A DNA stretch of 64,000 bases, from NCBI RefSeq assembly GCF_000971155.1, contig NZ_BBLX01000006.1, positions 62,001 to 126,000 of the forward strand, in the 5' to 3' direction. Below are positions 1-64,000 of the stretch, piece by piece (the stretch's first letter is position 1; the number at the start of each line of letters is the position of its first letter). Below the pieces are notes generated by a model that worked only from the letters and a program-made list of their open reading frames with translations, searched no databases and was not told where the DNA came from. The translations under genes and the position numbers were made by a program. The stretch comes from Demequina maris. Its GTDB lineage: Bacteria > Actinomycetota > Actinomycetes > Actinomycetales > Demequinaceae.

Positions 1-435
1 GTGCTGGAGGACCGCTGGGTGGTGGTGGCGTGGGAGCACAACGAGGAGCTGGGGGAGGCGCTCACGGAGCAGGACCTCGCGCGGCTGCCCTGGGTGCTCG
101 CGATGAACCGCGCCACGCAGTTCACGCCCGCGGTACGGCAGATGCAGACCCTCGGCATCGAGCCGCGGGTGGAGGTGGTCACCCCGAGCTTCGCGACGCT
201 GCCCGCGCTCGTGGCGGGGACCCAGCGACTGGGTCTGCTCCAGGAGCGCCTCGCGCTCGCGGTGCAGTCCCTGCATGGGCTGCGGATCCTCGACTTCCCC
301 GTCCCGGTGCCGCCCATCAAGGACGCCTTCTGGTGGAACGGGATCTACGACTCGGACCCGGGCCACCAGTGGCTCCGGTCCGTGCTCGCGGAGGTCGCGA
401 CGACCTTCGCGGTGATGCCCGGCGACGGCGGCTGA
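1..435 (+). CDS. LysR-family regulator, NahR-like (3' part only)
   Basis: This is the C-terminal 144 residues of a LysR-type regulator. The 5' part, with the winged-helix DNA-binding domain, lies outside the window, so the apparent GTG at base 1 is not a real start. The stretch VVTPSFATLPALVAGTQRLG followed by LLQERLA resembles the effector-binding domain of NahR/NagR/LinR-type activators of aromatic degradation (family knowledge). It ends 46 bp before the convergent extradiol dioxygenase gene, and an inverted repeat of LysR-box form lies beyond that gene, so control of the dioxygenase/hydrolase pair is a reasonable inference. The family is fairly certain; the effector is unknown. Confidence 0.8.
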   Translation: MLEDRWVVVAWEHNEELGEALTEQDLARLPWVLAMNRATQFTPAVRQMQTLGIEPRVEVVTPSFATLPALVAGTQRLGLLQERLALAVQSLHGLRILDFPVPVPPIKDAFWWNGIYDSDPGHQWLRSVLAEVATTFAVMPGDGG

Positions 436-481
436 GCGCGGAGGAGCAGGCCTCGGCCGCCACCGCCGGGTCGTCTGGTGG

Positions 482-1498
482 TCAGCCCCGGCCGTGGGCC
501 GCGTAGGGGTTGAGCAAAGCGTCCTTGATCTCGTCCGGCACGCCCTCCTCGGTGGCCGAGGGGCCGTCCGCGGGCGGGAAGGACTCGGTCATCGACATCG
601 GCATCCGGCTGTTGCGGTAGAAGTTGTTGGAGCCGAGCGACGGCTTCCAGGTCGGCGCGTCCCAGTCGGGGACGTAGTTGCGGTACCCGCCGGTGTTGAG
701 CTCGATGCGCAGGGTCGACGGCTCGCGGTAGTAGAGGAAGTTCTGCTCGCCGATGCCGTGGATCGACGGCCCATACTCGATGTCCGTGCCGTTCTCCATG
801 AGGGTGTCGGCGGCGATGAGCAGCTCCTCGCGCGTGTCGACCCAGAAGGCGTAGTGGTTGACGCGGCCGGCGCGGGACGAGCCGTCGAGGACCACGCCCA
901 GGTCGTGGGACTTCTCGTTGGTGGTGAGCACGGAGAAGACCGAGATCGGGGCCTCGTCGAGCACCGTGCGGGCCATGAAGCGGAAGCCGAGCACGTCGAC
1001 GTACCAGCGCACGAAGCCGTCGACGTCGCTGGTGGCGATCGTGACGTGGTCGAGCTGGCGGGGCGCGCCGGCGAAGCGGCTGCGGCGCGACGGGCGGTCG
1101 GGGTAGATCGAGGCGGCCTCGCCCTCCGCGTGGTGGTGCTCGGCGTCCCAGTGCAGCGTCATCGCGTGGCCCCACGGGCCCACGAACTCGAACGCGCGGC
1201 CGATCGCGTTGCCCTCGACCCAGGCGCCAGCGATGCCCGCCTCCTGGACGCGGCGTGCGGCCTCCTCGAGCGCCTCGGGGCTCGTGGTGCGCCACGCCAT
1301 GGTCGCGAGCGACGGCTCCGGGCCGGGCTTCACCACCACGCTGTAGCGGTAGTAGTCGCCCCAGCAGCGGAGGTAGACGTCGCCGTCGATGCGGTCGACG
1401 ACGGTGAGCCCGACCTGCTCCTCGTAGAACTTCACCGACGCCTCGACATCGGGTGACGTGATCGCCACGTAGGACAGGTGCGACAGGAGTGAGATCAT
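482..1498 (-). CDS. Extradiol (catechol 2,3-type) ring-cleavage dioxygenase, VOC family
   Basis: A 338-residue, two-domain vicinal-oxygen-chelate protein, the usual length of type I extradiol dioxygenases. The catalytic C-terminal domain carries the 2-His-1-Glu iron triad at about His151 (QLDHVTIAT), His215 (VNHYAFWVD) and Glu266 (LRIELNTGG), which matches the spacing of BphC/catechol 2,3-dioxygenases. It should open catecholic rings next to the hydroxyls using Fe(II) and O2 in the cytoplasm. The ATG at 1498 (MISLLSHLSY) has AAAGGA just upstream, so I prefer it to an in-frame start 16 codons earlier. It is divergent from an alpha/beta hydrolase and convergent with a NahR-like regulator, together an aromatic-catabolism module. 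The substrate is not determined. Confidence 0.88.
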   Translation of the reverse strand: MISLLSHLSYVAITSPDVEASVKFYEEQVGLTVVDRIDGDVYLRCWGDYYRYSVVVKPGPEPSLATMAWRTTSPEALEEAARRVQEAGIAGAWVEGNAIGRAFEFVGPWGHAMTLHWDAEHHHAEGEAASIYPDRPSRRSRFAGAPRQLDHVTIATSDVDGFVRWYVDVLGFRFMARTVLDEAPISVFSVLTTNEKSHDLGVVLDGSSRAGRVNHYAFWVDTREELLIAADTLMENGTDIEYGPSIHGIGEQNFLYYREPSTLRIELNTGGYRNYVPDWDAPTWKPSLGSNNFYRNSRMPMSMTESFPPADGPSATEEGVPDEIKDALLNPYAAHGRG

Positions 1499-1587
1499 CG
1501 TCGATCCTTTCGGTACGCCCGGCGTCGTTGCCGGCTCGGGTCCCACTATCGCCAGGGCGCGGGTTATCAGGGAACGCCGATCTGGGT

Positions 1588-1607
1588 ATGCCCTCCATCA
1601 CTGGCAT
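1588..1607. promoter_or_regulatory. Inverted repeat, possible LysR box in divergent promoter region
   Basis: ATGCC (1588-1592), ten bases, then GGCAT (1603-1607) form a perfect dyad in the 238-bp region between the divergent dioxygenase and hydrolase genes. The form (short dyad, roughly T-N11-A spacing) is that expected for LysR-type regulators. Assignment to the regulator at 1-435 is inference. Confidence 0.45.
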
Positions 1608-1736
1608 GGATAGGCGTGCGGGGTGCGTGTCATCACTCGCGCGCATATCCGGCATCGCCAAATTCGACTGTGCGGATGGGTGGGCCTCTCCTAGGGTGGG
1701 CTCGACGCAACGGCGCGAGCGAGGTGTGGAGCCCCC

Positions 1737-2954
1737 ATGTTCATGTACTTCCCGACCAACTACGTGTGGAGCATGGCCGCGGTCGCCGCGCTCAACAACG
1801 GCGGCCTCATCGACGAGGTGGACCGCGCCTGCAAGCCGGTCCTCGAGGCCTCCCGCAACGGCGACGACGTCGGCACCGAGCTGCTCTACGACTCGTGGGC
1901 GGCCGTGGCGGACCGGCTCATCGCCTCGGCCGAGGAGGATGTCGCCCGGGGCCGGCTCATCGGCGCCGGCGACAAGTACTACCGCGCCTCGCTGTACACG
2001 TCGCAGGCGGAGCGGCTCCAGTCGCCCGGCTGGGAGGGGCGCAAGGCGGCCTATCAGAAGTCGATCGACCTGCTCCTGCGGCACGTCGAGCTGTCCGGCG
2101 CGCCGTTCGAGACCGTCGAGATCCCGTACGGCGACGCGAGCCTGCCGGGCTACCTCTATCACGCGGACCCGGCGGCCGTGCCGGAGGGTTCGCTGCCGCC
2201 CGTCATGGTGCAGTGGAACGGGCTCGACTCCACCAAGGAGATGATGTACTACTCGCAGTTCCCGCAGATGCTCGCGCGTCGCGGCATCTCGACCCTCATG
2301 GTCGACACCCCCGGATCGGGCGAGGCGCTGCGCATGCGCGGCCTCACCGCGCGGCACGACACCGAGGTCTGGGCCGCCGCGTGCATCGACTTCCTCGAGA
2401 CCAGGGACGATGTGGACGCGTCGCGCGCGGGCATCGTGGGCTGGTCGCTCGGCGGCTACTACGCCCCCCGCGCCGCGGCGTTCGAGAAGCGCCTGCGTCT
2501 CGTGGTCGCGTGGGGCGCCAACCACGACTGGGCCGCGGTGCAGCGCCGCCGCCTCGACCGCGAGGGCGAGAACCCGGTCCCGCACTACTGGCAGCACGTC
2601 CAGTGGGTGTGGGGCGCGTCGGGCATGGACGACTTCCTCGAGCGCACCAAGGACATGCACCTCGACGGCGTCGTCGAGCACATCTCCGTGCCGTTCCTCA
2701 TCACCCACGGCGCGAACGACCGTCAGATACCGGTGGCGATGGCGCATCGGTCCTTCGAGCAGGCCGTCAACAGCCCCAAGCGGGAGCTCAAGGTCTTCGA
2801 CGAGCCCGAGGGCGGCACCGAGCACATCTCGATCGACCACCTCGCCTACACCGCGGCGTTCGTCGCCGACTGGGTCGCCGAGACCTTCGCGGAGCTCGGC
2901 GCCGCCGACGCCGCGGCGGTGGGGGCGGACGCTCGCGGCGGCGCCGTCGGCTGA
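1737..2954 (+). CDS. Alpha/beta hydrolase, FrsA / 2,6-dihydroxypseudooxynicotine hydrolase-like
   Basis: A 405-residue alpha/beta hydrolase with an N-terminal helical extension (about 1-120) before the core fold. This layout is typical of the C-C bond hydrolases related to 2,6-dihydroxypseudooxynicotine hydrolase and FrsA. The nucleophile elbow GWSLGG puts Ser at about 237; THGAND supplies Asp about 328; EHISIDH supplies the His (363 or 368). It starts at ATG 1737 behind GGTGTGGAG. Divergent from the extradiol dioxygenase, it could cleave a ring-fission product or a related C-C bond; that role is inferred from context and fold only. The family is sure, the substrate not. Confidence 0.8.
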   Translation: MFMYFPTNYVWSMAAVAALNNGGLIDEVDRACKPVLEASRNGDDVGTELLYDSWAAVADRLIASAEEDVARGRLIGAGDKYYRASLYTSQAERLQSPGWEGRKAAYQKSIDLLLRHVELSGAPFETVEIPYGDASLPGYLYHADPAAVPEGSLPPVMVQWNGLDSTKEMMYYSQFPQMLARRGISTLMVDTPGSGEALRMRGLTARHDTEVWAAACIDFLETRDDVDASRAGIVGWSLGGYYAPRAAAFEKRLRLVVAWGANHDWAAVQRRRLDREGENPVPHYWQHVQWVWGASGMDDFLERTKDMHLDGVVEHISVPFLITHGANDRQIPVAMAHRSFEQAVNSPKRELKVFDEPEGGTEHISIDHLAYTAAFVADWVAETFAELGAADAAAVGADARGGAVG

Positions 2955-3242
2955 AGGGCCCGGCTGGCGGCGCGACCGATGCCGTACACTGGTCCGTGCG
3001 AGCAGCCGCTCGCGTGCTCGTCGAGCCCGGCGGACCCGGATTCCGAGCCTCATCAGCGCCAAGGCGTGTATATCTCCGCCAGGACCGCGCATCCGGCCCC
3101 GCCGCCCGACCAGGGCGAGCACCGCATCGTGGTCCACCACATCATCGTCCGTCGGCATCCGCCGCCGGTCATCCACGCACGTCGGCGTCGCCGGCGCAGC
3201 AACACCGACCGCCCCGCGGTCAGCAATACGAAGGACAGCAAT
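2955..3242 (+). promoter_or_regulatory. Upstream region / long leader of the cold-shock gene
   Basis: These 288 bases hold no convincing gene. A -10-like TACACT lies at 2985-2990 without a good -35. If used, the cspA mRNA would have a leader of about 250 nt, as is usual for cold-shock mRNAs that fold in a temperature-dependent way. AAGGA just upstream of the ATG at 3243 is the ribosome binding site. The promoter position is a guess. Confidence 0.35.
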
Positions 3243-3446
3243 ATGGCTACCGGTACCGTCAAGTGGTTCAACCCGGACAAGGGCTTCGGCTTCATCGCCC
3301 CGGACGACGGCTCGGCCGACGTCTTCGCGCACTTCAGCGCGATCAACACCCAGGGTTTCCGCACCCTCGAGGAGAACCAGCGTGTCGAGTTCGACGCCGA
3401 GCGTGGCCCCAAGGGCATGCAGGCCGCGAACATCCGTCCGCTGTAA
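3243..3446 (+). CDS. cspA: Cold-shock protein, CspA family
   Basis: A 67-residue single cold-shock domain beginning [10 protein letters not shown]. It has RNP1 (KGFGFI, about 15-20) and RNP2 (VFAHF, about 30-34), which bind single-stranded RNA/DNA. It acts as an RNA chaperone that melts mRNA structure at low temperature or during growth transitions. An in-frame reading extends 88 codons upstream, but the start is set by AAGGA next to ATG 3243 and by the family's N-terminus. It is monocistronic, with a strong hairpin after the stop. Confidence 0.96.
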
Positions 3447-3462
3447 CCCTCGGCAGACTCGC

Positions 3463-3506
3463 AAGGCCCGTCTCGGCAGCCCACTGGGCTCGCCGGGGCG
3501 GGCCTT
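3463..3506 (+). terminator. Hairpin terminator after the cold-shock gene
   Basis: AAGGCCCG (3463-3470) pairs perfectly with CGGGCCTT (3499-3506), and an inner AGCCC/GGGCT stem extends it. There is no U-tract, which is common for actinobacterial terminators. It begins 17 bases after the cspA stop. Confidence 0.75.
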
Positions 3507-3540
3507 CGCCGTCTCCGGGCTCCCGTCCGGCCCCCGATGC

Positions 3541-3602
3541 GCCCCACTGACACATAGGTGCACGTTTTCGAGCCGAAACGTGTGCTCATGTGTCAGCGGG
3601 GC
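3541..3602. repeat. Large palindrome between convergent csp and por genes
   Basis: Outer arms GCCCC (3541-3545) and GGGGC (3598-3602), then CTGACACAT (3547-3555) against ATGTGTCAG (3588-3596), then an imperfect inner pairing of GCACGTTTTCG with CGAAACGTGTGC. It lies between two converging transcription units, so a bidirectional terminator is the simple explanation. Its AT content and length are odd for this genome. The stretch 3603-3683 is GC-rich with a repeated GGGCGCTCGCGG and no gene. Confidence 0.6.
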
Positions 3603-3683
3603 GCCTGCGGCGCGGGCGCTCGCGGGGCGGGCGCTCGCGGCGCGGGGCGCGGGGCGCGGACCGCCCCCCGCCCCACGAACCGC

Positions 3684-5327
3684 CTACCTGACCTCCGGGA
3701 TCATGTCGATCGCGCCGCACGGGCACTCCTCGGCGCAGATGCCGCAGCCCTTGCAGTAGTCGTAGTCGATCTCGTAGCGCATCCCCGGGCCCAACTTCTT
3801 GATCGCGTCGTCGGGGCACATGCCGAAGCAGTTGTCGCACTCGAAGCACGAGCCGCACGACATGCAGCGCCGCGCCTCGAACACCGCGTGTTCGGCGTCG
3901 AGCCCGGCCAGCACCTCCTCGAAGCCCGTCACACGGCGCGCCGCCTCGAGCTCGGCGCGGTGCTGCTTGGGAGCGTCGGAGTAGTACCAGGGCTGCAGCC
4001 GCTCGGCGGTGGCCTCACGCTGCACCGGCTCGGCCGGCAGCACCCGCGCCGCGAGCCACGCGTCCACCGCCTTCGCCGCGCGGGCCCCGCGCCCGATCGC
4101 GTACGTCGCCGTGCGCGAGCCGGGCGAGACGTCGCCCGCCGCGAACACCCCGTCGCGGCCGGTCATGAGCGTGGTGGGATCCACCTGGACCACGCCGTCC
4201 GCCACGACCACCTCGGGCACGTCGCCGAGCAACGTGAGGTCGGCATCCTGCCCGACCGCGAGCATCACGGTGTCCGCGTCGAGCTCCTCGAACACCCCGG
4301 TCCCGTGCGGCCGCCCGTCCTCGTCGAGCTCCATCCGCTCGATCGTGATCGTCTGCCCCTCGACCTGGGAGATGGTCGACAGCCACTGCACGCGCACGCC
4401 CTCGCCGACCGCGTCCTCGAGCTCCGTCGGGTGGGCCGGCATCTGCTCGCGCGTGCGCCGGTAGACGACTACCGCCTCGGAGGCACCGAGCCGTCGCGCG
4501 GTGCGGGCCGCGTCCATCGCGGTGTTGCCGCCGCCGTAGACCGCGACGCGGCGCCCGAGCAGCGGCGCGTGCCCCGAGGCGACGTCCCTCAGCACGTCGA
4601 TCGCGTCGACGATCTTCGACGCCGCCCCCGCGGGGATGTCGACGTGGTGCGCCACGCCGGCGCCCACCGTCAGCACGACGGCGTCGAACTCCGCCTGCGC
4701 ATCGTCCAGCGAGGTCACCGGCGTGGAGCACTCGATCCGCACGCCCGTGTCCTCGATGCGGCGGATCTCCGCCGCGAGCACGTCGCGCGGCAGCCGGTAC
4801 GCGGGGATGCCGTAGCGCATCATGCCGCCGGGTTCGGCGGCGGCCTCCCGGACCACCACCTCGTGACCGAGCTGGCGCACGTGGTAGGCGGCGGATAGCC
4901 CCGCCGGCCCCGAGCCCACCACCAGCACGCGACGGCCGGACGATGCGGCGGGCGCCGGCAGCGGCCAGCCGCGCTCGAGCGCGGTGTCGCCCAGGAAGCG
5001 CTCGACCGCGTTGATGCCCACCTCCTCGTCCACGTCCGTGCGGTTGCAGGCCGTCTGGCAGGGGTGATAGCAGATGCGTCCCATGACCGCGGGGAACGGG
5101 TTCGCGGCGACGAGCCGGCGCCACGCCGTCTCGAAGCCCGCCTCGCCCTCCTGCGTGGAGCCGAGCCAGCCGCGGATGTCCTCGCCCGACGGGCACCCGA
5201 GCGAGCACGGGGGAGCGAGCTCGACGTAGACGGGCCGCTCGGTGCGCCACGTGCCCGTGTGGTACGCGAGCGACGTGGCCGGACCGGTCGACAGGCCGAG
5301 CGTCGGAGGGGCGTCGTGGCTGGTCAT
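3684..5327 (-). CDS. GltD-like NAD(P)-linked flavoprotein fused to a ferredoxin domain (oxidoreductase subunit)
   Basis: A 547-residue fusion. An N-terminal cysteine-rich helical domain (C41, C45, C86, C90, C94: CSLGC and CYHPCQTAC) resembles the cluster-binding domain of the glutamate synthase small subunit. An FAD site (GSGPAG, about 138-143) and a second dinucleotide motif (VYGGGNTAMD) follow, then a C-terminal ferredoxin segment from about residue 486 with CMSCGSCFECDNC and CKGCGICAEEC. It is the last gene of the por operon and overlaps the beta-subunit gene by ATGA at 5324-5327. It probably passes electrons from the oxidoreductase iron-sulfur chain to NAD(P). It could instead be an independent ferredoxin:NAD(P) reductase; the operon position favours a complex subunit. 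Confidence 0.82.
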   Translation of the reverse strand: MTSHDAPPTLGLSTGPATSLAYHTGTWRTERPVYVELAPPCSLGCPSGEDIRGWLGSTQEGEAGFETAWRRLVAANPFPAVMGRICYHPCQTACNRTDVDEEVGINAVERFLGDTALERGWPLPAPAASSGRRVLVVGSGPAGLSAAYHVRQLGHEVVVREAAAEPGGMMRYGIPAYRLPRDVLAAEIRRIEDTGVRIECSTPVTSLDDAQAEFDAVVLTVGAGVAHHVDIPAGAASKIVDAIDVLRDVASGHAPLLGRRVAVYGGGNTAMDAARTARRLGASEAVVVYRRTREQMPAHPTELEDAVGEGVRVQWLSTISQVEGQTITIERMELDEDGRPHGTGVFEELDADTVMLAVGQDADLTLLGDVPEVVVADGVVQVDPTTLMTGRDGVFAAGDVSPGSRTATYAIGRGARAAKAVDAWLAARVLPAEPVQREATAERLQPWYYSDAPKQHRAELEAARRVTGFEEVLAGLDAEHAVFEARRCMSCGSCFECDNCFGMCPDDAIKKLGPGMRYEIDYDYCKGCGICAEECPCGAIDMIPEVR

Positions 5328-6319
5328 GAGCGCTCTCCCAGGAGGTCGTAGCGGCGGATGTTGGCGTCGGCGAGCGCGCGCCACCGCGCCAGCGCGTCCT
5401 CGCCGCCGGGCTTGAACAGGTGCGCGAAGCGCGCCTGCGGACGCAGGTACTCCTCGACGTCGGCGCGCTCGCGGATGCGCTGCACGTCGGTGAGCTCGCC
5501 CGCGCGCGCCTCGACCACGGGGAAGATCCCCGACTGGACGGCGGCCCGCGACAGCGCGATCGACTGCGACGAGGACGAGCCCCACCCGACCGGGCACGGC
5601 ACCAGCACGTGCAGGTAGCGCGCGCCCCGGATGGACATCGCAGTGCGCACCTTGTGCTCGAGGTCGCGCAGGTCCGCCACCGTCGCCGAGGCGACGTACG
5701 GGATCTCGTGCGCCATCGCGATCTTCACCATCGACTTGCCCTGCCCGAAGGCCTGACCGGGGCTGCGCCCGACCGCCGGGGTGGTCGCGGTGCGGGCCGA
5801 TGCGGGGGTCGCCGACGACCGCTGCACGCCGGTGTTCATGTAGCCCTGGTTGTCGTAGCAGACGTAGAGCACGTCATCGTTGCGCTCGAACATGCCCGAG
5901 ACCGCCGCGAGGCCGATGTCCACGGTCCCGCCGTCGCCGCCCTGGGCGAGGACGCGCACGTCGTCGCGACCCTGCGCGTGCAGCGACGCCGCGATCCCGG
6001 TCGCCACGGCGGCGGCGTTGGCGAACAGCGAGTGGATCCACGGCGGCTTCCACGCGCTCTCGGGGTACAGCGTCGAGAACACCTCGAGGCAGCCGGTCGC
6101 GTTCGCGACCACCAGCTTGCCGTCGGCCGCCTCGACCGCGGTGTCCATGACCCACCGCGCGGCGAGCGCCTCGGCGCAGCCCTGGCATGCGCGGTGCCCC
6201 TTGGTGAGGGACGACGGCCGGTCCGCGTGCGACTGGACCGAGCGCTCCGCATCGTCCAGCAGCCGCCCGCCGACCGCGAGCGTGCCGGTCTGCAGGAACG
6301 GGATGTGCACCGTGGTCAT
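5324..6319 (-). CDS. porB: 2-oxoacid (pyruvate):ferredoxin oxidoreductase, beta (TPP) subunit
   Basis: A 331-residue TPP-binding subunit. CQGC (C45, C48), Cys77 (ATGCLE) and a late Cys (VPCPVGWG) are the four ligands of the proximal [4Fe-4S] cluster. The TPP/Mg motif is GGDGG at about 127-131 with Asn157 (CYDNQGY). With the alpha and gamma subunits it converts a 2-oxoacid plus CoA to acyl-CoA and CO2 and reduces ferredoxin. The 4-base ATGA overlaps with both neighbours (5324-5327 and 6316-6319) indicate translational coupling. Pyruvate is the likeliest substrate by similarity; 2-oxoisovalerate or phenylglyoxylate cannot be excluded. Confidence 0.88.
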   Translation of the reverse strand: MTTVHIPFLQTGTLAVGGRLLDDAERSVQSHADRPSSLTKGHRACQGCAEALAARWVMDTAVEAADGKLVVANATGCLEVFSTLYPESAWKPPWIHSLFANAAAVATGIAASLHAQGRDDVRVLAQGGDGGTVDIGLAAVSGMFERNDDVLYVCYDNQGYMNTGVQRSSATPASARTATTPAVGRSPGQAFGQGKSMVKIAMAHEIPYVASATVADLRDLEHKVRTAMSIRGARYLHVLVPCPVGWGSSSSQSIALSRAAVQSGIFPVVEARAGELTDVQRIRERADVEEYLRPQARFAHLFKPGGEDALARWRALADANIRRYDLLGERS

Positions 6320-7545
6320 CGCGCCACCTCCGTCGCACCGGCGGCCGGCGTGGGTACGCCACCCTCCTTGAGGTCGAGGAACTCGAGCCTCCCCAGCTCG
6401 CCGTCGAGCGCCATGCGCACCGCCTCCTGCAGCGACGCCTCGAGGATGGGCCGACCGCCCAGCCCGGCGACCACCGAGTGCAGCCGCGAGCGGGTGCCGG
6501 CGAGCGCGCGCCCCACGCAGCCGGTGAGCACGCCGCCCGAGCCCAGCTCGAGGGCCCGGTCGATCACCATGACGTGCCGCGAGTCGCCGATAGCCTCGCG
6601 CAGCGCGTCGCCCGGGAACGGCCGGAACGACGAGATGCCGACCAGCCGCACGGGGATCCCCGCCGCGCGCATCGGCTCGAGCGCGGCCTGGAGGGTGCCG
6701 ATCACCGAGCCCATCGCCACCACGACCAGGTCGTCGGACGATGCGGGCGGCGCCATCCGGTCGCGGTCCAGCGTGTCCGGGTCGTAGCGGGCGACGAGCC
6801 CGCCCGCCTCGCGCCCGAAGGCCTCGCGGAAGCGGTCCGACCACGACGCGATCACGCCGGTCGCGTCGAGGAAGCGCAGGTGCTGGAGGTACTTGGTCTC
6901 CGTGAAGGACTCGGGCCCGGCCATCGTGCCGATGGTCGTCGGGTTCTGGATGTCGAGCGCCTGCGTGGGCCGGTACGGCGGGAGGAACGCGTCGATCTGC
7001 TCCGCGGTGGGGAGCTCGACCACGTCGGACGCGTGGGTGAGCACGAAGCCGTCCATGCACACCATCGCGGGCATGCCGAGCTCCTCCGCGGCGGCGAACG
7101 CGATGACGTGGAGGTCGGCGGCCTCCTGGTTGTCGGCGGCGAAGAGCTGCAGCCATCCCGAGTCGCGCATCGCCATGGCGTCGGAGTGGTCGTTCCAGAT
7201 GTTGATGGGCGCGCCCACCGCGCGGTTGGCGACCGTCATGACGATCGGCAGGCCCATGCCGGCGGCGTTGTAGACCGCCTCGGCCATGTAGAGCAGGCCC
7301 TGCGACGCGGTCGCGGTGTAGGCGCGCGAGCCGCCGGCGGAGGCGCCGATCGACACCGACATCGCCGAGAACTCGGACTCCACGTTGACGTACTCGCATT
7401 GTGCGAGCTCGCCCGTGCGGGCCATCACGGACAGCGCCTCGACGATGTGCGTCTGCGGGGAGATCGGGTACGCGCACACCACGCCTGGCCGGCAGCGGGC
7501 CACGGTCCGGGCGACCGCCTGGGAGCCCTCGAGCACCTCGCGCAT
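6316..7545 (-). CDS. porA: 2-oxoacid (pyruvate):ferredoxin oxidoreductase, alpha subunit
   Basis: A 409-residue PorA-type subunit: an N-terminal pyrimidine-binding TPP-family domain (YPISPQTHIVE near residue 26, then EYVNVESEFSAMS, the expected Glu region) and a C-terminal transketolase-C-like domain (VVVAMGSVIGT onward). It pairs with the beta subunit to hold TPP at the interface. GGAGG lies just ahead of ATG 7545, one base beyond the stop of the gamma subunit gene. Length and motif order are standard. The operon gives this aerobic-looking actinobacterium a CoA- and ferredoxin-dependent alternative to the AceE pyruvate dehydrogenase encoded at 34.8-37.5 kb. Confidence 0.9.
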   Translation of the reverse strand: MREVLEGSQAVARTVARCRPGVVCAYPISPQTHIVEALSVMARTGELAQCEYVNVESEFSAMSVSIGASAGGSRAYTATASQGLLYMAEAVYNAAGMGLPIVMTVANRAVGAPINIWNDHSDAMAMRDSGWLQLFAADNQEAADLHVIAFAAAEELGMPAMVCMDGFVLTHASDVVELPTAEQIDAFLPPYRPTQALDIQNPTTIGTMAGPESFTETKYLQHLRFLDATGVIASWSDRFREAFGREAGGLVARYDPDTLDRDRMAPPASSDDLVVVAMGSVIGTLQAALEPMRAAGIPVRLVGISSFRPFPGDALREAIGDSRHVMVIDRALELGSGGVLTGCVGRALAGTRSRLHSVVAGLGGRPILEASLQEAVRMALDGELGRLEFLDLKEGGVPTPAAGATEVAR

Positions 7546-7546
7546 G

Positions 7547-8140
7547 TCATGCCTCCGATCCGGCGGCCGCGGCCACCTCGGCGAGCTCGTCCCTCACGTA
7601 GGCGAAGGCCTCGGCGGCCGCGGCGGCGTTCGCCTCGCCCACCGCGCCCGGGAAGCGTTCGCGGAACACCTGCTGGACCGCGTCGAGGGTGATGTCGTCG
7701 GACGCGGCGGCGTACGCCGCGAGCATCGCGGCGGCGGGCTTCGGCTTGCCCAGGTGCGTCATCGTGATCTGCATGGCGGGGACGGTGAGCACCGTCGCGT
7801 CGGCCTCCTCGGCGCCCGCCTCGGCGCGCACCGCGGTGGCATCGGCGGTGGTGTTGACGATGACGAGGCCGCCCGGGGCGAGGCCCGCGAACGGGCGGTC
7901 GGAGAGCAGCAGCGTCGGGTCCTGGACGAGCACGACGTCCGGCGCGAGCACGGGCTCGCGGGTGCGCAGCGGCACGTCCGCGAAGCGGCAGTACGAGACG
8001 ACGGGTGCGCCTGTGCGCTCCGACCCGAAGGACGGGATCGCCTGCGCCTCATGCCCCGCGAGGAAGCCCGCCCGGGCGAGCATCTCGGCCGCCGTCACCA
8101 CTCCTTGGCCGCCTCGGCCATGGACCCTGACCTGCCTCAT
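7547..8140 (-). CDS. porG: 2-oxoacid (pyruvate):ferredoxin oxidoreductase, gamma subunit
   Basis: A 197-residue gamma subunit starting MRQVRVHGRGGQG; the R-x-x-G-R-G-G-Q-G-V motif is diagnostic of this subunit family. A possible start seven codons upstream is rejected because GGAGG sits seven bases before ATG 8140. It is the first gene of the gamma-alpha-beta-GltD/ferredoxin operon on the minus strand. The separate gamma, alpha and beta chains show the archaeal-type multi-subunit form rather than the single-chain enzyme of clostridia. The upstream 110 bases contain the operon promoter, but I do not see a convincing -35/-10 pair. Confidence 0.88.
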   Translation of the reverse strand: MRQVRVHGRGGQGVVTAAEMLARAGFLAGHEAQAIPSFGSERTGAPVVSYCRFADVPLRTREPVLAPDVVLVQDPTLLLSDRPFAGLAPGGLVIVNTTADATAVRAEAGAEEADATVLTVPAMQITMTHLGKPKPAAAMLAAYAAASDDITLDAVQQVFRERFPGAVGEANAAAAAEAFAYVRDELAEVAAAAGSEA

Positions 8141-8227
8141 GAGAACGCCTCCGCCCGGCACCGCGTCGTGGCCCGGCGCCGGTGACGGGCCACTCCTTCA
8201 CGGTATGCCGGTGGGGGTGTGGCGGTT

Positions 8228-8241
8228 GGGACCGAGGTCCC
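8228..8241 (-). terminator. Short hairpin after the membrane-protein gene
   Basis: GGGAC (8228-8232), loop CGAG, GTCCC (8237-8241), ten bases beyond the minus-strand stop at 8251. It is a short stem without a U-tract, so termination is only likely. Confidence 0.4.
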
Positions 8242-8250
8242 GGACCGATC

Positions 8251-9945
8251 TCAGACGCCGGCGGGCTCGCGCTCGGCGTCCGCGGGCGGCGGCGCCTGCT
8301 GCGCCTCCGCGAGCCTCGCATGCTCGGGGATGAGCCGGAACACCGCCCACGCGGTCAGCGCGATGACCCCGAAGCCGCCCACGATGAGCAGCCAGGTGAG
8401 CAGCGGGGTGCGCGACTCCTGCCAGTCGTCGCCGGTGGGCACGGCGATGATGACGAACGCGGCGGCGGCGACGAAGTACGCCGCGCCCCACACCCGGCGG
8501 TGCCAGTCGTGGATCGCCTTGCCGTCGAGGTAAGTGAAGGGCAGCAGGCCCACCACCAGCGCGGCGAGGGTCTCGAGGACGATGCCCGCCAGGGTCTGCT
8601 CCAGGAGGATCACGGCGGCGCCGGGCTCGCCGGCGAAGAACGCCTCGAGCAGGCCGAGCAGCAGCCACGAGACGAGTCCCAGCGCGAACGCGGTGGCGAC
8701 GCCGAGCAGCGCGAGGCGCCCCTCGTTGCGCTTGGACATCGCGCGTCCGTACTGCACGGTCACCACCGCGCCGAACAGCAGCGCGGGCTGGATGTGGAGC
8801 ACCTCGGAGATCACCACCGACACTGCGACGACCGCGAGGGCGCCCGGCATCGGCAGGAGACGTCCCGGCGTGCGCAGCCTCCGCCGTGCCGCGAGGAGCC
8901 GGCCCGCGTTCAGCCCCAGGTTCAGCGCCGTGAGCGAGAGGAACAGGCTGAGGAAGCTGATCGCCGCCTCGGCGCCGAGGTGCCAGCCGGTCTGCCCGAA
9001 GCCGAGGATGAGCGTCGCGGCGACGACGGTGAGGCCGCTCAGCAGCCACGGCTTCCGCAGCGCCCGCGGCAGCAGGTGCGGGCGCGAGCGGCGTGCGCGG
9101 CGGGCGCTCCAGCCGAACGCGCGACCGTAGTTCTCCGTCAGGGTCGACTGGAGGAGCTCGGCCGGGATGGCGGCGAGCAGCAGGAACGCCGACGCGAGCG
9201 TGGCCGTCGCCGCGACCTTGAGCGGGGTGAAGTGAAGGTCTCCGAGGGTCGGCACCGTGGGCGAGAGCCACTGGTAGCCGCCCTCGACGGTGACCGCCGC
9301 CTTCGCCGTGGACGGGGCGTAGCCCGCGGCGGTGAGGGTGGCGACGACGTGGTGGTCGCCTGCCTCCGCCGCACCCGGCACCTCCACCGTCATCTCGAGC
9401 GCACCGTCCGCGTCGACGTCGCCCTCGCCCATGAGCAGCGGCGACGAGTGCAGCTCGACCGTGATGCGCCCTCCCGGCGGCAGGCCGTCCGCCGCGATGC
9501 GGATCCGGTCGCCGGGGCGGAGCACCCGACCGTCGAGCGCCATCCCGTCCTCGCCCGCAAGCTCGAAGCTCCACACGAGGGTCGCGGCGACGGGCGCGGC
9601 CGCCTCGATCACGGGCGCCGGTGCCACCTCGGGAGCGGCGCGCTTGCGCTTCCTCGCCTTCTTCTCGGCGGGGACCTCGGCCGGCGCCCACCAGAGCGCC
9701 GGTGCCGCCGTCCACGCCGGCGCGTCCGGGGCGGGCGTCGCGCGCGGCGGCGCCGGTTCCGGCGCCTGCGGGGCGGGGGAGGGGGCGACGTAGTTGCCGG
9801 GACCTCGCTCGCCAGCGCCCGTGGTCGACGCGCTCGCGGCGGTCGCGGTCAGGAGCACGAGCGCGAGGCCTGCCGTCACGACGGCGAGCAGCACCGCGCG
9901 CAGCGCCCTCTCGCGCAGCAGAGCCCTCCGTGCCGGTGCGGCCAT
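8251..9945 (-). CDS. Exported multi-pass membrane protein with Ala/Pro-rich ectodomain
   Basis: A 564-residue protein of unknown function. It has an N-terminal signal sequence (about 1-42, ending TAASAS), a low-complexity Ala/Pro/Lys-rich stretch (about 50-110, including KKARKRKR), then a beta-rich domain reminiscent of an Ig-like domain (about 120-225: VLRPGDRIRIAADGLPPGGR). Seven or eight hydrophobic segments follow between about 240 and 545. The C-terminal half, with FTYLDGKAIHDWHRRVW, is of a type found in actinobacterial surface/membrane proteins; I do not recognise a catalytic motif. It is divergent from the LacI gene and convergent with nothing. Possibly a cell-envelope or adhesion protein, but this is a guess. 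Confidence 0.7.
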   Translation of the reverse strand: MAAPARRALLRERALRAVLLAVVTAGLALVLLTATAASASTTGAGERGPGNYVAPSPAPQAPEPAPPRATPAPDAPAWTAAPALWWAPAEVPAEKKARKRKRAAPEVAPAPVIEAAAPVAATLVWSFELAGEDGMALDGRVLRPGDRIRIAADGLPPGGRITVELHSSPLLMGEGDVDADGALEMTVEVPGAAEAGDHHVVATLTAAGYAPSTAKAAVTVEGGYQWLSPTVPTLGDLHFTPLKVAATATLASAFLLLAAIPAELLQSTLTENYGRAFGWSARRARRSRPHLLPRALRKPWLLSGLTVVAATLILGFGQTGWHLGAEAAISFLSLFLSLTALNLGLNAGRLLAARRRLRTPGRLLPMPGALAVVAVSVVISEVLHIQPALLFGAVVTVQYGRAMSKRNEGRLALLGVATAFALGLVSWLLLGLLEAFFAGEPGAAVILLEQTLAGIVLETLAALVVGLLPFTYLDGKAIHDWHRRVWGAAYFVAAAAFVIIAVPTGDDWQESRTPLLTWLLIVGGFGVIALTAWAVFRLIPEHARLAEAQQAPPPADAEREPAGV

Positions 9946-10102
9946 CGTTCCCCCTGGCCGGCGACCCGCGTGGCGACGCGAGGGCAGCGCCGGCCCCCAC
10001 AGCGCAGGCTAGACCGGAAACGCTGTCCGGAATGTACGGAATGCGAAGAATTTACACGCGCGAAACGCGGCGCGCGCCCATGATCGCGGCTGTCCGGAGG
10101 GC

Positions 10103-10120
10103 TTGGCAACCGGTGTTATT
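10103..10120 (+). promoter_or_regulatory. LacI-type operator candidate upstream of the regulator gene
   Basis: The left half TTGGCAACC (10103-10111) is identical to the left half of the strong operator at 11230-11247. The right half GGTGTTATT is degenerate. It lies 10 bases before the lacI-family start, so autoregulation is likely. Confidence 0.6.
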
Positions 10121-10129
10121 GTGGCCCGC

Positions 10130-11152
10130 ATGACCGAGCCCGGGCAGCGACGCTCCGGCCGCGCGGGAGCTGCGACGATCTACGACATCGCGGAGCGCGC
10201 GGGCGTGAACCCGTCCACCGTCTCCCGCGCCCTCAACCATCCCGGGCGGGTGAGCGCGGCGACCGAGGCGCGCATCCGGCAGGCCGCCGACGAGCTCGAC
10301 TTCCACGCCAACCCCATGGCCCGCGCGCTGCCCACCGGGCGCACGCGCACCCTCGCGCTCGTGCTCGCCGACGTGACGAACCCGGTGGTCTTCGGCCTCA
10401 TCCGCGGCGCCGAGCGGGCCGCCGCCGCGGCGGGCTACACGCTGGTCATCGCCGAGTCCCAGGAATCGGGCGCGGTCGAGGCCGCGACCGTGGAGCGCGT
10501 CGCGCCCGCCGTCGACGGCATCGTGCTCGCGACCTCGCGCCTCGCCGACGACGAGATCGGCGCGATCGCCGCGCGCAAGCCCGTGGTCACCGTCAACCGC
10601 GGCGGCTCGGCCTCGGCGAACGTGTCGCCGGACGTCGAGCCGGGGATCGCGGCGCTCGTGGCGCACCTCGAGTCGCTGGGCCACCGCACGCTCGCGTTCC
10701 TCGCCGGTCCCGCGAACTCCTGGACGAGCACCCGGCGCTGGGACGCCCTCTTCGCGGCGGCGCGCCGGGCCGGCCTCCACATCGTCGAGATCGGCCCCAA
10801 CGCGCCCACGGTCGAGGGCGGCGGCGACGCCTACGAGCGCTGCGAGGCGTCGGGGGCGACCGCCGTCGTGGCCTACAACGACCTCATGGCGATGGGGCTC
10901 ATCCAGGCCGCGCGGGCCGCCGGGCGGCGCGTGCCCGAGGACCTCAGCATCGTGGGCTTCGACGACATCTTCGGCGCCGCCCTCATCACCCCCGCTCTCA
11001 CCACGGTGCGCGCGGACCTCGAGCTGGCGGGGGAGCACGCGGTCACGCACCTCCTCGCGCTCATGGGCGAGGGCGCCGCCCCGGCGGACTGCGACGAGCT
11101 CGCCACCGAGCTCGTCGTGCGCGACTCCACGGGACCCGCGCCCACGCGCTGA
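10130..11152 (+). CDS. LacI-family regulator of the glucuronide operon
   Basis: 340 residues: an N-terminal helix-turn-helix (TIYDIAERAGVNPSTVSRAL, about 25-44), the hinge region, then a periplasmic-binding-protein-like effector domain (TLALVLADVTNPVVFGLIRG onward). ATG 10130 (MTEPGQ) is chosen over an in-frame start nine codons upstream because that one would overlap the operator. It stands immediately upstream of, and in the same direction as, the uronate catabolic genes. Two or three operator-like sites (10103, 11162, 11230) flank it. It most likely represses the operon and itself, with a hexuronate or pathway intermediate as inducer; the inducer identity is inference. Confidence 0.9.
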   Translation: MTEPGQRRSGRAGAATIYDIAERAGVNPSTVSRALNHPGRVSAATEARIRQAADELDFHANPMARALPTGRTRTLALVLADVTNPVVFGLIRGAERAAAAAGYTLVIAESQESGAVEAATVERVAPAVDGIVLATSRLADDEIGAIAARKPVVTVNRGGSASANVSPDVEPGIAALVAHLESLGHRTLAFLAGPANSWTSTRRWDALFAAARRAGLHIVEIGPNAPTVEGGGDAYERCEASGATAVVAYNDLMAMGLIQAARAAGRRVPEDLSIVGFDDIFGAALITPALTTVRADLELAGEHAVTHLLALMGEGAAPADCDELATELVVRDSTGPAPTR

Positions 11153-11161
11153 CCAGGCAGT

Positions 11162-11179
11162 TCGGCAACCGCTCGCCAA
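11162..11179 (+). promoter_or_regulatory. Weak LacI-type operator candidate
   Basis: TCGGCAACC (11162-11170) followed by GCTCGCCAA matches six of nine dyad positions and shares the GGCAACC core with the two better sites. It could be an auxiliary site for looping with 11230-11247. Confidence 0.35.
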
Positions 11180-11229
11180 CGCTCGTCTCACGCTTGAGGA
11201 CGCCCGAGTGCGCCTCCGTGGCCACGAGT

Positions 11230-11247
11230 TTGGCAACCGGTTGACAA
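11230..11247 (+). promoter_or_regulatory. LacI-type operator before the uronate operon
   Basis: TTGGCAACC (11230-11238) abuts GGTTGACAA (11239-11247): an 18-bp dyad with a central CG and one mismatched pair. This is the classical LacI/PurR operator form. It lies 20 bases upstream of the uronate isomerase start, where bound repressor would block transcription. Confidence 0.8.
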
Positions 11248-11267
11248 CGGCGCCGGAATCGTGTTCC

Positions 11268-12668
11268 ATGGCACCCATGACGACGACGTCACACCTTCGC
11301 GACACCCGGCTCCTGCCGGCCGATCCCGCCGTGCGCACCCTCGCCGCGGACCTGCTGGCCACGGTCGCCGACGCGCCGATCCTCTCGCCCCACGGTCACG
11401 TGCCCGTCGAGTGGCTCTCGCGCGACCTGCCCTTCTCCGACCCGGCCGACCTGCTCGTGGTCCACGACCACTACGTCACGCGCCTCCTGCACGCTCGCGG
11501 CGTGCCGCTCGACCGCCTCGGCTCGTCCGCCGACCCGCGCGAGGCGTGGCGCGAGCTGTGCCGTCATTGGCACGCGTTCGCCGGCACCGCCTCGGCCTTC
11601 TGGCTCTCCGACACCCTGCAGTCGGTGTTCGGGATCGACGACGACCTCTCGGCGGAGACGGCGGACGCCACCTACGACGCGATCGCCGCCCGCCTCACCC
11701 AGCCCGAGCTGCGCCCCCGCGCGCTGTTCGACCGCTTCCGCATCGACACGCTCGCCACCACCGACGACCCGCTGTCCGACCTCGCCGAGCACGCGCTCCT
11801 CGCCGCGGACCCCGGCTTCACCGGCCGCGTGGCGCCCACCTTCCGCCCCGACCGGTACCTCGATCCCGAGGCCGAGGGCTTCGCGGTGCTCGTGGAGTCG
11901 CTGCTGGCAGCCACCGGCCGGCCTGCCACCTTCGCCGGCTACCTGGCGGCGCTCGAGGACCGGCGCGCGCACTTCCGCGCCCACGGTGCCTTCTCCGCCG
12001 ACCACGGCGTCTACGAGCCCTTCACGTGCGAGCTCGCGCCCGCCGAGGCCGAGGGCCTGTTCGCGTCCGCCCTCGCGGGCGACCTCGACGCCGCCGGCAT
12101 CCGCCTGTTCCGCGGGCACATGCTGTGGCAGATGGCACGCATGAGCGTCGAGGACGGCCTCGTCATGACGATCCACGCGGGCGTGCGGCGCAACCACCAC
12201 ACCGCGACCTTCCGCGCCTTCGGCCCAGACACGGGCCACGACATCCCGGTGCGCACCGAGTGGGTCGAGAACCTGCGGCCGCTGCTCGAGAGCTTCGGCA
12301 CCGAGCCCGGCTTCCACCTCATCCTCTTCACGGTCGACGAGACCACCTTCAGCCGTGAGCTCGCCCCCCTCGCCGGCTTCTACCCGGCGGTCCGCGTGGG
12401 CGCGCCGTGGTGGTTCCTCGACGCCCCCGACGCGATCGCGCGCTTCCGCGGCGCCGTCACGGAGACCGCCGGCTTCTACCGGACCTCGGGCTTCATCGAC
12501 GACACCCGCGCGTACCTGTCGATCCCCAGCCGCCACGCCGCCGCGCGTCGCGCCGACGCCGCCTACCTCGCGCGCCTCGTCGCCGAGGGGCGCGTCCGCG
12601 AGGGCCTCGCGCACCGCATCATGGCCGACACCGTCGACGCCATCCCGCGAGAGGCGTTCAAGCTGTGA
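11268..12668 (+). CDS. uxaC: Uronate isomerase
   Basis: A 466-residue amidohydrolase-superfamily enzyme of the UxaC family. It interconverts D-glucuronate and D-fructuronate (and galacturonate/tagaturonate). The N-terminal SPHGHVP supplies the His-x-His metal ligand pair, as in known uronate isomerases; HAGVRRNHH and FRGHMLWQMARM are further conserved family segments. Two in-frame ATGs lie close together: 11268 has GGAA about nine bases upstream and is used here, and 11277 is possible. It is the first gene after the LacI operator. Its stop overlaps the next start (GTGA at 12665-12668), so it is translationally coupled to fructuronate reductase. Confidence 0.93.
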   Translation: MAPMTTTSHLRDTRLLPADPAVRTLAADLLATVADAPILSPHGHVPVEWLSRDLPFSDPADLLVVHDHYVTRLLHARGVPLDRLGSSADPREAWRELCRHWHAFAGTASAFWLSDTLQSVFGIDDDLSAETADATYDAIAARLTQPELRPRALFDRFRIDTLATTDDPLSDLAEHALLAADPGFTGRVAPTFRPDRYLDPEAEGFAVLVESLLAATGRPATFAGYLAALEDRRAHFRAHGAFSADHGVYEPFTCELAPAEAEGLFASALAGDLDAAGIRLFRGHMLWQMARMSVEDGLVMTIHAGVRRNHHTATFRAFGPDTGHDIPVRTEWVENLRPLLESFGTEPGFHLILFTVDETTFSRELAPLAGFYPAVRVGAPWWFLDAPDAIARFRGAVTETAGFYRTSGFIDDTRAYLSIPSRHAAARRADAAYLARLVAEGRVREGLAHRIMADTVDAIPREAFKL

Positions 12669-14041
12669 CCGCCCAGCCGCTGTCCCGCGTCGCCGCGGGC
12701 CTGGGGACGCCGCCGCCGCGCATCGTCCACCTGGGCCTCGGCGCGTTCCACCGTGCCCATCAGGCCTGGTACACCGCGCAGGCGGACGATGCGGTGGGGT
12801 GGGGGATCGCCGCCTTCACCGGCCGCTCGCCCCGCGAGGCCGAGGCGCTGACCGCGCAGGAGTGCCTCTACACGGTCGCCGCGCGCGGAGCCGACGGCGA
12901 CGAGGTCGAGGTGATCGGCAGCATCGTCGAGGCGCACGACGGCGCAGACCTGGGCACGCTTCGCGACCTCGTCGCGCGGCCCGAGGTCGCCGTCGTCACC
13001 CTCACCGTCACGGAGGCGGGCTACCGGCTGCTCCCCGACGGCGCCCCGGACCTCGACGACGCCGCCATGGCCGCGGACCTCGCCGTGCTGCGCGCACGGC
13101 TGGGGGAGCCCGTCACGCCGCTCGGACGGCTCGTCGTCGCGCTGGACGCGCGCCGCCGTGCCGGCGCCGGGCCGATCGCCGTGGTGCCGTGCGACAACGT
13201 CCCCGGCAACGGACCGTGGGTCCGCACCGGCGTCCTGGCGCTCGCCGCGGCGGCGGACGATGCGCTGGCCGGCTGGGTCGAGGACCACGTCTCCTTCGTG
13301 TCGACCTCCGTCGACCGCATCACCCCGCGGCGCGCGGCCGGCGACGAGCTGCTGGCGCGAGGGGCGGGATGGATCGACGGCTCGCCGATCGTCACCGAGC
13401 CCTTCGCCGACTGGATCCTCAGCGGCGAGTTCCCCGCCGGGCGGCCCGCGTGGGAGACCGCCGGCGCGCGCGTCGTCGACGACATCGAGCCCTTCGAGCA
13501 CCGCAAGCTGTGGATGCTCAACGGCGCGCACTCGGTGCTCGCCTCGCTCGGGCGCCTGCGCGGCCACGCGACGGTCGCCGACGCGATCGCCGACGCCGTG
13601 TGCCGCGAGCTCGTCGAGGACGTGTGGGACGCCGCCGCGCGGCACCTGCCCGCGGACGTCGACGCGGCCGCGTACCGGGTGGCGCTCGTCGAGCGCTTCG
13701 CCAACCCGCGCATCGTCCACCGCCTCGACCAGATCGCCGCGGACTCCTCCGTGAAGCTCGCGGCCCGCATCGCCCCCGTCGCCCGCCTCGAGCTCGCCGC
13801 CGGCGGAGACGCGCTGCCCGCCGCGGCCGCCCTCGGCGCGTGGATCGGCGCGGTCCGCCGCTGCGCGCCGGTGCCGGACGCACGCGAGCGTCAGCTCGGC
13901 GACGCGCTGCTGTCCACCGACCCCGTCCGTGCCCTCGTGGGCGTCGTCGACCCCGACCTCGCCTCCCACCCCCAGTTCGTGGCGGAGGTCCGCATCCGTG
14001 CGGCCGCCCTCGCCGACGTCCCGACCACCGTCGCGCCGTAG
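12665..14041 (+). CDS. uxuB: D-fructuronate reductase (mannitol dehydrogenase / UxuB family)
   Basis: A 458-residue polyol-type long-chain dehydrogenase. The N-terminal Rossmann segment is IVHLGLGAFHRAHQ. The catalytic signature KLWMLNGAH (K-x4-N-x2-H) is that of the mannitol dehydrogenase family. It reduces D-fructuronate to D-mannonate with NAD(P)H. The GTG start at 12665 overlaps the uxaC stop. Tagaturonate or mannitol could be alternative substrates, but isomerase, mannonate dehydratase and GUS in the same operon favour fructuronate. Two copies of GGACGATGCG and two of its complement fall inside this gene or at its beginning. Confidence 0.9.
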   Translation: MTAQPLSRVAAGLGTPPPRIVHLGLGAFHRAHQAWYTAQADDAVGWGIAAFTGRSPREAEALTAQECLYTVAARGADGDEVEVIGSIVEAHDGADLGTLRDLVARPEVAVVTLTVTEAGYRLLPDGAPDLDDAAMAADLAVLRARLGEPVTPLGRLVVALDARRRAGAGPIAVVPCDNVPGNGPWVRTGVLALAAAADDALAGWVEDHVSFVSTSVDRITPRRAAGDELLARGAGWIDGSPIVTEPFADWILSGEFPAGRPAWETAGARVVDDIEPFEHRKLWMLNGAHSVLASLGRLRGHATVADAIADAVCRELVEDVWDAAARHLPADVDAAAYRVALVERFANPRIVHRLDQIAADSSVKLAARIAPVARLELAAGGDALPAAAALGAWIGAVRRCAPVPDARERQLGDALLSTDPVRALVGVVDPDLASHPQFVAEVRIRAAALADVPTTVAP

Positions 14042-14068
14042 CGACACCCCACCTGAGAAAGGCCACCG

Positions 14069-15853
14069 ATGCTCAAGCCGCGTCACACCGCCACCCGCGA
14101 GCTCCTCAACCTCGACGGCATGTGGAGCTTCGCCGTCGCCGGGGAGGACCTCGGCACGCCGTGGGCGGGACCGCTCGAGACCGATCTCGACTGCCCCGTG
14201 CCCGCGTCGTACAACGACCTGTTCACCGACTCCGCGATCCGTGACCACGTCGGCTGGGTCTGGTACCAGCGCACGGTCCGCGTGCCGCGCGGCTGGGACG
14301 GCGAGCGCATCCACATCCGCCTCGACGCGGCGACCCACGAGGGCGTCGTCTACGTCGACGAGACCGAGGTCGTCCGCCACGAGGGCGGCTACCTCCCGTT
14401 CGAGGCGGACATCACCGACCACGTGACGGCCGGGCAGGAGTTCCGCCTCACGATCGGCGTCAACAACGTGCTCACGCCCGACACCATCCCGCCGGGCCTG
14501 GTCAAGGAGCTGCCGGACGGCCGCAAGAGCCAGGGCTACATGCACGACTTCTACAACTACGCGGGTCTGCACCGCTCCGTGTGGCTGTACAGCGCGCCCG
14601 CGACCCGCGTCGCCGACGTCACCGTCGTGACGGACGTGGACGGCGCCGCGGGTCTCGTCGCTTACGCGGTCGAGGCCACCGGAGACGCGGAGATCCGCCT
14701 CACCCTCAAGGACGAGGCGGGCGCCGTGGTCGCCACCGGCACCGGCGCCGAGGGCACCCTCCGCGTCGAGGACGTCCGCCTGTGGCAGCCGGGCGCCGCG
14801 TACCTCTACGGCCTCACCGTCGAGCTCCTCGAGGGCGACGTCGTGGTCGACGAGTACCCGCTCCCCGTGGGCGTCCGCACCGTCGAGGTCAAGGGCAACC
14901 AGTTCCTCATCAACGGCGAGCCGTTCTACTTCACCGGCTTCGGCAAGCACGAGGACATCGCCGTCAAGGGCAAGGGCCACGACGACGCGTACCTCCACCA
15001 CGACTTCCAGCTCATCGACTGGATCGGCGCGAACTCGTTCCGCACCTCGCACTACCCGTACGCCGAGGAGGTCATGGACTACGCCGACCGCCACGGCATC
15101 GTCGTGATCGACGAGACCGCGGCCGTGGGCCTCAACAGCCGCATCTCGGGCGGCATCGCCGACCTCATGTCGGCCATGGGCGGCGCCACCGGCGAGAAGG
15201 GCTTCGGCCCCAAGATGGCCGAGGCGCACCGCCGCGAGATCCGCGAGCTCATCGCGCGCGACAAGAACCACCCGTCGGTGGTGATGTGGTCCATCGCGAA
15301 CGAGCCCGACACCATGGCCGAGGGCACCGACGAGTACTTCGAGCCGCTGTTCGACTACGCGCGCGAGCTCGACCCGACCCGCCCGGTCACGTTCGTCAAC
15401 GTGATGATGGCGCCGCCGAACGTGTGCCGCGTGTCGAAGTTCGCGGACGTGCTGTGCCTCAACCGCTACTACGGCTGGTACGTCGACACCGGCGACCTCG
15501 CGACCGCCGAGGTGCACCTCGAGGCCGAGCTGCGCGGCTGGGAGCAGATGTACGGCAAGCCCATGATCATGACCGAGTACGGCGCCGACACCGTCCCGGG
15601 CCTCCACTCCGTGTGGGACCAGCCGTGGACCGAGGAGTTCCAGGCCAACCTGCTCGACATGTACCACCGCGTCTTCGACCGCGTGGACTCGATGATCGGC
15701 GAGCAGGTGTGGAACTTCGCCGACTTCCAGACCTCGGTCGGCATCTTCCGTGTCGACGGCAACAAGAAGGGCGTGTTCACCCGCGACCGTCGCCCCAAGG
15801 CCGTCGCGCACTCCCTCCGCAAGCGCTGGACCACGATGCGCGACGCGGACTGA
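14069..15853 (+). CDS. uidA: GH2 beta-glucuronidase
   Basis: A 594-residue glycoside hydrolase family 2 enzyme: sugar-binding jelly roll (about 1-180), Ig-like domain (about 182-275), TIM barrel (about 277-594). The acid/base is Glu412 (ANEPD), the nucleophile Glu503 (MTEYGAD). The N-x-K motif that reads the glucuronate carboxylate is Asn565/Lys567 ([14 protein letters not shown]). These lie one residue from their E. coli UidA equivalents (413, 504, 566, 568). With no signal peptide it is cytoplasmic and cleaves imported glucuronides. GAGAAAGG precedes ATG 14069. Codon use is extremely GC3-biased, as for a highly expressed gene. Identity as a glucuronidase rather than a galactosidase is secure. 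Confidence 0.96.
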
Positions 15854-15857
15854 GCCT

Positions 15858-15942
15858 CCGGTGCCGGCCCTCGGGGCCGGCACCGGACCCGCCGGGCGGC
15901 AGCGCCGCCGGGCACAGCCCGTCCGCCGAGGGGGCGGACGGG
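15858..15942 (+). terminator. Tandem hairpins between uidA and the transporter
   Basis: Hairpin 1: a perfect 13-bp stem, CCGGTGCCGGCCC (15858-15870), loop TCG, complement at 15874-15886. A weaker GC stem follows at about 15889-15913. Hairpin 2: CCCGTCCGCC (15918-15927), five-base loop, GGCGGACGGG (15933-15942), a perfect 10-bp stem. No U-tract follows. In an operon this may be partial termination, mRNA stabilisation or a processing site that lowers transporter output relative to uidA. Confidence 0.7.
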
Positions 15943-15978
15943 ACCCTCCCCACCCGATTCGATGGCAAAGGAGCCACG

Positions 15979-17454
15979 ATGACCACGACGACGACCCCGC
16001 AGCAGCCGGCCGCCGCCGGCGCTGCACCCGGACCGGGGAAGCTGCCCCGGATCAGCTACTTCGGCTACGCGGCCGGCGACATGGCGAACAACCTGGCGTT
16101 CACCACCGCGACGATGTTCCTCCTCGTCTACTACACGGACGTGGCCGGCATCTCCGCCGCCGCGGCGGGAACCCTGTTCCTCGTCGCCCGCATCTTCGAC
16201 GCGTTCACGGACGTCTGGGCCGGCCGCGTGGTCGACAAGACGTACACGCGCCGCTGGGGCAAGTTCCGCCCGTTCATCCTGTTCGGCGCCTTCCCGCTGC
16301 TCGCGCTCACGTTCGCGACGTTCCACGTGCCGCAGATCGGCGAGTCGGGCATGCTGCTCTACGCGTACGTGACGTACATCGCCCTGGGCCTCGCGTACAC
16401 GTTCGTCAACATCCCCTACGGCTCGCTCGCCGCCGCGATGACGCAGGTGCCGGCCGAGCGCGCCAAGCTCGCCTCCGCGCGCACCATCGGCGCCGCGGTG
16501 ACCGGCGGCTTCCTCGGCATCTTCGTCGCGCCGATGCTCACCGCGGACCGCGACCTCCAGCAGGTGTTCACCAACGTCACCCTGCTGTTCGTGGTGGTCG
16601 GCTGCGCGCTGTACTTCTTCACCTTCATGACCGCCAAGGAGCGCGTCGACCGCGACGTCGAGCACGTCTCGATGCGCCAGTCGCTCGCCAACCTCAAGGG
16701 CAACAAGCCGCTGCTCATGCTCTGCGTCAGCACCCTGCTGCTGCTCACCGGCATGATCACCAGCTCGACCGCGTCGATCTACTTCCTGCGCGACGTGTTC
16801 CAGTCGCTGCACCTCTACCCGGTGGTCGCCGGCTCGCAGCTCGTGCTGATGCTCGTGGTCGCGCCGTTCGTGCCCAAGGTGGTGCGCCGCTTCGGCAAGC
16901 GCTCCGCCTACATCGCGGGCGGCGTCATCGGCGCGACGGGCTCGACCATCGCGTTCCTCGCCCCCTCCGTGTGGATCGCGCTCGCGGGCAACATCCTCGG
17001 CATGTTCGGCATCCTGTTCGTGTCGATCGTCATCTGGGCGCTCGAGGCCGACACCGTCGAGTACGGCGAGTGGAAGACCGGCGTCCGCACCGAGGGCACC
17101 ACGTACGCGATCTTCTCGTTCACCCGCAAGGCCGGTCAGGCCCTGGGTGGCGCGCTCGGCGCGTACGCCCTCGCGGTCGGCGGCTACGTCGCCGGCGCCG
17201 AGGTCCAGTCCACCGCCGCCGAGTGGGGCATCCGCGCCGCGGCCGGCCTCATCCCGGCCCTGCTGACGCTCGGCGCGGCGCTCGTGATGCTCGCGTACCC
17301 GCTCACCGACGACCTCCACGCGCGCATCGTCGCGGAGATCAAGGACCGTCGCGCCGCCGCGGGCGACACCGCCGCCCACGACCCGCACACGTCCACGGCC
17401 GCGCTCGCGACCGAGGACCCCCAGCCGCCGTTCGCCGGCACCGACACCAAGTAA
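15979..17454 (+). CDS. uidB: Glucuronide:cation symporter (GPH/MFS family)
   Basis: A 491-residue, 12-helix carrier of the glycoside-pentoside-hexuronide family. The N-terminal [17 protein letters not shown] and the following [16 protein letters not shown] with [14 protein letters not shown] are hallmark family motifs of UidB/MelB/YicJ-type symporters. A Thr-rich cytoplasmic N-tail and a polar C-tail (about 455-491) flank the core. It should import glucuronides or hexuronates with H+ or Na+. AAAGGAG lies six bases before ATG 15979. Operon position after GUS supports glucuronide specificity; the family alone does not settle it. Confidence 0.85.
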
Positions 17455-17486
17455 CCGGGCGCGAGCCCAGGAGGAGCACCACCACC

Positions 17487-18725
17487 ATGAGGATCGACAA
17501 GGCCGAGGTCATCGTCACGAGCCCTGATCGCAACTTCGTGACGTTGCGTCTCACCACCGACGAGGGCCACGTGGGCCTCGGCGACGCGACGCTCAACGGT
17601 CGCGAGCTGGCCGTGGTCGCGTACCTCAAGGAGCACGTGGTCCCGCTCCTCCTGGGCCGCGACCCGGCCGCCATCGAGGACACCTGGCAGTACCTCTACC
17701 GGGGCGCGTACTGGCGTCGCGGGCCCGTGACGATGGCCGCGATCGCGGCGGTCGACATGGCCCTGTGGGACATCAAGGGCAAGGCCGCGGGCATGCCGGT
17801 CTACCAGCTGCTCGGCGGGGCGTCCCGCCGCGGGCTGCTCGCGTACGGGCACGCCTCGGGCAAGACCACCGACGAGCTGTTCGACTCGGTGCGCTCGCAC
17901 CTCGAGCAGGGCTACCGCGCCATCCGCATCCAGACCGGCGTGCCCGGCCTCAAGGCGATCTACGGCATCGCCTCGCAGGGCGCCGACGCGGGCGACGCTG
18001 ACGTGCGGTACGACCACGAGCCGGCGCGCCGCGGCGCGCTGCCGATGGAGGAGGACTGGGACACCCGCGCCTACCTCCGCCACCTGCCGGGCGTGTTCGA
18101 GGCCGTCCGCAACGAGTTCGGCCCCGAGCTGCCGCTGCTGCACGACGGCCACCACCGCATGACGCCCATCCAGGCCGCGAAGCTCGGCAAGGACCTGGAG
18201 CCGTACGACCTGTTCTGGCTCGAGGACTGCACGCCGGCGGAGAACCAGGAGGCGCTGCGCCTGGTGCGCCAGCACACCACCACGCCGCTCGCGATCGGCG
18301 AGATCTTCAACACGGTGTGGGACTTCAAGGACATCATCCGCGAGCAGCTCATCGACTACGTGCGCGGCGCCGTCACGCACATGGGCGGCATCACGCCCCT
18401 CAAGAAGACGCTCGACTACGCCGCGATGTACCAGATCAAGTCCGGCATGCACGGCCCCACGGACATCTCGCCGGTGGGCATGGCGGCCGCGATGCACCTC
18501 GGGCTGGCGATCCACAACTTCGGCATCCAGGAGTACATGCAGCACGGCACCCGCACGAACGAGGTGTTCCAGCAGTCCTTCACGTGGGCGGACGGCATGC
18601 TGCACCCCGGCGACGAGCCGGGTCTGGGCGTGACCCTCGACGTCGACGAGGCCGGCAAGTACCCCTACGCTCAGGCGTACCTGCCCTACAACCGCCTCCA
18701 CGACGGGACCATGCATGACTGGTGA
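17487..18725 (+). CDS. manD: D-mannonate dehydratase (ManD, enolase superfamily)
   Basis: A 412-residue enolase-superfamily protein (the RspA/ManD group) that dehydrates D-mannonate to 2-keto-3-deoxygluconate. Catalytic candidates are Arg147 and Tyr159, which match the Arg/Tyr pair numbered the same in characterised ManD. The metal ligands are Asp220 (LLHDGHH), Glu246 (WLEDCTP) and Glu272 (IGEIFN), with His222 as acid. A C-terminal [12 protein letters not shown] segment is also conserved. GGAGGAG precedes ATG 17487. It replaces the unrelated UxuA found in E. coli. Some ManD-group members have low activity, but genome context with isomerase and reductase supports the high-activity role. Confidence 0.92.
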
Positions 18726-19227
18726 GACGCCGCTGATCGTCGTGATGGGCCCGACCGCCTGCGGCAAGTCCACGGTCGGGGAGGCCCTCGCGGCCACGCT
18801 CGGTGTGCCGTTCGTCGACGGCGATGCGCTCCACCCGGAGACCAATGTCGCGAAGATGGCCGCGGGCGTGCCGCTCGACGACGACGACCGGTGGCCGTGG
18901 CTCGACCGCGTCGGCGCGAAGCTGGACGATGCGCGGTCCGGGGGAGGCGCCGTGGTCGCCTGCAGCGCCCTCAAGCGGGCGTACCGGGACCGCATCCGGG
19001 CGGCGGCGCCCGGCGCATCGTTCCTCGAGCTGGTCCTCACGCCCGAGGAGGCGACCCGCCGGTCCTCCTCGCGCGTCGACCACTTCATGCCCGCGTCCCT
19101 GGTCACGTCGCAGTTCGGGACCCTCGAGGTCCTGACCGCGGACGAGCGCGGGACCAGGGTCGACGCGACGCTACCCGTGACGCGCATCGTCGCCGCCGCG
19201 GTCGACGCGCTGGGCGCGGGCGCCTAG
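18715..19227 (+). CDS. gntK: Gluconokinase, GntK family
   Basis: A 170-residue P-loop kinase with Walker [10 protein letters not shown] (about 12-20), FVDGDALHP for gluconate binding and [11 protein letters not shown], all typical of thermoresistant gluconokinase. It phosphorylates D-gluconate to 6-phosphogluconate. The start overlaps the manD stop by 11 bases, so it is translated with the uronate genes. This is odd: the operon product is 2-keto-3-deoxygluconate, which normally needs a KDG kinase of the PfkB family, and none is in the window. Either gluconate is co-metabolised or the enzyme has wider specificity; the latter is speculation. Confidence 0.88.
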
Positions 19228-19311
19228 CACGTCGCGTCCGCCACCGGCATCTGGGCGCCGCCGCGCCTTCCTTCGCACCACCCTTCAACGCAGCAGGATG
19301 AGGAGAACCCC

Positions 19312-21486
19312 ATGACCGACACCGTGCACGACACCGCGGTCCACCCCTGGATGAACGAGGACCTGACGCCGCGCGAGCGTGCGCTCGCGCTCGTCGGAGC
19401 GATGTCCACCGAGCAGAAGATCGCGCAGCTGCACGGCGCGATGGCGACGATCGACCTGTTCGCCATGGCGGGCGAGATGCCCGACCTCTCGCAGATGACC
19501 GAGGAGGACATGGAGGCGCTGGCCGCACAGCTGCGCATCGACCGTCACGTCAAGGGCGACGACGACCTCGGCATCCCGCGCCTGCGGGTCACCAACGGGC
19601 CGGTGGGCGTCGGCATGGGCGACGGCACCCCCAGCCCGCCCGCGACCGCGCTGCCGATGACGATCGGCGTTGCGGCCTCGTTCGACCCGGAGGTCGCGAC
19701 GCGCTACGGCGACCTCATCGGCAAGGAGTCCGCCCACCTGGGCCAGCACGTGCTCGAGGGGCCCGGGCTGTGCCTGCACCGGCTCCCCAACGGCGGCCGC
19801 AACTTCGAGTACTTCTCGGAGGACCCGTACCTCACCGGCGTGATGGGCACGCAGGTCATCAAGGCGATCCAGTCCAACGACGTGATCGCCATGGCCAAGC
19901 ACTACGTGGTCAACGACCAGGAGATCGAGCGCATGCGCGCGAACATCGAGGTCGACGAGCACGTGCTGCGGGAGATGTACCTGCTGCCGTTCGAGATGGC
20001 GTGCAAGGACGGCGAGGTCGCCTCGATCATGAGCGCGTACAACCGTGTGCGCGGCACCTACGCGTCCGAGAACCGCTACCTGCTCCACACCGTCCTGCGC
20101 GAGGACTGGGGCTGGGACGGCTACGTCCAGTCGGACTTCTGGGCCGCGCACTCGGCCGTGCCGTCGCTGAGCGCGGGCCTGGACCTCGAGATGCCGGACA
20201 GCAAGTGGTTCAACGAGGCCAACCTCAAGGCCGCCCTCGCGGACTTCACGCTCGAGATGGCGACCGTGGAACGCGCGCTGGTGCGCCGCTTCACACAGAT
20301 GTTCCGCTTCGACCAGTTCGGGAAGCCGTACGCGCCCACGGAGATCCCGGCCGACGCGCACGGCGCGGTGAGCCGCCGGATCGGTGCCGACATGGCCGTG
20401 CTGCTCAAGAACGACGCCCAGGTGCTGCCACTGCCGGTCGAGGCGGGCAAGGTGCTGATCGTCGGCATGGACAAGTTCGCCGCGAAGGCCTGCCAGGGCG
20501 GCGGCGGCTCGTCGCGCGTCATCCCGCTGTACACGGTGGACCCCCTGCCCGGCACGCGGGACGTGCTCGCCGCGCTGGGATCGACCTCGACCGTCGAGCT
20601 GTGCGTCGTCGAGCGTGACCTGTCGAACCTGGACGAGGCGATCGCCGCCGCCGCGGCCGCCGACACCGTGCTGATCATGGCCGGTTCGATCGCCACCGAG
20701 GGCGCGGACGCCCCGACCCCCGAGATGCCCTTCGGCCAGGACGCCATGGTCTCCGCGCTGCTCGGCGCGAACCCGAGCGCGGTCGTGGTGCTGAAGAACA
20801 GCTCCCCGGCGATGCTTCCGTGGATCGATCAGGCCTCCACGGTCATCGAGGTGTGGAACCAGGGCGCCGAGGACGGGCACACCGTCGCCGACCTGCTCTG
20901 GGGCGTCACGTCGCCGTCGGGCAAGCTGCCGACCACGTACGCCGCGCGCCTCGAGGACCTCATGCACCACGACGACCCGGTCCGCTACCCGGGCACGGAC
21001 GAGGGCGACGGCTTCCCGACGATGCGCTACACCGAGGGCCTCCGGGTGGGGTACCGCTGGTTCCAGGCGGAGGGGATCGCGCCGCTGTTCCCGTTCGGCT
21101 ACGGGCTCGGCTACACGTCCTTCGCGCTGACCGATGTGGCGGTCTCGTCGGCATCGTTCGAGGGCTCGCCCGTCACGGTGACCGCGACGGTGACGAACAC
21201 CGGCGACCGCGCGGGAGCCGAGGTCGTCCAGGTCTACCTGGGGATCCCGGTCGGCGGTCAGCCGCCCAAGCGCCTGGTCGGCTTCGCGAAGGTCGCGCTC
21301 GCGCCCGGCGAGTCGGCGTCCGTGGAGATCGTCGTCGACCCCGCGGCGACCCACCACCCGTTCTCGGTGTGGGACGACGCGACCGGCGGATGGGCCACCC
21401 CGGCCGGCACGTACACGGTGCACGTCGGGACCTCGTCCGAGGACACGCCTCACGTGTTCGGCATCACCGTCGCGCCGGTGGCCTGA
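19312..21486 (+). CDS. GH3 beta-glycosidase (beta-glucosidase/xylosidase-like), cytoplasmic
   Basis: A 724-residue GH3 enzyme: TIM-barrel domain (about 18-320) with AKHYVVND (the KH motif) near 195-202 and the nucleophile Asp275 in YVQSDFW; alpha/beta sandwich domain (about 375-590) with GSIATEGAD, where the acid/base Glu is usually found; C-terminal FnIII-like domain (about 620-724). There is no signal peptide, so it acts on imported oligosaccharides. GAGGAG precedes ATG 19312. As the last gene of the glucuronide operon it could remove the neutral sugar from aldobiuronic acids or other plant glycosides. The exact sugar specificity cannot be read from sequence. Confidence 0.9.
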   Translation: MTDTVHDTAVHPWMNEDLTPRERALALVGAMSTEQKIAQLHGAMATIDLFAMAGEMPDLSQMTEEDMEALAAQLRIDRHVKGDDDLGIPRLRVTNGPVGVGMGDGTPSPPATALPMTIGVAASFDPEVATRYGDLIGKESAHLGQHVLEGPGLCLHRLPNGGRNFEYFSEDPYLTGVMGTQVIKAIQSNDVIAMAKHYVVNDQEIERMRANIEVDEHVLREMYLLPFEMACKDGEVASIMSAYNRVRGTYASENRYLLHTVLREDWGWDGYVQSDFWAAHSAVPSLSAGLDLEMPDSKWFNEANLKAALADFTLEMATVERALVRRFTQMFRFDQFGKPYAPTEIPADAHGAVSRRIGADMAVLLKNDAQVLPLPVEAGKVLIVGMDKFAAKACQGGGGSSRVIPLYTVDPLPGTRDVLAALGSTSTVELCVVERDLSNLDEAIAAAAAADTVLIMAGSIATEGADAPTPEMPFGQDAMVSALLGANPSAVVVLKNSSPAMLPWIDQASTVIEVWNQGAEDGHTVADLLWGVTSPSGKLPTTYAARLEDLMHHDDPVRYPGTDEGDGFPTMRYTEGLRVGYRWFQAEGIAPLFPFGYGLGYTSFALTDVAVSSASFEGSPVTVTATVTNTGDRAGAEVVQVYLGIPVGGQPPKRLVGFAKVALAPGESASVEIVVDPAATHHPFSVWDDATGGWATPAGTYTVHVGTSSEDTPHVFGITVAPVA

Positions 21487-21507
21487 ACCCGGGACCCGCG
21501 GACCGCG

Positions 21508-21553
21508 CCGACCGCTCGGCCGCCCGACAGCCGTCGGGCGGCCGAGCGGTCGG
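21508..21553 (+). terminator. Perfect 21-bp stem terminator of the glucuronide operon
   Basis: The arm 21508-21528 is fully complementary to 21533-21553, with loop AGCC (21529-21532). It begins 22 bases after the GH3 stop. There is no U-tract, but stem length and placement make an intrinsic terminator very likely. Confidence 0.9.
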
Positions 21554-21595
21554 GTACGTGGCGGAGACCGCCGGATCGGCGCTAGCGTCGCTGGG

Positions 21596-21895
21596 GTGAC
21601 CCGCTACGACTTCGAGGCGACGCTGTACGCGTGGGACGCGCGCACGGACACGTGGATCTTCGCGGACGTGCCCTTCGACGTCGCCGACGAGATCGAGGAC
21701 GCGCAGCACGGCCCGCGCCGCGGCTTCGGCGCCGTCAAGGTGGAGGTCGCGATCGGCGCCACCACCTGGCGGACGAGCATCTTCCCCTCGAAGGAGCGGC
21801 GCACGTTCGTGCTGCCCGTCAAGCGGGCGGTGCTCACGGCGGAGTCCCTCGCGCCCGGCGACACGCCGCGCGTCGCGCTCACGCCCCTGACCTGA
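21596..21895 (+). CDS. DUF1905 domain protein
   Basis: A small 99-residue protein beginning (GTG) MTRYDFEATLYAWDARTDTW, with FADVPFDVADEI and GFGAVKVEVAIGATTWRTSIFP: the conserved beta-rich pattern of DUF1905, which is often found alone or linked to a YdeI-type domain. Its function is unknown. It starts 42 bases after the GH3 terminator, so it has its own promoter in that short gap, and it is followed after 24 bases by a membrane-protein gene. No membrane or signal segments. Confidence 0.8.
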   Translation: MTRYDFEATLYAWDARTDTWIFADVPFDVADEIEDAQHGPRRGFGAVKVEVAIGATTWRTSIFPSKERRTFVLPVKRAVLTAESLAPGDTPRVALTPLT

Positions 21896-21919
21896 CGTCG
21901 TGCGTGCGAACCTGGGGTG

Positions 21920-22507
21920 ATGGCGCACGCGATCGATCCCGTCCCCGCCCCGGCTCTCGAGAGCCCGCAGGCGGCGGCCTGGGTCGCCGCGGCGGTCACC
22001 ATCCCGCTCTACACGGTGATCGGCACCGCGTGCGCGTACGCGGGTGCGATGGCGTGGGAGGAGCTGACGGGCGGCGGTGACGCCATGCGCCTGCGGCTCG
22101 ACCAGACGGAGGTCGCGGTCTTCCTCGCCACGGTGCTGATCATCGCCGTCGGCATCGCCGTCACCGCGCACACCGCCGGGCGGTGGCTCCACGCGCGCAC
22201 CGCCGACGAGCCCGCCTCGGTCGCGGTCGGCTCCTTCGCGACCCTGGGAGGCGTGCTGGCGCTGGCACCCGCGCTCGCGATCGTCGTCGGCAGCGGCGAC
22301 CCCGCCGCCGCGGTCTTCGTGGTCCTCGGGCTCGTGCTGCCATGCGCGGTCGTCGCCGCGATCGCGCGCGCCGTCGTGCCCGCCGTGGCGTCCTCGGAGG
22401 CAGCGATCGTCGTCGTCGCGGTGCTCGCGGTGGTCTGCACCCTCATCGCGGTGACGCTGCTCGCGGCGACGTGGGCCACGTGGCCCCTCGGCACGGCGCG
22501 CGGCTGA
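21920..22507 (+). CDS. Four-to-five-helix membrane protein, tandem paralogue 1
   Basis: A 195-residue hydrophobic protein with segments near 25-45, 68-90, 105-125, 130-155 and 160-185. It shares the layout and the phrase AHTAGRWLHARTA with the next gene (AHTVGRLVFARTA), as well as the opening AAAW-VA-AVTIPLYTVI. The two are therefore tandem paralogues. I do not recognise a family. The ATG at 21920 directly follows an in-frame GTG at 21917. Confidence 0.65.
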   Translation: MAHAIDPVPAPALESPQAAAWVAAAVTIPLYTVIGTACAYAGAMAWEELTGGGDAMRLRLDQTEVAVFLATVLIIAVGIAVTAHTAGRWLHARTADEPASVAVGSFATLGGVLALAPALAIVVGSGDPAAAVFVVLGLVLPCAVVAAIARAVVPAVASSEAAIVVVAVLAVVCTLIAVTLLAATWATWPLGTARG

Positions 22508-22573
22508 TCCGCCTCCCCGGGCGCACACTGGTGCTCGAGGCGCCAGCGTCGGCGCCCGATCGGAGGGATCCGC

Positions 22574-23146
22574 ATGTCCGCCACCGAGACCCCCGTCAAG
22601 GCGGCCGAGCGTCCGCTCGGTGCCACCCTCGCCGCCTGGCTCGCCACCGCGATCGGCATCCCCCTGTACGCCGTCGTCGCGCTCGCGCTCGCCACCGCGG
22701 CGGCGCCGCTGGCCCGCGCGCTCGCCCCGGACCGCAACACCGTCGAGGACCTCGGCATGTTCCTCGGCGTCGCGGTGACGAACGTCGCCGTCGCGCTCGT
22801 GGGCGTGCCGCTCGCGGCGCACACCGTCGGTCGCCTGGTGTTCGCGAGGACCGCGCGGGCGTCGGACCGCGCGGCGTCGCGGGGCTTCGCGGTCATGGGC
22901 GCCGTGCTCGCCGTGCCGCTCGTGATCTTCGTGGCCTTCGCCCAGCCGCTGCACGGCGTGGGCGGGCTCTACGCGGCGATCGCGGTCGGGGTCCCGTGCG
23001 GCGTGACGGCGGGCCTGACCCGCGCCCTCCTGCCGTGGTTCGCGGCGACCCCGATCCGCCGCGGGACGGCCGCCGCGGTCGGCGGCGCGGGCGTGCTCGC
23101 CGTGCTCTTCTGGTCGGCCATCGTGCTGCTCGGCTTCAGCGTCTAG
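22574..23146 (+). CDS. Membrane protein, tandem paralogue 2
   Basis: A 190-residue protein with about five hydrophobic segments, similar in length and layout to the preceding gene (ATAIGIPLYAVVALALA, AHTVGRLVFARTA, IAVGVPCGVTAGLTRALLP). It starts at ATG 22574 behind CGGAGGGATC. Both proteins lack charged catalytic-looking motifs. The pair probably arose by tandem duplication. The gene converges with the NAD(P)HX dehydratase gene after only five bases. Confidence 0.65.
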   Translation: MSATETPVKAAERPLGATLAAWLATAIGIPLYAVVALALATAAAPLARALAPDRNTVEDLGMFLGVAVTNVAVALVGVPLAAHTVGRLVFARTARASDRAASRGFAVMGAVLAVPLVIFVAFAQPLHGVGGLYAAIAVGVPCGVTAGLTRALLPWFAATPIRRGTAAAVGGAGVLAVLFWSAIVLLGFSV

Positions 23147-23151
23147 GACGC

Positions 23152-24006
23152 TCAGCCGCGCAGCAGCTCGGCGACCACCGCGGGCAGCGCGCCTGCCACA
23201 TCGAGCGCCGCCACGGGTCCGCCGCCCGAGGCCCGTTCCGCCGCGCGCGCATGCACCCAGGCGGCGCTCGCGCCCGCCGCGTCCGCCGTGAGCCCCGCGG
23301 CGAGCAGGGCGCCCGCCACGCCCGCGAGCACGTCGCCGGCGCCCGCGGTCGCCAGCCACGCCGGTGCCTCCGGGAGCTCGATCGTCGCGCCGCCGGGGGA
23401 GACCACGAGCGTCACCGCGCCCTTGAGGAGCACGGTCGCGCGCGCGGTCTCGGCGAGCAGCCGCGCGTGCCCGACCCGGTCGCGCTCGACGTCCGCGGGC
23501 GTGACGTCGTGGCGCAGCGCGGCGAGGGTGCGGACCAGCTCGCCCGCGTGCGGGGTGAGCAGCACGCGCTCGGCGCCCACGGCACGCACGCCGGCCGCAC
23601 GTGCCCGCGCGACCGTCTCGAGCGCGCCGGCGTCGACCACCATGGGGGCGGACTCCGCGACCACGGCGCCGATCGCGGCGTCCTGCTCGGGGTAGTCGGA
23701 GACGCCGGGTCCCACCACCCACGCCTGGGCGCGGGGGAGCCGCTCGGCGACGTCGACCGGGTGGTGGATGACCGCCTCGGGGCGATGCGCGAGCACCAGG
23801 TCCTGCGCGCGCTCGGGTCCCACGTAGCGCACCATGCCTGCGCCGGCGCGGACGGCGCCGGACACGACGAGGGCGGCGGCGCCGGGGTACGCCTCGGAGC
23901 CGGCGACGACCCCCAGGACGCCGCGCGAGTACTTGTCGTCGGCGGCGCCGGGCACGGGCCACGACGCCGAGACGTCCGCGCGCTCCCACCGCCGCACGGG
24001 CGTCAC
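23152..24006 (-). CDS. nnrD: ADP-dependent (S)-NAD(P)H-hydrate dehydratase (YjeF C-terminal domain only)
   Basis: A 284-residue ribokinase-like protein. Its features are KYSRGVLGVVAGSEAYPGAA near the N-terminus, HPVDVAE, VDAGALE, LLTPHAGE and the anion-hole motif ATAGAGDVLAGV toward the C-terminus. This is the dehydratase half of NAD(P)HX repair, which restores NAD(P)H from its hydrated, damaged form. The GTG start at 24006 overlaps the acetyltransferase stop (GTGA, 24003-24006). Many bacteria fuse it to the epimerase domain; here the epimerase is a separate gene at 25106-25795, across peptide deformylase. Confidence 0.87.
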   Translation of the reverse strand: MTPVRRWERADVSASWPVPGAADDKYSRGVLGVVAGSEAYPGAAALVVSGAVRAGAGMVRYVGPERAQDLVLAHRPEAVIHHPVDVAERLPRAQAWVVGPGVSDYPEQDAAIGAVVAESAPMVVDAGALETVARARAAGVRAVGAERVLLTPHAGELVRTLAALRHDVTPADVERDRVGHARLLAETARATVLLKGAVTLVVSPGGATIELPEAPAWLATAGAGDVLAGVAGALLAAGLTADAAGASAAWVHARAAERASGGGPVAALDVAGALPAVVAELLRG

Positions 24007-24560
24007 CGGGGCAGGGACAGCATGTACAGGTCGGAGTGCATCCACTGGCCGTCGCGCTCGATGTCGTTCTCGATCCGACGGACCAGCGACAGCCCCAGGT
24101 GCGCCATGACCTTCGCCGACGCCTTGTGCTCGGGGCGGCAGCGCGCGTGCAGCTGCTCGAGCCCGTCCTCCTCGAGGAGCGCGTCGATCACGGCACGCAC
24201 GGCCTCGGTCGCGATGCCGCGACCCCACAGGTCGCGGCGCACCACCCAGCCGAGCTCGCGGATCTCCGGCGTCGAGTCGAGCGGGCCCCGGCCCTCGCCG
24301 TACACGCCGACGCCGCCGACCACGGTCCCGGCGGGGATGCGCCCGGCGGCGCCCACCGCATCGTCCCGCAAGGTGATGGCCCACTGCGCGGGCAGGCCGG
24401 CCTCCGCGGCCTGCTCCACCCACCTCCGCGTGTCGTCCTCGCTGTTGGGTCCCCACTCGGTGAAGCGGCACACCGCGGGATCCGAGGCGTACACGTGGAC
24501 GTCTGCGGCGTCGTCGGCGGTGAACGGCCGTAGCAGGAGTCTCGCGGTCTCGACGGTCAT
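24003..24560 (-). CDS. GNAT-family N-acetyltransferase (RimJ/RimL-like)
   Basis: 185 residues starting [20 protein letters not shown], the typical beginning of RimJ/RimL-type GNATs. The acetyl-CoA pyrophosphate loop is [10 protein letters not shown] near 115-124 (Q/R-x-x-G-x-A pattern), and [13 protein letters not shown] lies near the end. It transfers acetyl from acetyl-CoA to an unknown amine or protein N-terminus. ATG 24560 is used; an in-frame start 17 codons upstream lacks a ribosome site and would run into the divergent def promoter. Coupled to nnrD by a 4-base overlap. Confidence 0.82.
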
Positions 24561-24604
24561 ATCCCGACGATACGCCCACGCCCGGGGCATGGGAGGATAC
24601 CGCC

Positions 24605-25105
24605 ATGGCAATGCGTGACATCCGAGTGATCGGCGACCCCGTCCTCCGTACCCCCTGCGAGCCGATCACCGTGATCGACGACCGCGTGAGGCAGCTGGTG
24701 GAGGACCTCGTGGAGACCGTCGACCACGAGGGTCGCGCGGGCCTCGCCGCGAACCAGATCGGCGTGTCGCTGCGGGCGTTCTCGTGGAACATCGACGGCG
24801 ACATCGGCTACATCCTCAACCCCGAGATCGTCGAGGTCAGCGAGGAGTTCCAGGAACTGGGCGAGGAGGGCTGCCTCTCGGTCCCCGGCCTCTGGTACCC
24901 GTGCGAGCGGCCCGCGTACGCGCGTGCCGTCGGCACCGATCTCAACGGCGACAAGGTCGAGATCGAGGGCGAGGAGATCTGGGCCCGCCTCATCAGCCAC
25001 GAGTGCGACCACCTCGACGGCAAGCTGTACCTCGACCGCCTGCGCCGCGACGTGCGCAAGAAGGCGATGCGCGAGCTGCGGGAGTCGCTCGAGCAGAAGG
25101 GTTGA
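24605..25105 (+). CDS. def: Peptide deformylase
   Basis: A 166-residue metalloenzyme that removes the formyl group from nascent N-terminal methionine. All three motifs are present: AGLAANQIG (about 45-53), EGCLSVP with metal ligand Cys90, and HECDH with His132, Glu133 and His136. The length is normal for actinobacterial Def. It is divergent from the acetyltransferase gene and ends one base before the convergent nnrE gene, so the two transcripts must overlap. Confidence 0.96.
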
Positions 25106-25795
25106 TCAGCCCGCCAGGTCGATCCCCACGTCGGCGACGACGACCCGCCCCGCGGCGTCCGCCGCGGGCCGCTCGACCAGGCACCGCTTGAGCGCCGTGA
25201 ACGTCACCGTGACGTCCGCGACGACGTGGCGCGGCGGCGCGTCCGGGTCCGCGTCCGGCGCGGGCGCCGGCAGCTCGGCGGAGTCCGCGGCGAGCCCCGA
25301 GGGCACGTCCACCGCCACGATGGGCAGCCCGGCCGCGACGGCCCGACCGAGCAGCGACCACGCGGCGTCGGGCAGCCCCGGTCGCCCGCCGATGCCGGAG
25401 AAGCCGTCGATCACCAGCTGCGCGTCGAGCACCCGTTCGCGCCCGAGCGGGAACGCGACCCCCGACACCGCGCCGGCGCCCGCGGCCTCCTCGAGCATCC
25501 GCACCCCGCGCGCGTGGGCGCGTTCGGAGGCGGCGACCGCGACCACCCTCGCGCCGCGCCGGGCGAGCAGCGCGCCCGCGAGGAGCGCGTCGCCGCCGTT
25601 GTTGCCCGGGCCCGCGACCACGCACACGCGCAGGCCCTCGGGGGGGAGCCCGCGCTCGGCGGCCAGCCCGGCCGCCGCATCGGCCACCGCGGCCGCCGCC
25701 CGGTCCATCAGCACGTCCTCCGGCACGTCCCGCATGGTGCGGGCCTCCGCGGCCCGGATCTCGTCGACGGTGACGATGTTCTCGCTGGTCGCCAT
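25106..25795 (-). CDS. nnrE: NAD(P)H-hydrate epimerase (YjeF N-terminal domain only)
   Basis: A 229-residue YjeF_N Rossmann-like protein. VTVDEIRAAEARTM at the N-terminus, the nucleotide-binding VVAGPGNNGGDALLAG (about 58-73), VIDGFSGIGGRPGLP and VDVPSGLAADS are the family blocks. It interconverts R- and S-NAD(P)HX so that the dehydratase at 23152-24006 can repair both. ATG 25795 is preferred; an extended start 11 codons upstream is possible. It is a stand-alone domain that ends next to the def stop. Confidence 0.88.
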   Translation of the reverse strand: MATSENIVTVDEIRAAEARTMRDVPEDVLMDRAAAAVADAAAGLAAERGLPPEGLRVCVVAGPGNNGGDALLAGALLARRGARVVAVAASERAHARGVRMLEEAAGAGAVSGVAFPLGRERVLDAQLVIDGFSGIGGRPGLPDAAWSLLGRAVAAGLPIVAVDVPSGLAADSAELPAPAPDADPDAPPRHVVADVTVTFTALKRCLVERPAADAAGRVVVADVGIDLAG

Positions 25796-25944
25796 GGGGT
25801 CCAGCCTCGCACGAGCCTCCGACATGCGGGGCGCGGCGCTGGCGCATCCGGCGCGGGTGAGGCAGAATCGTGGCACACCCGGTGCCACCGGCTGTTTCTT
25901 TCGAGGTCGTAGGGGAAGACGCACCTCAAAGGAAGGAAAGGGTC

Positions 25945-26442
25945 ATGGCAGCAATCACCCGTGGTGTCCTTTTCGTGCACTCCGCGACCCGCGCGATGAC
26001 TCCGCACATCGAGTGGGCGGCGCAGGGAGTGCTGGGTTCGCGCGCCTCGTTCGACTGGACGGACCAGCCCGCCGGCTCGGGGCTGCTGCGCGCCGAGGTG
26101 GCGTGGCAGGGCCAGCAGGGCACGGGCGCGAGCCTCGCGTCCGCGCTGCGCGGCTGGGAGCACGTGCGCTACGAGGTCACCGAGGAGCCGTCGTTCGGCG
26201 CCGACGGCGGCCGCTGGTCCCACACCCCGTCGCTCGGCATCTTCCACGCCGTCATCGACGTGCACGGCAACACCGTGGTCCCGGAGGACCGCATCCGCGC
26301 CGCGCTCGACAACGGCGAGACCATGGGCGACTTCCAGCGCGCGATGGACCTCGCGCTGGGCACCGCGTGGGATCAGGAGCTCGAGCCGTTCCGCTACGCG
26401 GGTCACGGCGCGCCGGTCCGGTGGCTCCACCGCGTGGGCTGA
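25945..26442 (+). CDS. DUF3145 domain protein
   Basis: A 165-residue protein, MAAITRGVLFVHSATRAMTPHIEWA..., that matches the actinobacteria-restricted DUF3145 family throughout its length, including FDWTDQPAGSGLLRAE and ETMGDFQRAMDLALGTAWDQELEPFRYAG. Its function is unknown. In streptomycetes a DUF3145 gene lies close to the fabD-fabF cluster (recollection of gene order), and here that cluster begins 2 kb away, so the neighbourhood is conserved. GGAAGGAAAGG provides a strong ribosome site before ATG 25945; the upstream in-frame extension is rejected. Confidence 0.85.
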   Translation: MAAITRGVLFVHSATRAMTPHIEWAAQGVLGSRASFDWTDQPAGSGLLRAEVAWQGQQGTGASLASALRGWEHVRYEVTEEPSFGADGGRWSHTPSLGIFHAVIDVHGNTVVPEDRIRAALDNGETMGDFQRAMDLALGTAWDQELEPFRYAGHGAPVRWLHRVG

Positions 26443-26479
26443 CCGTGTGGGCGCGGACCAGGCGGGTTAGGGTGATCAG

Positions 26480-27061
26480 GTGAGCGAGCACCGCCGTCCC
26501 GGCCGTCCCCAGATCGCCGATCCCGACCAGATCGCGCGCATCGCCGCGACCCTCTTCGCGGAGCGCGGCTACGCCGCCGTCTCGATGGACGACATCGCGG
26601 AGCGGTCGGGCGTGTCCCGCCGCACGCTGTTCCGGCACTTCGAGAACAAGGCCGACCTGGTGTGGCGCGACTTCTTCGCCACGTACCGGCGCCTCGCGGA
26701 GCTGCTCGCGGACCCCGCGACTCCGCCCGGGATGGCGGGCCTGCGCGCCGCGATGCGCGACACGCTCGAGGTGCCCGGCGAGGAGGAGGAGATCACGCGC
26801 GTGCGGCTACGCATCATCGGTGCCTCCTCCGAGGTCTTCGCGGCCGGCATCGGCGGACTGGGCGATATGACCGAGGGCCTGTCCCGGCAGGTCGCCAAGG
26901 CCGAGCACCTCGACGAGGACAGCCTCGAGGCGCGCACCGCCGGCCAGGCGATCACGGGCTGCATCGTCGCGTCCGCGGTGTGGTGGGCGAGCCACTCGGA
27001 CGAGCCCATCGTCGAGGTCATCGACCGCGCCCTCGCGAGCCTCGAGCGCGGCATCGCCTGA
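26480..27061 (+). CDS. TetR/AcrR-family regulator
   Basis: 193 residues (GTG start) with an N-terminal TetR helix-turn-helix: IARIAATLFAERGYAAVSMDDIAERSGVSRRTLFRHF spans about 18-54, written here only to mark its limits (key residues GY, T/S-MDDIA, GVS, TLFRHF). The C-terminal ligand domain is helical and not diagnostic. It follows DUF3145 by 37 bases and converges with the arylsulfotransferase-like gene. No operator is obvious. The target is unknown. Confidence 0.85.
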   Translation: MSEHRRPGRPQIADPDQIARIAATLFAERGYAAVSMDDIAERSGVSRRTLFRHFENKADLVWRDFFATYRRLAELLADPATPPGMAGLRAAMRDTLEVPGEEEEITRVRLRIIGASSEVFAAGIGGLGDMTEGLSRQVAKAEHLDEDSLEARTAGQAITGCIVASAVWWASHSDEPIVEVIDRALASLERGIA

Positions 27062-27100
27062 GCGCCGCGCCCCGGGGCGATCGCGCCGGGGGACGATGCG

Positions 27101-28405
27101 TCAGCCGAGCAGTCCCGGCGGCCCCACCACGGCCTGGTAGCTGACGGTATAGCCCAGCTCCGGCTGCTCGATCGCGACGTCCGTGAGGATCTCCTTCTCG
27201 ACGCCCGCCTCGAGATCCACCGTGATGCGCGCGGCCTCGCGGCCGTCGGCGGTGACGACGGACACCCCGGACTCGCTGCAGCCCCAGGACACCGCCCAGA
27301 AGGTCTCGTCCTCGTCGAGGGGACGGGCCGAGCCCGTGCATCGTGACTCGCGGCCCGAGGGGTCCCCGATGACGTTCTCGATGGTCGCGGTGCCGTCCGC
27401 GACCTGGAACACGACGACGCGGGCGACGCCCGCGCCACCGGAGCTGTTGTCGAACACGGAGAAGCGGTCGCCGCCCAGCCAGCGGAAATCGTGCTGGCCG
27501 CTCAGCACCGCGCGGTCGCCCAGCAGGCCGTCGGGGTCGTCCACGGCGAGCGCGAGCGGGCTGTCGTCCTGGCCGAAGGTCCACAGGATGTCGCCCGAGG
27601 CGACGTCGATCGCCATGACGGTGCTCGGGTGGCGCATCGACACGTACACGGTCGCGCCGTCGTCGGACGGCTGGACGGAGTTGCAGTGGAACGGGTCGAC
27701 GGGCGCGTACACGGCGGTGCCGGAGGCGGTGTCGAGCATCGCGTCGGTGAAGTGCTCCAGCGCGGACCACTCCCAGACCGCCCGGCCGGCGCGCACGTGC
27801 ACCACCTCGCAGTCGTACACGCGCTCGAGCGGCTCGTCGCTCAGGCCGCACGGGTAGACGTCATCGTCGCAGGGCACCGGCACGTAGCGGTCGGCCCAGA
27901 AGCCGTCCCGGTCCTCGTCGAGGACGATGGCGTGGTGGTCGAGGTCGAACGCCTCGGTCGACTCGTCGATCGCGATGCCGGCGTCGAACGTCGTGATGCG
28001 GGCGCAGAAGGCGTAGCCGCCGCTGTCCGACAGGCACGCGCGGCTGAGCCCGAACAGCGCGTCGTCGGTGGTGGACAGCGCCGCGAGGCTCGAGCCGGAG
28101 ACGTCCATCACCTCGACCGGCGAGAGGTCGCCGCGCAGCTCGAGCACCGCCTGGGTGCCCGTGGTGAGCAGGGGCGCGGCGAGGTAGATCGAGGCGTCGG
28201 CGGCGGCGGTGGCGGCGCGGCCCGCGAGGGCCTCGTCGACCACCTCGTACTCGAGCGCGTAGCGGCCGAGCGTCCTGTCGAAGGAGGTCGGCTCCTGCGA
28301 CACCGGAGGGGCGTTGCTGGGCGACGACGTCGCCCCGCCGCCGAGGCAGCCCGCGACGGCGAGAACTCCCACGAGGGACAGGACCGCGCGTATCGGGCGC
28401 CTCAC
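27101..28405 (-). CDS. Arylsulfotransferase (ASST)-family lipoprotein
   Basis: 434 residues (GTG start) with a lipoprotein signal: basic MRRPIR, hydrophobic core, lipobox LAVAGC with acylated Cys20. The mature part is a predicted beta-propeller of the arylsulfotransferase group: DPFHCNSVQPSDDGATVYVS then RHPSTVMAIDVASGDILWTFG resembles the ASST repeat that carries the catalytic His (here His in DPFHCNS). Known members move sulfate between phenols. Many actinobacterial homologues are uncharacterised and may not be enzymes. Its stop overlaps a GGACGATGCG copy at 27091. It is divergent from nothing and downstream of fabF on the same strand, 19 bases away. Confidence 0.72.
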   Translation of the reverse strand: MRRPIRAVLSLVGVLAVAGCLGGGATSSPSNAPPVSQEPTSFDRTLGRYALEYEVVDEALAGRAATAAADASIYLAAPLLTTGTQAVLELRGDLSPVEVMDVSGSSLAALSTTDDALFGLSRACLSDSGGYAFCARITTFDAGIAIDESTEAFDLDHHAIVLDEDRDGFWADRYVPVPCDDDVYPCGLSDEPLERVYDCEVVHVRAGRAVWEWSALEHFTDAMLDTASGTAVYAPVDPFHCNSVQPSDDGATVYVSMRHPSTVMAIDVASGDILWTFGQDDSPLALAVDDPDGLLGDRAVLSGQHDFRWLGGDRFSVFDNSSGGAGVARVVVFQVADGTATIENVIGDPSGRESRCTGSARPLDEDETFWAVSWGCSESGVSVVTADGREAARITVDLEAGVEKEILTDVAIEQPELGYTVSYQAVVGPPGLLG

Positions 28406-28424
28406 GCCCCGACGTTAACCCAGG

Positions 28425-29660
28425 TCAGACGCCGAAGACCAGGGCGACGTTGTGGCCGCCGAAGCCGAACGAGTTGTTGATCGCCGCGATCTGGCCCTCG
28501 GGCAGCGCGCGCGGCGTGTCGCGGACCAGGTCCACCTGGAGCTCGGGGTCGGGCTCGGTGACGTTGATCGTCGGGGGAGCGGTGCGGGTCTCGAGCGCCT
28601 TCACCGTGAAGACGGACTCGAGCGCGCCGGCGCCGCCGAGGAGGTGGCCGGTCATCGACTTGGTCGCGGACAGCAGCACCTGGTCCGCGTGGGAGCCGAG
28701 CAGCGAGCGGATGCCGCGTGCCTCGATCATGTCGCCGACGGGGGTGGAGGTCGCGTGCGCGTTGACGTGCGCGACGTCCGCGGTGGTGAGGCCCGCGCGC
28801 TCGAGCGCGAGCTCCATGGCGCGGGTCTGGCCGGCGCCGTTGGGCTCCGGCGCGGCGATGTGGTGGGCGTCGGCGGTCATGCCGAGGCCGAGGAGGCTCG
28901 CGTAGACGCGCGCGCCGCGGGCCTTGGCGTGCTCCTCGGACTCGAGGACCACCACGCCGGCGCCCTCGCCGAGCACGAAGCCGTCGCGGCTCACGTCGTA
29001 CGGACGGGACGCGCCCTGCGGGTCGTCGTTGCGCTTGGACAGCGCCTGCATCGCCGCGAAGGCGGAGATGGGAAGCGGGTGGATCGCGGCCTCGGTGCCG
29101 CCGCAGATCACGATGTCGGCGCGGCCGGACTGGATCATCTCGAAGCCCATGCCGATGGCCTCGGCGCCCGACGCGCAGGCGGAGACCGGGGCGTGCGCGC
29201 CCGCACGGGCCTTGAACTCCAGCGACACGTACGCCGTGGGGGAGTTCGGCATGAGCATGGGCACGGTGAGGGGCAGGACGCGCGAGGCGCCCCGCTCCTT
29301 CACCGTGTCCCATGCCGTCAGCAGCGTCCACACGCCACCGATGCCCGAGGAGACGATGCTCCCGAGGCGCTCGGGGTCCACCTCGGCCTCGGCGAGCCCG
29401 GCGTCCGCCCAGGCCTCGCGCGCGGCCACGATCGCCATCTGGGCGGACGGGTCCATGCGCTTGGTCTCGGGACGCGAGAGCACCTCGGACGGCGGCACGA
29501 CGAGCTGACCGGCGAAGGTCACCGGCACGCCGTACTGCTCCGCCCAGTCGTTCTCCAGCGTGCGGACGCCGGAGCGGCCGGCGAGCGCGGCCTCCCAGGT
29601 GCTGGCGACGTCCCCGCCGAGCGGCGAGGTGGTGCCGAGTCCGGTGACGACGACGTTCAT
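28425..29660 (-). CDS. fabF: 3-oxoacyl-[ACP] synthase II
   Basis: A 411-residue thiolase-fold condensing enzyme that elongates acyl-ACP with malonyl-ACP. The active-site Cys162 sits in SACASGAEAIG, and the two catalytic histidines in NAHATSTPVGD and MTGHLLGGAG. It is the last gene of fasR / fabD-fabH-acpP-fabF, the standard actinobacterial type II fatty-acid synthase block. It starts at ATG 29660, 51 bases after the acpP stop. Confidence 0.96.
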   Translation of the reverse strand: MNVVVTGLGTTSPLGGDVASTWEAALAGRSGVRTLENDWAEQYGVPVTFAGQLVVPPSEVLSRPETKRMDPSAQMAIVAAREAWADAGLAEAEVDPERLGSIVSSGIGGVWTLLTAWDTVKERGASRVLPLTVPMLMPNSPTAYVSLEFKARAGAHAPVSACASGAEAIGMGFEMIQSGRADIVICGGTEAAIHPLPISAFAAMQALSKRNDDPQGASRPYDVSRDGFVLGEGAGVVVLESEEHAKARGARVYASLLGLGMTADAHHIAAPEPNGAGQTRAMELALERAGLTTADVAHVNAHATSTPVGDMIEARGIRSLLGSHADQVLLSATKSMTGHLLGGAGALESVFTVKALETRTAPPTINVTEPDPELQVDLVRDTPRALPEGQIAAINNSFGFGGHNVALVFGV

Positions 29661-29711
29661 GGGCGGTCCTCCGAGAGGGTGGGGTGGTGAGGGACGGGGG
29701 TGCTGCGGTGC

Positions 29712-29954
29712 TTAGGCCGCGGCGATGAAGTCGACGGCGTCGCCGACGGTGACGAGGTCCTTGACCTTCTCGTCGGGGATGCGGACGTCGAACTTCTCCT
29801 CCGCGAGGGTCACGATGGTCATCATCGACAGCGAGTCGATGTCGAGGTCGTCGGTGAACGACTTCTCGAGGGTCACCTCGGCGGTGTCGATGTCCGTCTC
29901 CTCCGAGACGATCTCGGCCAGACCGGCGAGGACCTCATCCTTGGACAGTGCCAT
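29712..29954 (-). CDS. acpP: Acyl carrier protein
   Basis: An 80-residue acidic helical protein. The phosphopantetheine attachment Ser lies in DIDSLSMM, the usual DSL motif, at about residue 40. It carries growing acyl chains for FabD, FabH and FabF. AGGAGC stands just before ATG 29954. The intergenic spaces on either side (76 and 51 bases) are longer than elsewhere in this operon, perhaps allowing a separate ribosome site for its high expression. Confidence 0.96.
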   Translation of the reverse strand: MALSKDEVLAGLAEIVSEETDIDTAEVTLEKSFTDDLDIDSLSMMTIVTLAEEKFDVRIPDEKVKDLVTVGDAVDFIAAA

Positions 29955-30030
29955 TGCTGCTCCTTCGTGTCGTGGCGCCGGGGCGCCATGTTCGTTGCGA
30001 ACGTGTGTGAACTTACCGTGGCGCCCTCCG

Positions 30031-31032
30031 TCAGGGGAGGACGACCACCTGGGCGGCGTAGACCAGGCCCGCGCCGAAGCCGATCTGCAGGGCGACGTCG
30101 CCGCTCTTCGCGACGCCGTCGCGCAGCACGCGCTCCGTCGCGAGCGGGATCGACGCCGCGGACGTGTTGCCGGAGTCGACGATGTCCTTCGCCACGACCA
30201 CGCTCTCGGGCAGGCCGATCTGCTTGACCATCTGGTCGATGATGCGCAGGTTCGCCTGGTGCGGGATGAACACGTCGATGTCATCGGGCGTGAGGCCCGC
30301 GGCCTCGATCGCCTGCAGGGCGACGGGGGCCATCTTGAACGACGCCCACTTGAAGACGCTGGGGCCCTCCTGGCGCAGGGTCGGGAACGGCAGGTCGCGG
30401 TCCTCGCGGATCTCGAGCCACGTGTGGTCCTGCTTGATGAGCTCCGAGGCGGAGCCGTCCGAGCCCCACACCGTGGGGCCGATGCCGGCCGCGTCCGAGC
30501 CGCCGATGACGACCGCGCCCGCGGCGTCGCCGAGCAGGTACGAGATCGACCGGTCGGCCGGGTCGACGAAGTCGCTCAGCTTCTCCGCGCCCACGACGAG
30601 GACGTAGCGGGCCGCGCCCGACCGCACCAGCGCATCGGCCTGGCCGATGCCGTAGCAGTAGCCGGCGCACGCGGCGGAGATGTCGAAGGCCGCGGCGGGC
30701 GTCGCGCCGATGCGGTCCGCCAGCACGGGCGCGCCGCCGGGCGTGATGCGCGGGTACGAGATGGTCGACAGGATGACCGCGTCGATCTCGTCAGGCTCGA
30801 TGCCGGCCTGCGCGATCGCGTCGCGGGCGGCCCGCTCCGACAGGTCGATCACCGAGGTGTCCTCGTTCGCGCGGACGCGCGTGACGATGCCCGTCATCTT
30901 GCGGATCCACTCGTCGGACGAGTTGATCGGCTCGATGAGGTCGTCGTTCGGGACGGCGTTCTCGCCGCGGGCGACGCCGAGGCCGAGGATGCGGGTGAAC
31001 TCGGGTCCGCGGCGGACGTTGAGGGTGGTCAT
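30031..31032 (-). CDS. fabH: 3-oxoacyl-[ACP] synthase III
   Basis: A 333-residue initiating condensing enzyme that joins acyl-CoA to malonyl-ACP. The triad is Cys122 (AACAGYCYG), His in IPHQANLR and Asn in DSGNTSAAS. The start overlaps the fabD stop by ATGA (31029-31032). In actinobacteria FabH usually prefers branched or short acyl-CoA primers, which set the iso/anteiso membrane lipids; that specificity is family knowledge, not visible here. Confidence 0.95.
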   Translation of the reverse strand: MTTLNVRRGPEFTRILGLGVARGENAVPNDDLIEPINSSDEWIRKMTGIVTRVRANEDTSVIDLSERAARDAIAQAGIEPDEIDAVILSTISYPRITPGGAPVLADRIGATPAAAFDISAACAGYCYGIGQADALVRSGAARYVLVVGAEKLSDFVDPADRSISYLLGDAAGAVVIGGSDAAGIGPTVWGSDGSASELIKQDHTWLEIREDRDLPFPTLRQEGPSVFKWASFKMAPVALQAIEAAGLTPDDIDVFIPHQANLRIIDQMVKQIGLPESVVVAKDIVDSGNTSAASIPLATERVLRDGVAKSGDVALQIGFGAGLVYAAQVVVLP

Positions 31033-31943
31033 GCGGCGGTCTCCAGAAGCTCGCGGGCGGCGGCAAGGTCGTCGGGGGTCTTGAGCGCGACGGACGGGAC
31101 GCCCTTCATCGCGCGCTTGGCGAGGCCGGTGAGGACGCCGCCCGGGGCGACCTCGACGATGCCGGTGACGCCCAGCGACAGCATCGTCTCCATGCACAGG
31201 TCCCAGCGGACCGGGTTGGCGACCTGGCGGACGATGCGCGCGAGGGCGTCGGCGCCGTCGGCCACCTGGGCGCCGTCCGCGTTGGACAGCAGCACGCCGG
31301 CCGGCTCGCCGGGGGAGACCTCGGCGGCGGCGGCGTCCAGGTCCGCGACCGCGGGGATCATGTACGTGGTGTGGAACGCGCCGGCGACCTGCAGCTCGAT
31401 GACGCGGGCGCGGACCGGGGGCTCCGCGAGCAGCGCGTCGATCGCCGCCTTGGCGCCCGCGGCGACCACCTGGCCGCCGCCGTTGACGTTCGCGGGGGTG
31501 AGGCCGTGGGTCGCGAGGGCGGCCGCCACCTCGGCGGCGTCACCGCCGAGCACCGCGGCCATGGACGTCGCCTCGGACGATGCGGCGGCGCGGGCCATCG
31601 CGGCGCCGCGCACCGCGACGAGACGCATCGCGTCGGCGTCGGTGAGCACGCCCGCCAGCGCGGCCGCGCCGAGCTCGCCGACCGAGTGGCCCGCGGCGAG
31701 CGCGGGAGCGGTGCCGCCGAGCAGTGCGCGGCCCGTGGCGATCGCGGTCGCGACCAGCAGCGGCTGGGCGATGGCGGTGTCGCGGATGGTGTCCGCGTCG
31801 GACTCCGTGCCGTGGCGGACGATGTCGACGCCGGCGGCCTCCGAGAGCGAGGCGAGGGACGCGGCGACCTCGGGCAGCTCGAGCCACGGGGCGAGCATCC
31901 CGGGCGTCTGGGCACCCTGGCCGGGACAGAGAATGGCGATCAC
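31029..31943 (-). CDS. fabD: Malonyl-CoA:ACP transacylase
   Basis: 304 residues (GTG start) with PGQGAQ near the N-terminus, the nucleophile Ser87 in GHSVGE and a C-terminal catalytic His in GAFHTTYM. It loads malonate onto AcpP. It is the first structural gene of the fatty-acid operon. The 78 bases between it and the upstream regulator gene hold the likely promoter and a TTGT-N9-ACAA dyad. The ribosome site is weak (AGGCAGG, about 12 bases away). Confidence 0.94.
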   Translation of the reverse strand: MIAILCPGQGAQTPGMLAPWLELPEVAASLASLSEAAGVDIVRHGTESDADTIRDTAIAQPLLVATAIATGRALLGGTAPALAAGHSVGELGAAALAGVLTDADAMRLVAVRGAAMARAAASSEATSMAAVLGGDAAEVAAALATHGLTPANVNGGGQVVAAGAKAAIDALLAEPPVRARVIELQVAGAFHTTYMIPAVADLDAAAAEVSPGEPAGVLLSNADGAQVADGADALARIVRQVANPVRWDLCMETMLSLGVTGIVEVAPGGVLTGLAKRAMKGVPSVALKTPDDLAAARELLETAA

Positions 31944-32010
31944 GGGTTATAGCCTGCCTCACATGCGAGGGCCCTCCGCGGCGTCAGGGTACCGATTCGG
32001 GCGCGAGTTC

Positions 32011-32027
32011 TTGTCGGAAACCTACAA
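32011..32027. promoter_or_regulatory. Dyad upstream of fabD, candidate FasR operator
   Basis: TTGT (32011-32014) and ACAA (32024-32027) with nine bases between form a dyad within the less GC-rich stretch AAACCTACAAA. It overlaps the stop codon of the regulator gene and lies about 70 bases upstream of fabD. Assignment to the FasR-type regulator is inference from position. Confidence 0.4.
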
Positions 32028-33191
32028 AGGCGGGGTGTTGGCGTCGCGGAGTCGGCCCAGCGCGAACGCGATCTGCAGCACGTGCGCGTCGCGGGTCGAC
32101 AGCACGTCCCAGCCGGTCAGCTCGGCCACCTTGCGCAGCCGGTAGCGGACCGTGTTGGCGTGCACGAACATGGTCCGGCTCGCCAGCTCGAGCGAGCGGC
32201 CGCAGTCGAGGAAGGTCGCGACCGTCTCCTTGAGCGAGCCGCCCGCGGAGGCGATCGGGTCGTACGCGACGGCGATGAGGCGGTCCGCGGCGGCGGCGTC
32301 GCCCACGAGCACCCGCTCGGGCAGCAAGTCGTCGGCGTTGACCGGCCGCGGCGCGAGCGCCCACGCGGGTGCCGCGGTGGCGCCGTGGATCGCCGCGCGC
32401 GTCGAGCGCGCCACCTCGACGAGCGTGACCGCGGGCGGGCCGACCACGACGGGTCCGGGGCCGAAGCACGGCAGCAGCGTGGCGTGGAGCTCGTCGAGGT
32501 CGCCGTCGAGGCGCGCGATGACCACGAGGTCCTCACCGTGGATGCCGACCAGCGCGCCGTGCGCGGCCCGGCGGATGGTGCGGCGCAGCTCGGCCGACTG
32601 GACCTCGCCGAGCGGGCCGTCGGTGCGGCCCACCATCACGACCGTGGCGCCGGGCTTCCAGCCAAGAGCGGCCGCGCGCGACGGCAGGTCGTCGTCCACC
32701 TCGCCGCGCACGAGCGCGTCGACGACGAGGGCCTCGAGCCGCGCGTCCCACGCGCCGCGCGACTCGGCGGCGCGCGCGTAGACCTCGGCGGCGGAGAAGG
32801 CGATCTCGCGCGAGTAGCGGAGGATCGCCTCGCGCAGGTGCGCCTCCGCGCCAGCGGCCGCGAACTCGTCGGAGTGGTCCTCGACCACCGACACGAACGT
32901 GCGCACGATCGTCAGGGTGTGCTGCAGCGAGATGGTCCGCGTCAGCTCCGGCGGGGCGGAGGCGAACATCTCGAGCGTGCCGCGGTGGCCCGCGTGCGGG
33001 TCCGCGAAATACGCCACGAACGATGCGATGCCGGCCTGCGCGACGGAGCCGACCCACGAGCGCTCCTGCGCGGGCAGCTCCCGGAACCACGGGTAGTCGG
33101 CGTCGAGCTTCTTGAGCGCGATCGTCGCGAGGCGACCCGTCCCGGCGCGCAGGCGGCGCAGCGTCTCGGCGCGCATGTCCGGGGTGACCAT
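32022..33191 (-). CDS. fasR: PucR/CdaR-type regulator, FasR-like activator of fatty-acid synthesis
   Basis: 389 residues. A long N-terminal helical region (about 1-160) and a GGDEF-like middle domain (about 165-290) precede a C-terminal PucR-type helix-turn-helix (MFVHANTVRYRLRKVAELTG, about 345-364). A protein of this kind directly upstream of fabD is FasR in Streptomyces coelicolor, a regulator of the fab operon (literature knowledge). The position here is the same. ATG 33191 is chosen because the much longer in-frame reading upstream is non-coding in character. It probably senses acyl-CoA or malonyl-CoA status; the ligand is not evident from sequence. Confidence 0.85.
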   Translation of the reverse strand: MVTPDMRAETLRRLRAGTGRLATIALKKLDADYPWFRELPAQERSWVGSVAQAGIASFVAYFADPHAGHRGTLEMFASAPPELTRTISLQHTLTIVRTFVSVVEDHSDEFAAAGAEAHLREAILRYSREIAFSAAEVYARAAESRGAWDARLEALVVDALVRGEVDDDLPSRAAALGWKPGATVVMVGRTDGPLGEVQSAELRRTIRRAAHGALVGIHGEDLVVIARLDGDLDELHATLLPCFGPGPVVVGPPAVTLVEVARSTRAAIHGATAAPAWALAPRPVNADDLLPERVLVGDAAAADRLIAVAYDPIASAGGSLKETVATFLDCGRSLELASRTMFVHANTVRYRLRKVAELTGWDVLSTRDAHVLQIAFALGRLRDANTPPL

Positions 33192-33316
33192 GCGGGCCAG
33201 CGTAGCGGGCGCTTGTGGGATCGGCACAACGCGGCGGGACGCGCGGGTGGCGCGACGTGCGGGAGGTGGGCCGCCGCATCGTCCCCCCGCTGTGGCTCTC
33301 CACAACCCTCCCCTCC

Positions 33317-33411
33317 GACACTGCGAACGGAGTGCGCCGCGACACGCCGTGGCGGGCGCGGGAGACGGCGCCGGCGCCCGGCGTGTCGCGCCGAGATCCG
33401 TTCGCGTTGTC
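33317..33411. repeat. Symmetric 95-bp palindromic element
   Basis: It sits in the 306-bp gene-free gap between fasR and the membrane-protein gene. Left arm: GACA (33317-33320), GCGAACGGA (33323-33331), six bases, CGCGACACGCCG (33338-33349). Right arm mirrors it: CGGCGTGTCGCG (33379-33390), six bases, TCCGTTCGC (33397-33405), TGTC (33408-33411). All three blocks are perfectly complementary, and the non-pairing gaps have equal length. The loop is 29 bases. It resembles a MITE or a paired operator; the rest of the gap shows only a GGACGATGCG copy at 33274. Confidence 0.65.
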
Positions 33412-33497
33412 CGGATTGAGGGCTTTGCCGAGAGTCGCCGCTGCTGTCGGGTTTGTCGCCGGTAGCGTCGGCAGCAGGCTCGAGAGCAGGAGAAGAG

Positions 33498-34820
33498 ATG
33501 TCGCCACGACCGCGTCCGTTGCTGGGGATGGTGCTGGGCTTGCTGCTCGGCCTGGTGACGGTGGGGCTGCTGTGGCAGCTCGGGGTGATCGATCCCGGCC
33601 GGACGGTGCTGTTCGGCGTCGTGGCGCTCGCCATGATCCTCGTCGCCGGGCTGCTGACGCGGGACCCCTCGCGCGCCCGCGGGCGCTACACGGCGGTGGT
33701 CGCGATCGCCGGCGTGCTCGGCGGCGTCGCGCTCACCGGGATCGGGGAGCTGGTGCGCCCGGGCTCCCTCTCCGACGGCTGCACCGTGGAGGCGACGGTG
33801 GGGGACACCACGGTCGCGCCGGATGGCACCGCCGCGCTCACCCCGCTCGACGTCCCGGCCGACGGCGTCGTGACGTGGACCGCGGCGTCGGAGACGCCCG
33901 TCTCCGTGACGGACCGTGTCGCCGGCGTGATGATCGGCGGCTTCGCGATCCCGATCCGCACGGTGACGTCCGAGGGCGCCCCGGAGGGGCAGGAGATGTC
34001 GGGCGAGGTGGTGGTCGCGGACGCGATCACGTGGATCACGGACCGCTCCTGGCTCGAGCCCACCGGCGTGTACCACGCGTACGGCAGCATGTCCGGGGGA
34101 TCCGTCCGGTGCGAGCTCGACGGCTACGTCAAGGTCGCGCCCGCGGGCGTCTTCGCGACGAACACGCTCAAGGTGCTGTGGATCTCGCTCGGGGTCCTGC
34201 TCCTGCTGATCGCGTGGGCGGCCTTCGCGGTGCGGAGCTCCTTCGCGCGCGCCGCGGACGACGATGCGCGGGCCCTGGAGGCCGCGGCCGCCGGCTTCGC
34301 GGCGGGCGAGGGCGCGCAGGCGTCCGCCGGTGACGGCAGGCCAGTGGACCACATCGATCCCGTGCCCGCGTGGACCCCGCCCGAGCAGCGCTCGGCCGCG
34401 CCGGCCGACGAGATCGCCACGCCACCCGCCGAGGAGGCCGTGCGACGCCGGTCCGCGTTCGCGTCACAGGGGGACGATGCGGCGGATGCCGCTGGTCCCG
34501 GCGCCGGGGCCTCGTCGGCCCCGTGGGCCGCGGACGAGCCCGCGCTCGAGGGCGCCGACGACGACATGCTTCTGGAGGAGGAGCCCGGCGAGGAGCTCGA
34601 CGAGGTCGCCGCGGAGGACGATGTGGCGGCGGAGCCGGGCGACGAGGTCGCCGAGGACGAGCCCGCGGGCGACGAGGGCGAGCCGGAGGACGACGGCGAG
34701 GAGCGCATCGTCCCCGAGGACGACGAGCCCGTCGCGGTCGACGAGCCGGCGGAGACCCCGGGGCAAGACGAAGGGCCGGAGGCCCCGTCCGAGGACGAGG
34801 GCTCCGGCCCCAGGTCGTGA
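33498..34820 (+). CDS. Membrane protein with long acidic C-terminal tail
   Basis: 440 residues, no recognised family. Two hydrophobic segments near 9-30 and 36-55 and one near 65-85 are followed by an exterior beta-rich stretch (about 90-215, VEATVGDTTVAPDG...) and another membrane segment at about 225-250. A cytoplasmic tail from about 255 to the end becomes almost purely acidic (about 345-440: many E/D, A and P). AGGAGAA precedes ATG 33498. It ends 12 bases before the convergent aceE stop. The acidic tail suggests a disordered interaction or ion-binding region; the role is unknown. Confidence 0.7.
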   Translation: MSPRPRPLLGMVLGLLLGLVTVGLLWQLGVIDPGRTVLFGVVALAMILVAGLLTRDPSRARGRYTAVVAIAGVLGGVALTGIGELVRPGSLSDGCTVEATVGDTTVAPDGTAALTPLDVPADGVVTWTAASETPVSVTDRVAGVMIGGFAIPIRTVTSEGAPEGQEMSGEVVVADAITWITDRSWLEPTGVYHAYGSMSGGSVRCELDGYVKVAPAGVFATNTLKVLWISLGVLLLLIAWAAFAVRSSFARAADDDARALEAAAAGFAAGEGAQASAGDGRPVDHIDPVPAWTPPEQRSAAPADEIATPPAEEAVRRRSAFASQGDDAADAAGPGAGASSAPWAADEPALEGADDDMLLEEEPGEELDEVAAEDDVAAEPGDEVAEDEPAGDEGEPEDDGEERIVPEDDEPVAVDEPAETPGQDEGPEAPSEDEGSGPRS

Positions 34821-34832
34821 GCCGCTAGGCGA

Positions 34833-37544
<2,712 letters not shown>

Positions 37545-37681
37545 AGGTGACCTTCCTGTCGGGCGCGCGGTGGCGCGCCGGATGATCTGGGGCGCTCGCG
37601 CGGCGTGTTTCGCCCGCGTTCCCCACATTGCTTGCCACAGAACAGGTTAACGTCACGCGGGGACTGCCGCGCACGGGCTGA

Positions 37682-37709
37682 TTGCACCGGGAAGCGCGGT
37701 ACCTCTACT
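37682..37709 (+). promoter_or_regulatory. Candidate sigma-70-type promoter for the DUF3052 gene
   Basis: -35 TTGCAC (37682-37687), 16-base spacer, -10 TCTACT (37704-37709), about 60 bases before the GTG at 37768. It lies in the divergent region shared with aceE. Confidence 0.5.
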
Positions 37710-37767
37710 GTGGACGCCAGGCACGTGTTCAGGCACGTGAGTCACCGACGAAGGGGGTCCCGCCACC

Positions 37768-38196
37768 GTGGCGACGCAGGAGGACGCGCAGGCGGCGGTC
37801 GACGCCGTGGTCGCGAGGCTCGGATTGAAGGCCGGCCAGATCATCCAGGAGTTCGGCTACGACGAGGACACGGATCCCGACTTCCGTTCCTCGATCGAGG
37901 CCGTCACGGGCGAGGACCTCGTCGACGAGGACTTCGGCGACGTGACCGACGGCTCGCTCGTGTGGTTCCGAGACGGGGACGACGACCTCGCCGACCTCCT
38001 CATGGACGCCCAGACGTTGCTCGACGACGGCGCCGCGGTGTGCGTGTGCACGCCCAAGGCGGGCCTGCCCGGCCACGTGCAGCCCCGTGACGTGCAGGAG
38101 GCCGCCTCGGTCGCCGGCCTGCACGCCACCTCCACGTTCGTCCTCGGGAACCGGTGGACCGCGACCTACCTGGTCGAGAAGGGCCGCTCCAAGTGA
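37768..38196 (+). CDS. DUF3052 family protein
   Basis: 142 residues (GTG start, AAGGGGG upstream). The family pattern is clear: VARLGLKAGQIIQEFGYDED and acidic DEDFGDVTDGSLVWFRDGDDDLADLLMDA, then CVCTPKAGLPGHVQPRDVQEAA. It is an actinobacterial protein of unknown function that is commonly the divergent neighbour of aceE (recollection of streptomycete gene order), as it is here. Its stop overlaps the start of the peroxiredoxin gene by GTGA (38193-38196), so the two are co-translated. Confidence 0.85.
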   Translation: MATQEDAQAAVDAVVARLGLKAGQIIQEFGYDEDTDPDFRSSIEAVTGEDLVDEDFGDVTDGSLVWFRDGDDDLADLLMDAQTLLDDGAAVCVCTPKAGLPGHVQPRDVQEAASVAGLHATSTFVLGNRWTATYLVEKGRSK

Positions 38197-38657
38197 CCCA
38201 CCCCCTGGTGGGCCACCCGGCCCCCGAGTTCCGCATGACGGACACCCACGGCCGCACGGTGACGTCCGAGGACCTCAGCGGGACCGCGTACCTGCTCGTC
38301 TTCGTGCCGTTCGCGTTCTCGGACACGTGCACCAACGAGCTCATCGACCTGCGCGCCGCGGACGACCTCCTCACGCGCGACGGGCTCAAGGTGATCGTGG
38401 TGAGCTGCGACTCGGTCTACACGCTCAAGGCGTGGGCGGACACGCACTCGTACAAGGCGGACCTGCTGTCCGACTTCTGGCCCCACGGCGAGGTCTCGCG
38501 CCAGTACGGCGTCTTCAACCCGCGCAAGGGCCTCGCGACGCGCGGCTCGTTCCTGGTCGACGCCGCAGGCACGGTGCGGTGGGCGATCGTCAACCCCGAG
38601 GGCGAGGCGCGCGACGTCGCCGAGTACCGCGGGGCCGTGGAGACGCTGCTCGGCTGA
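38193..38657 (+). CDS. Peroxiredoxin, AhpE/Bcp type
   Basis: A 154-residue thioredoxin-fold peroxidase. VTHPLVGHPAPEFRMTD at the start, then the peroxidatic Cys in VPFAFSDTCTNEL (P-x3-S-x2-C, a conservative change from the usual T at the third position) at about residue 47. One further Cys (VVSCDS) follows about 33 residues later. It reduces hydroperoxides and peroxynitrite in the cytoplasm; the closest type is one-Cys AhpE of mycobacteria. It is translationally coupled to DUF3052. Confidence 0.88.
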   Translation: MTHPLVGHPAPEFRMTDTHGRTVTSEDLSGTAYLLVFVPFAFSDTCTNELIDLRAADDLLTRDGLKVIVVSCDSVYTLKAWADTHSYKADLLSDFWPHGEVSRQYGVFNPRKGLATRGSFLVDAAGTVRWAIVNPEGEARDVAEYRGAVETLLG

Positions 38658-38729
38658 GGCTCGCGCCGGCACCGCGAATCTGCTGATATCGCGCGTGTAT
38701 AAGTGTCCTTGCGGACGCATCGGCGCCCG

Positions 38730-39293
38730 TCAGGTGCCGCGTCCGCGCGACTTGATCTCCTCGATCACCGCCGTCTTGGCGTCCGCGTAGGCGTTTATGT
38801 CGGGCCAGTCACGCGCCGCGAGCGCACGCTTCACGCCCTCGTACAACTCCCGGTCCTCGGGACTCCGGCGCAGCCGGTCGCGGAGGACGAGGTAGTCGTC
38901 GGCCGCCTGCGCCCCGACCTCGAGGAGGTGGACGTGCACGTCGAGCCGGGACGTCCGCACCAGCCGATGCCCGGGCTCGCGCACCCGCAGGACGTATCCC
39001 GCGTCGAGCAGGGGAGGGAGGTAGTCCTCCTCGGCGGTGATGTCCTCGACCGTGACGAGCACGTCGATGATCGGCTTGGCCGCCAGCCCGGGGACCGACG
39101 TCGAGCCGATGTGCTCGATCGACCGCGCGACCGGTCCGAGCGCCGCCGCGACGCGGTCACGATGCTCGGCGAAGGTCGCCGACCACGCCGCGTCGGGATC
39201 GGCGATCGCGATCGTGCGGCGTTCCACGCCGCCGACGAGCTCGGTCGTGGTGACGTCCGCACGGCGGCGGCGCACGGGCGAGGGGTCGGTCAT
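38730..39293 (-). CDS. GrpB-like nucleotidyltransferase-fold protein (UPF0157)
   Basis: 187 residues with the GrpB signature HIGSTSVPGLAAKPIIDVLV (about 65-84) and a later RLDVHVHLLEVG. The family has a nucleotidyltransferase-like fold; some members act in CoA or nucleotide metabolism, but most are uncharacterised. ATG 39293 is used; a GTG two codons upstream is possible. It is divergent from the SatD gene, with the AT-rich palindrome at 39347-39371 in the shared promoter region. Confidence 0.83.
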   Translation of the reverse strand: MTDPSPVRRRRADVTTTELVGGVERRTIAIADPDAAWSATFAEHRDRVAAALGPVARSIEHIGSTSVPGLAAKPIIDVLVTVEDITAEEDYLPPLLDAGYVLRVREPGHRLVRTSRLDVHVHLLEVGAQAADDYLVLRDRLRRSPEDRELYEGVKRALAARDWPDINAYADAKTAVIEEIKSRGRGT

Positions 39294-39346
39294 GCGCACA
39301 GGCTAGGGCGGACCGTCCCGGGCCCCTGTGTACGCGACCGCTAAAT

Positions 39347-39371
39347 CACTTATATTTTGGATATATAAGTG
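39347..39371. promoter_or_regulatory. AT-rich palindromic operator/promoter before satD
   Basis: CACTTATAT (39347-39355) and ATATAAGTG (39363-39371) form a perfect 9-bp dyad with spacer TTTGGAT, an island of A+T in a 73% GC region. It lies 15 bases before the satD ATG and overlaps TATATT, a likely -10. A half-site TATAAGTGT recurs at 38698-38706. Confidence 0.7.
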
Positions 39372-39385
39372 TTACTGTGGCCTGC

Positions 39386-40006
39386 ATGGACAGGGTTGCC
39401 GCAGTCATCGTCGACATCGTGCGCTCACGCGAGCTCCACGACAGGGCCGGCGCGCAGGCGGCGGTGCTCGAGGCGTTCGTGCGTGCGGAGCGCGACGCCG
39501 CGCCGCTGCGGCCCCTCGGCGCGACCGTGGGCGATGAGTTCCAGGGTGTCTACGTCGACCTCGCGGCCGCGCTCCGCGTCACCACGCTCGCCGCTCTCAT
39601 CCTGCCCGACGGCATCGAGGTCCGCGCCGGCATCGGCCTCGGCGAGGTGGTCGACGTCGACGGCGACATCTCCGACGGCAGCGCGTGGTGGCGCGCGCGG
39701 GAGGCGATCGACGAGGCGCACCGTCGCGAGGATGCGGGTCAGGCGGCGGTGCGCGCCTGGTGTGTCGGAGCCTCGGGGGACGATGCGATCATGGCCTCCG
39801 CAGTCCTGCTCCTTCGCGATCACGTCCTCAGCCGCATGAAGTCGCGCGAGCGGCGCATCGCCGCCGGGCTCATCGAGGGGCGGACCCAGGCGCAGCTCGC
39901 GGCTGTCGAGTCGATCAGCCAGGCGGCGGTGTCGCAGGCGGCGCACCGGTCGGGCGCGATCGCGCTGCGCGAGGCGCTCGAGGCGGTCGGCGGGGCGCCG
40001 CGATGA
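39386..40006 (+). CDS. satD: SatD-family protein
   Basis: 206 residues of the SatD family: VAAVIVDIVRSRELHDR near the start, then LGATVGDEFQGVYVDLAAAL and EVRAGIGLGEV, with the order and spacing of a nucleotide-cyclase-like fold. A C-terminal helix-turn-helix (QAQLAAVESISQAAVSQAAH, about 172-191) suggests DNA binding. SatD was named from a streptococcal acid-tolerance locus; its biochemistry is unsettled. It is coupled (ATGA, 40003-40006) to a membrane partner, and the palindrome just upstream suggests autoregulation through the C-terminal domain (inference). Confidence 0.8.
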   Translation: MDRVAAVIVDIVRSRELHDRAGAQAAVLEAFVRAERDAAPLRPLGATVGDEFQGVYVDLAAALRVTTLAALILPDGIEVRAGIGLGEVVDVDGDISDGSAWWRAREAIDEAHRREDAGQAAVRAWCVGASGDDAIMASAVLLLRDHVLSRMKSRERRIAAGLIEGRTQAQLAAVESISQAAVSQAAHRSGAIALREALEAVGGAPR

Positions 40007-40656
40007 CCGCCGCGATCCTGGTCGCGATGGTCGCGGGCACGGAGCTGCTGCGCTGGGTGCGCCCGGACCGCGCGCGCCTGATCGCGTCCGCGGCGTGGCT
40101 GGTGGGCGCGATCGTCGCGGCGGGTCTCACGGGTGCCGTCGGGGCGTGGGGCGCGGCCGCGCTCGGTCTCGGGTCGGCCGCCTGGCTGGTGCTGCGGTGG
40201 CGGTTCGCGGCGGATCTCGCGATGGCGGCGCTCATCATCGGCGGCGGGCTGCTGCTCGTCATCGACGGGGAGCCGGACCGCGTCGCCGCCGTCATCGCCG
40301 GCATCGGTGCCGTGGTCCTGCTCGCGCACACCTCGAACGACGTCTGTCGGGACGTGATCGCGCGCGCCCGCACCGCGCCGGACGACGGGCCGCCTTCCGC
40401 GCCCGAGCCCAGGCCTCACCTCCGGGGCGGGCGCTTCATCGGCCCGCTCGAGCGGTGGCTCATCGCCGCGTTGGCGCTGGTGGGTGCGGAGGGCGTGGTG
40501 GTCGGGCTGATGGCGGCCAAGGGCATCGGCCGGTTCCCGGAGATCTCGGGCGACCGCGGGCGCGGGTCGACCGCGGAGGAGTTCCTCGTGGGCTCGTTGG
40601 TGAGCTGGGCTCTCGCCGGGGCTGCGGCGCTGCTGATCGCCGTGCTGCGTCCCTGA
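40003..40656 (+). CDS. SatD-partner membrane protein (DUF3307-like C-terminus)
   Basis: 217 residues with about six hydrophobic segments. The C-terminal part, RFIGPLERWLIAALALVG, then GLMAAKGIGRFPEI and EEFLVGSLVSWALAG, resembles the end of DUF3307 membrane proteins that accompany SatD in other bacteria. The 4-base overlap with satD shows that they form one unit. Function unknown; the pair may sense envelope or acid stress (inference from the locus name only). Confidence 0.68.
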   Translation: MTAAILVAMVAGTELLRWVRPDRARLIASAAWLVGAIVAAGLTGAVGAWGAAALGLGSAAWLVLRWRFAADLAMAALIIGGGLLLVIDGEPDRVAAVIAGIGAVVLLAHTSNDVCRDVIARARTAPDDGPPSAPEPRPHLRGGRFIGPLERWLIAALALVGAEGVVVGLMAAKGIGRFPEISGDRGRGSTAEEFLVGSLVSWALAGAAALLIAVLRP

Positions 40657-40697
40657 GGGGTCCTGCGCGCCCCGGTCGGCCTGCCACAATGGTCCGC

Positions 40698-40771
40698 GGG
40701 CCCTTAGCTCAGTTGGTTAGAGCACTGCGTTTACACCGCAGGTGTCGTCGGTTCGAGTCCGGCAGGGCCCA
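40698..40771 (+). tRNA. tRNA-Val, anticodon UAC
   Basis: A 74-base cloverleaf. The acceptor stem GGGCCCT (40698-40704) pairs with AGGGCCC (40764-40770); the D arm is AGCTCAGTTGGTTAGAGC; the anticodon arm CTGCG-TTTACAC-CGCAG gives anticodon TAC; the T arm contains GGTTCGAGTCC. The discriminator base is A at 40771, and CCA is not encoded (CTA follows). The next three bases are the stop codon of the convergent marR gene. Confidence 0.98.
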
Positions 40772-41236
40772 CTACCGCGCGTCGCCCCGCCCCTCGGCCG
40801 CACGCGCGGTCGCGAGCAGCGCCGTGGCAACATCGGCCGCCGTGACCAGCGGCGCATCGTCCACCCCGGCGAACAACGCTGCTAGACCCTCGAGGTGCGC
40901 GGCGGCGTGCCGGTCCCAGAACTCGCGGTGCCGCGCGGTGAGGTGCAGGCGCAGTGTGCGCGCGTCGGACGGATCGGACGCGATCCGCAGGAACCCCGCG
41001 CGCTCGAGCCGCAGCGCGAGCTGCTTCGCCGCCTGCCGGGAGGTCCCGTAGCGGTCGGCGGCCTCGCCGAGCGTGGGCGCCTCGTCGCCGAAAGTCTCGA
41101 TCGCCACGAGAAGCATCCACTGCTTGGCCGACAGCCCCGCCGGTGCGAGCATGTCGTCCAGCAGGTTCTTCCACGACTGGCTCAGCAGGAACACCGTCGC
41201 GAACAGGGTGCGCGCCGCATCGTCCCGGCCGGTCAT
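40772..41236 (-). CDS. MarR-family regulator
   Basis: 154 residues with a winged helix: AKQWMLLVAIETFGDEAPTL, then AADRYGTSRQAAKQLALRLERAGFL (recognition helix) and SDPSDARTLRLHLTARH (the D-x-R wing). It is coupled downstream of a polytopic membrane protein (ATGA, 41233-41236). A 22-bp dyad at 42113-42134 of MarR type precedes the pair and is its likely operator. Its TAG stop abuts the tRNA-Val gene. Ligand and target beyond its own operon are unknown. Confidence 0.87.
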   Translation of the reverse strand: MTGRDDAARTLFATVFLLSQSWKNLLDDMLAPAGLSAKQWMLLVAIETFGDEAPTLGEAADRYGTSRQAAKQLALRLERAGFLRIASDPSDARTLRLHLTARHREFWDRHAAAHLEGLAALFAGVDDAPLVTAADVATALLATARAAEGRGDAR

Positions 41237-42075
41237 GCGGCGATCGCCTCCGTCCGCTCGCGCGCCGGCTCGCTCGCTGTCGCCCGCGCGGCGAGGACCG
41301 CGAGCACGCCTGCACCCGCCGCGAGCAGCGCGAAGACCGCGGCCGGTGCGGCGCTCTCCGCGAGGCCGGCGGCCACCAGCCCGGCCACCATCGCGACGAG
41401 CGCCAGCGCGAGCAGCGCCGCGAAGGCGAGCGCCGCCATCGCCAGCACGTAGCCGCGGACCAGGCGACGCAGCATCCAGGCTCCGGTGAGCGCGAGCGTC
41501 GGCAGCAGGATCGCGAGGTCGAGCACCTCGATGCCGTTGGTGGGGGTGCCGGACTCGGCGAGCGATCCGGGAGCCGTGCCGTCCAGGAGCGCCGGGACGA
41601 TGTCGGACAGCCACAGGAACGCGAACATCGCGACGATCGCCCACAGCGTGCCCGCGACGGTGCGGCGGGGCCAGCGCGGTCCGAACGCCTCGGCCGGGGT
41701 GTTGCGGATCGCGGTCGCGAGGCTCGCGGCGAGCGTGAGGAACGCGAGGCCGAACGTGGTGGTGTAGACGAGGAAGAGGCCGTTGAACTGCACCATGAAC
41801 GATGCGATCGCGTACGTGTATGCGAGGTACAGGACCGCACCGTGCCACAGCAGCCAGGCGGCGCGCGAGCCGCGCCAGGCGGTGAAGCCGAGGGCCAGCA
41901 GCGCCGGCACCGCGACCAGCAGCGTGACCCAGTCCTGCGCGGCCGCCTGGACGCCGAAGTGCTCGAGGTCCCGCGAGTAGAGGTCGGGGTCGAGGGCGCC
42001 CGCGCCGGCGGCGACCGCGGCGAGGATCGCCAGCGGGACGGACATCGCGAGCGGGGTGCGGGGGATCGTGGCCAT
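41233..42075 (-). CDS. Polytopic membrane protein in a MarR-controlled operon
   Basis: 280 residues with about seven hydrophobic segments (near 10-28, 47-65, 72-92, 97-118, 137-160, 183-203, 213-265). The pattern AAWLLWHGAVLYLAYTYAIASF followed by FNGLFLVYTTTFGLAFLTL is found in uncharacterised actinobacterial membrane proteins. I know of no catalytic role. It is first in a two-gene operon with the MarR regulator, so its expression is probably induced by a small molecule that releases MarR; it might be an efflux or stress protein, but it has no transporter signature. Confidence 0.7.
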   Translation of the reverse strand: MATIPRTPLAMSVPLAILAAVAAGAGALDPDLYSRDLEHFGVQAAAQDWVTLLVAVPALLALGFTAWRGSRAAWLLWHGAVLYLAYTYAIASFMVQFNGLFLVYTTTFGLAFLTLAASLATAIRNTPAEAFGPRWPRRTVAGTLWAIVAMFAFLWLSDIVPALLDGTAPGSLAESGTPTNGIEVLDLAILLPTLALTGAWMLRRLVRGYVLAMAALAFAALLALALVAMVAGLVAAGLAESAAPAAVFALLAAGAGVLAVLAARATASEPARERTEAIAA

Positions 42076-42112
42076 GATGCTGCCCTCCTCGGGGCGGGCG
42101 CCGTGCGGCGTC

Positions 42113-42134
42113 GATAGGCAACACGTTACCTATC
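42113..42134. promoter_or_regulatory. MarR-type palindromic operator
   Basis: A 22-bp dyad: GATAGG (42113-42118) with CCTATC (42129-42134), and inside it AAC (42120-42122) with GTT (42125-42127). Nine of eleven base pairs match. It lies 38 bases upstream of the membrane-protein start that heads the marR operon. Confidence 0.75.
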
Positions 42135-42261
42135 TCAGCGGGTCGCGCGCGGGACGGAGGTCCCGACAACGGTTCTGGCCGCCTCGCGGCGACGTACGGC
42201 GGGACGATGCGCCTGCCGCGCTAGCCTCGAACCACGCAGGCAGATCCAGGAGGAGGCGGTC

Positions 42262-43104
42262 GTGTCGTTCGAGCTCCACGAGGACGAGGGCGGGCTGAAG
42301 AAGGGCGCGAAGTACGAGGCCTTCGCCAAGCGCGCCGACGGGACGATGGCGGCGCTCGCCCTCGTCTTCCTGGTGGTGTGGTCGGCGCGCATCGCCTTCC
42401 GCGACGAGCTGCCGAGCAGCGTGCGCGCGACGCTGCTCACGATCCAGAGCCTCGTGTGGCTGATCTTCATCGTCGACCTGGTGATCCGCGTCGCGCTGCA
42501 CGAGCGGCGCTGGCGCTTCCTGCTCACGCACCCGCTCGACGTCATCGCGGTCCTGATCCCCGCCGCACGCCCGCTCAAGATCCTGTCGGTCTTCACCTCC
42601 GGGACGATGCTCGCCAGCCGCAAGGGCGTCGTGAAGTCGACCCAGGCCATCCTCATCGCCGTGCTGCTGCTCCTGTGGATCGCGTCGGTCGCGATGCTCG
42701 ACGCCGAGCGCGGGCACCAGGGCGCGCAGATCGTCAACATCGGCGACGCGGTGTGGTGGGCGCTGGTGACGGTCACCACCGTGGGGTACGGCGACTATGC
42801 GCCGGTGACGATCGAGGGTCGCGTCGTCGCGACCATCCTCATGCTCATCGGCATCGCCCTCATCGGTATCGTCACCGCCTCCGTGGCCGCGTGGTTCGTC
42901 AGCCTCACCCAGGGGGCGGAGGAGGAGCGCGACAACGCGCGCGAGGAGGCGCGCGAGGAGGTCACCCGCCAGCAGCTCCTCTCGCGCATCAACGATCTCG
43001 AGACCAAGCTCGATGAGATCGCGAGCCGGGGCGGCCCCGGTGCGTCCGGGTTGCCGCACCTCACCCCGAAGCCGCCCACGGACGCGGACCCGCGCTCGAG
43101 CTAG
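42262..43104 (+). CDS. Voltage-gated-type potassium channel
   Basis: 280 residues with a six-segment channel layout: helices between about 28 and 145, a pore loop with the selectivity filter TTVGYGD (172-178), the inner helix at about 188-210, then a charged C-terminal coiled coil (about 215-255, rich in E, R and N). The GTG start at 42262 has a strong AGGAGGAGG. It should conduct K+ across the cytoplasmic membrane. The S4 stretch is only modestly charged (RRWRFLLTHP, ARPLKILSV), so voltage sensing may be weak. Confidence 0.88.
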   Translation: MSFELHEDEGGLKKGAKYEAFAKRADGTMAALALVFLVVWSARIAFRDELPSSVRATLLTIQSLVWLIFIVDLVIRVALHERRWRFLLTHPLDVIAVLIPAARPLKILSVFTSGTMLASRKGVVKSTQAILIAVLLLLWIASVAMLDAERGHQGAQIVNIGDAVWWALVTVTTVGYGDYAPVTIEGRVVATILMLIGIALIGIVTASVAAWFVSLTQGAEEERDNAREEAREEVTRQQLLSRINDLETKLDEIASRGGPGASGLPHLTPKPPTDADPRSS

Positions 43105-43108
43105 CCGC

Positions 43109-44143
43109 TCACCCGCGGGGCCCGGCCTCCGTGCGACGGGTCGACCACCGCCACCACGCGAGCGACAGCGCGCCGATGACGAGGGTGCCGCCCAGCGACA
43201 CGGCGCGCCACACCAGCGTGCCCGCGACGAGCGTCGCCTCCGGCACCGCGGGAGTGTCGGTGAGCCACGCGGCGATGAGCGCCGCATCGAGCACGCCGAA
43301 GCCCAGGAACGGCAGAATCGTGAGGGGGTAGAGCAGCAGGAACACGCCCACGATCTCGACCGCGGACAGGCTCGCGCCGACGCCGACGAGGCGCAGGCTC
43401 GCCAACAGGATCAGCGCCTCCGCGACCACGCCGCCCAGGCCGAGCGCGATCGAGGGCATGAGGTGGCGTCGGTAGGACTCCGAGACCCGCGACCGGAAGT
43501 CGCCGACCGCCGCGGCCCACACGGCGCCGTCCGCCGGGCGCCCGAACCGGGTGACGATGCGCGCGCCCAGGTGGCCGAGCGTATGGGCCCAGCGCTCGGA
43601 CCGCACCACCACCGTGAGCGCGACCAGGATGGCCGCCGCGATGGCGAGCGAGCCGACGGCGAACCACCACTCGTGCCGCTCCACGCCGCGGATCGCGACG
43701 ACGCCGAGCCCGAGCACCGGCGCGAGGAAGCGCACGCCCCAGAACACGACGGTGGTGAGGGTGACGCCCGCCATGCCCTCGACCGGGTCGATGCCCCACG
43801 AGCGGAACATCCCGACGCGCAGCACGAGGTCCGACGGCGGCGGCGCGAGGGTCGCGACCAGGTTGGCGGCCATCTCGTTGTGCAGCGCGCGCTTCCATCC
43901 CAGGCCCTCGACCACGCGGGCCAGCGGCGCCGAGCTGAGGAGCTGACGGAGCAGCAGGAGGGCGACGAGGATCGGCGGGCTCCACCACGGGAGGGTGCCG
44001 AGGGCGTCGCCGACGGCCGGCCAGTCGACCTGGGATCCGAGGGAGAACAGCGCCCACAGGACCGCCGCGACGACGACGAGGGTGACAACCCGGCGCCACA
44101 CACGCGCGCGGCCGGACGCGGGGCGGTCGGCGGGCGCGGGCAC
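43109..44143 (-). CDS. YbhN-like / lysylphosphatidylglycerol synthase transmembrane-domain protein
   Basis: 344 residues with about eight membrane segments and the UPF0104/LPG-synthase TM pattern: LRQLLSSAPLARVVEGLGWKRALHNEMAANLVATLAPPPSD marks the conserved block (about 65-105; key elements LL-R-LLS, NLV-TLAPPPSD). It lacks the cytosolic aminoacyl-transferase domain of MprF. Related proteins include flippase or glycosyltransferase-associated subunits. GTG start at 44143. It converges with the channel gene after four bases and is divergent from the nif3 gene. Confidence 0.78.
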   Translation of the reverse strand: MPAPADRPASGRARVWRRVVTLVVVAAVLWALFSLGSQVDWPAVGDALGTLPWWSPPILVALLLLRQLLSSAPLARVVEGLGWKRALHNEMAANLVATLAPPPSDLVLRVGMFRSWGIDPVEGMAGVTLTTVVFWGVRFLAPVLGLGVVAIRGVERHEWWFAVGSLAIAAAILVALTVVVRSERWAHTLGHLGARIVTRFGRPADGAVWAAAVGDFRSRVSESYRRHLMPSIALGLGGVVAEALILLASLRLVGVGASLSAVEIVGVFLLLYPLTILPFLGFGVLDAALIAAWLTDTPAVPEATLVAGTLVWRAVSLGGTLVIGALSLAWWRWSTRRTEAGPRG

Positions 44144-44205
44144 CCGGCCAGCCTATCCACGGCCCGGGCGGCGCGGCCGGGACCGGCGCCGAGTAGCCTT
44201 GCCCC

Positions 44206-45018
44206 ATGACCTCCGTGGCCGATGTGATGGACGCACTCGAGAAGCGCTTCCCCCTCGATCTCGCGGAGGACTGGGACGTCAACGGGCTCTGCGTCGGCCG
44301 GCCCGGCGCTGAGGTCACGCGCGCGCTGTTCGCGGTCGACCCGACCATGGCGGTCGTGCAGGAGGCCGTCGAGGCCGGCTGCGACCTCATCGTCACCCAC
44401 CACCCGCTGCTCCTGCGCGGCGTCACCACCGTGCACGCCGGCACCCCGAAGGGCGCGGTCATCCACGCGCTCATCGAGAACGGCATCGCGCTGTACAACG
44501 CCCACACCAACGCCGACCACGCCGGCACCGGCGTCGCCGAGGCGCTCGCGGAGGTCCTCGGCGTCTCCGGCGCGCTCCCGCTCGTCCCGCTCAAGGACGA
44601 TGCGGAGCAGGGGACCGGCCGCATCGGCCGGCTCGACGCGCCCATCAGCCTGCGCGAGTTCGCCCAGCGCGCCGCCACCGTGCTGCCCGAGACGTCGCAC
44701 GGCGTGCGCGTCGCGGGCGACCTCGACGGCACCGTGCAGACCATCGCCGTCGTGGGCGGCTCGGGGGACTCGTTCCTCGCCGCCGCGAGCGAGGCGGGCG
44801 CGGACGTCTACCTCACCGCGGACCTGCGCCACCACCCCGCGTCCGACGCCCGCGAGGCCGCGCTGCTCGGCGACGGCCGCCCGTACCTCGTCGACGTCGC
44901 CCACTACGCGTCCGAGTGGACGTGGCTGGAGGCGGCTGCCGAGTACCTCGGCGACGCCACCGGCATCGACACCCTCGTCTCGACCCTCACCACCGACCCC
45001 TGGACCGCGCGCTTCTAG
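44206..45018 (+). CDS. Nif3-like dinuclear metal-centre protein
   Basis: A 270-residue Nif3/YqfO-family protein. Metal-binding stretches are VTHHPLLLRG (about 64-73), NAHTNADHA (about 98-106) and the C-terminal VDVAHYASEW. The family forms toroidal hexamers; its substrate is debated (GTP-cyclohydrolase-like or an adaptor role). It heads a row with a zinc-ribbon coiled-coil protein and a histidine phosphatase, an order common in actinobacteria. One GGACGATGCG copy (LKDDAEQ) is inside. Confidence 0.9.
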   Translation: MTSVADVMDALEKRFPLDLAEDWDVNGLCVGRPGAEVTRALFAVDPTMAVVQEAVEAGCDLIVTHHPLLLRGVTTVHAGTPKGAVIHALIENGIALYNAHTNADHAGTGVAEALAEVLGVSGALPLVPLKDDAEQGTGRIGRLDAPISLREFAQRAATVLPETSHGVRVAGDLDGTVQTIAVVGGSGDSFLAAASEAGADVYLTADLRHHPASDAREAALLGDGRPYLVDVAHYASEWTWLEAAAEYLGDATGIDTLVSTLTTDPWTARF

Positions 45019-45036
45019 CGCGAAGGAGAACCACCC

Positions 45037-45774
45037 GTGCCCACCGCCCCCGCAGCCGACCAGATCCGCCTCCTCGACGTGCAGGACATCGACCTGCGCG
45101 CCCAGCAGGCCCGTCACCGCCGCGACCACCTGCCCGTGCTCGAGCAGATCAACGAGCTCACCGCGCGCGTGACGGACCTCGACGAGGCCCGCGTCGCGAC
45201 CGCCACCAAGGCCTCCGACCTGCGACGCGCCGTGCAGAAGGCCGAGGATGACGTCCAGGTGGTCCGCGATCGCGCGGCGCGCGACAACGCGCGCCTCGAG
45301 GCCGGTCAGGGCACGCCCAAGGACCTCCAGGCGCTGCAGGCCGAGCTCGCGGTGCTCGCACGCCGCCAGGAGGCGCTCGAGGAGGTCGAGCTCGAGGCCA
45401 TGGAGGCGCTCGACGCCGCCGAGAAGGAGCACGCGTCCGCCAAGGAGCAGGTCGAGGCCATCGAGGCGCAGCTCGCCGAGCTCACCGCCGAGCGCGACGC
45501 CGCGTGGCGCGACCTCGACGCCGAGCTCGAGACGCTCGCGTCGGAGCGCACCGCCGCGGCGGTCGGCCTCGACGCCGGCCTCGTCGCGCTGTACGAGAAG
45601 CTGCGCGCCAGCCACGGCGGCATCGGCGCGGCCGCGCTCGCCCAGGGCCAGTGCCTGGGCTGCCGCACGGTCCTCAACCCGGGCGACCTGCGCGACATCG
45701 AGGCCAAGGCCGCGGACACGATCGTTCGCTGCGAGGAGTGCAGCCGCATCCTCGTGCGCGGCGCCAAGAAGTGA
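45037..45774 (+). CDS. Coiled-coil protein with C-terminal C4 zinc ribbon
   Basis: 245 residues (GTG start, GAAGGAGAA upstream). An antiparallel coiled coil covers about 15-180 (heptads rich in A, E, L, R). A C4 zinc ribbon follows: CLGC at about 205-208 and CEEC at about 232-235. This DksA-like architecture (the CT398/RND group) is a partner of the neighbouring Nif3-like gene in many genomes and may bind RNA polymerase or nucleic acid; function is not established. Its stop overlaps the next start (GTGA, 45771-45774). Confidence 0.85.
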   Translation: MPTAPAADQIRLLDVQDIDLRAQQARHRRDHLPVLEQINELTARVTDLDEARVATATKASDLRRAVQKAEDDVQVVRDRAARDNARLEAGQGTPKDLQALQAELAVLARRQEALEEVELEAMEALDAAEKEHASAKEQVEAIEAQLAELTAERDAAWRDLDAELETLASERTAAAVGLDAGLVALYEKLRASHGGIGAAALAQGQCLGCRTVLNPGDLRDIEAKAADTIVRCEECSRILVRGAKK

Positions 45775-46631
45775 GCGACGGGACGATGCCCGACCCGGCC
45801 GAGGAGACCCAGGTCGAGCCCGCGGTCCCGCACCACGCGCACCGCTTCGACGACGGCACCGACCTCGGCGGCGAGGCGGCGTCCGACGTGCCCGCCGCAT
45901 CGTCCCCCGCGCCGCGCGTGCAGTCGCCCTTCTCGCCCGACGAGGAGGACCTCGTCGCGCCGCTCACGCTCGTCCTCGTGCGCCACGGCGTCACCGAGAT
46001 GACGACGTCGCGACGCATGTCCGGCTCCGGCGTGCCCGGGCCGGCCCTCAGCGGACAGGGACGCGTGCAGGCCGCGAAGGCCGCGGACCTCGTCTACGGC
46101 ATGGGCCGGCGCACCTGGATGCACCTGCCCCACGTGACGCGGATCCTCGCCTCGCCGATGGTGCGCACGCAGGAGACGGCGGCCTCGGTGGGCCGCCGCA
46201 TCGGCGCGCACGTCGAGACCGAGGCGCGCATCAAGGAGGTCGACTTCGGCGCGTGGGAGGGCCTCACGGTCGCCGAGATCATCGAGCGCGACGGCGACGC
46301 CATCCACGCCTGGCGGCGGGCCGAGACGTCCGCGCCCGGCGGCGAGTCCATCGCCGAGGTGGGTGCGCGCGGCTACGCCGTCATCGAGGAGCTCGCGCGC
46401 GAGCACGCGCACCATTGCATGTCCGGCCGGGACCTGCCCCGCGGCGTCGCGCTCGTGTCGCACGCGGTCGCGATCAAGTCGATCGTGGGCGTCGCGCTCG
46501 GGATGCCCGCCTCGCACTGGGGCTCGATCTGGCCCTCGCCGGCCTCGACGTCGATCCTGCAGGTGCGGGCGCGCAAGGACGGGTCGATCGCCGAGCAGCA
46601 CGTGCTCGCGGTGGGCGTGCCGGTCGAGTAG
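45771..46631 (+). CDS. Histidine phosphatase (phosphoglycerate-mutase-like), without RNase HI domain
   Basis: 286 residues. A disordered, acidic, Pro/Ala-rich N-terminal region (about 1-60) precedes a histidine-phosphatase domain: RHG motif LVRHGVTE (about 67-74), RILASPMVRTQETA, EVDFGAWEGLT and the second catalytic His in LVSHAVAIK. In many actinobacteria the gene in this position encodes a fused RNase HI/acid phosphatase; here the RNase HI domain is missing and only a low-complexity leader is left. The start is GTG 45771, coupled to the zinc-ribbon gene; ATG 45786 is an alternative. Confidence 0.83.
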   Translation: MSDGTMPDPAEETQVEPAVPHHAHRFDDGTDLGGEAASDVPAASSPAPRVQSPFSPDEEDLVAPLTLVLVRHGVTEMTTSRRMSGSGVPGPALSGQGRVQAAKAADLVYGMGRRTWMHLPHVTRILASPMVRTQETAASVGRRIGAHVETEARIKEVDFGAWEGLTVAEIIERDGDAIHAWRRAETSAPGGESIAEVGARGYAVIEELAREHAHHCMSGRDLPRGVALVSHAVAIKSIVGVALGMPASHWGSIWPSPASTSILQVRARKDGSIAEQHVLAVGVPVE

Positions 46632-46645
46632 CGCCCGCTCTTACC

Positions 46646-46683
46646 AGGCGAGACGTCGCCTGTGAAGCCCCCACATGGGGGCT
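46646..46683 (+). terminator. Two adjacent hairpins after the phosphatase gene
   Basis: AGGCGA (46646-46651) pairs with TCGCCT (46656-46661) around GACG. AGCCCCC (46666-46672) pairs with GGGGGCT (46677-46683) around ACAT. They begin 15 bases after the stop and lie 36 bases before the next start, so they may end one transcript or regulate the next. Confidence 0.55.
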
Positions 46684-46718
46684 ACCCCTCGCGCGCGGCG
46701 GCGCCTACGCTCGCGGCC

Positions 46719-47741
46719 ATGACCGCATCGTCGGGGCCATGGCTCCCGCTCCTCGAGAACGTCCGCCGGTACCCGTCCCCGCACAACTCGCAGCCTATCC
46801 GGGTGCGGGTGATCGACGCGGCGCGTGCCGAGGTGTTCTACGACCTCGACCGGGGGCTGCCGGCGGAGAACTTCGGCATCCCGTTCGGCCACGTGTGCGC
46901 GGGGGTGTTCCTCGAGTCGCTGCGCGTGGTCGCCGCGGCGGCCGGGTACCGCGTCGACGAGGCGCTCGAGCTCGAGGAGATGGACTTCGACGCGACGGAC
47001 CGACTGCACCGGCTCGGCGCGGTGACGCTGGAGCCGCAGGCGCCGGGCGCGGAGGACCCGCGGGCCGCAGATGCGTTCCGCGTGCGCCGCACCAACCGCC
47101 GCCCGTACGACGACCGCGTCGTGCCCCGCGTGGACCTGGAGGAGGTCCAGGAGCTCGCCGCCGGCCACGGGCAGCGCTTCTCGTGGTCGGGCGACGCGCG
47201 GGTCGTGGCGCCGATCATCCGCATCAACCAGGAGACCCTGTTCGACGACCTCCGCAACGACGCCGTCTACGCCGAGATCATGGAGTGGCTGCGCTTCAGC
47301 GAGCACGACGCCGCCGAGCGCGGCGACGGGCTCAGCGCCGCGGCCATGCTGATGCCGGGGCCGCTGCTGCGCTTCGCGATGGGCCACCGCGGGCTGTGGC
47401 AGGCGCCGGTGATCGGCGCCGCGATCCGCGGCATGTACCTCAGGACGATGCGTGGCGTGCGGCAGCTCGCCTGGTTCGAGGGGCCCTTCGCCTGCCCGCG
47501 CGACTACGTCGAGGCCGGGCGCGTCTTCATGCGCTGCTGGCTCGAGCTGACGGCGCGGGGCGTCTCGCTTCATCCGTTCGGGACGGTGATCACGAACCCA
47601 CGGTCGCATGCGCGGTTCGTCGACATCGCGGGCGCGGACGAGTCCGACGGCCGGATGGCCTGGATGCTCGTCCGGCTCGGCTACGCCAAGACCCCACCCG
47701 TCGCCCACCGGCGCCCGCTCGAGGAGATGCTCGTCGCATGA
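46719..47741 (+). CDS. Nitroreductase-fold flavoprotein (Acg-like)
   Basis: 340 residues with two nitroreductase-like halves. The N-terminal VRRYPSPHNSQPIRVRV is the FMN-contacting opening motif of the family (S-PHNSQPW type). RRTNRRPYDDRVVP (about 122-135) and ARGVSLHPFGTV near the C-terminus match the Acg-like subgroup of actinobacteria, which includes both catalysts and flavin-storage proteins. No clear ribosome site precedes ATG 46719. The gene overlaps the next (ATGA, 47738-47741), so a joint role with the adenylating enzyme is likely. Reaction unknown. Confidence 0.75.
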   Translation: MTASSGPWLPLLENVRRYPSPHNSQPIRVRVIDAARAEVFYDLDRGLPAENFGIPFGHVCAGVFLESLRVVAAAAGYRVDEALELEEMDFDATDRLHRLGAVTLEPQAPGAEDPRAADAFRVRRTNRRPYDDRVVPRVDLEEVQELAAGHGQRFSWSGDARVVAPIIRINQETLFDDLRNDAVYAEIMEWLRFSEHDAAERGDGLSAAAMLMPGPLLRFAMGHRGLWQAPVIGAAIRGMYLRTMRGVRQLAWFEGPFACPRDYVEAGRVFMRCWLELTARGVSLHPFGTVITNPRSHARFVDIAGADESDGRMAWMLVRLGYAKTPPVAHRRPLEEMLVA

Positions 47742-49348
47742 GAGGCCTGCTGAGGTACCCCGCGTTCGCCGGCATCGAGGTGCTCGACGCGGTCATCCGC
47801 GTGCTCGCGCGCAAGCCCACGACGCATCGCCTCCTGCTGGGGCCGGGCATCGAGCCGCTGCGCTGGTGGCTCGGGCGGGGGAGGGCGTGGCGCACGTTCC
47901 ACGTGGCGTCGCGGCGCGTCCCCGCGTACCGCGCGTTCCTCGAGGAGGCGGGCCACGGTCCGGACCTGGGGAAGGACGGCTCGCTCGCGGAGGCGCTCGC
48001 GCGGCTCCCCGAGATGGACAAGGCGGGCTACATCGCCCGCTGGTCCGTGATGGACCGGAGCCTCGACGGCCGCCTGCCGCGACGCGGGGTGGTGGTCGAC
48101 GAGTCCTCCGGCTCCTCGGGCGTGCCCACCAGCTGGGTGCGGGGACCGGACGAGCGCATGGCGACCCGCCAGCTGCTGCAGATGGGCTACTCGCGGACGT
48201 CCCGCACGCTCACGAAGCAGCCGTTCGTGCTCAACTGCTTCTCGCTGGGCGCGTGGGCGACGGGCATGAACATCTCCGCCTCGCTCACCGAGATCACGAT
48301 GATGAAGTCCATCGGGCCCGACCGCGACAAGGTGGTCCAGACGATGCGCGAGTTCGGCCCGGGCTTCACGTACGTGATCCTCGGGTACCCGCCCTTCCTC
48401 AAGGCACTGTTCGAGGACGACCGTCTCGACTGGACCGCGTACGACATCGTCACCGCGTTCGGCGGCGAGGGCATCAGCGAGCGGATGCGCGCGATCATCG
48501 GCAAGAACGCCGCTGCGGTGTTCGGCTCGTACGGCGCCTCCGACCTCGAGATCAACATCGCGATCGAGACGGACTTCTCGGTGCAGCTGCGGCAGGCGAT
48601 CGCGGCGTCGCCGGAGCTCGCGGCGCGCATCACGAAGCGCGACGAGTACGGCGTGCTGCCCATGGTGTTCCAGTTCAACCCCTTCGACTACCTCATGGAG
48701 TCGAACGAGGCGGGCGAGCTGCTCGTCACGATCACGCGCGGCAGCAACATCAACCCACGCATCCGGTACAACATCCACGACCGAGGGCACACGCTGCGGC
48801 TGCGCGACCTCGACCCGGTCCTCGAGGAGCTCGGGCTGTCAGAGGTGAAGCGCTCGCGCATCACCGACCTGCCGCTGCTGTTCCTCTACGGCCGCTCCGA
48901 CATGTCGGTCGACTTCAACGGGGCCGTCGTGGCGCCCGACACGGTCCGCGACGCGATCTACGACGCGCCCGGGCTGGCGGACGCGATCGAGAACCATCGC
49001 CTGGTGAGCTACGAGGACGCGCGCGGCGACCGCCAGCTGCACATCGCGCTGCAGCGGATCGAGCGCGGGCCGCAGCTCGACGAGGCCGCGGTGGGGGCGC
49101 TGCTCTTCGCGGCGATGCGCCGCGCCAACGGCGACTTCTCGAACGCGATCCGCACGTCGCCGGAGGGCACCCTGCCCACCATCGCGATCTACCCGTACCG
49201 CACGGGGCCGTTCGCGAACGACGGCGCGAAGCTCAAGAACGAGTACGTGTGGATGCTCGACGCGGGCGAGGACGAGGCCTGGGGTCTACGTCCGGGCTTC
49301 ACGGCGCCACGTCATGTCGCGGCGGTGCGGGACGGCGCAGGCGCGTGA
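47738..49348 (+). CDS. Adenylate-forming enzyme, PaaK / F390-synthetase-like
   Basis: 536 residues of the phenylacetate-CoA ligase/coenzyme F390 synthetase type. The ATP-loop motif DESSGSSGVPTSW (about 122-134), VFGSYGASDLE (about 264-274), RIRYNIHDRGH and LYGRSDMSVDFNG correspond to adenylation motifs A3, A5, A7 and A8. It should activate a carboxylate (or nucleotidylate a cofactor) with ATP. The immediate upstream partner is a nitroreductase-fold flavoprotein, an arrangement I do not know from a described pathway. No carrier-protein or reductase domain is attached. Confidence 0.8.
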   Translation: MRGLLRYPAFAGIEVLDAVIRVLARKPTTHRLLLGPGIEPLRWWLGRGRAWRTFHVASRRVPAYRAFLEEAGHGPDLGKDGSLAEALARLPEMDKAGYIARWSVMDRSLDGRLPRRGVVVDESSGSSGVPTSWVRGPDERMATRQLLQMGYSRTSRTLTKQPFVLNCFSLGAWATGMNISASLTEITMMKSIGPDRDKVVQTMREFGPGFTYVILGYPPFLKALFEDDRLDWTAYDIVTAFGGEGISERMRAIIGKNAAAVFGSYGASDLEINIAIETDFSVQLRQAIAASPELAARITKRDEYGVLPMVFQFNPFDYLMESNEAGELLVTITRGSNINPRIRYNIHDRGHTLRLRDLDPVLEELGLSEVKRSRITDLPLLFLYGRSDMSVDFNGAVVAPDTVRDAIYDAPGLADAIENHRLVSYEDARGDRQLHIALQRIERGPQLDEAAVGALLFAAMRRANGDFSNAIRTSPEGTLPTIAIYPYRTGPFANDGAKLKNEYVWMLDAGEDEAWGLRPGFTAPRHVAAVRDGAGA

Positions 49349-49626
49349 GCCGTGCGCGATGTGGCGGACGGCGGCGCATGGGATCCGGATTCGGAGATGT
49401 CGGATACGTCCGTTATCGTTATCTCTCGCGAAGTTCGCCACACGTGGCGACGCTCCCCGCAGACCTGCCGCGTCATCGCTGACGCGGTCGACGCGGGGGT
49501 CGCTCATTGACACCTGCTGAGGGGCGATGCCGCGGGCGCACGACCGTGTTCCCGTCCGCAATCCGGCCATGGGCCGGCGTGCTCGCCGCACCTCCGTGAC
49601 GTGTCGCGCGAGTGGCATCGCGCCGG
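49349..49626. other. Gene-free stretch with palindrome and hairpin
   Basis: Part of a 358-base gap. It holds CGCCAC-AC-GTGGCG (49436-49449), a near-perfect palindrome extended by T/A outside, and a hairpin CCGCGTCA (49468-49475), loop TCGC, TGACGCGG (49480-49487) that may terminate the adenylating-enzyme transcript. CGTTAT-CGTTAT at about 49411 is a short direct repeat. No coding sequence is supported. Confidence 0.5.
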
Positions 49627-49668
49627 CCCCGCCCGCCAACGGGCGCATCGGTTCACGACCGAGCGGGG
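49627..49668 (+). repeat. 42-bp direct repeat, left copy
   Basis: Begins CCCCGCCCGCC and ends CGACCGAGCGGGG. It matches the copy at 50280-50321 at 36 of 42 positions. The ends CCCCGC/GCGGGG can also pair, so each copy is a hairpin-forming unit. It lies 38 bases upstream of the BLIP-like gene. Confidence 0.7.
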
Positions 49669-49706
49669 CGCCGCTACAGGGATCGACCCTGGGGGAATGG
49701 AGAGAC

Positions 49707-50270
49707 ATGTTCAAGCGCATCGTCGTCGCCGTCGCGGGCGCCGCACTCGCGGTCGGCATCGCCGTGCCGGCCTCGGCCGACTCGACGCCTAAGGTCGACC
49801 GGTCCGAGTATGCCGCCGTCAAGCGCGGTACCCCGCTCGCCACCGTGCAGGCGAAGTTCGACTCGAAGGGTGCCAAGACCTCCGAGTACATCGGCACGTA
49901 TGTCAAGTCGCAGACGCGGGAGTGGAAGACCGCGACCTCGCCGTACGGCTGGGTCATGGTCGACTTCGAGAAGAAGAACGGCAGGTGGGTCCTCGACTCG
50001 AAGTCTGTGTCGTGGGGCGTCGACGCCAAGCAGACGGCTGACAAGATGACCAAGGGCGAGTTCCAGAAGATCTGGACGGGCAAGACGATCGCCCAGGTGC
50101 GCAAGATCGCCGGTACCTCGGGTACCCGCACGTATGAGTACACGTCGCGGTACCAGCGCACGATCACCGTCGAGTGGCCCACGCCCTCGCCGTACGGCTA
50201 CGCCTCGGTCGATTTCAAGTGGAAGAACGGCACCTACGTCGTCACGAGCAAGAGCGCCTACTGGGGTTGA
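49707..50270 (+). CDS. Secreted BLIP-like protein with two tandem domains
   Basis: 187 residues. A signal peptide (1-24, cleavage after VPASA) is followed by two homologous domains of about 73 residues (about 33-106 and 114-187). Each has the order Y/F-x2-(V/I)-(K/W)-x-G-T, SPYG or PSPYG, a V-DF segment, NG and a final YWG or SWG. This two-repeat arrangement matches the beta-lactamase inhibitory protein (BLIP) fold of Streptomyces. GGAG lies eight bases before ATG 49707. The gene is bracketed by 42-bp direct repeats, and its codon use is somewhat less GC3-biased than its neighbours. No cysteine pair as in classical BLIP is present, so beta-lactamase binding is uncertain. Confidence 0.72.
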   Translation: MFKRIVVAVAGAALAVGIAVPASADSTPKVDRSEYAAVKRGTPLATVQAKFDSKGAKTSEYIGTYVKSQTREWKTATSPYGWVMVDFEKKNGRWVLDSKSVSWGVDAKQTADKMTKGEFQKIWTGKTIAQVRKIAGTSGTRTYEYTSRYQRTITVEWPTPSPYGYASVDFKWKNGTYVVTSKSAYWG

Positions 50271-50279
50271 TCTCCTCGT

Positions 50280-50321
50280 CCCCGCCCGCCGAAGGGCGCG
50301 CCGGTTCGTGACCGAGCGGGG
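50280..50321 (+). repeat. 42-bp direct repeat, right copy
   Basis: Begins CCCCGCCCGCC and ends TGACCGAGCGGGG, ten bases after the BLIP-like stop. 36 of 42 positions match the left copy at 49627-49668. A short GGTTC/GAACC pairing follows. It could act as a terminator as well as a repeat. Confidence 0.7.
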
Positions 50322-50392
50322 AACCTGACCGAACCCGTCCCGGGACCGGATGCACCGCGCCCGGGTGGGGCGCCGCAGGCGGGTGACGCCGG

Positions 50393-51256
50393 CTACTCGT
50401 CGTCTCCGGAGTGCCGCGCGAGCTGCTTGCGCAGGAACTTCCGGTCGTCGTTCGCGTACGCGTAGTACCAGCCGATGAGCAGGCCGCCACCGACGAAGTT
50501 GCCCAGCAGCACGATGCCGAGCTGCGCGAGCGCGAGTCCGTAGTCGAGCCCGTGGGTGAGGGCGGACACCGTGAAGACCACGGTGTTGGCGACGGAGTGC
50601 TCGAAGCCGACGAACGCGAACACGAAGACGCTCATCACCATGGCGAGCACCTTGGTGATGTCCTCCTTGATGACGCCGTTGTAGACGAGCAGCATGCCCA
50701 GGTTGATCATGAAGTTGCACAGCACGGCGCGCATGAACAGGTCGGACATGCCGGCGAGGCCGTGGTCGAAGTACGCGAGCTTGTGCTCGACCGCGGCGTC
50801 GAGCTGGGCGCCCATCGCGCCGTCGGCCATGCTCGAGCCGGCCACCATGATCGCGACGGCGAGGCCGCCGATGAAGTTGCCGCCGTAGCACATGAGCAGG
50901 ATCCGCAGGGACTTCAGCGGGGTCGTCCGGCGGTAGTACGCGCCGATCGAGACGATCATCATGTTCGACGTCAGCAGCTCGGACTTGCTGTAGTAGATGA
51001 ACACGAGCGCGAAGCCGAAGACCATCGACCCGACGAGCTTGCCGACGTTGACCCAGTCGCCCTCGCCGATGCTCGCGAAGGCCGAGATCACGGCGAAGGT
51101 CGTGAGGTACATGACGCCGATGATCACGCCGGCCATCGCGGCGCGCATGAGGTAGACGCGGGCCAGGCCGCCGCTCATCGCGGTCTTGGTCTCGAGCGCG
51201 TCGAGCACCGTCGAGATGAACTGCTTGCCCGGGAACAGCGCGCTTTGATCGCTCAT
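50393..51256 (-). CDS. Formate/nitrite transporter (FNT family)
   Basis: A 287-residue, six-helix pentameric channel of the FocA/NirC family. SELLTSNMM (omega-loop side), RAVLCNFMINLGM and GFEHSVAN, which supplies the central-pore His, are the family markers. It conducts formate, nitrite or a related anion with protons. No pyruvate-formate lyase or nitrite reductase gene is in the window to settle which. With the ferredoxin-linked pyruvate enzyme it supports fermentative or low-oxygen capacity. ATG 51256; single-gene unit. Confidence 0.9.
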   Translation of the reverse strand: MSDQSALFPGKQFISTVLDALETKTAMSGGLARVYLMRAAMAGVIIGVMYLTTFAVISAFASIGEGDWVNVGKLVGSMVFGFALVFIYYSKSELLTSNMMIVSIGAYYRRTTPLKSLRILLMCYGGNFIGGLAVAIMVAGSSMADGAMGAQLDAAVEHKLAYFDHGLAGMSDLFMRAVLCNFMINLGMLLVYNGVIKEDITKVLAMVMSVFVFAFVGFEHSVANTVVFTVSALTHGLDYGLALAQLGIVLLGNFVGGGLLIGWYYAYANDDRKFLRKQLARHSGDDE

Positions 51257-51332
51257 GGCCCCAGGCTCCCACAGAGCTCGACCGCCGGCGCGCGACCAGG
51301 GTCCCGTGGCGCCGGATCAGCTGTCGTGCCTC

Positions 51333-52304
<972 letters not shown>

Positions 52305-52355
52305 CTTCTGCTCCTTTGCGAGGGACGATGCGGGGACTGGATAGCGCGGTGAGGC

Positions 52356-53240
52356 TCAGGCCTCGGGGATCGCGAGGGCGAAGAACGCGTCGCGCGGGGT
52401 GTCGGGGTCGGGGCCGCCGCGCACGCCGGTGTCGAGCGCGTCGATAGCCGCGAGCTGCTCGCCCGTGAGTGCGAAGTCGAAGATGTCGAAGTTGTCAGCG
52501 ATGCGGCTCGGGGTGACCGACTTGGGGATCACATGGCGGCCCTCCTGGACGTGCCAGCGCAGCATCACCTGCGCCGGGGTCTTGCGGTGCGCGGCCGCAA
52601 TCGCGGCGATGGTGGGGTCCTCGAGGGTCGAGCGCTTGCCGTCGCCCCAGCCCGGGTAGAAGGTGATGCCGCCGATCGGGGACCAGGCCTGGGAGACGAT
52701 GCCGTGCTCGGCGTTCGCGGCGAGCAGGTCCTTCTGCTGGAAGTAGGGGTGGACCTCGATCTGGTTGACCGCGGGGATCACGTCGGCGGTCTCGAGCAGG
52801 CGCTCCAGGTGGTGCGGCATGAAGTTGCTCACGCCGATCGCGCGCACCTTTCCGTCCGCGTGAAGCTCCTCGAGCGCGCGATAGGCCGCGACCGTGCTGT
52901 CCCAGCGGGTCGGCGCGGGCTGGTGGAGGATCAGCAGGTCGAGGTGCTCGACGCCGAGCTTCGCGGTCGCCTTCTCGAACGCGTGGAGCGTCTGGTCGTG
53001 GCCGTAGTCGCTGACCCACACCTTCGTCTCGATGAAGAGGTCGTCGCGCGGGATGTCGGACGCGGCGATGGCGGCGCCCACGCCCGCCTCGTTGAAGTAG
53101 GCGGCGGCGGTGTCGATGTGGCGGTAGCCGACCCGCAGCGCCTCGGTCACGACCGTCGCGGTCTCGTCGGGAGGGGTCTGGAAGACGCCGTAGCCCAGGG
53201 CGGGCATCGTGACGCCGTTGTTGAGGGTGATGTGCTCCAT
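52356..53240 (-). CDS. Aldo/keto reductase, 2,5-diketo-D-gluconate reductase-like
   Basis: 294 residues of the AKR5 type: MPALGYGVFQTP, YRHIDTAAAYFNEAGVG (catalytic Asp and Tyr), ETKVWVSDYG (Lys), LILHQPAP (His) and the NADPH motif IPKSVTPSRIADN. It is similar to DkgA/DkgB and to YvgN-type methylglyoxal reductases. ATG 53240 faces a 293-base promoter region with three GGAC-N5-GTCC sites. A sugar-acid or detoxification role is possible; the substrate is unknown. Confidence 0.9.
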   Translation of the reverse strand: MEHITLNNGVTMPALGYGVFQTPPDETATVVTEALRVGYRHIDTAAAYFNEAGVGAAIAASDIPRDDLFIETKVWVSDYGHDQTLHAFEKATAKLGVEHLDLLILHQPAPTRWDSTVAAYRALEELHADGKVRAIGVSNFMPHHLERLLETADVIPAVNQIEVHPYFQQKDLLAANAEHGIVSQAWSPIGGITFYPGWGDGKRSTLEDPTIAAIAAAHRKTPAQVMLRWHVQEGRHVIPKSVTPSRIADNFDIFDFALTGEQLAAIDALDTGVRGGPDPDTPRDAFFALAIPEA

Positions 53241-53337
53241 GTCCTCGACGCTAGGTCCGGCCCGCGGGCGCTGGGAGGCACTGTCGTTACCCGGGTCGCC
53301 GGGACCCCGCGCGCGTCAGGGCACGCCGGACCCCGAT

Positions 53338-53464
53338 CGGGACGCTCAGTCCTTGCGGTCGCGTCCGCCGCGGACGCCACCCCGGGCGCCGCGCGCGTGT
53401 CCCCGGAGGACTGGTTGTCCCGAGACGCGCGTCCGCTCGCATATCGGAGGACTGAGTGTCCCGA
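53338..53464. promoter_or_regulatory. Three GGAC-N5-GTCC sites in the divergent aldo/keto reductase-XRE region
   Basis: One inverted copy CGGGACGCTCAGTCCT (53338-53353) and two direct copies, AGGACTGGTTGTCCCG (53408-53423) and AGGACTGAGTGTCCCG (53449-53464). The first and last agree at 15 of 16 positions when one is inverted. Each has the dyad GGAC-N5-GTCC. They are likely operators of the neighbouring XRE regulator. The rest of the 293-base gap shows nothing else. Confidence 0.65.
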
Positions 53465-53533
53465 CAGGGCGGCAGGCGAGACGGGTACCGAGCGTGCCTC
53501 CCTCCCGGCCGACGCCCGCCGTACGTTGGACGC

Positions 53534-54424
53534 ATGAGCACGAACCCCGAGGTCACCGAGTTCCTGCGCTCGCGCCGCGCCCGCATCACCCCCGAGCAGT
53601 CGGGCCTGCCCGCGTACGGCGGCAACAGGCGCGTTCCCGGACTGCGCCGCGAGGAGGTCGCGATGCTCGCCGGCGTCTCCGTCGACTACTACGTGCGGCT
53701 CGAGCGCGGCAACCTGTCCGGCGCCTCCGACTCCGTGCTGGACGCGCTCGCGAACGCGCTCCAGCTCGACGAGGCCGAGCGCGACCACCTGTTCGATCTC
53801 GCGCGGGCGGCGGGCCCCGCATCGTCCCGCGCGTCGGGCCGCCGCCCGACAGGTGCCGTGCGGCCCACGATCCAGGCGATCCTCGACTCGATCACCGCCC
53901 CCGCGTGGGTGCGCAACGGCCGGCTCGACCACCTCGCGCACAACCGCGCATCGCGCGCGCTGTACGCGCCGCTGCTCGACAGCTCCGAGCGGCCCACGAA
54001 CACCGCGCGCTTCGTGTTCCTCGACGATGCCTCGCGCGAGTTCTTCGTCGACTGGGACCAGGCGACGGCCGACGTCACCGCGCTGCTGCGCATGGAGGCC
54101 GGGCGCCGGCCCACCGACAAGGGCCTCACCCAGCTGATCGGCGAGCTGTCGACGCGGTCGGAGGAGTTCCGCCGGCTGTGGGCGCGGCACGACGTCAAGT
54201 TCCACCGCTCGGGCGCGAAGCAGCTGCGGCACCCGGCGGTCGGGCGGCTCGACCTCGAATTCGAGGCGATGGAGCTGCCCTCCGACCCCGACCTCACGCT
54301 GCTCGTGTACGCGGTGACCCCCGGGTCGCCCACCGCCGACAAGCTGCAGCTGCTCGAGCACTGGGCCGACGAGCGCGAGGCCGCGGGAAGGCTCGCCGAC
54401 GTGAGCGCCGCGCCTCGCAGGTGA
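53534..54424 (+). CDS. XRE-family regulator with MmyB-like ligand domain
   Basis: 296 residues: an N-terminal XRE helix-turn-helix (RVPGLRREEVAMLAGVSVDYYVRLERG, about 33-59; key G-R-R-EVA-LAGVS-YY-RLE-G) and a C-terminal MmyB-type domain (APAWVRNGRLDHLAHNRASRALYAPLL onward) of PAS-like fold that binds a fatty-acid or other hydrophobic ligand in characterised relatives. ATG 53534 (MSTNPEVTEF) is the conserved start. It is divergent from two aldo/keto reductases, and the GGAC-N5-GTCC sites between them are its likely targets. A GCATCGTCC motif copy lies at 53817. Confidence 0.88.
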   Translation: MSTNPEVTEFLRSRRARITPEQSGLPAYGGNRRVPGLRREEVAMLAGVSVDYYVRLERGNLSGASDSVLDALANALQLDEAERDHLFDLARAAGPASSRASGRRPTGAVRPTIQAILDSITAPAWVRNGRLDHLAHNRASRALYAPLLDSSERPTNTARFVFLDDASREFFVDWDQATADVTALLRMEAGRRPTDKGLTQLIGELSTRSEEFRRLWARHDVKFHRSGAKQLRHPAVGRLDLEFEAMELPSDPDLTLLVYAVTPGSPTADKLQLLEHWADEREAAGRLADVSAAPRR

Positions 54425-54512
54425 CTCCCAATGAAGAGTGTGAACCGTGGGGCGCGAGGGAAGCATGGGGCGATGCCGACCTGATCCCGGCAGTCACACC
54501 CTTCACCTTTGT

Positions 54513-54527
54513 CATTGGCAATCAATG
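54513..54527. promoter_or_regulatory. Small dyad in the SDR promoter region
   Basis: CATTG-GCAAT-CAATG in an AT-rich patch (TTTGTCATTGGC) about 50 bases before the SDR start. It could be an operator or part of the promoter. Confidence 0.35.
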
Positions 54528-54577
54528 CAGGTGGTCGGACGTTGCCTTAGAGGAGCATCTTCTCGAGAGGAGATCCG

Positions 54578-55363
54578 ATGTCCACAGCGCTGAGGCCGCC
54601 GTCCGCCTACGAGGACCCGATCGTCGCCCGCCATTCGCTCGCCGGGAAGCGGGTGCTGGTCGTCGGGGGATCGTCGGGCTTCGGGCGGCAGGTCGCGCTC
54701 GACTCCGCCCTCGCCGGCGCCGACGTCATCGTCGTCGGGCGCGACTCCGCCAAGACCCACGCGACCGCGCAGGAGGCCGGCGCGCTCGCCCGCGGCAAGG
54801 CCAGCGCGCTCGCGATCGACGTGAGCTCCGACCGGGGGCGTCGCGCCCTGGTCGAGGCGGTCGGCGAGGTCGACCACGTGGTGTCGACCCTCGGTGGGCG
54901 GCTCGAGGACGACGTCCCCGAGGACGAGGAGGACGTCGTCCGCGAGATCGCGCGCACGAAGGTCCACCACAACCGCCACCTGGTCGACGCGCTCGCGGGC
55001 AGCGTCCGCGAGGGCGGGTCCTTCGTGCTGACGGCCGGCTCCACCCGCGGGAACGGCGGCGAGGGTGCCCGCGCCATGGTCGCCGGGAACGTCGAGATCG
55101 AGGAGCTGGTGCGTGAGAAGGCGCTGATGCTCGCCCCGGGGCTGCGCGTCAACGCCGTCGCGCCCACGTGGACCCAGACGCCGCTGTGGAAGCACCACTC
55201 GGACGAGGAGGTGGTCGCGATGCGGCGCGAGATGGAGGCCCGCATCCCGCTCGGGCGCACCGCGGACATCCGCGAGGTCGCGCGCGCGTACGTATTCCTC
55301 ATGACGAGCGGCTTCGTCACCGGCCAGACCATCGCGGTCGACGGCGGCTACTCGCTGACCTGA
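54578..55363 (+). CDS. SDR-family protein lacking the Tyr-Lys catalytic pair
   Basis: 261 residues with the Rossmann motif VVGGSSGFGRQVA (about 28-40) and NAG-equivalent STLGG. After the expected Ser (TAGSTRG) the usual Y-x3-K is replaced by A-x3-G (AMVAGNVEIEEL), while APGLRVNAVAPTWTQTPLW and GQTIAVDGGYSL keep the cofactor-binding C-terminus. Similar Tyr-less SDRs exist, so it may bind NAD(P) but not catalyse by the normal mechanism. GAGAGGAGA precedes ATG 54578. Confidence 0.82.
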   Translation: MSTALRPPSAYEDPIVARHSLAGKRVLVVGGSSGFGRQVALDSALAGADVIVVGRDSAKTHATAQEAGALARGKASALAIDVSSDRGRRALVEAVGEVDHVVSTLGGRLEDDVPEDEEDVVREIARTKVHHNRHLVDALAGSVREGGSFVLTAGSTRGNGGEGARAMVAGNVEIEELVREKALMLAPGLRVNAVAPTWTQTPLWKHHSDEEVVAMRREMEARIPLGRTADIREVARAYVFLMTSGFVTGQTIAVDGGYSLT

Positions 55364-55397
55364 CCCGCCACCCTCCCGACGCGCCGCGCGTCCGCCG

Positions 55398-55473
55398 CAA
55401 CCGGCGTACAGATCCCGGCTCGGCGGTGAACAGCCTGGTATTTGCGCACCAGGTCGGGACGATGCGCCGGTTG
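55398..55473. repeat. 76-bp element with 9-bp inverted ends, copy 1
   Basis: CAACCGGCG (55398-55406) and CGCCGGTTG (55465-55473) enclose 58 bases. The left interior GTACAGATCCCGGCTCG matches copy 2 (57579-57655) at most positions, while the rest differs. It also contains a GGACGATGCGC copy (55457). It is intergenic, 32 bases after the SDR stop. Confidence 0.65.
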
Positions 55474-55494
55474 CGTGCGCGTGCGGAGCGGCGC

Positions 55495-56268
55495 TCAGCC
55501 CGCGATGACGAGCGTGAGCTCGTCCGGCCCCTTCGCCTTGGGGGTGAGCGCGACGTCCACGAGTGCGTCGCCGATCATCCCGGCCGCGGCGTCGGCGAGG
55601 TCGGCCGCGGTCTGGGGCCGCGCATCGTCCCTCACCAGGTGCGCCGCGAGGAGCCCGCGCGTGTGCTTGGCCATGTGGCTGACCACCGCGCGCTTGCCGT
55701 TCAGCTCGCGCTGGACGGAGACGGCGACCCAGGGGGAGTCGGCGGGGCGGTACGCGGCGACGTACGAGGCGCTGCGGCAGTCGATGACGAGGCCGCCGTC
55801 GGCGAGCGCGTCGAGCTCCGCGGGCAGGTGCTTCCTCCAGTAGGTCGCGAGCCCGCCGAGCCGGCCCAGGCTGGTGCCCATCGACAGGCGGTACGCGGGG
55901 ATGCGGTCCGCAGGGGAGACGGCGCCCCACAGAGCGGAGACGATCCGGACGCTCTCGCGCGCCTTGTCCAGGGTGGCGGCGTCCCAGTCGGCCATGCCGG
56001 CCGCGTCGTAGAGCACGCCCGTGTAGACGGTGGAAGATGCGGCGGCGGGGTTGTCCCACACGGTGCGGTTGCGCTCGACCTCCGCGGAGAGCGAGGCGCC
56101 TACGCCGAGCGCCTCCATCGCGTTGCGCTGGCCGCTGACCTTGGCGAGCGCGTCCCCCACGCGACGGCGGTGCGCCTCGAGGCCGCGGTGCGAGAGGCTG
56201 CCGAGGTCCACGGGGGAGCCGGCGGCGGGGGCGGTCTTGCCCTCGGAGGGCGGCAGCAGGATCAGCAC
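55495..56268 (-). CDS. yaaA: YaaA-family peroxide-stress protein
   Basis: 257 residues (GTG start) beginning LILLPPSEGKT, the DUF328/YaaA signature. Other family blocks are YTGVLYDAAGM, RIVSALWGAVSPADRIPAYRLSMG and SHMAKHTRGLLAAHLV. In E. coli YaaA lowers free iron and protects DNA from peroxide. It stands between two copies of the 76/77-bp repeat element, with the aminotransferase gene. The hairpin at 56305-56329 separates it from that gene. Confidence 0.9.
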   Translation of the reverse strand: MLILLPPSEGKTAPAAGSPVDLGSLSHRGLEAHRRRVGDALAKVSGQRNAMEALGVGASLSAEVERNRTVWDNPAAASSTVYTGVLYDAAGMADWDAATLDKARESVRIVSALWGAVSPADRIPAYRLSMGTSLGRLGGLATYWRKHLPAELDALADGGLVIDCRSASYVAAYRPADSPWVAVSVQRELNGKRAVVSHMAKHTRGLLAAHLVRDDARPQTAADLADAAAGMIGDALVDVALTPKAKGPDELTLVIAG

Positions 56269-56304
56269 GGGCTCAAGGGTAGGCGGTGCGCGGGCCCGAT
56301 CCCT

Positions 56305-56329
56305 CCGCCGGAGGTCACGCCTCTGGCGG
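56305..56329 (-). terminator. Hairpin after the aminotransferase gene
   Basis: CCGCCGGAGG (56305-56314), loop TCACG, CCTCTGGCGG (56320-56329): nine of ten pairs. It lies 24 bases downstream of the minus-strand stop at 56353. Confidence 0.6.
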
Positions 56330-56352
56330 CGGGCGGGGTGTGGTCCGGGCGG

Positions 56353-57528
56353 CTACCCCAGCGAGCCCAGCCACCTCTCGAGCCGGGCGAGGCCCTCGAC
56401 GATGTCCTCATGCGAGGCGGCGTAGGACAGGCGGACGTGGGTGTCGCCGTGCGTGGCGCCGAAGTCGCGGCCGGGGGTCAGCGCGACGTGCGCCTCCCGG
56501 AGCGCGCGGCCGCAGAAGTCCCACGCGTCGAGCCCGGTCCCGGACACGTCCGCGAACGCGTAGAACGCCCCGTCCGGCTCCGACGGCACGGGCAGGCCGA
56601 TGCGCGCGAGCCCGTCGAGCATCGTTCGCCGGCGGGCGAGGAGGTCGAGGCGGCGCTCCTCGGCCTCGGCGAGCGACTCCGGGGAGAAGGCCTCGAGCGC
56701 CGCGATCTGGACGGGGGCGGACGCCGACAGGAAGTAGTTCATCGCGAGCCGTTCCACCGGCCCGACCAGCGCCTCGGGCAGCACGCACCAGCCGAGGCGC
56801 CAGCCCGTCATGCCGAAGGCCTTGGAGAACGAGTTGAGGACGATCGCGTCGGGATCGTGGGCGAGCACCGTGCGCTGCGGCGAGCCGTCGGGGCCACGGT
56901 CGGCCGTGTCGAGGTAGATCTCGTCGACCAGCCGCCACGCGCCGCGCTCGCGGGCGAGGTCGCTGATGGCGGCGAGCTCGCCCTGGGGGATCGTCGTGCC
57001 GGTGGGGTTGGACGGCGTCGCGGCCATCACCACGCCGGTCTCGGACGTCCACGCCCTCTCGACCAGGTCGCGGGTGAGCTGGAAGCGCGTGGCGGGGGAG
57101 GTGGGCACCGTGAGCGCGCGGCCGCCGAACGACGCGACGATCTGCCGGTTGCACGGGTAGCTCGGGTCCGCCATGAGCACGTCGGTGCCGTCGTCGACGG
57201 TCGCGGCGATCGTGAGCACCAGCGCCGCCGACGCGCCCATGGTGACGGCGATCCGCGCGGGGTCCACCTCGACGCCGTGGCGCTCGCGGTAGAAGCCGGC
57301 GATCGCCTGGCGCAGCTCGGGGGTGCCGAGGGATGACGTGTACGCGAGCCGACGCCCGTCCATCGTCCCCACCATCGCGCGGCGGACCGCGGCCGGGGCG
57401 CCGAAGTCGGGCTCGCCCAGGTTGAGGCGGACGATGCGGTGGCCGGCGGCCTCGAGCTCGCTCGCGAGGTCGCCGAACGCCATCGCATGGAACGGCTCGA
57501 TCGCCTGCGCGCGCCGCGAGACCTGCAT
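56353..57528 (-). CDS. Class I/II PLP-dependent aminotransferase
   Basis: A 391-residue fold-type I enzyme. PLP Lys236 sits in NSFSKAFGMTGWRLGW; Asn174 (SNPTGTT), Asp202 and Tyr205 (VDEIYLD) and a late Arg (HVRLSYA) are the other expected residues. It moves amino groups between an amino acid and a 2-oxoacid; the subfamily (aspartate/aromatic/valine-pyruvate-like) cannot be fixed by eye. GAGGAG precedes ATG 57528. It lies between the two copies of the 76/77-bp element. Confidence 0.9.
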   Translation of the reverse strand: MQVSRRAQAIEPFHAMAFGDLASELEAAGHRIVRLNLGEPDFGAPAAVRRAMVGTMDGRRLAYTSSLGTPELRQAIAGFYRERHGVEVDPARIAVTMGASAALVLTIAATVDDGTDVLMADPSYPCNRQIVASFGGRALTVPTSPATRFQLTRDLVERAWTSETGVVMAATPSNPTGTTIPQGELAAISDLARERGAWRLVDEIYLDTADRGPDGSPQRTVLAHDPDAIVLNSFSKAFGMTGWRLGWCVLPEALVGPVERLAMNYFLSASAPVQIAALEAFSPESLAEAEERRLDLLARRRTMLDGLARIGLPVPSEPDGAFYAFADVSGTGLDAWDFCGRALREAHVALTPGRDFGATHGDTHVRLSYAASHEDIVEGLARLERWLGSLG

Positions 57529-57578
57529 GGTCGCTCCTCTGCTCGGGTCCGGGCTCCATCCTCGCGGATGCGTGGCGC

Positions 57579-57655
57579 CAACCGGCGTATGGATCGCGGC
57601 TCGATCTCCAGTACCAGAGCAGTCGTCGGGCGAGGTCGCATCGGTGCGCCGGTTG
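57579..57655. repeat. 77-bp element with 9-bp inverted ends, copy 2
   Basis: CAACCGGCG (57579-57587) and CGCCGGTTG (57647-57655) enclose 59 bases. The left interior GTATGGATCGCGGCTCG parallels copy 1 at 55398-55473. It lies between the aminotransferase start and the RNase P RNA gene. Confidence 0.65.
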
Positions 57656-57698
57656 CGGTGGGGTGTCACGGGGTGGGCGCGCCCGGTATCCTTGCAGG

Positions 57699-58081
57699 GC
57701 GGATGAGCTGGCCAGGCGGCCGCGTGGCCCCCTCGGGGGTCCCGAGGAACGTCCGGGCTCCGCAGGGCAGGGTGATGGCTAACGGCCACCCGGGGTGACC
57801 CGCGGGACAGTGCCACAGAGAGAAGACCGCCTCTCCTCCTCGGAGGAGGGGTAAGGGTGAAAGGGTGAGGTAAGAGCTCACCGCGCGACTGGTGACAGGA
57901 GCGGCAAGGTAAACCCCACCCGGAGCAAGGCCAGACAGGATGCGTTCGAGGGCTGCCCGCCCGAGCATCCGGGTAGGTCGCTAGAGGCGTACGGCAACGT
58001 GCGTCGTAGATGGATGGCCGCCCCTCGTGAGCGGTGACGCGAGCGAGCGACAAAACCCGGCGTATCGGCCAGCTCATCCGC
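57699..58081 (+). ncRNA. rnpB: RNase P RNA (bacterial class A)
   Basis: The catalytic RNA that trims 5' leaders from tRNA precursors. The terminal helix P1 is formed by GCGGATGAGCTGGCC (57699-57713) and GGCCAGCTCATCCGC (58067-58081), a perfect 15-bp pairing that sets both ends. Conserved core blocks are GAGGAACGTCCGGGCTCC (about 57744-57761), ACAGAGAGAAGACCGCC (about 57813-57829), AAGGGTGAAAGGGTG with GGTAAGAGCTCACC, and AGATGGATGGCCGCC (about 58008-58022), then ACAAAACCCGGCGTATCGG before P1. Length about 383 nt, normal for actinobacteria. No coding in this stretch. Confidence 0.97.
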
Positions 58082-58357
58082 TCCGCCGGGCCTCGAGCCC
58101 GGGCGGTACCCGCGTGTCGCGCGACGGTCCTACGCCTCGCACGGCCGTACGCCGTACAATGCAGGGGCACCAGCGATCGCGCCACAGCGCGATCCGCATC
58201 CGCCCACCTCGGCATCGGCACCAGCCGACGCGCCGCCGGCCCATCTGACGGGCCCGCGGATCGCGCGAGGACACCGAGGGACGGAGCCCGCGCATCCGCG
58301 GGCCCCCTGGGCGGCGCCACGTGCCGCGCCTGCGGCACGTACCGAGAAGGAGACGAA
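58082..58357 (+). promoter_or_regulatory. Region between rnpB and the helicase gene
   Basis: 276 bases without a gene. A -10-like TACAAT lies at 58155-58160 without a clear -35. A hairpin GTGCCGC (58321-58327), loop GCCT, GCGGCAC (58332-58338) stands just before the ribosome site GAAGGAGA of the helicase gene and could affect its translation. Confidence 0.4.
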
Positions 58358-60517
58358 GTGGCAGCAGCAGGGCAGCGACGGACCGGCCGCGCACGCACCG
58401 GCGGCGGCACCGCGCGCCGGCGTTCCGCACGCCCGGCCGAGAAGGGGCTCATCCCCCTCCTGGCCGCGCTCGCGGGCGAGGTCGACCGCGCGGTGAAGCA
58501 GCCGCCGACGCGCGGCGCCGCGCGCACCAAGTTCCAGGTCGTCGCGCTCATCGTCCGCGAGGAGCGCACCCGCGTGAAGGCCGACGACTCGCTCTCGCAG
58601 GCGAAGCGCGACGAGGAGCTGCGGCGCCTCGACGGCGTCGCGACCATGCTCGCCAAGATCGCCGCCCGCGACACCTCGCTGCTCGCGCTGCTCGCCGACG
58701 ACGCGCGCGTCACCGACTCCGCTCGCGCCTACAAGCGGACCGTGCTCGAGGCCGCCGGCCGCGAGGTCGAGGAGGAGCCCGAGCCGGAGCCCGTCCCCGC
58801 GGCCGCCGCGCCGGAGGCCGACAAGCGGGTCGTGCCGCAGTCCGCGATCTCGTACCAGCTGGCCAACCCGTTCCTCGCGCCCGACTTCTCCGCCGCGCAG
58901 GAGCGCGCCGCGGCGCAGCCCCGTCGCCTCGCCGGGTGGGAGCTTCTCGACCCGCTGTTCCGCTCGTTCGAGCAGGACGCGCCCGGCGCCCGCGCGTGCA
59001 TGGAGCTGCCGGAGCCCGGCGCATCGTCCGCGGGCACGATGCGGCTGCCCGCCGGCCGTACGCTCATGCCGCACCAGGCCCAGCTGGTCGCCGCGGCCGC
59101 GCGCGGCCACCGCACGTTCCTGCTCGCCGACGAGCCGGGCCTGGGCAAGACCGCTCAGGCGCTGCTCGCGGCGCAGGCCGCCGACGCGTACCCGCTGCTC
59201 GTCATCGTGCCGAACGTCGTCAAGACCAACTGGGCGCACGAGGTCGCGATGTGGACCCCGCAGCGACGGGCGAGCGTCGTCCACGGCGACGGCGACGAGG
59301 TGGACGCCTTCGCGGACGTGGTGATCGTCAACTACGACATCCTCGACCGCCACGTCGGCTGGTTCGGCGACCTCGGCTTCAAGGGCATGGTGCTCGACGA
59401 GGCGCACTTCATCAAGAACCAGCGCTCCCAGCGGTCGCAGCATGTGCTGGCGCTGTCCGAGCGGATCCGCCACCGCACCGCCCGCCCGCTGCTGATGGCT
59501 CTCACCGGCACCCCGCTGATCAACGACATCGAGGACTTCCGCGCCCTGTGGCAGTACCTCGGCTGGATCGACGACGAGAAGCCGCTCGGCTCGCTCATGG
59601 CCGCGCTCGAGAGCACGGGCCTGATCCCGACGGACCGGGGCTGGTACCCCGCCGCGCGTGCCGCGGTGGTGGACCAGGGCATCGTGCGCCGCCGCAAGGT
59701 GGACGTCGCCGCCGACATCCCCGCCCGCCGCGTCGCCGACCTCCCGGTCGAGCTCGACGGCCCGCTCGGCCGGTCGATCCGGGCCGCGGAGGCCGCGCTC
59801 GCCGAGCGCATGGTCGCGAGCTACCGACGGGCGACCGCCGCCCGCCCCGCCGATGCCGAGGGCATCGACCTCGCGCTGGCGCGGCAGATCGCCGCGGCCG
59901 AGCTCAAGGACGCGAGCTCGAAGAAGACCGGCGACAACGTCTTCACGATGGTCCGCCGGATCGGCCAGGCGAAGGCGGGCCTGGCCGCCGACTACGCGGT
60001 GCAGCTGGCCCGCAACGTCGGCAAGGTGGTGTTCTTCGCCAAGCACGTCGACGTGATGGACGAGGCCGAGCGGATCTTCGCCGAGCGCGGCGTCCGCTTC
60101 ACGTCGATCCGCGGCGACCAGACGGCCAAGGCCCGCAAGGAGGCCGTCTCGTCGTTCACCGAGGACCCCGACGTGCAGATCGTCGTGTGCTCCCTCATGG
60201 CGGCAGGCGTGGGCCTCAACCTCCAGGTCGCGTCGAACATGGTGCTGGCGGAGCTGTCGTGGACGGACGCCGAGCAGACGCAGGCGATCGACCGCATCCA
60301 CCGCATCGGCCAGTCCGAGCCCGTCACCGCGTGGCGCATCATCGCGGCGCAGACCATCGACGCCAAGATCGCCGAGCTGATCGACAGCAAGTCCGGCCTC
60401 GCGGCGCGCGCGCTCGACGGGGCGGCGGTGGACGATGCGGACTCGTCGGCCGACGTGCAGCTCGAGGCGCTCGTCGAGCTCCTCGTGGACGCGCTCCGCG
60501 CCGAGGGCGAGGCCTGA
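58358..60517 (+). CDS. SNF2-family helicase/ATPase
   Basis: 719 residues (GTG start, GAAGGAGA upstream). A basic N-terminal tail (about 1-30) and a helical region (about 30-135) precede the two RecA-like domains: motif I DEPGLGKTAQ (258-267), II LDEAHFIKN, III LTGTPLIND, V AAGVGLNLQVAS, VI QAIDRIHRIGQ. This is the annealing-helicase-like (SMARCAL1/HARP-type) SNF2 subgroup by motif style. It translocates on duplex DNA using ATP, probably in repair or remodelling. It is not linked to a methylase or nuclease, so a restriction or defence role is not supported. Confidence 0.88.
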   Translation: MAAAGQRRTGRARTGGGTARRRSARPAEKGLIPLLAALAGEVDRAVKQPPTRGAARTKFQVVALIVREERTRVKADDSLSQAKRDEELRRLDGVATMLAKIAARDTSLLALLADDARVTDSARAYKRTVLEAAGREVEEEPEPEPVPAAAAPEADKRVVPQSAISYQLANPFLAPDFSAAQERAAAQPRRLAGWELLDPLFRSFEQDAPGARACMELPEPGASSAGTMRLPAGRTLMPHQAQLVAAAARGHRTFLLADEPGLGKTAQALLAAQAADAYPLLVIVPNVVKTNWAHEVAMWTPQRRASVVHGDGDEVDAFADVVIVNYDILDRHVGWFGDLGFKGMVLDEAHFIKNQRSQRSQHVLALSERIRHRTARPLLMALTGTPLINDIEDFRALWQYLGWIDDEKPLGSLMAALESTGLIPTDRGWYPAARAAVVDQGIVRRRKVDVAADIPARRVADLPVELDGPLGRSIRAAEAALAERMVASYRRATAARPADAEGIDLALARQIAAAELKDASSKKTGDNVFTMVRRIGQAKAGLAADYAVQLARNVGKVVFFAKHVDVMDEAERIFAERGVRFTSIRGDQTAKARKEAVSSFTEDPDVQIVVCSLMAAGVGLNLQVASNMVLAELSWTDAEQTQAIDRIHRIGQSEPVTAWRIIAAQTIDAKIAELIDSKSGLAARALDGAAVDDADSSADVQLEALVELLVDALRAEGEA

Positions 60518-60607
60518 CGCGCCGGTCGGTCATCCGTGGCCCATCGGCACCGCCTCCGCGTAGGGTGTGGTGACGCGCCCCCTGGCGCGCGAACCAGGAG
60601 GTAGTCG

Positions 60608-62191
60608 ATGACTTCGGCGGGACCGCAGGACCACGTGCCGAGGCGGCGCTCGTTCGAGCCGGCCGTGTTCTGGCTCGCGCTCGCGGCCTTCGTGGTCTGG
60701 ACCATCGCCGTGACGACCGGATGGGCCGACCGCACGGTCGACACGTGGCTCCCGGCCTCGCCCGTGGAGCCGCGCAGCTACCTCGGCCAGGTCCTCGAGG
60801 CCTTCTCCCTGGCCACCAGCCCGATCTTCGTGACCCTGGTCACCGCGTCGCTCGCCGTGCGCTCGTACCGCCGGCGCCAGCGCCACCTCGCGGTCGCGCT
60901 CGCGATCGCGGCGCTCGGCATGCCGCTCGCCCAGATCCTGCGCTTCCTGATCGCGCGGCCGCGCCCGGAGACCCCGTTCGCGGACTCGCTGTCCGCCGCG
61001 GGTTCGTCCTACCCGTCCGGCCACGTGCTCGCGGTGACGATCCTGGTGTGGGTGCTCGTCACCGTCGCGAACGCGCAGCGGCTCTCCGTCGGCTCGCGCG
61101 TCCGCGTCAGGGTGCTCGGCGGCGCCCTCATCCTCTTCACGTGCGCCGACCAGTGGGCGATCGGCACGGTTCGCCTCTCGGACATGGTCGGGGGCTGGCT
61201 GTTCGGCATGGTGCTCGCCTCCGCCGCGCTGCTGATCAGCGGCGTCGAGCCCAGCGACCTGCCGTGGCGCAGCCGCCGCGCCGCCGCGCGCTCCGGCAGG
61301 CGTGCGGCGGTCGTCTACAACCCCACGAAGGTGCTCGAGTTCGACCAGTTCCGTCGCCGCGTCGGCGGCGCCATGATCGAGGCGGGCTGGGAGGCCCCGG
61401 TCTGGCTCGAGACCGAGAAGGACGACCCCGGTCACCAGATGGCCCGCGACGCCCTCGCGAAGGACGTCGACCTGGTGCTCGTCGCCGGCGGCGACGGCAC
61501 GGTGCGCGCGGTGTGCGAGGAGATGGCGGGCAGCGGCGTCCCCGTCGGGATCATCCCCGCGGGCACCGGCAACCTGCTCGGGCGCAACCTCGGCGTGCCG
61601 CTCGACGAGGACGAGGCGCTCGACACCGCGCTCACGGGCGTGCCGAAGGCCGTCGACATGATCCGGTGGTCCGCCGACGGGACGGACGCCACCTTCGCCG
61701 TGATGGCGGGGGTGGGGCTCGACGCGCAGATCATGCGCGACACCGACGAGCGCCTCAAGAAGGTGGTCAAGGGCGGCGCGTACGTGGTCGCCGGCGTCCG
61801 CCAGGTGGGCACCGAGCCGTTCAAGGCGCGGATCCGCGTCGACGGGCGCGTGGTCCACGACGGCAGCGCCATCATGGCGCTCGTCGGCAACGTGGGGAAG
61901 CTCCAGGGCGGGGTGAACCTGCTGCCGGACGCCGAGGCCGCGGACGGCCGCCTCCACGTGCTGGTGGCGCGCGCCAGGGGGGTGAGCGGGTGGCTGCGCC
62001 TGCTCGGCAGCCTCGGGCAGGACAGCCCCGGTTCCCCGATGCGGAGGGTGTCCGGCAGGCGCGTCGAGGCGGAGCTCGATCGCGAGGTCCCGTTCCAGAT
62101 CGACGGCGACACCGAGGGGTCCACGCGAGCGTTCTCGGCGGAGGTGCTTCCCGAGGCGCTCCTGGTGATGTCTCCGCGGCCTGCGGACTGA
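60608..62191 (+). CDS. PAP2-like membrane domain fused to a diacylglycerol/sphingosine-kinase-type domain
   Basis: 527 residues. The N-terminal half (about 1-215, six membrane segments) is a PAP2 phosphatase fold: motif C1 RFLIARPRP, C2 SYPSGH. Motif C3, however, reads GTVRLSDMVGG where G-x-H-x3-D is expected, so the catalytic His is replaced by Val. The C-terminal half (about 230-527) is a DAGK/LCB5 lipid kinase: VVYNPTK, GGDGTVR (about 297-303), PAGTGNLLGRNLG. The fusion is common in actinobacteria. The phosphatase half may be inactive or only an anchor. AGGAGGT precedes ATG 60608. Confidence 0.87.
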   Translation: MTSAGPQDHVPRRRSFEPAVFWLALAAFVVWTIAVTTGWADRTVDTWLPASPVEPRSYLGQVLEAFSLATSPIFVTLVTASLAVRSYRRRQRHLAVALAIAALGMPLAQILRFLIARPRPETPFADSLSAAGSSYPSGHVLAVTILVWVLVTVANAQRLSVGSRVRVRVLGGALILFTCADQWAIGTVRLSDMVGGWLFGMVLASAALLISGVEPSDLPWRSRRAAARSGRRAAVVYNPTKVLEFDQFRRRVGGAMIEAGWEAPVWLETEKDDPGHQMARDALAKDVDLVLVAGGDGTVRAVCEEMAGSGVPVGIIPAGTGNLLGRNLGVPLDEDEALDTALTGVPKAVDMIRWSADGTDATFAVMAGVGLDAQIMRDTDERLKKVVKGGAYVVAGVRQVGTEPFKARIRVDGRVVHDGSAIMALVGNVGKLQGGVNLLPDAEAADGRLHVLVARARGVSGWLRLLGSLGQDSPGSPMRRVSGRRVEAELDREVPFQIDGDTEGSTRAFSAEVLPEALLVMSPRPAD

Positions 62192-62491
62192 GCGGGGATC
62201 GCGCATCGTTCGGGTGCCTTTCGCGCCGTCCGGCGCACGATCCGTGCGAATTTGGTCACACAGGGCGACACGTGCCCTGAACCTGCCCGGAACCGTGCTC
62301 CGGCGCCCATAACGTGGTCACGCGGCTCCTCGCCAGTTGCCCCCCAGCCTGGCGAGGAGTCGCCCACGTTGAGCCCTTCGCGTGCCGCCGCGCCGCAGGG
62401 TCCCGTTCTTCGCAAACTCCCGGAATCCTCCGAGGTCGCTCCCTGCCTGGAGCGATGGAGTGAAGGGGTGAACACGCCTGAGGAGAACGCG
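62192..62491 (+). promoter_or_regulatory. Upstream region of the HtrA-type protease gene
   Basis: 300 bases without a gene. It holds an inverted repeat CAGGGC (62261-62266) / GCCCTG (62274-62279), and a hairpin CTCCTCGCCA (62326-62335), 14-base loop, TGGCGAGGAG (62350-62359), a perfect 10-bp stem in the leader. The latter could attenuate transcription; the former could be an operator. A GCGCATCGTTC variant of the dispersed motif is at about 62201. Confidence 0.45.
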
Positions 62492-63814
62492 ATGAACCCG
62501 GACCTGCAGCCGCCCGCCGAGCCGACCGAGACCGAGGCGTTCGCGGACGCCGCACCGCGGCGCCGGTCGCGTCTGCGCCGCGTCGGCGTGGTCGCAGCGG
62601 TCTCCGCGCTCGCGCTCGGGGGCGTGGTCGTCGGCGTCTCGGCCCGTGACACCGATGCGGTCGCCACGACGTCGGCGGAGTCCGCCGCGCTCGAGGCCGA
62701 TGCGTCCGCGGGCCTCGGCGACGCCGCCGCACTGCCGGAGGCTCCGAGCGCGCCCGGCGGCGGCTCCGGCGCCCTCCCGTACCGCGGCGAGACGTGGCCG
62801 GGCGACGGGTCCACCGCGGGCGGCGGCGCATCGTCCGACGCGACGGCCGCGACGCAGGAGGCGGCCACCTCGGCCGGCGACGACGAGTCCACCGGCGTCG
62901 TGCTCATCGACACCGTGCTCGGCTACGACGACGCCGAGGCCGCGGGCACCGGCATGATCCTCACGAGCGACGGCCTCGTCCTCACCAACAACCACGTCAT
63001 CGAGGACTCGACCGAGATCATCGTGACCCTGGCCGACACCGGGGAGACGTACTCCGCGACCGTGGTCGGCGTGGACGACGCCGACGACGTCGCGCTGCTC
63101 CAGCTCGACGGCGCCTCCGGCCTCACCACCGTCACGATGGACGACGACGGGGTCACCGTGGGCGACGACGTCACCGCGGTCGGCAACGCCGAGGGTGGCG
63201 GCGTGCTGATGGCCGCGGACGGCTCGGTCACGGGGGTCGACTCCTCGGTCACCACCTCCGCCGAGTTCACGACAGCGAGCGAGACGCTCGACGGCATGAT
63301 CGAGTTCTCGGCCGACGTGGTGGCGGGGGACTCGGGCGGCGCGCTGCTGGACGACGAGGGCGAGGTGATCGGCATGACCACCGCCGCGTCGACCGGAACC
63401 GCGATCACGACCGCCTTCGCGATCCCGATCGAGGACGCGCTCGCGATCGTCGCCCAGATCCAGGCGGGCGACGAGTCCGACGGCGTGACCCTCGGCTACC
63501 CGGCGATGCTCGGTGTCGCCATCGCGAGCGACCAGCAGGTCGCGTTCCTCCCGGGCGGGAGGTCGTCGCAGGTGGCCACTGCCGAGGGCGCGCAGGTCGA
63601 GTACGTGTACGACGGCACCCCGGCCGCCGAGGCGGGCCTGGTGGCGGGCGACACCATCACCGCCGTCGACGGCACCGCGGTGGCGAGCGGCTCCGAGCTC
63701 GCGAGCCTGCTCGACGGCTACGAGCCGGGCGACACCGTGGCCCTCACGTGGATCGACGCGACCGGCGCGACGCAGACAGGCACCGCGACGCTCATCCAGG
63801 GCCCGGCGCTCTAG
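62492..63814 (+). CDS. Membrane-anchored HtrA-type serine protease with PDZ domain
   Basis: 440 residues: cytoplasmic basic N-terminus (1-30, RRRSRLRR), one membrane anchor (about 31-51), an Ala/Ser/Gly-rich linker (about 52-133), a trypsin-like S1C domain with His168 (NNHVIE), Asp199 (ADDVALLQ) and Ser281 (GDSGGAL), and a C-terminal PDZ domain (about 350-440, EYVYDGTPAAEAGLVAGDTI). It degrades misfolded exported proteins. AGGAG is placed well for ATG 62492; an in-frame GTG at 62468 is less likely. Confidence 0.9.
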   Translation: MNPDLQPPAEPTETEAFADAAPRRRSRLRRVGVVAAVSALALGGVVVGVSARDTDAVATTSAESAALEADASAGLGDAAALPEAPSAPGGGSGALPYRGETWPGDGSTAGGGASSDATAATQEAATSAGDDESTGVVLIDTVLGYDDAEAAGTGMILTSDGLVLTNNHVIEDSTEIIVTLADTGETYSATVVGVDDADDVALLQLDGASGLTTVTMDDDGVTVGDDVTAVGNAEGGGVLMAADGSVTGVDSSVTTSAEFTTASETLDGMIEFSADVVAGDSGGALLDDEGEVIGMTTAASTGTAITTAFAIPIEDALAIVAQIQAGDESDGVTLGYPAMLGVAIASDQQVAFLPGGRSSQVATAEGAQVEYVYDGTPAAEAGLVAGDTITAVDGTAVASGSELASLLDGYEPGDTVALTWIDATGATQTGTATLIQGPAL

Positions 63815-63865
63815 GCGCCCGCCCGGACGGGTCGGGCCAGGCCGGGCCAGGCCCTTTGGCCGACA

Positions 63866-63892
63866 TTCGGTGACATAAAACGTGACTACGAT
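63866..63892 (+). promoter_or_regulatory. Possible promoter for the exported-protein gene
   Basis: -10 TACGAT (63887-63892) in an AT-rich patch (TGACATAAAACG). A possible -35 TTCGGT (63866-63871) leaves a short 15-base spacer. The gene start is 44 bases downstream. Confidence 0.35.
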
Positions 63893-63935
63893 GTCTCGGT
63901 TGCCCAGACCGGGCCCCTGACACGAAGGAACGCAC

Positions 63936-64000
63936 ATGCGCATCACCCCTGGCGCCAAGACGGCGCTCGTCGCCGCCGCCGCCGGCCTCCTCCTCTCCGC
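63936..64000 (+). CDS. N-terminus of an exported protein (cut by window end)
   Basis: ATG 63936 behind GAAGGAA encodes MRITPGAKTALVAAAAGLLL and continues out of the window. The Lys followed by a hydrophobic Ala/Leu run is a signal peptide. A lipobox or a cleavage site cannot be seen, and the mature protein is unknown. Confidence 0.7.
   Translation, partial: MRITPGAKTALVAAAAGLLLS

Follow-up and report, generated by a model that had tools for sequence, protein, structure and literature searches.

According to the accessible parts of the sources cited here, sequence-specific DNA uptake is found in two families, the Pasteurellaceae and the Neisseriaceae (2016 review, PMC5031613), and Neisseria serves as an example of the exception to unspecific uptake (2025 review, PMC12236230). 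From the same partial record, the neisserial DUS is ATGCCGTCTGAA (PMC5031613); it forms dialects by clade, occurs as inverted pairs at terminators in which the two DUS do not overlap, and lies both between genes and at permissive places within them (PMC3630211), and its reader in the Neisseriaceae, ComP, is a minor pilin (PMC12061091). Uptake sequences fall in reading frames for 65% of copies in H. influenzae and 35% in N. gonorrhoeae, with an excess in non-coding DNA (PMC1939737), while the receptor of the Pasteurellaceae USS is called unknown in the part of the source available (PMC12616744). In the actinobacterium Micrococcus luteus, natural transformation is described, in the accessible part of the report, as depending on Flp pili (PMC4322843). 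The open-licence literature that we searched yielded no work on uptake or competence in Demequina and, consisting mostly of abstracts, no word-based uptake system in Demequina or Actinobacteria.

We find that a ten-base word, GGACGATGCG, is scattered in very many copies over the genome of this Demequina (G000; genome labels begin with G and sampled stretches with L), and we consider it likely that it is the self-recognition word of a DUS-type natural transformation system in the genus. The window, which is the whole 64-kb stretch analysed here (positions 62001-126000 of contig 17), contains 31 copies (Table 1), of which 13 are read as GAC-GAT-GCG, 7 as GCA-TCG-TCC, 5 as CGC-ATC-GTC and 1 as ACG-ATG, the remaining 5 being intergenic. 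The window also carries a tRNA-Val(tac) (40698-40772) and a bacterial class A RNase P RNA (57704-58080).

Table 1. Copies of GGACGATGCG in the window, with the codons and residues read from each coding copy
Position	Strand	Location	Codons	Residues
4698..4707	-	coding	GAC GAT GCG	LDDA
4938..4947	+	coding	reversed GCA TCG TCC	AASS
6248..6257	-	coding	GAC GAT GCG	LDDA
6736..6745	+	coding	GCA TCG TCC	PASS
12719..12728	-	coding	CGC ATC GTC	RIVH
12784..12793	+	coding	GAC GAT GCG	ADDA
13255..13264	+	coding	GAC GAT GCG	ADDA
13709..13718	-	coding	CGC ATC GTC	RIVH
18924..18933	+	coding	GAC GAT GCG	LDDA
24357..24366	-	coding	GAC GAT GCG	RDDA
27091..27100	+	intergenic		
31229..31238	+	coding	CGC ATC GTC	RIVR
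31575..31584	+	coding	GCA TCG TCC	AASS
33275..33284	-	intergenic		
34472..34481	+	coding	GAC GAT GCG	GDDA
34704..34713	-	coding	CGC ATC GTC	RIVP
39778..39787	+	coding	GAC GAT GCG	GDDA
40853..40862	-	coding	GAC GAT GCG	VDDA
41216..41225	-	coding	GAC GAT GCG	RDDA
42202..42211	+	intergenic		
44595..44604	+	coding	GAC GAT GCG	KDDA
45896..45905	-	coding	GCA TCG TCC	AASS
47443..47452	+	coding	ACG ATG	RTMR
52323..52332	+	intergenic		
53818..53827	-	coding	GCA TCG TCC	PASS
55457..55466	+	intergenic		
55621..55630	-	coding	GAC GAT GCG	RDDA
57429..57438	+	coding	CGC ATC GTC	RIVR
59020..59029	-	coding	GCA TCG TCC	GASS
60430..60439	+	coding	GAC GAT GCG	VDDA
62827..62836	-	coding	GCA TCG TCC	GASS

The abundance of the word is far beyond chance: the nine-base word GGACGATGC matches 34 times in the window, where 2.13 matches are expected and no more than 5 appear in any of 100 shuffles, and the whole assembly (2,966,865 bases, 2.97 Mb, in 22 contigs) holds 1,480 copies of GGACGATGCG, 751 forward and 729 reverse, against only 2 of the control, the same word read backwards. 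Among ten-base words of the form NNNNGATGCN, the only form counted, GGACGATGCG has 197 copies in 399 kb and the next has 36. A sample of 483 kb (the window, L003-L021, L042 and L062) contains 234 copies, 110 on one strand and 124 on the other, with a median gap of 1.3 kb, and the overall density is 0.48 per kb. Counts in 2-kb bins are near Poisson (mean 0.97, variance 1.02), and 10-kb bins are more variable (mean 4.85, variance 6.94; 4 of 47 empty). Positions outside the word carry at most 0.28 bit each in the flanks of the 234 copies, and flanks so nearly random show that only the word is conserved, which rules out a longer repeat, a REP or a MITE. Neighbouring copies stand in opposite orientation 129 times and in the same orientation 84 times (p=0.002; 483 kb), an excess that is present in every distance class up to 3 kb.

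The original prediction, which proposed no function for the word, had held that most coding copies are read as Asp-Asp-Ala or Ala-Ser-Ser, and this is what we find in 20 of the 26 coding copies of the window and in 116 of the 150 in a 443-kb sample (the window plus 19 stretches of the same genome; 217 copies in all), where GAC-GAT-GCG accounts for 75 copies and GCA-TCG-TCC for 41. The further claim that the motif forces rare codons inside genes describes these 116 copies well but does not extend to the other 34, which comprise 23 copies read as CGC-ATC-GTC (of the six frames, the one most expected by chance), 7 as ACG-ATG and 4 as CAT-CGT (GGA-CGA-TGC, 0); the five window copies read as CGC-ATC-GTC already show that a copy can stand in a gene without introducing a rare codon. 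The positions quoted in the prediction fall within the word or one to two bases beyond its end (59029 is the far end of 59020-59029); they were examples, and its lists omitted the Asp-Asp-Ala copies at 4698, 6248, 24357, 40853, 41216 and 55621, all on the minus strand, and the Ala-Ser-Ser copy at 6736.

The predicted enrichment of rare codons in the two tripeptides is borne out in the 443-kb sample, where GAT encodes the second Asp in 92 of 146 Asp-Asp-Ala tripeptides, against 561 of 8250 Asp codons overall (6.8%; p=4e-69), the first Asp being GAT in only 2 of 146, and where GCA encodes the Ala in 42 of 76 Ala-Ser-Ser tripeptides, against 509 of 18373 Ala codons overall (2.8%; p=7e-45). As an internal control, the residues were held the same while the neighbouring bases varied so that the word could or could not form (483 kb; background GAT 618/8956, or 6.9%, and GCA 559/19873). 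In GAC-GAY-GCG the second Asp is GAT in 83 of 94 cases after G and in 11 of 32 after another base; in GAC-GAY-GCC the figures are 2 of 5 after G and 4 of 23 otherwise; and GCA fills the first position in 45 of 49 instances of GCN-TCG-TCC, all 49 of which follow C, and in 0 of 11 instances of GCN-TCG-TCG. Because the bias falls when neighbouring bases break the word, the word and not the peptide is the main cause of the codons, and it is strongly supported that these codons are set by a word at the DNA level. The codon pattern arises as the coding-sequence trace of a genome-wide word. Uptake sequences and proteomes have reportedly been studied together by Findlay and Redfield (2009). Where the word cannot form, a residual GAT excess persists (15/55 versus 6.9%), which may be explained by one-mismatch relics of the word.

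Codon use at orthologous positions mostly agrees with this. The comparison started from 57 copies of the word in 15 stretches of nine GGACGATGCG genomes, G000 among them, and reached 471 distinct, de-duplicated orthologous positions in 40 stretches of 22 genomes. The same word was found at 37 of 173 positions within the GGACGATGCG set, and the word of another dialect at 18 of 298 positions outside it. At word-free positions that keep the residue, the Ala codon in genomes of other dialects is GCA in 6 of 52 cases (p=0.22 against a background of 891/11431) and the Asp codon is GAT in 27 of 83 (p=1e-5 against 824/5939); within the GGACGATGCG set the corresponding counts are 6/23 and 8/33. The expectation that such orthologues have the usual codons is thus confirmed for Ala, which is at background, and for Asp only to the extent that it is mostly GAC, yet GAT stays above background.

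Copies of the word are not restricted to genes. The 217 copies in 443 kb divide into 150 coding, 66 intergenic and 1 at an edge, an intergenic excess over the 13.7% of the DNA that is non-coding (p=2e-10). Genes were called with our own simple codon-usage caller, which missed some lower-GC genes, and a few copies scored as intergenic may therefore sit in uncalled genes. Intergenic copies reach 2.08 per kb between convergent genes, a value that rests on only 11 copies in 5.3 kb, and 1.15 and 1.17 per kb between divergent and tandem genes. Ten inverted pairs of the word lie within 60 bp of each other and all ten fold into hairpins; seven of them are intergenic by our gene calls, two are followed directly by TTT, and three overlap by two bases. 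Within the 483-kb sample some regions are free of the word. They include a probable 20-kb exopolysaccharide cluster of lower G+C (L020 1-20000, contig 21; two 10-kb bins, 0 copies), in which we read genes for a sugar transferase, glycosyltransferases and nucleotide-sugar and sulfotransferase-like proteins (two proteins checked by Pfam), but also 12 kb with most of the type IV pilus cluster (L062 7960-20000) and a 10.9-kb stretch whose genes look ordinary (transporters, dehydrogenases and peptidases). The G+C of L062 7960-20000 is below that of the genome.

The word differs between species of the genus. In a first survey of 39 genomes, Demequina congeners were either rich in GGACGATGCG (927-1,564 copies) or poor in it (10-123), and the single representatives of 14 further families in the order carried 12-37 copies. 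Word discovery in stretches of word-poor congeners led to related words, and gave no clear word in 60-100 kb each of G001, G003, G018 and G057. Counts of four related words over 44 Demequina genomes show that one of the four reaches 600 copies or more in 25 genomes, namely GGACGATGCG in 15 (at least 700 copies in each, for instance 1,101 in G046), GGCCGATGCG in 8, GGCCGATGCT in 1 (736 copies in G010) and GCCCGACGCT in 1 (908 in G009, with 254 in G012 and 6-52 in the other 42); in 10 of the 44 the best word has 200-599 copies, and in 9 each of the four stays below 200. Several genomes mix words, such as G022 with 927 copies of GGACGATGCG and 483 of GGCCGATGCG. When 22 genomes are placed on a protein tree, the dialects appear to go largely with the branches: the GGACGATGCG genomes cluster with the word-poor G001 and G057, the GCCCGACGCT-bearing G012 and G048, the last of which (235 copies) is sister to G006 (1,564), and three GGCCGATGCG genomes cluster as well, while GGCCGATGCT and GCCCGACGCT each occur on two separate branches. 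A count of the degenerate word GGMCGATGCK in 347 genomes of the order gave 509-1,834 copies for 24 of the 28 Demequina and 150-341 for the other four; among the 319 non-Demequina genomes, G349, from another family, had 816 and the next, a 9.4-Mb genome, 389. In G349 (stretches L158-L161), GGCCGATGCS occurs 1,448 times, against 126-338 in its 37 congeners, and this related word is perhaps an independent case.

Genes for a type IV pilus and for competence are present. Contig 22 carries pilB, pilT, pilC, pilA, pilV-like, pilW-like, pilX-like and pilD, followed by pilM, pilN and pilO, the last three named by place and resemblance. Pfam matches exceed the cut-off for pilB, pilT, pilC, pilA, the pilW-like gene and pilD, the N_methyl match of the pilV-like gene falls just under it, and the pilX-like product has no pilus family in Pfam; comEA and comEC adjoin on contig 14. 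The Pfam families over cut-off in the pilus and competence set are T2SSE, T2SSF, N_methyl, Peptidase_A24, Competence, SLBB and HHH_3, and among NCBIfam models the PilT family is over its cut-off, the PilB, ComEC and ComEA equivalog or subfamily models matching below theirs. A ComEC search among named genomes gave D. phytophila, D. gelatinilytica and D. sediminis as close matches. The pilus/secretion ATPase family T2SSE is found in 44 of 44 Demequina genomes and the ComEC domain in 43, including 8 of the 9 genomes without an abundant word, and pilB, pilT and pilC are all kept in the four low-word genomes whose pilus locus was read. The comEC frame is broken in G048 (L054), in G009 (L045) and in the word-rich, poorly complete G042, and pilB of G048 (L072) and pilC of G009 (L065) each align in two pieces. 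The split genes of G048 and G009 may reflect sequencing error or decay, and since sequencing error is possible, loss of comEC allows no conclusion on loss of the word; G009 is still rich in GCCCGACGCT.

We looked among the minor pilins for a determinant of the dialects. The pilV/W/X cassette exists as two widely differing types, and over 20 genomes (L062-L081) these do not go with the dialect, so that the cassette was rejected in this role. A fourth pilin stands alone on contig 15 (L177 1174-1596, minus strand) and has relatives in many Demequina; in 34 of the 44 genomes the best match to it is found elsewhere than at pilB, partly at low identity, these 34 including the fragmentary assembly G005 and matches, as in G015, G018 and G042, that are only 35-38% identical. 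In G014 the match stops after residue 61. Such a separate place is seen in 12 of the 15 GGACGATGCG genomes and in 7 of the 9 low-word genomes, and the presence of this orphan pilin, which does not track the word, was likewise set aside as the dialect determinant. Two cysteines are invariant in 21 aligned members (alignment A1: loci passing a start and length rule among the 28 of L177 and L180-L206, which left out L184, L189, L190, L192, L193, L205 and L206; L207 and L208 never entered). Structure prediction gave a confident pilin model (mean pLDDT 91), for which Foldseek alone returned no match with E <=0.001 and a fold comparison returned Thermus PilA4 as the best solved match (Z 9.6, rmsd 3.1 over 118 residues). 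The predicted fold is that of a pilin and nothing more specific; ComP and FimT were not among the matches listed, which excludes nothing. Since ComP is a minor pilin, the orphan pilin is a possible candidate, by analogy only, for the reader of the word.

Our results lead us to propose that DNA bearing the word would be bound at the cell surface by a type IV pilus containing a pilin that reads it, that PilT retraction would pull the bound DNA in, and that ComEA and ComEC would let one strand enter the cell, there to recombine. The word would be preferentially re-imported and would in this way accumulate in intergenic DNA and in tolerant genes, genic copies settling where the protein tolerates Asp-Asp-Ala, Ala-Ser-Ser or Arg-Ile-Val and overriding codon preference there, and related species would use other dialects of the word. 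The sequences directly show the word, with its density, distribution, dialects and effect on codons, and the presence of pilus and competence genes; dependence of uptake on the word, import through the pilus and upkeep of the word by biased uptake instead of cell-level selection are our inferences. The codon pattern itself fits biased import and cell-level selection equally and cannot tell them apart. The original prediction had read it as selection at the DNA level; that the word sets the codons stands, but "selection" is not supported as stated, because biased uptake of word-bearing DNA, a molecular drive, gives the same pattern.

Several findings count against uptake: 9 of 44 genomes have no abundant word, yet 8 of these have a ComEC match and the four whose pilus locus was read keep pilB, pilT and pilC, GGCCGATGCT and GCCCGACGCT are split between branches, some genomes mix words, neither the cassette nor the orphan pilin tracks the word, and the pilus cluster and the 10.9-kb stretch lack it. 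The word might instead be bound by a protein inside the cell with a role in organising, repairing or segregating the chromosome and be kept by cell-level selection, as the high density over most of the sampled genome and the excess of opposite neighbours, which uptake does not explain, would suggest. We regard this as unlikely, given that the word is absent from the exopolysaccharide region and that it changes between congeners and is nearly absent in several, which is hard to square with an essential site. The orientation of Chi and KOPS follows replication, so that neighbouring sites share a strand; neighbouring copies of GGACGATGCG share no orientation and hence show no polarity, and on the orientation of neighbours polar sites of this kind were rejected.

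Any drive that acts on DNA would give the same codon pattern, and the word could have been spread by some other self-favouring process, such as methylation or mutation bias, with no role in uptake. HIP1, a palindromic cyanobacterial repeat for which methylation or mutation bias is suspected, is the type case, and a HIP1-type repeat is ruled out for GGACGATGCG, which is non-palindromic by inspection. For a self-favouring process in general, the ten-base, non-palindromic form, the wide lead over the next word of its form, and the inverted pairs and dialects, which fit DUS, make this a highly improbable account. That there is no DNA word at all, and that codon-pair or peptide preference or chance produced the pattern, is scarcely credible: the residual GAT excess without the word (11/32 and 6/28 versus 6.9%) could hold a small context effect, but the internal control, in which the same residues lose the bias once the word is broken, rules out such a preference as the main cause, and the word is also present between genes and on either strand.

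Our preferred reading remains self-recognition in DNA uptake, and, as far as the literature searched shows, the Demequina word is most probably a new and independent example of a type of system already known, with dialects peculiar to it. With somewhat less confidence, we lean toward a third, independent origin of uptake words in the Actinomycetota, beside those of the Neisseriaceae and Pasteurellaceae, with Demequina dialects of its own, a related word in one species of another genus and an orphan minor pilin that possibly reads the word. If true, this would be the third case of uptake words, in a high-GC Gram-positive phylum and with dialects across dozens of sequenced congeners, and would make it possible to compare how uptake words originate, change and are recognised, and to test biased uptake against selection. 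A ten-base word that so strongly overrides codon preference also matters for gene finding and for inference from codons in these genomes.

Judged by analogy, the anatomy is that of a DUS system. As in the Neisseriaceae, a word of ten to twelve bases occurs in very many copies on both strands, inside and outside genes, with inverted pairs, clade dialects and genes for a type IV pilus, ComEA and ComEC. The Demequina system, known from sequence, differs from the neisserial one in its unrelated word (by inspection, the four Demequina words do not resemble ATGCCGTCTGAA), its high-GC actinobacterial host, its density of about 0.5 copies per kb, a ComP-like reader and a word-dependent uptake that are proposed only, and the two-base overlap of three inverted pairs. 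With the USS of the Pasteurellaceae it shares a short word in many copies that are largely genic, 150 of 217 here and 65% in the accessible account of H. influenzae, but the word is different and the Demequina flanks have no pattern. Micrococcus luteus is, like Demequina, an actinobacterium with transformation, which is shown there and proposed here; its system uses Flp pili, and the accessible part of its description (PMC4322843) makes no mention of a self word, unlike the system that we propose for Demequina.
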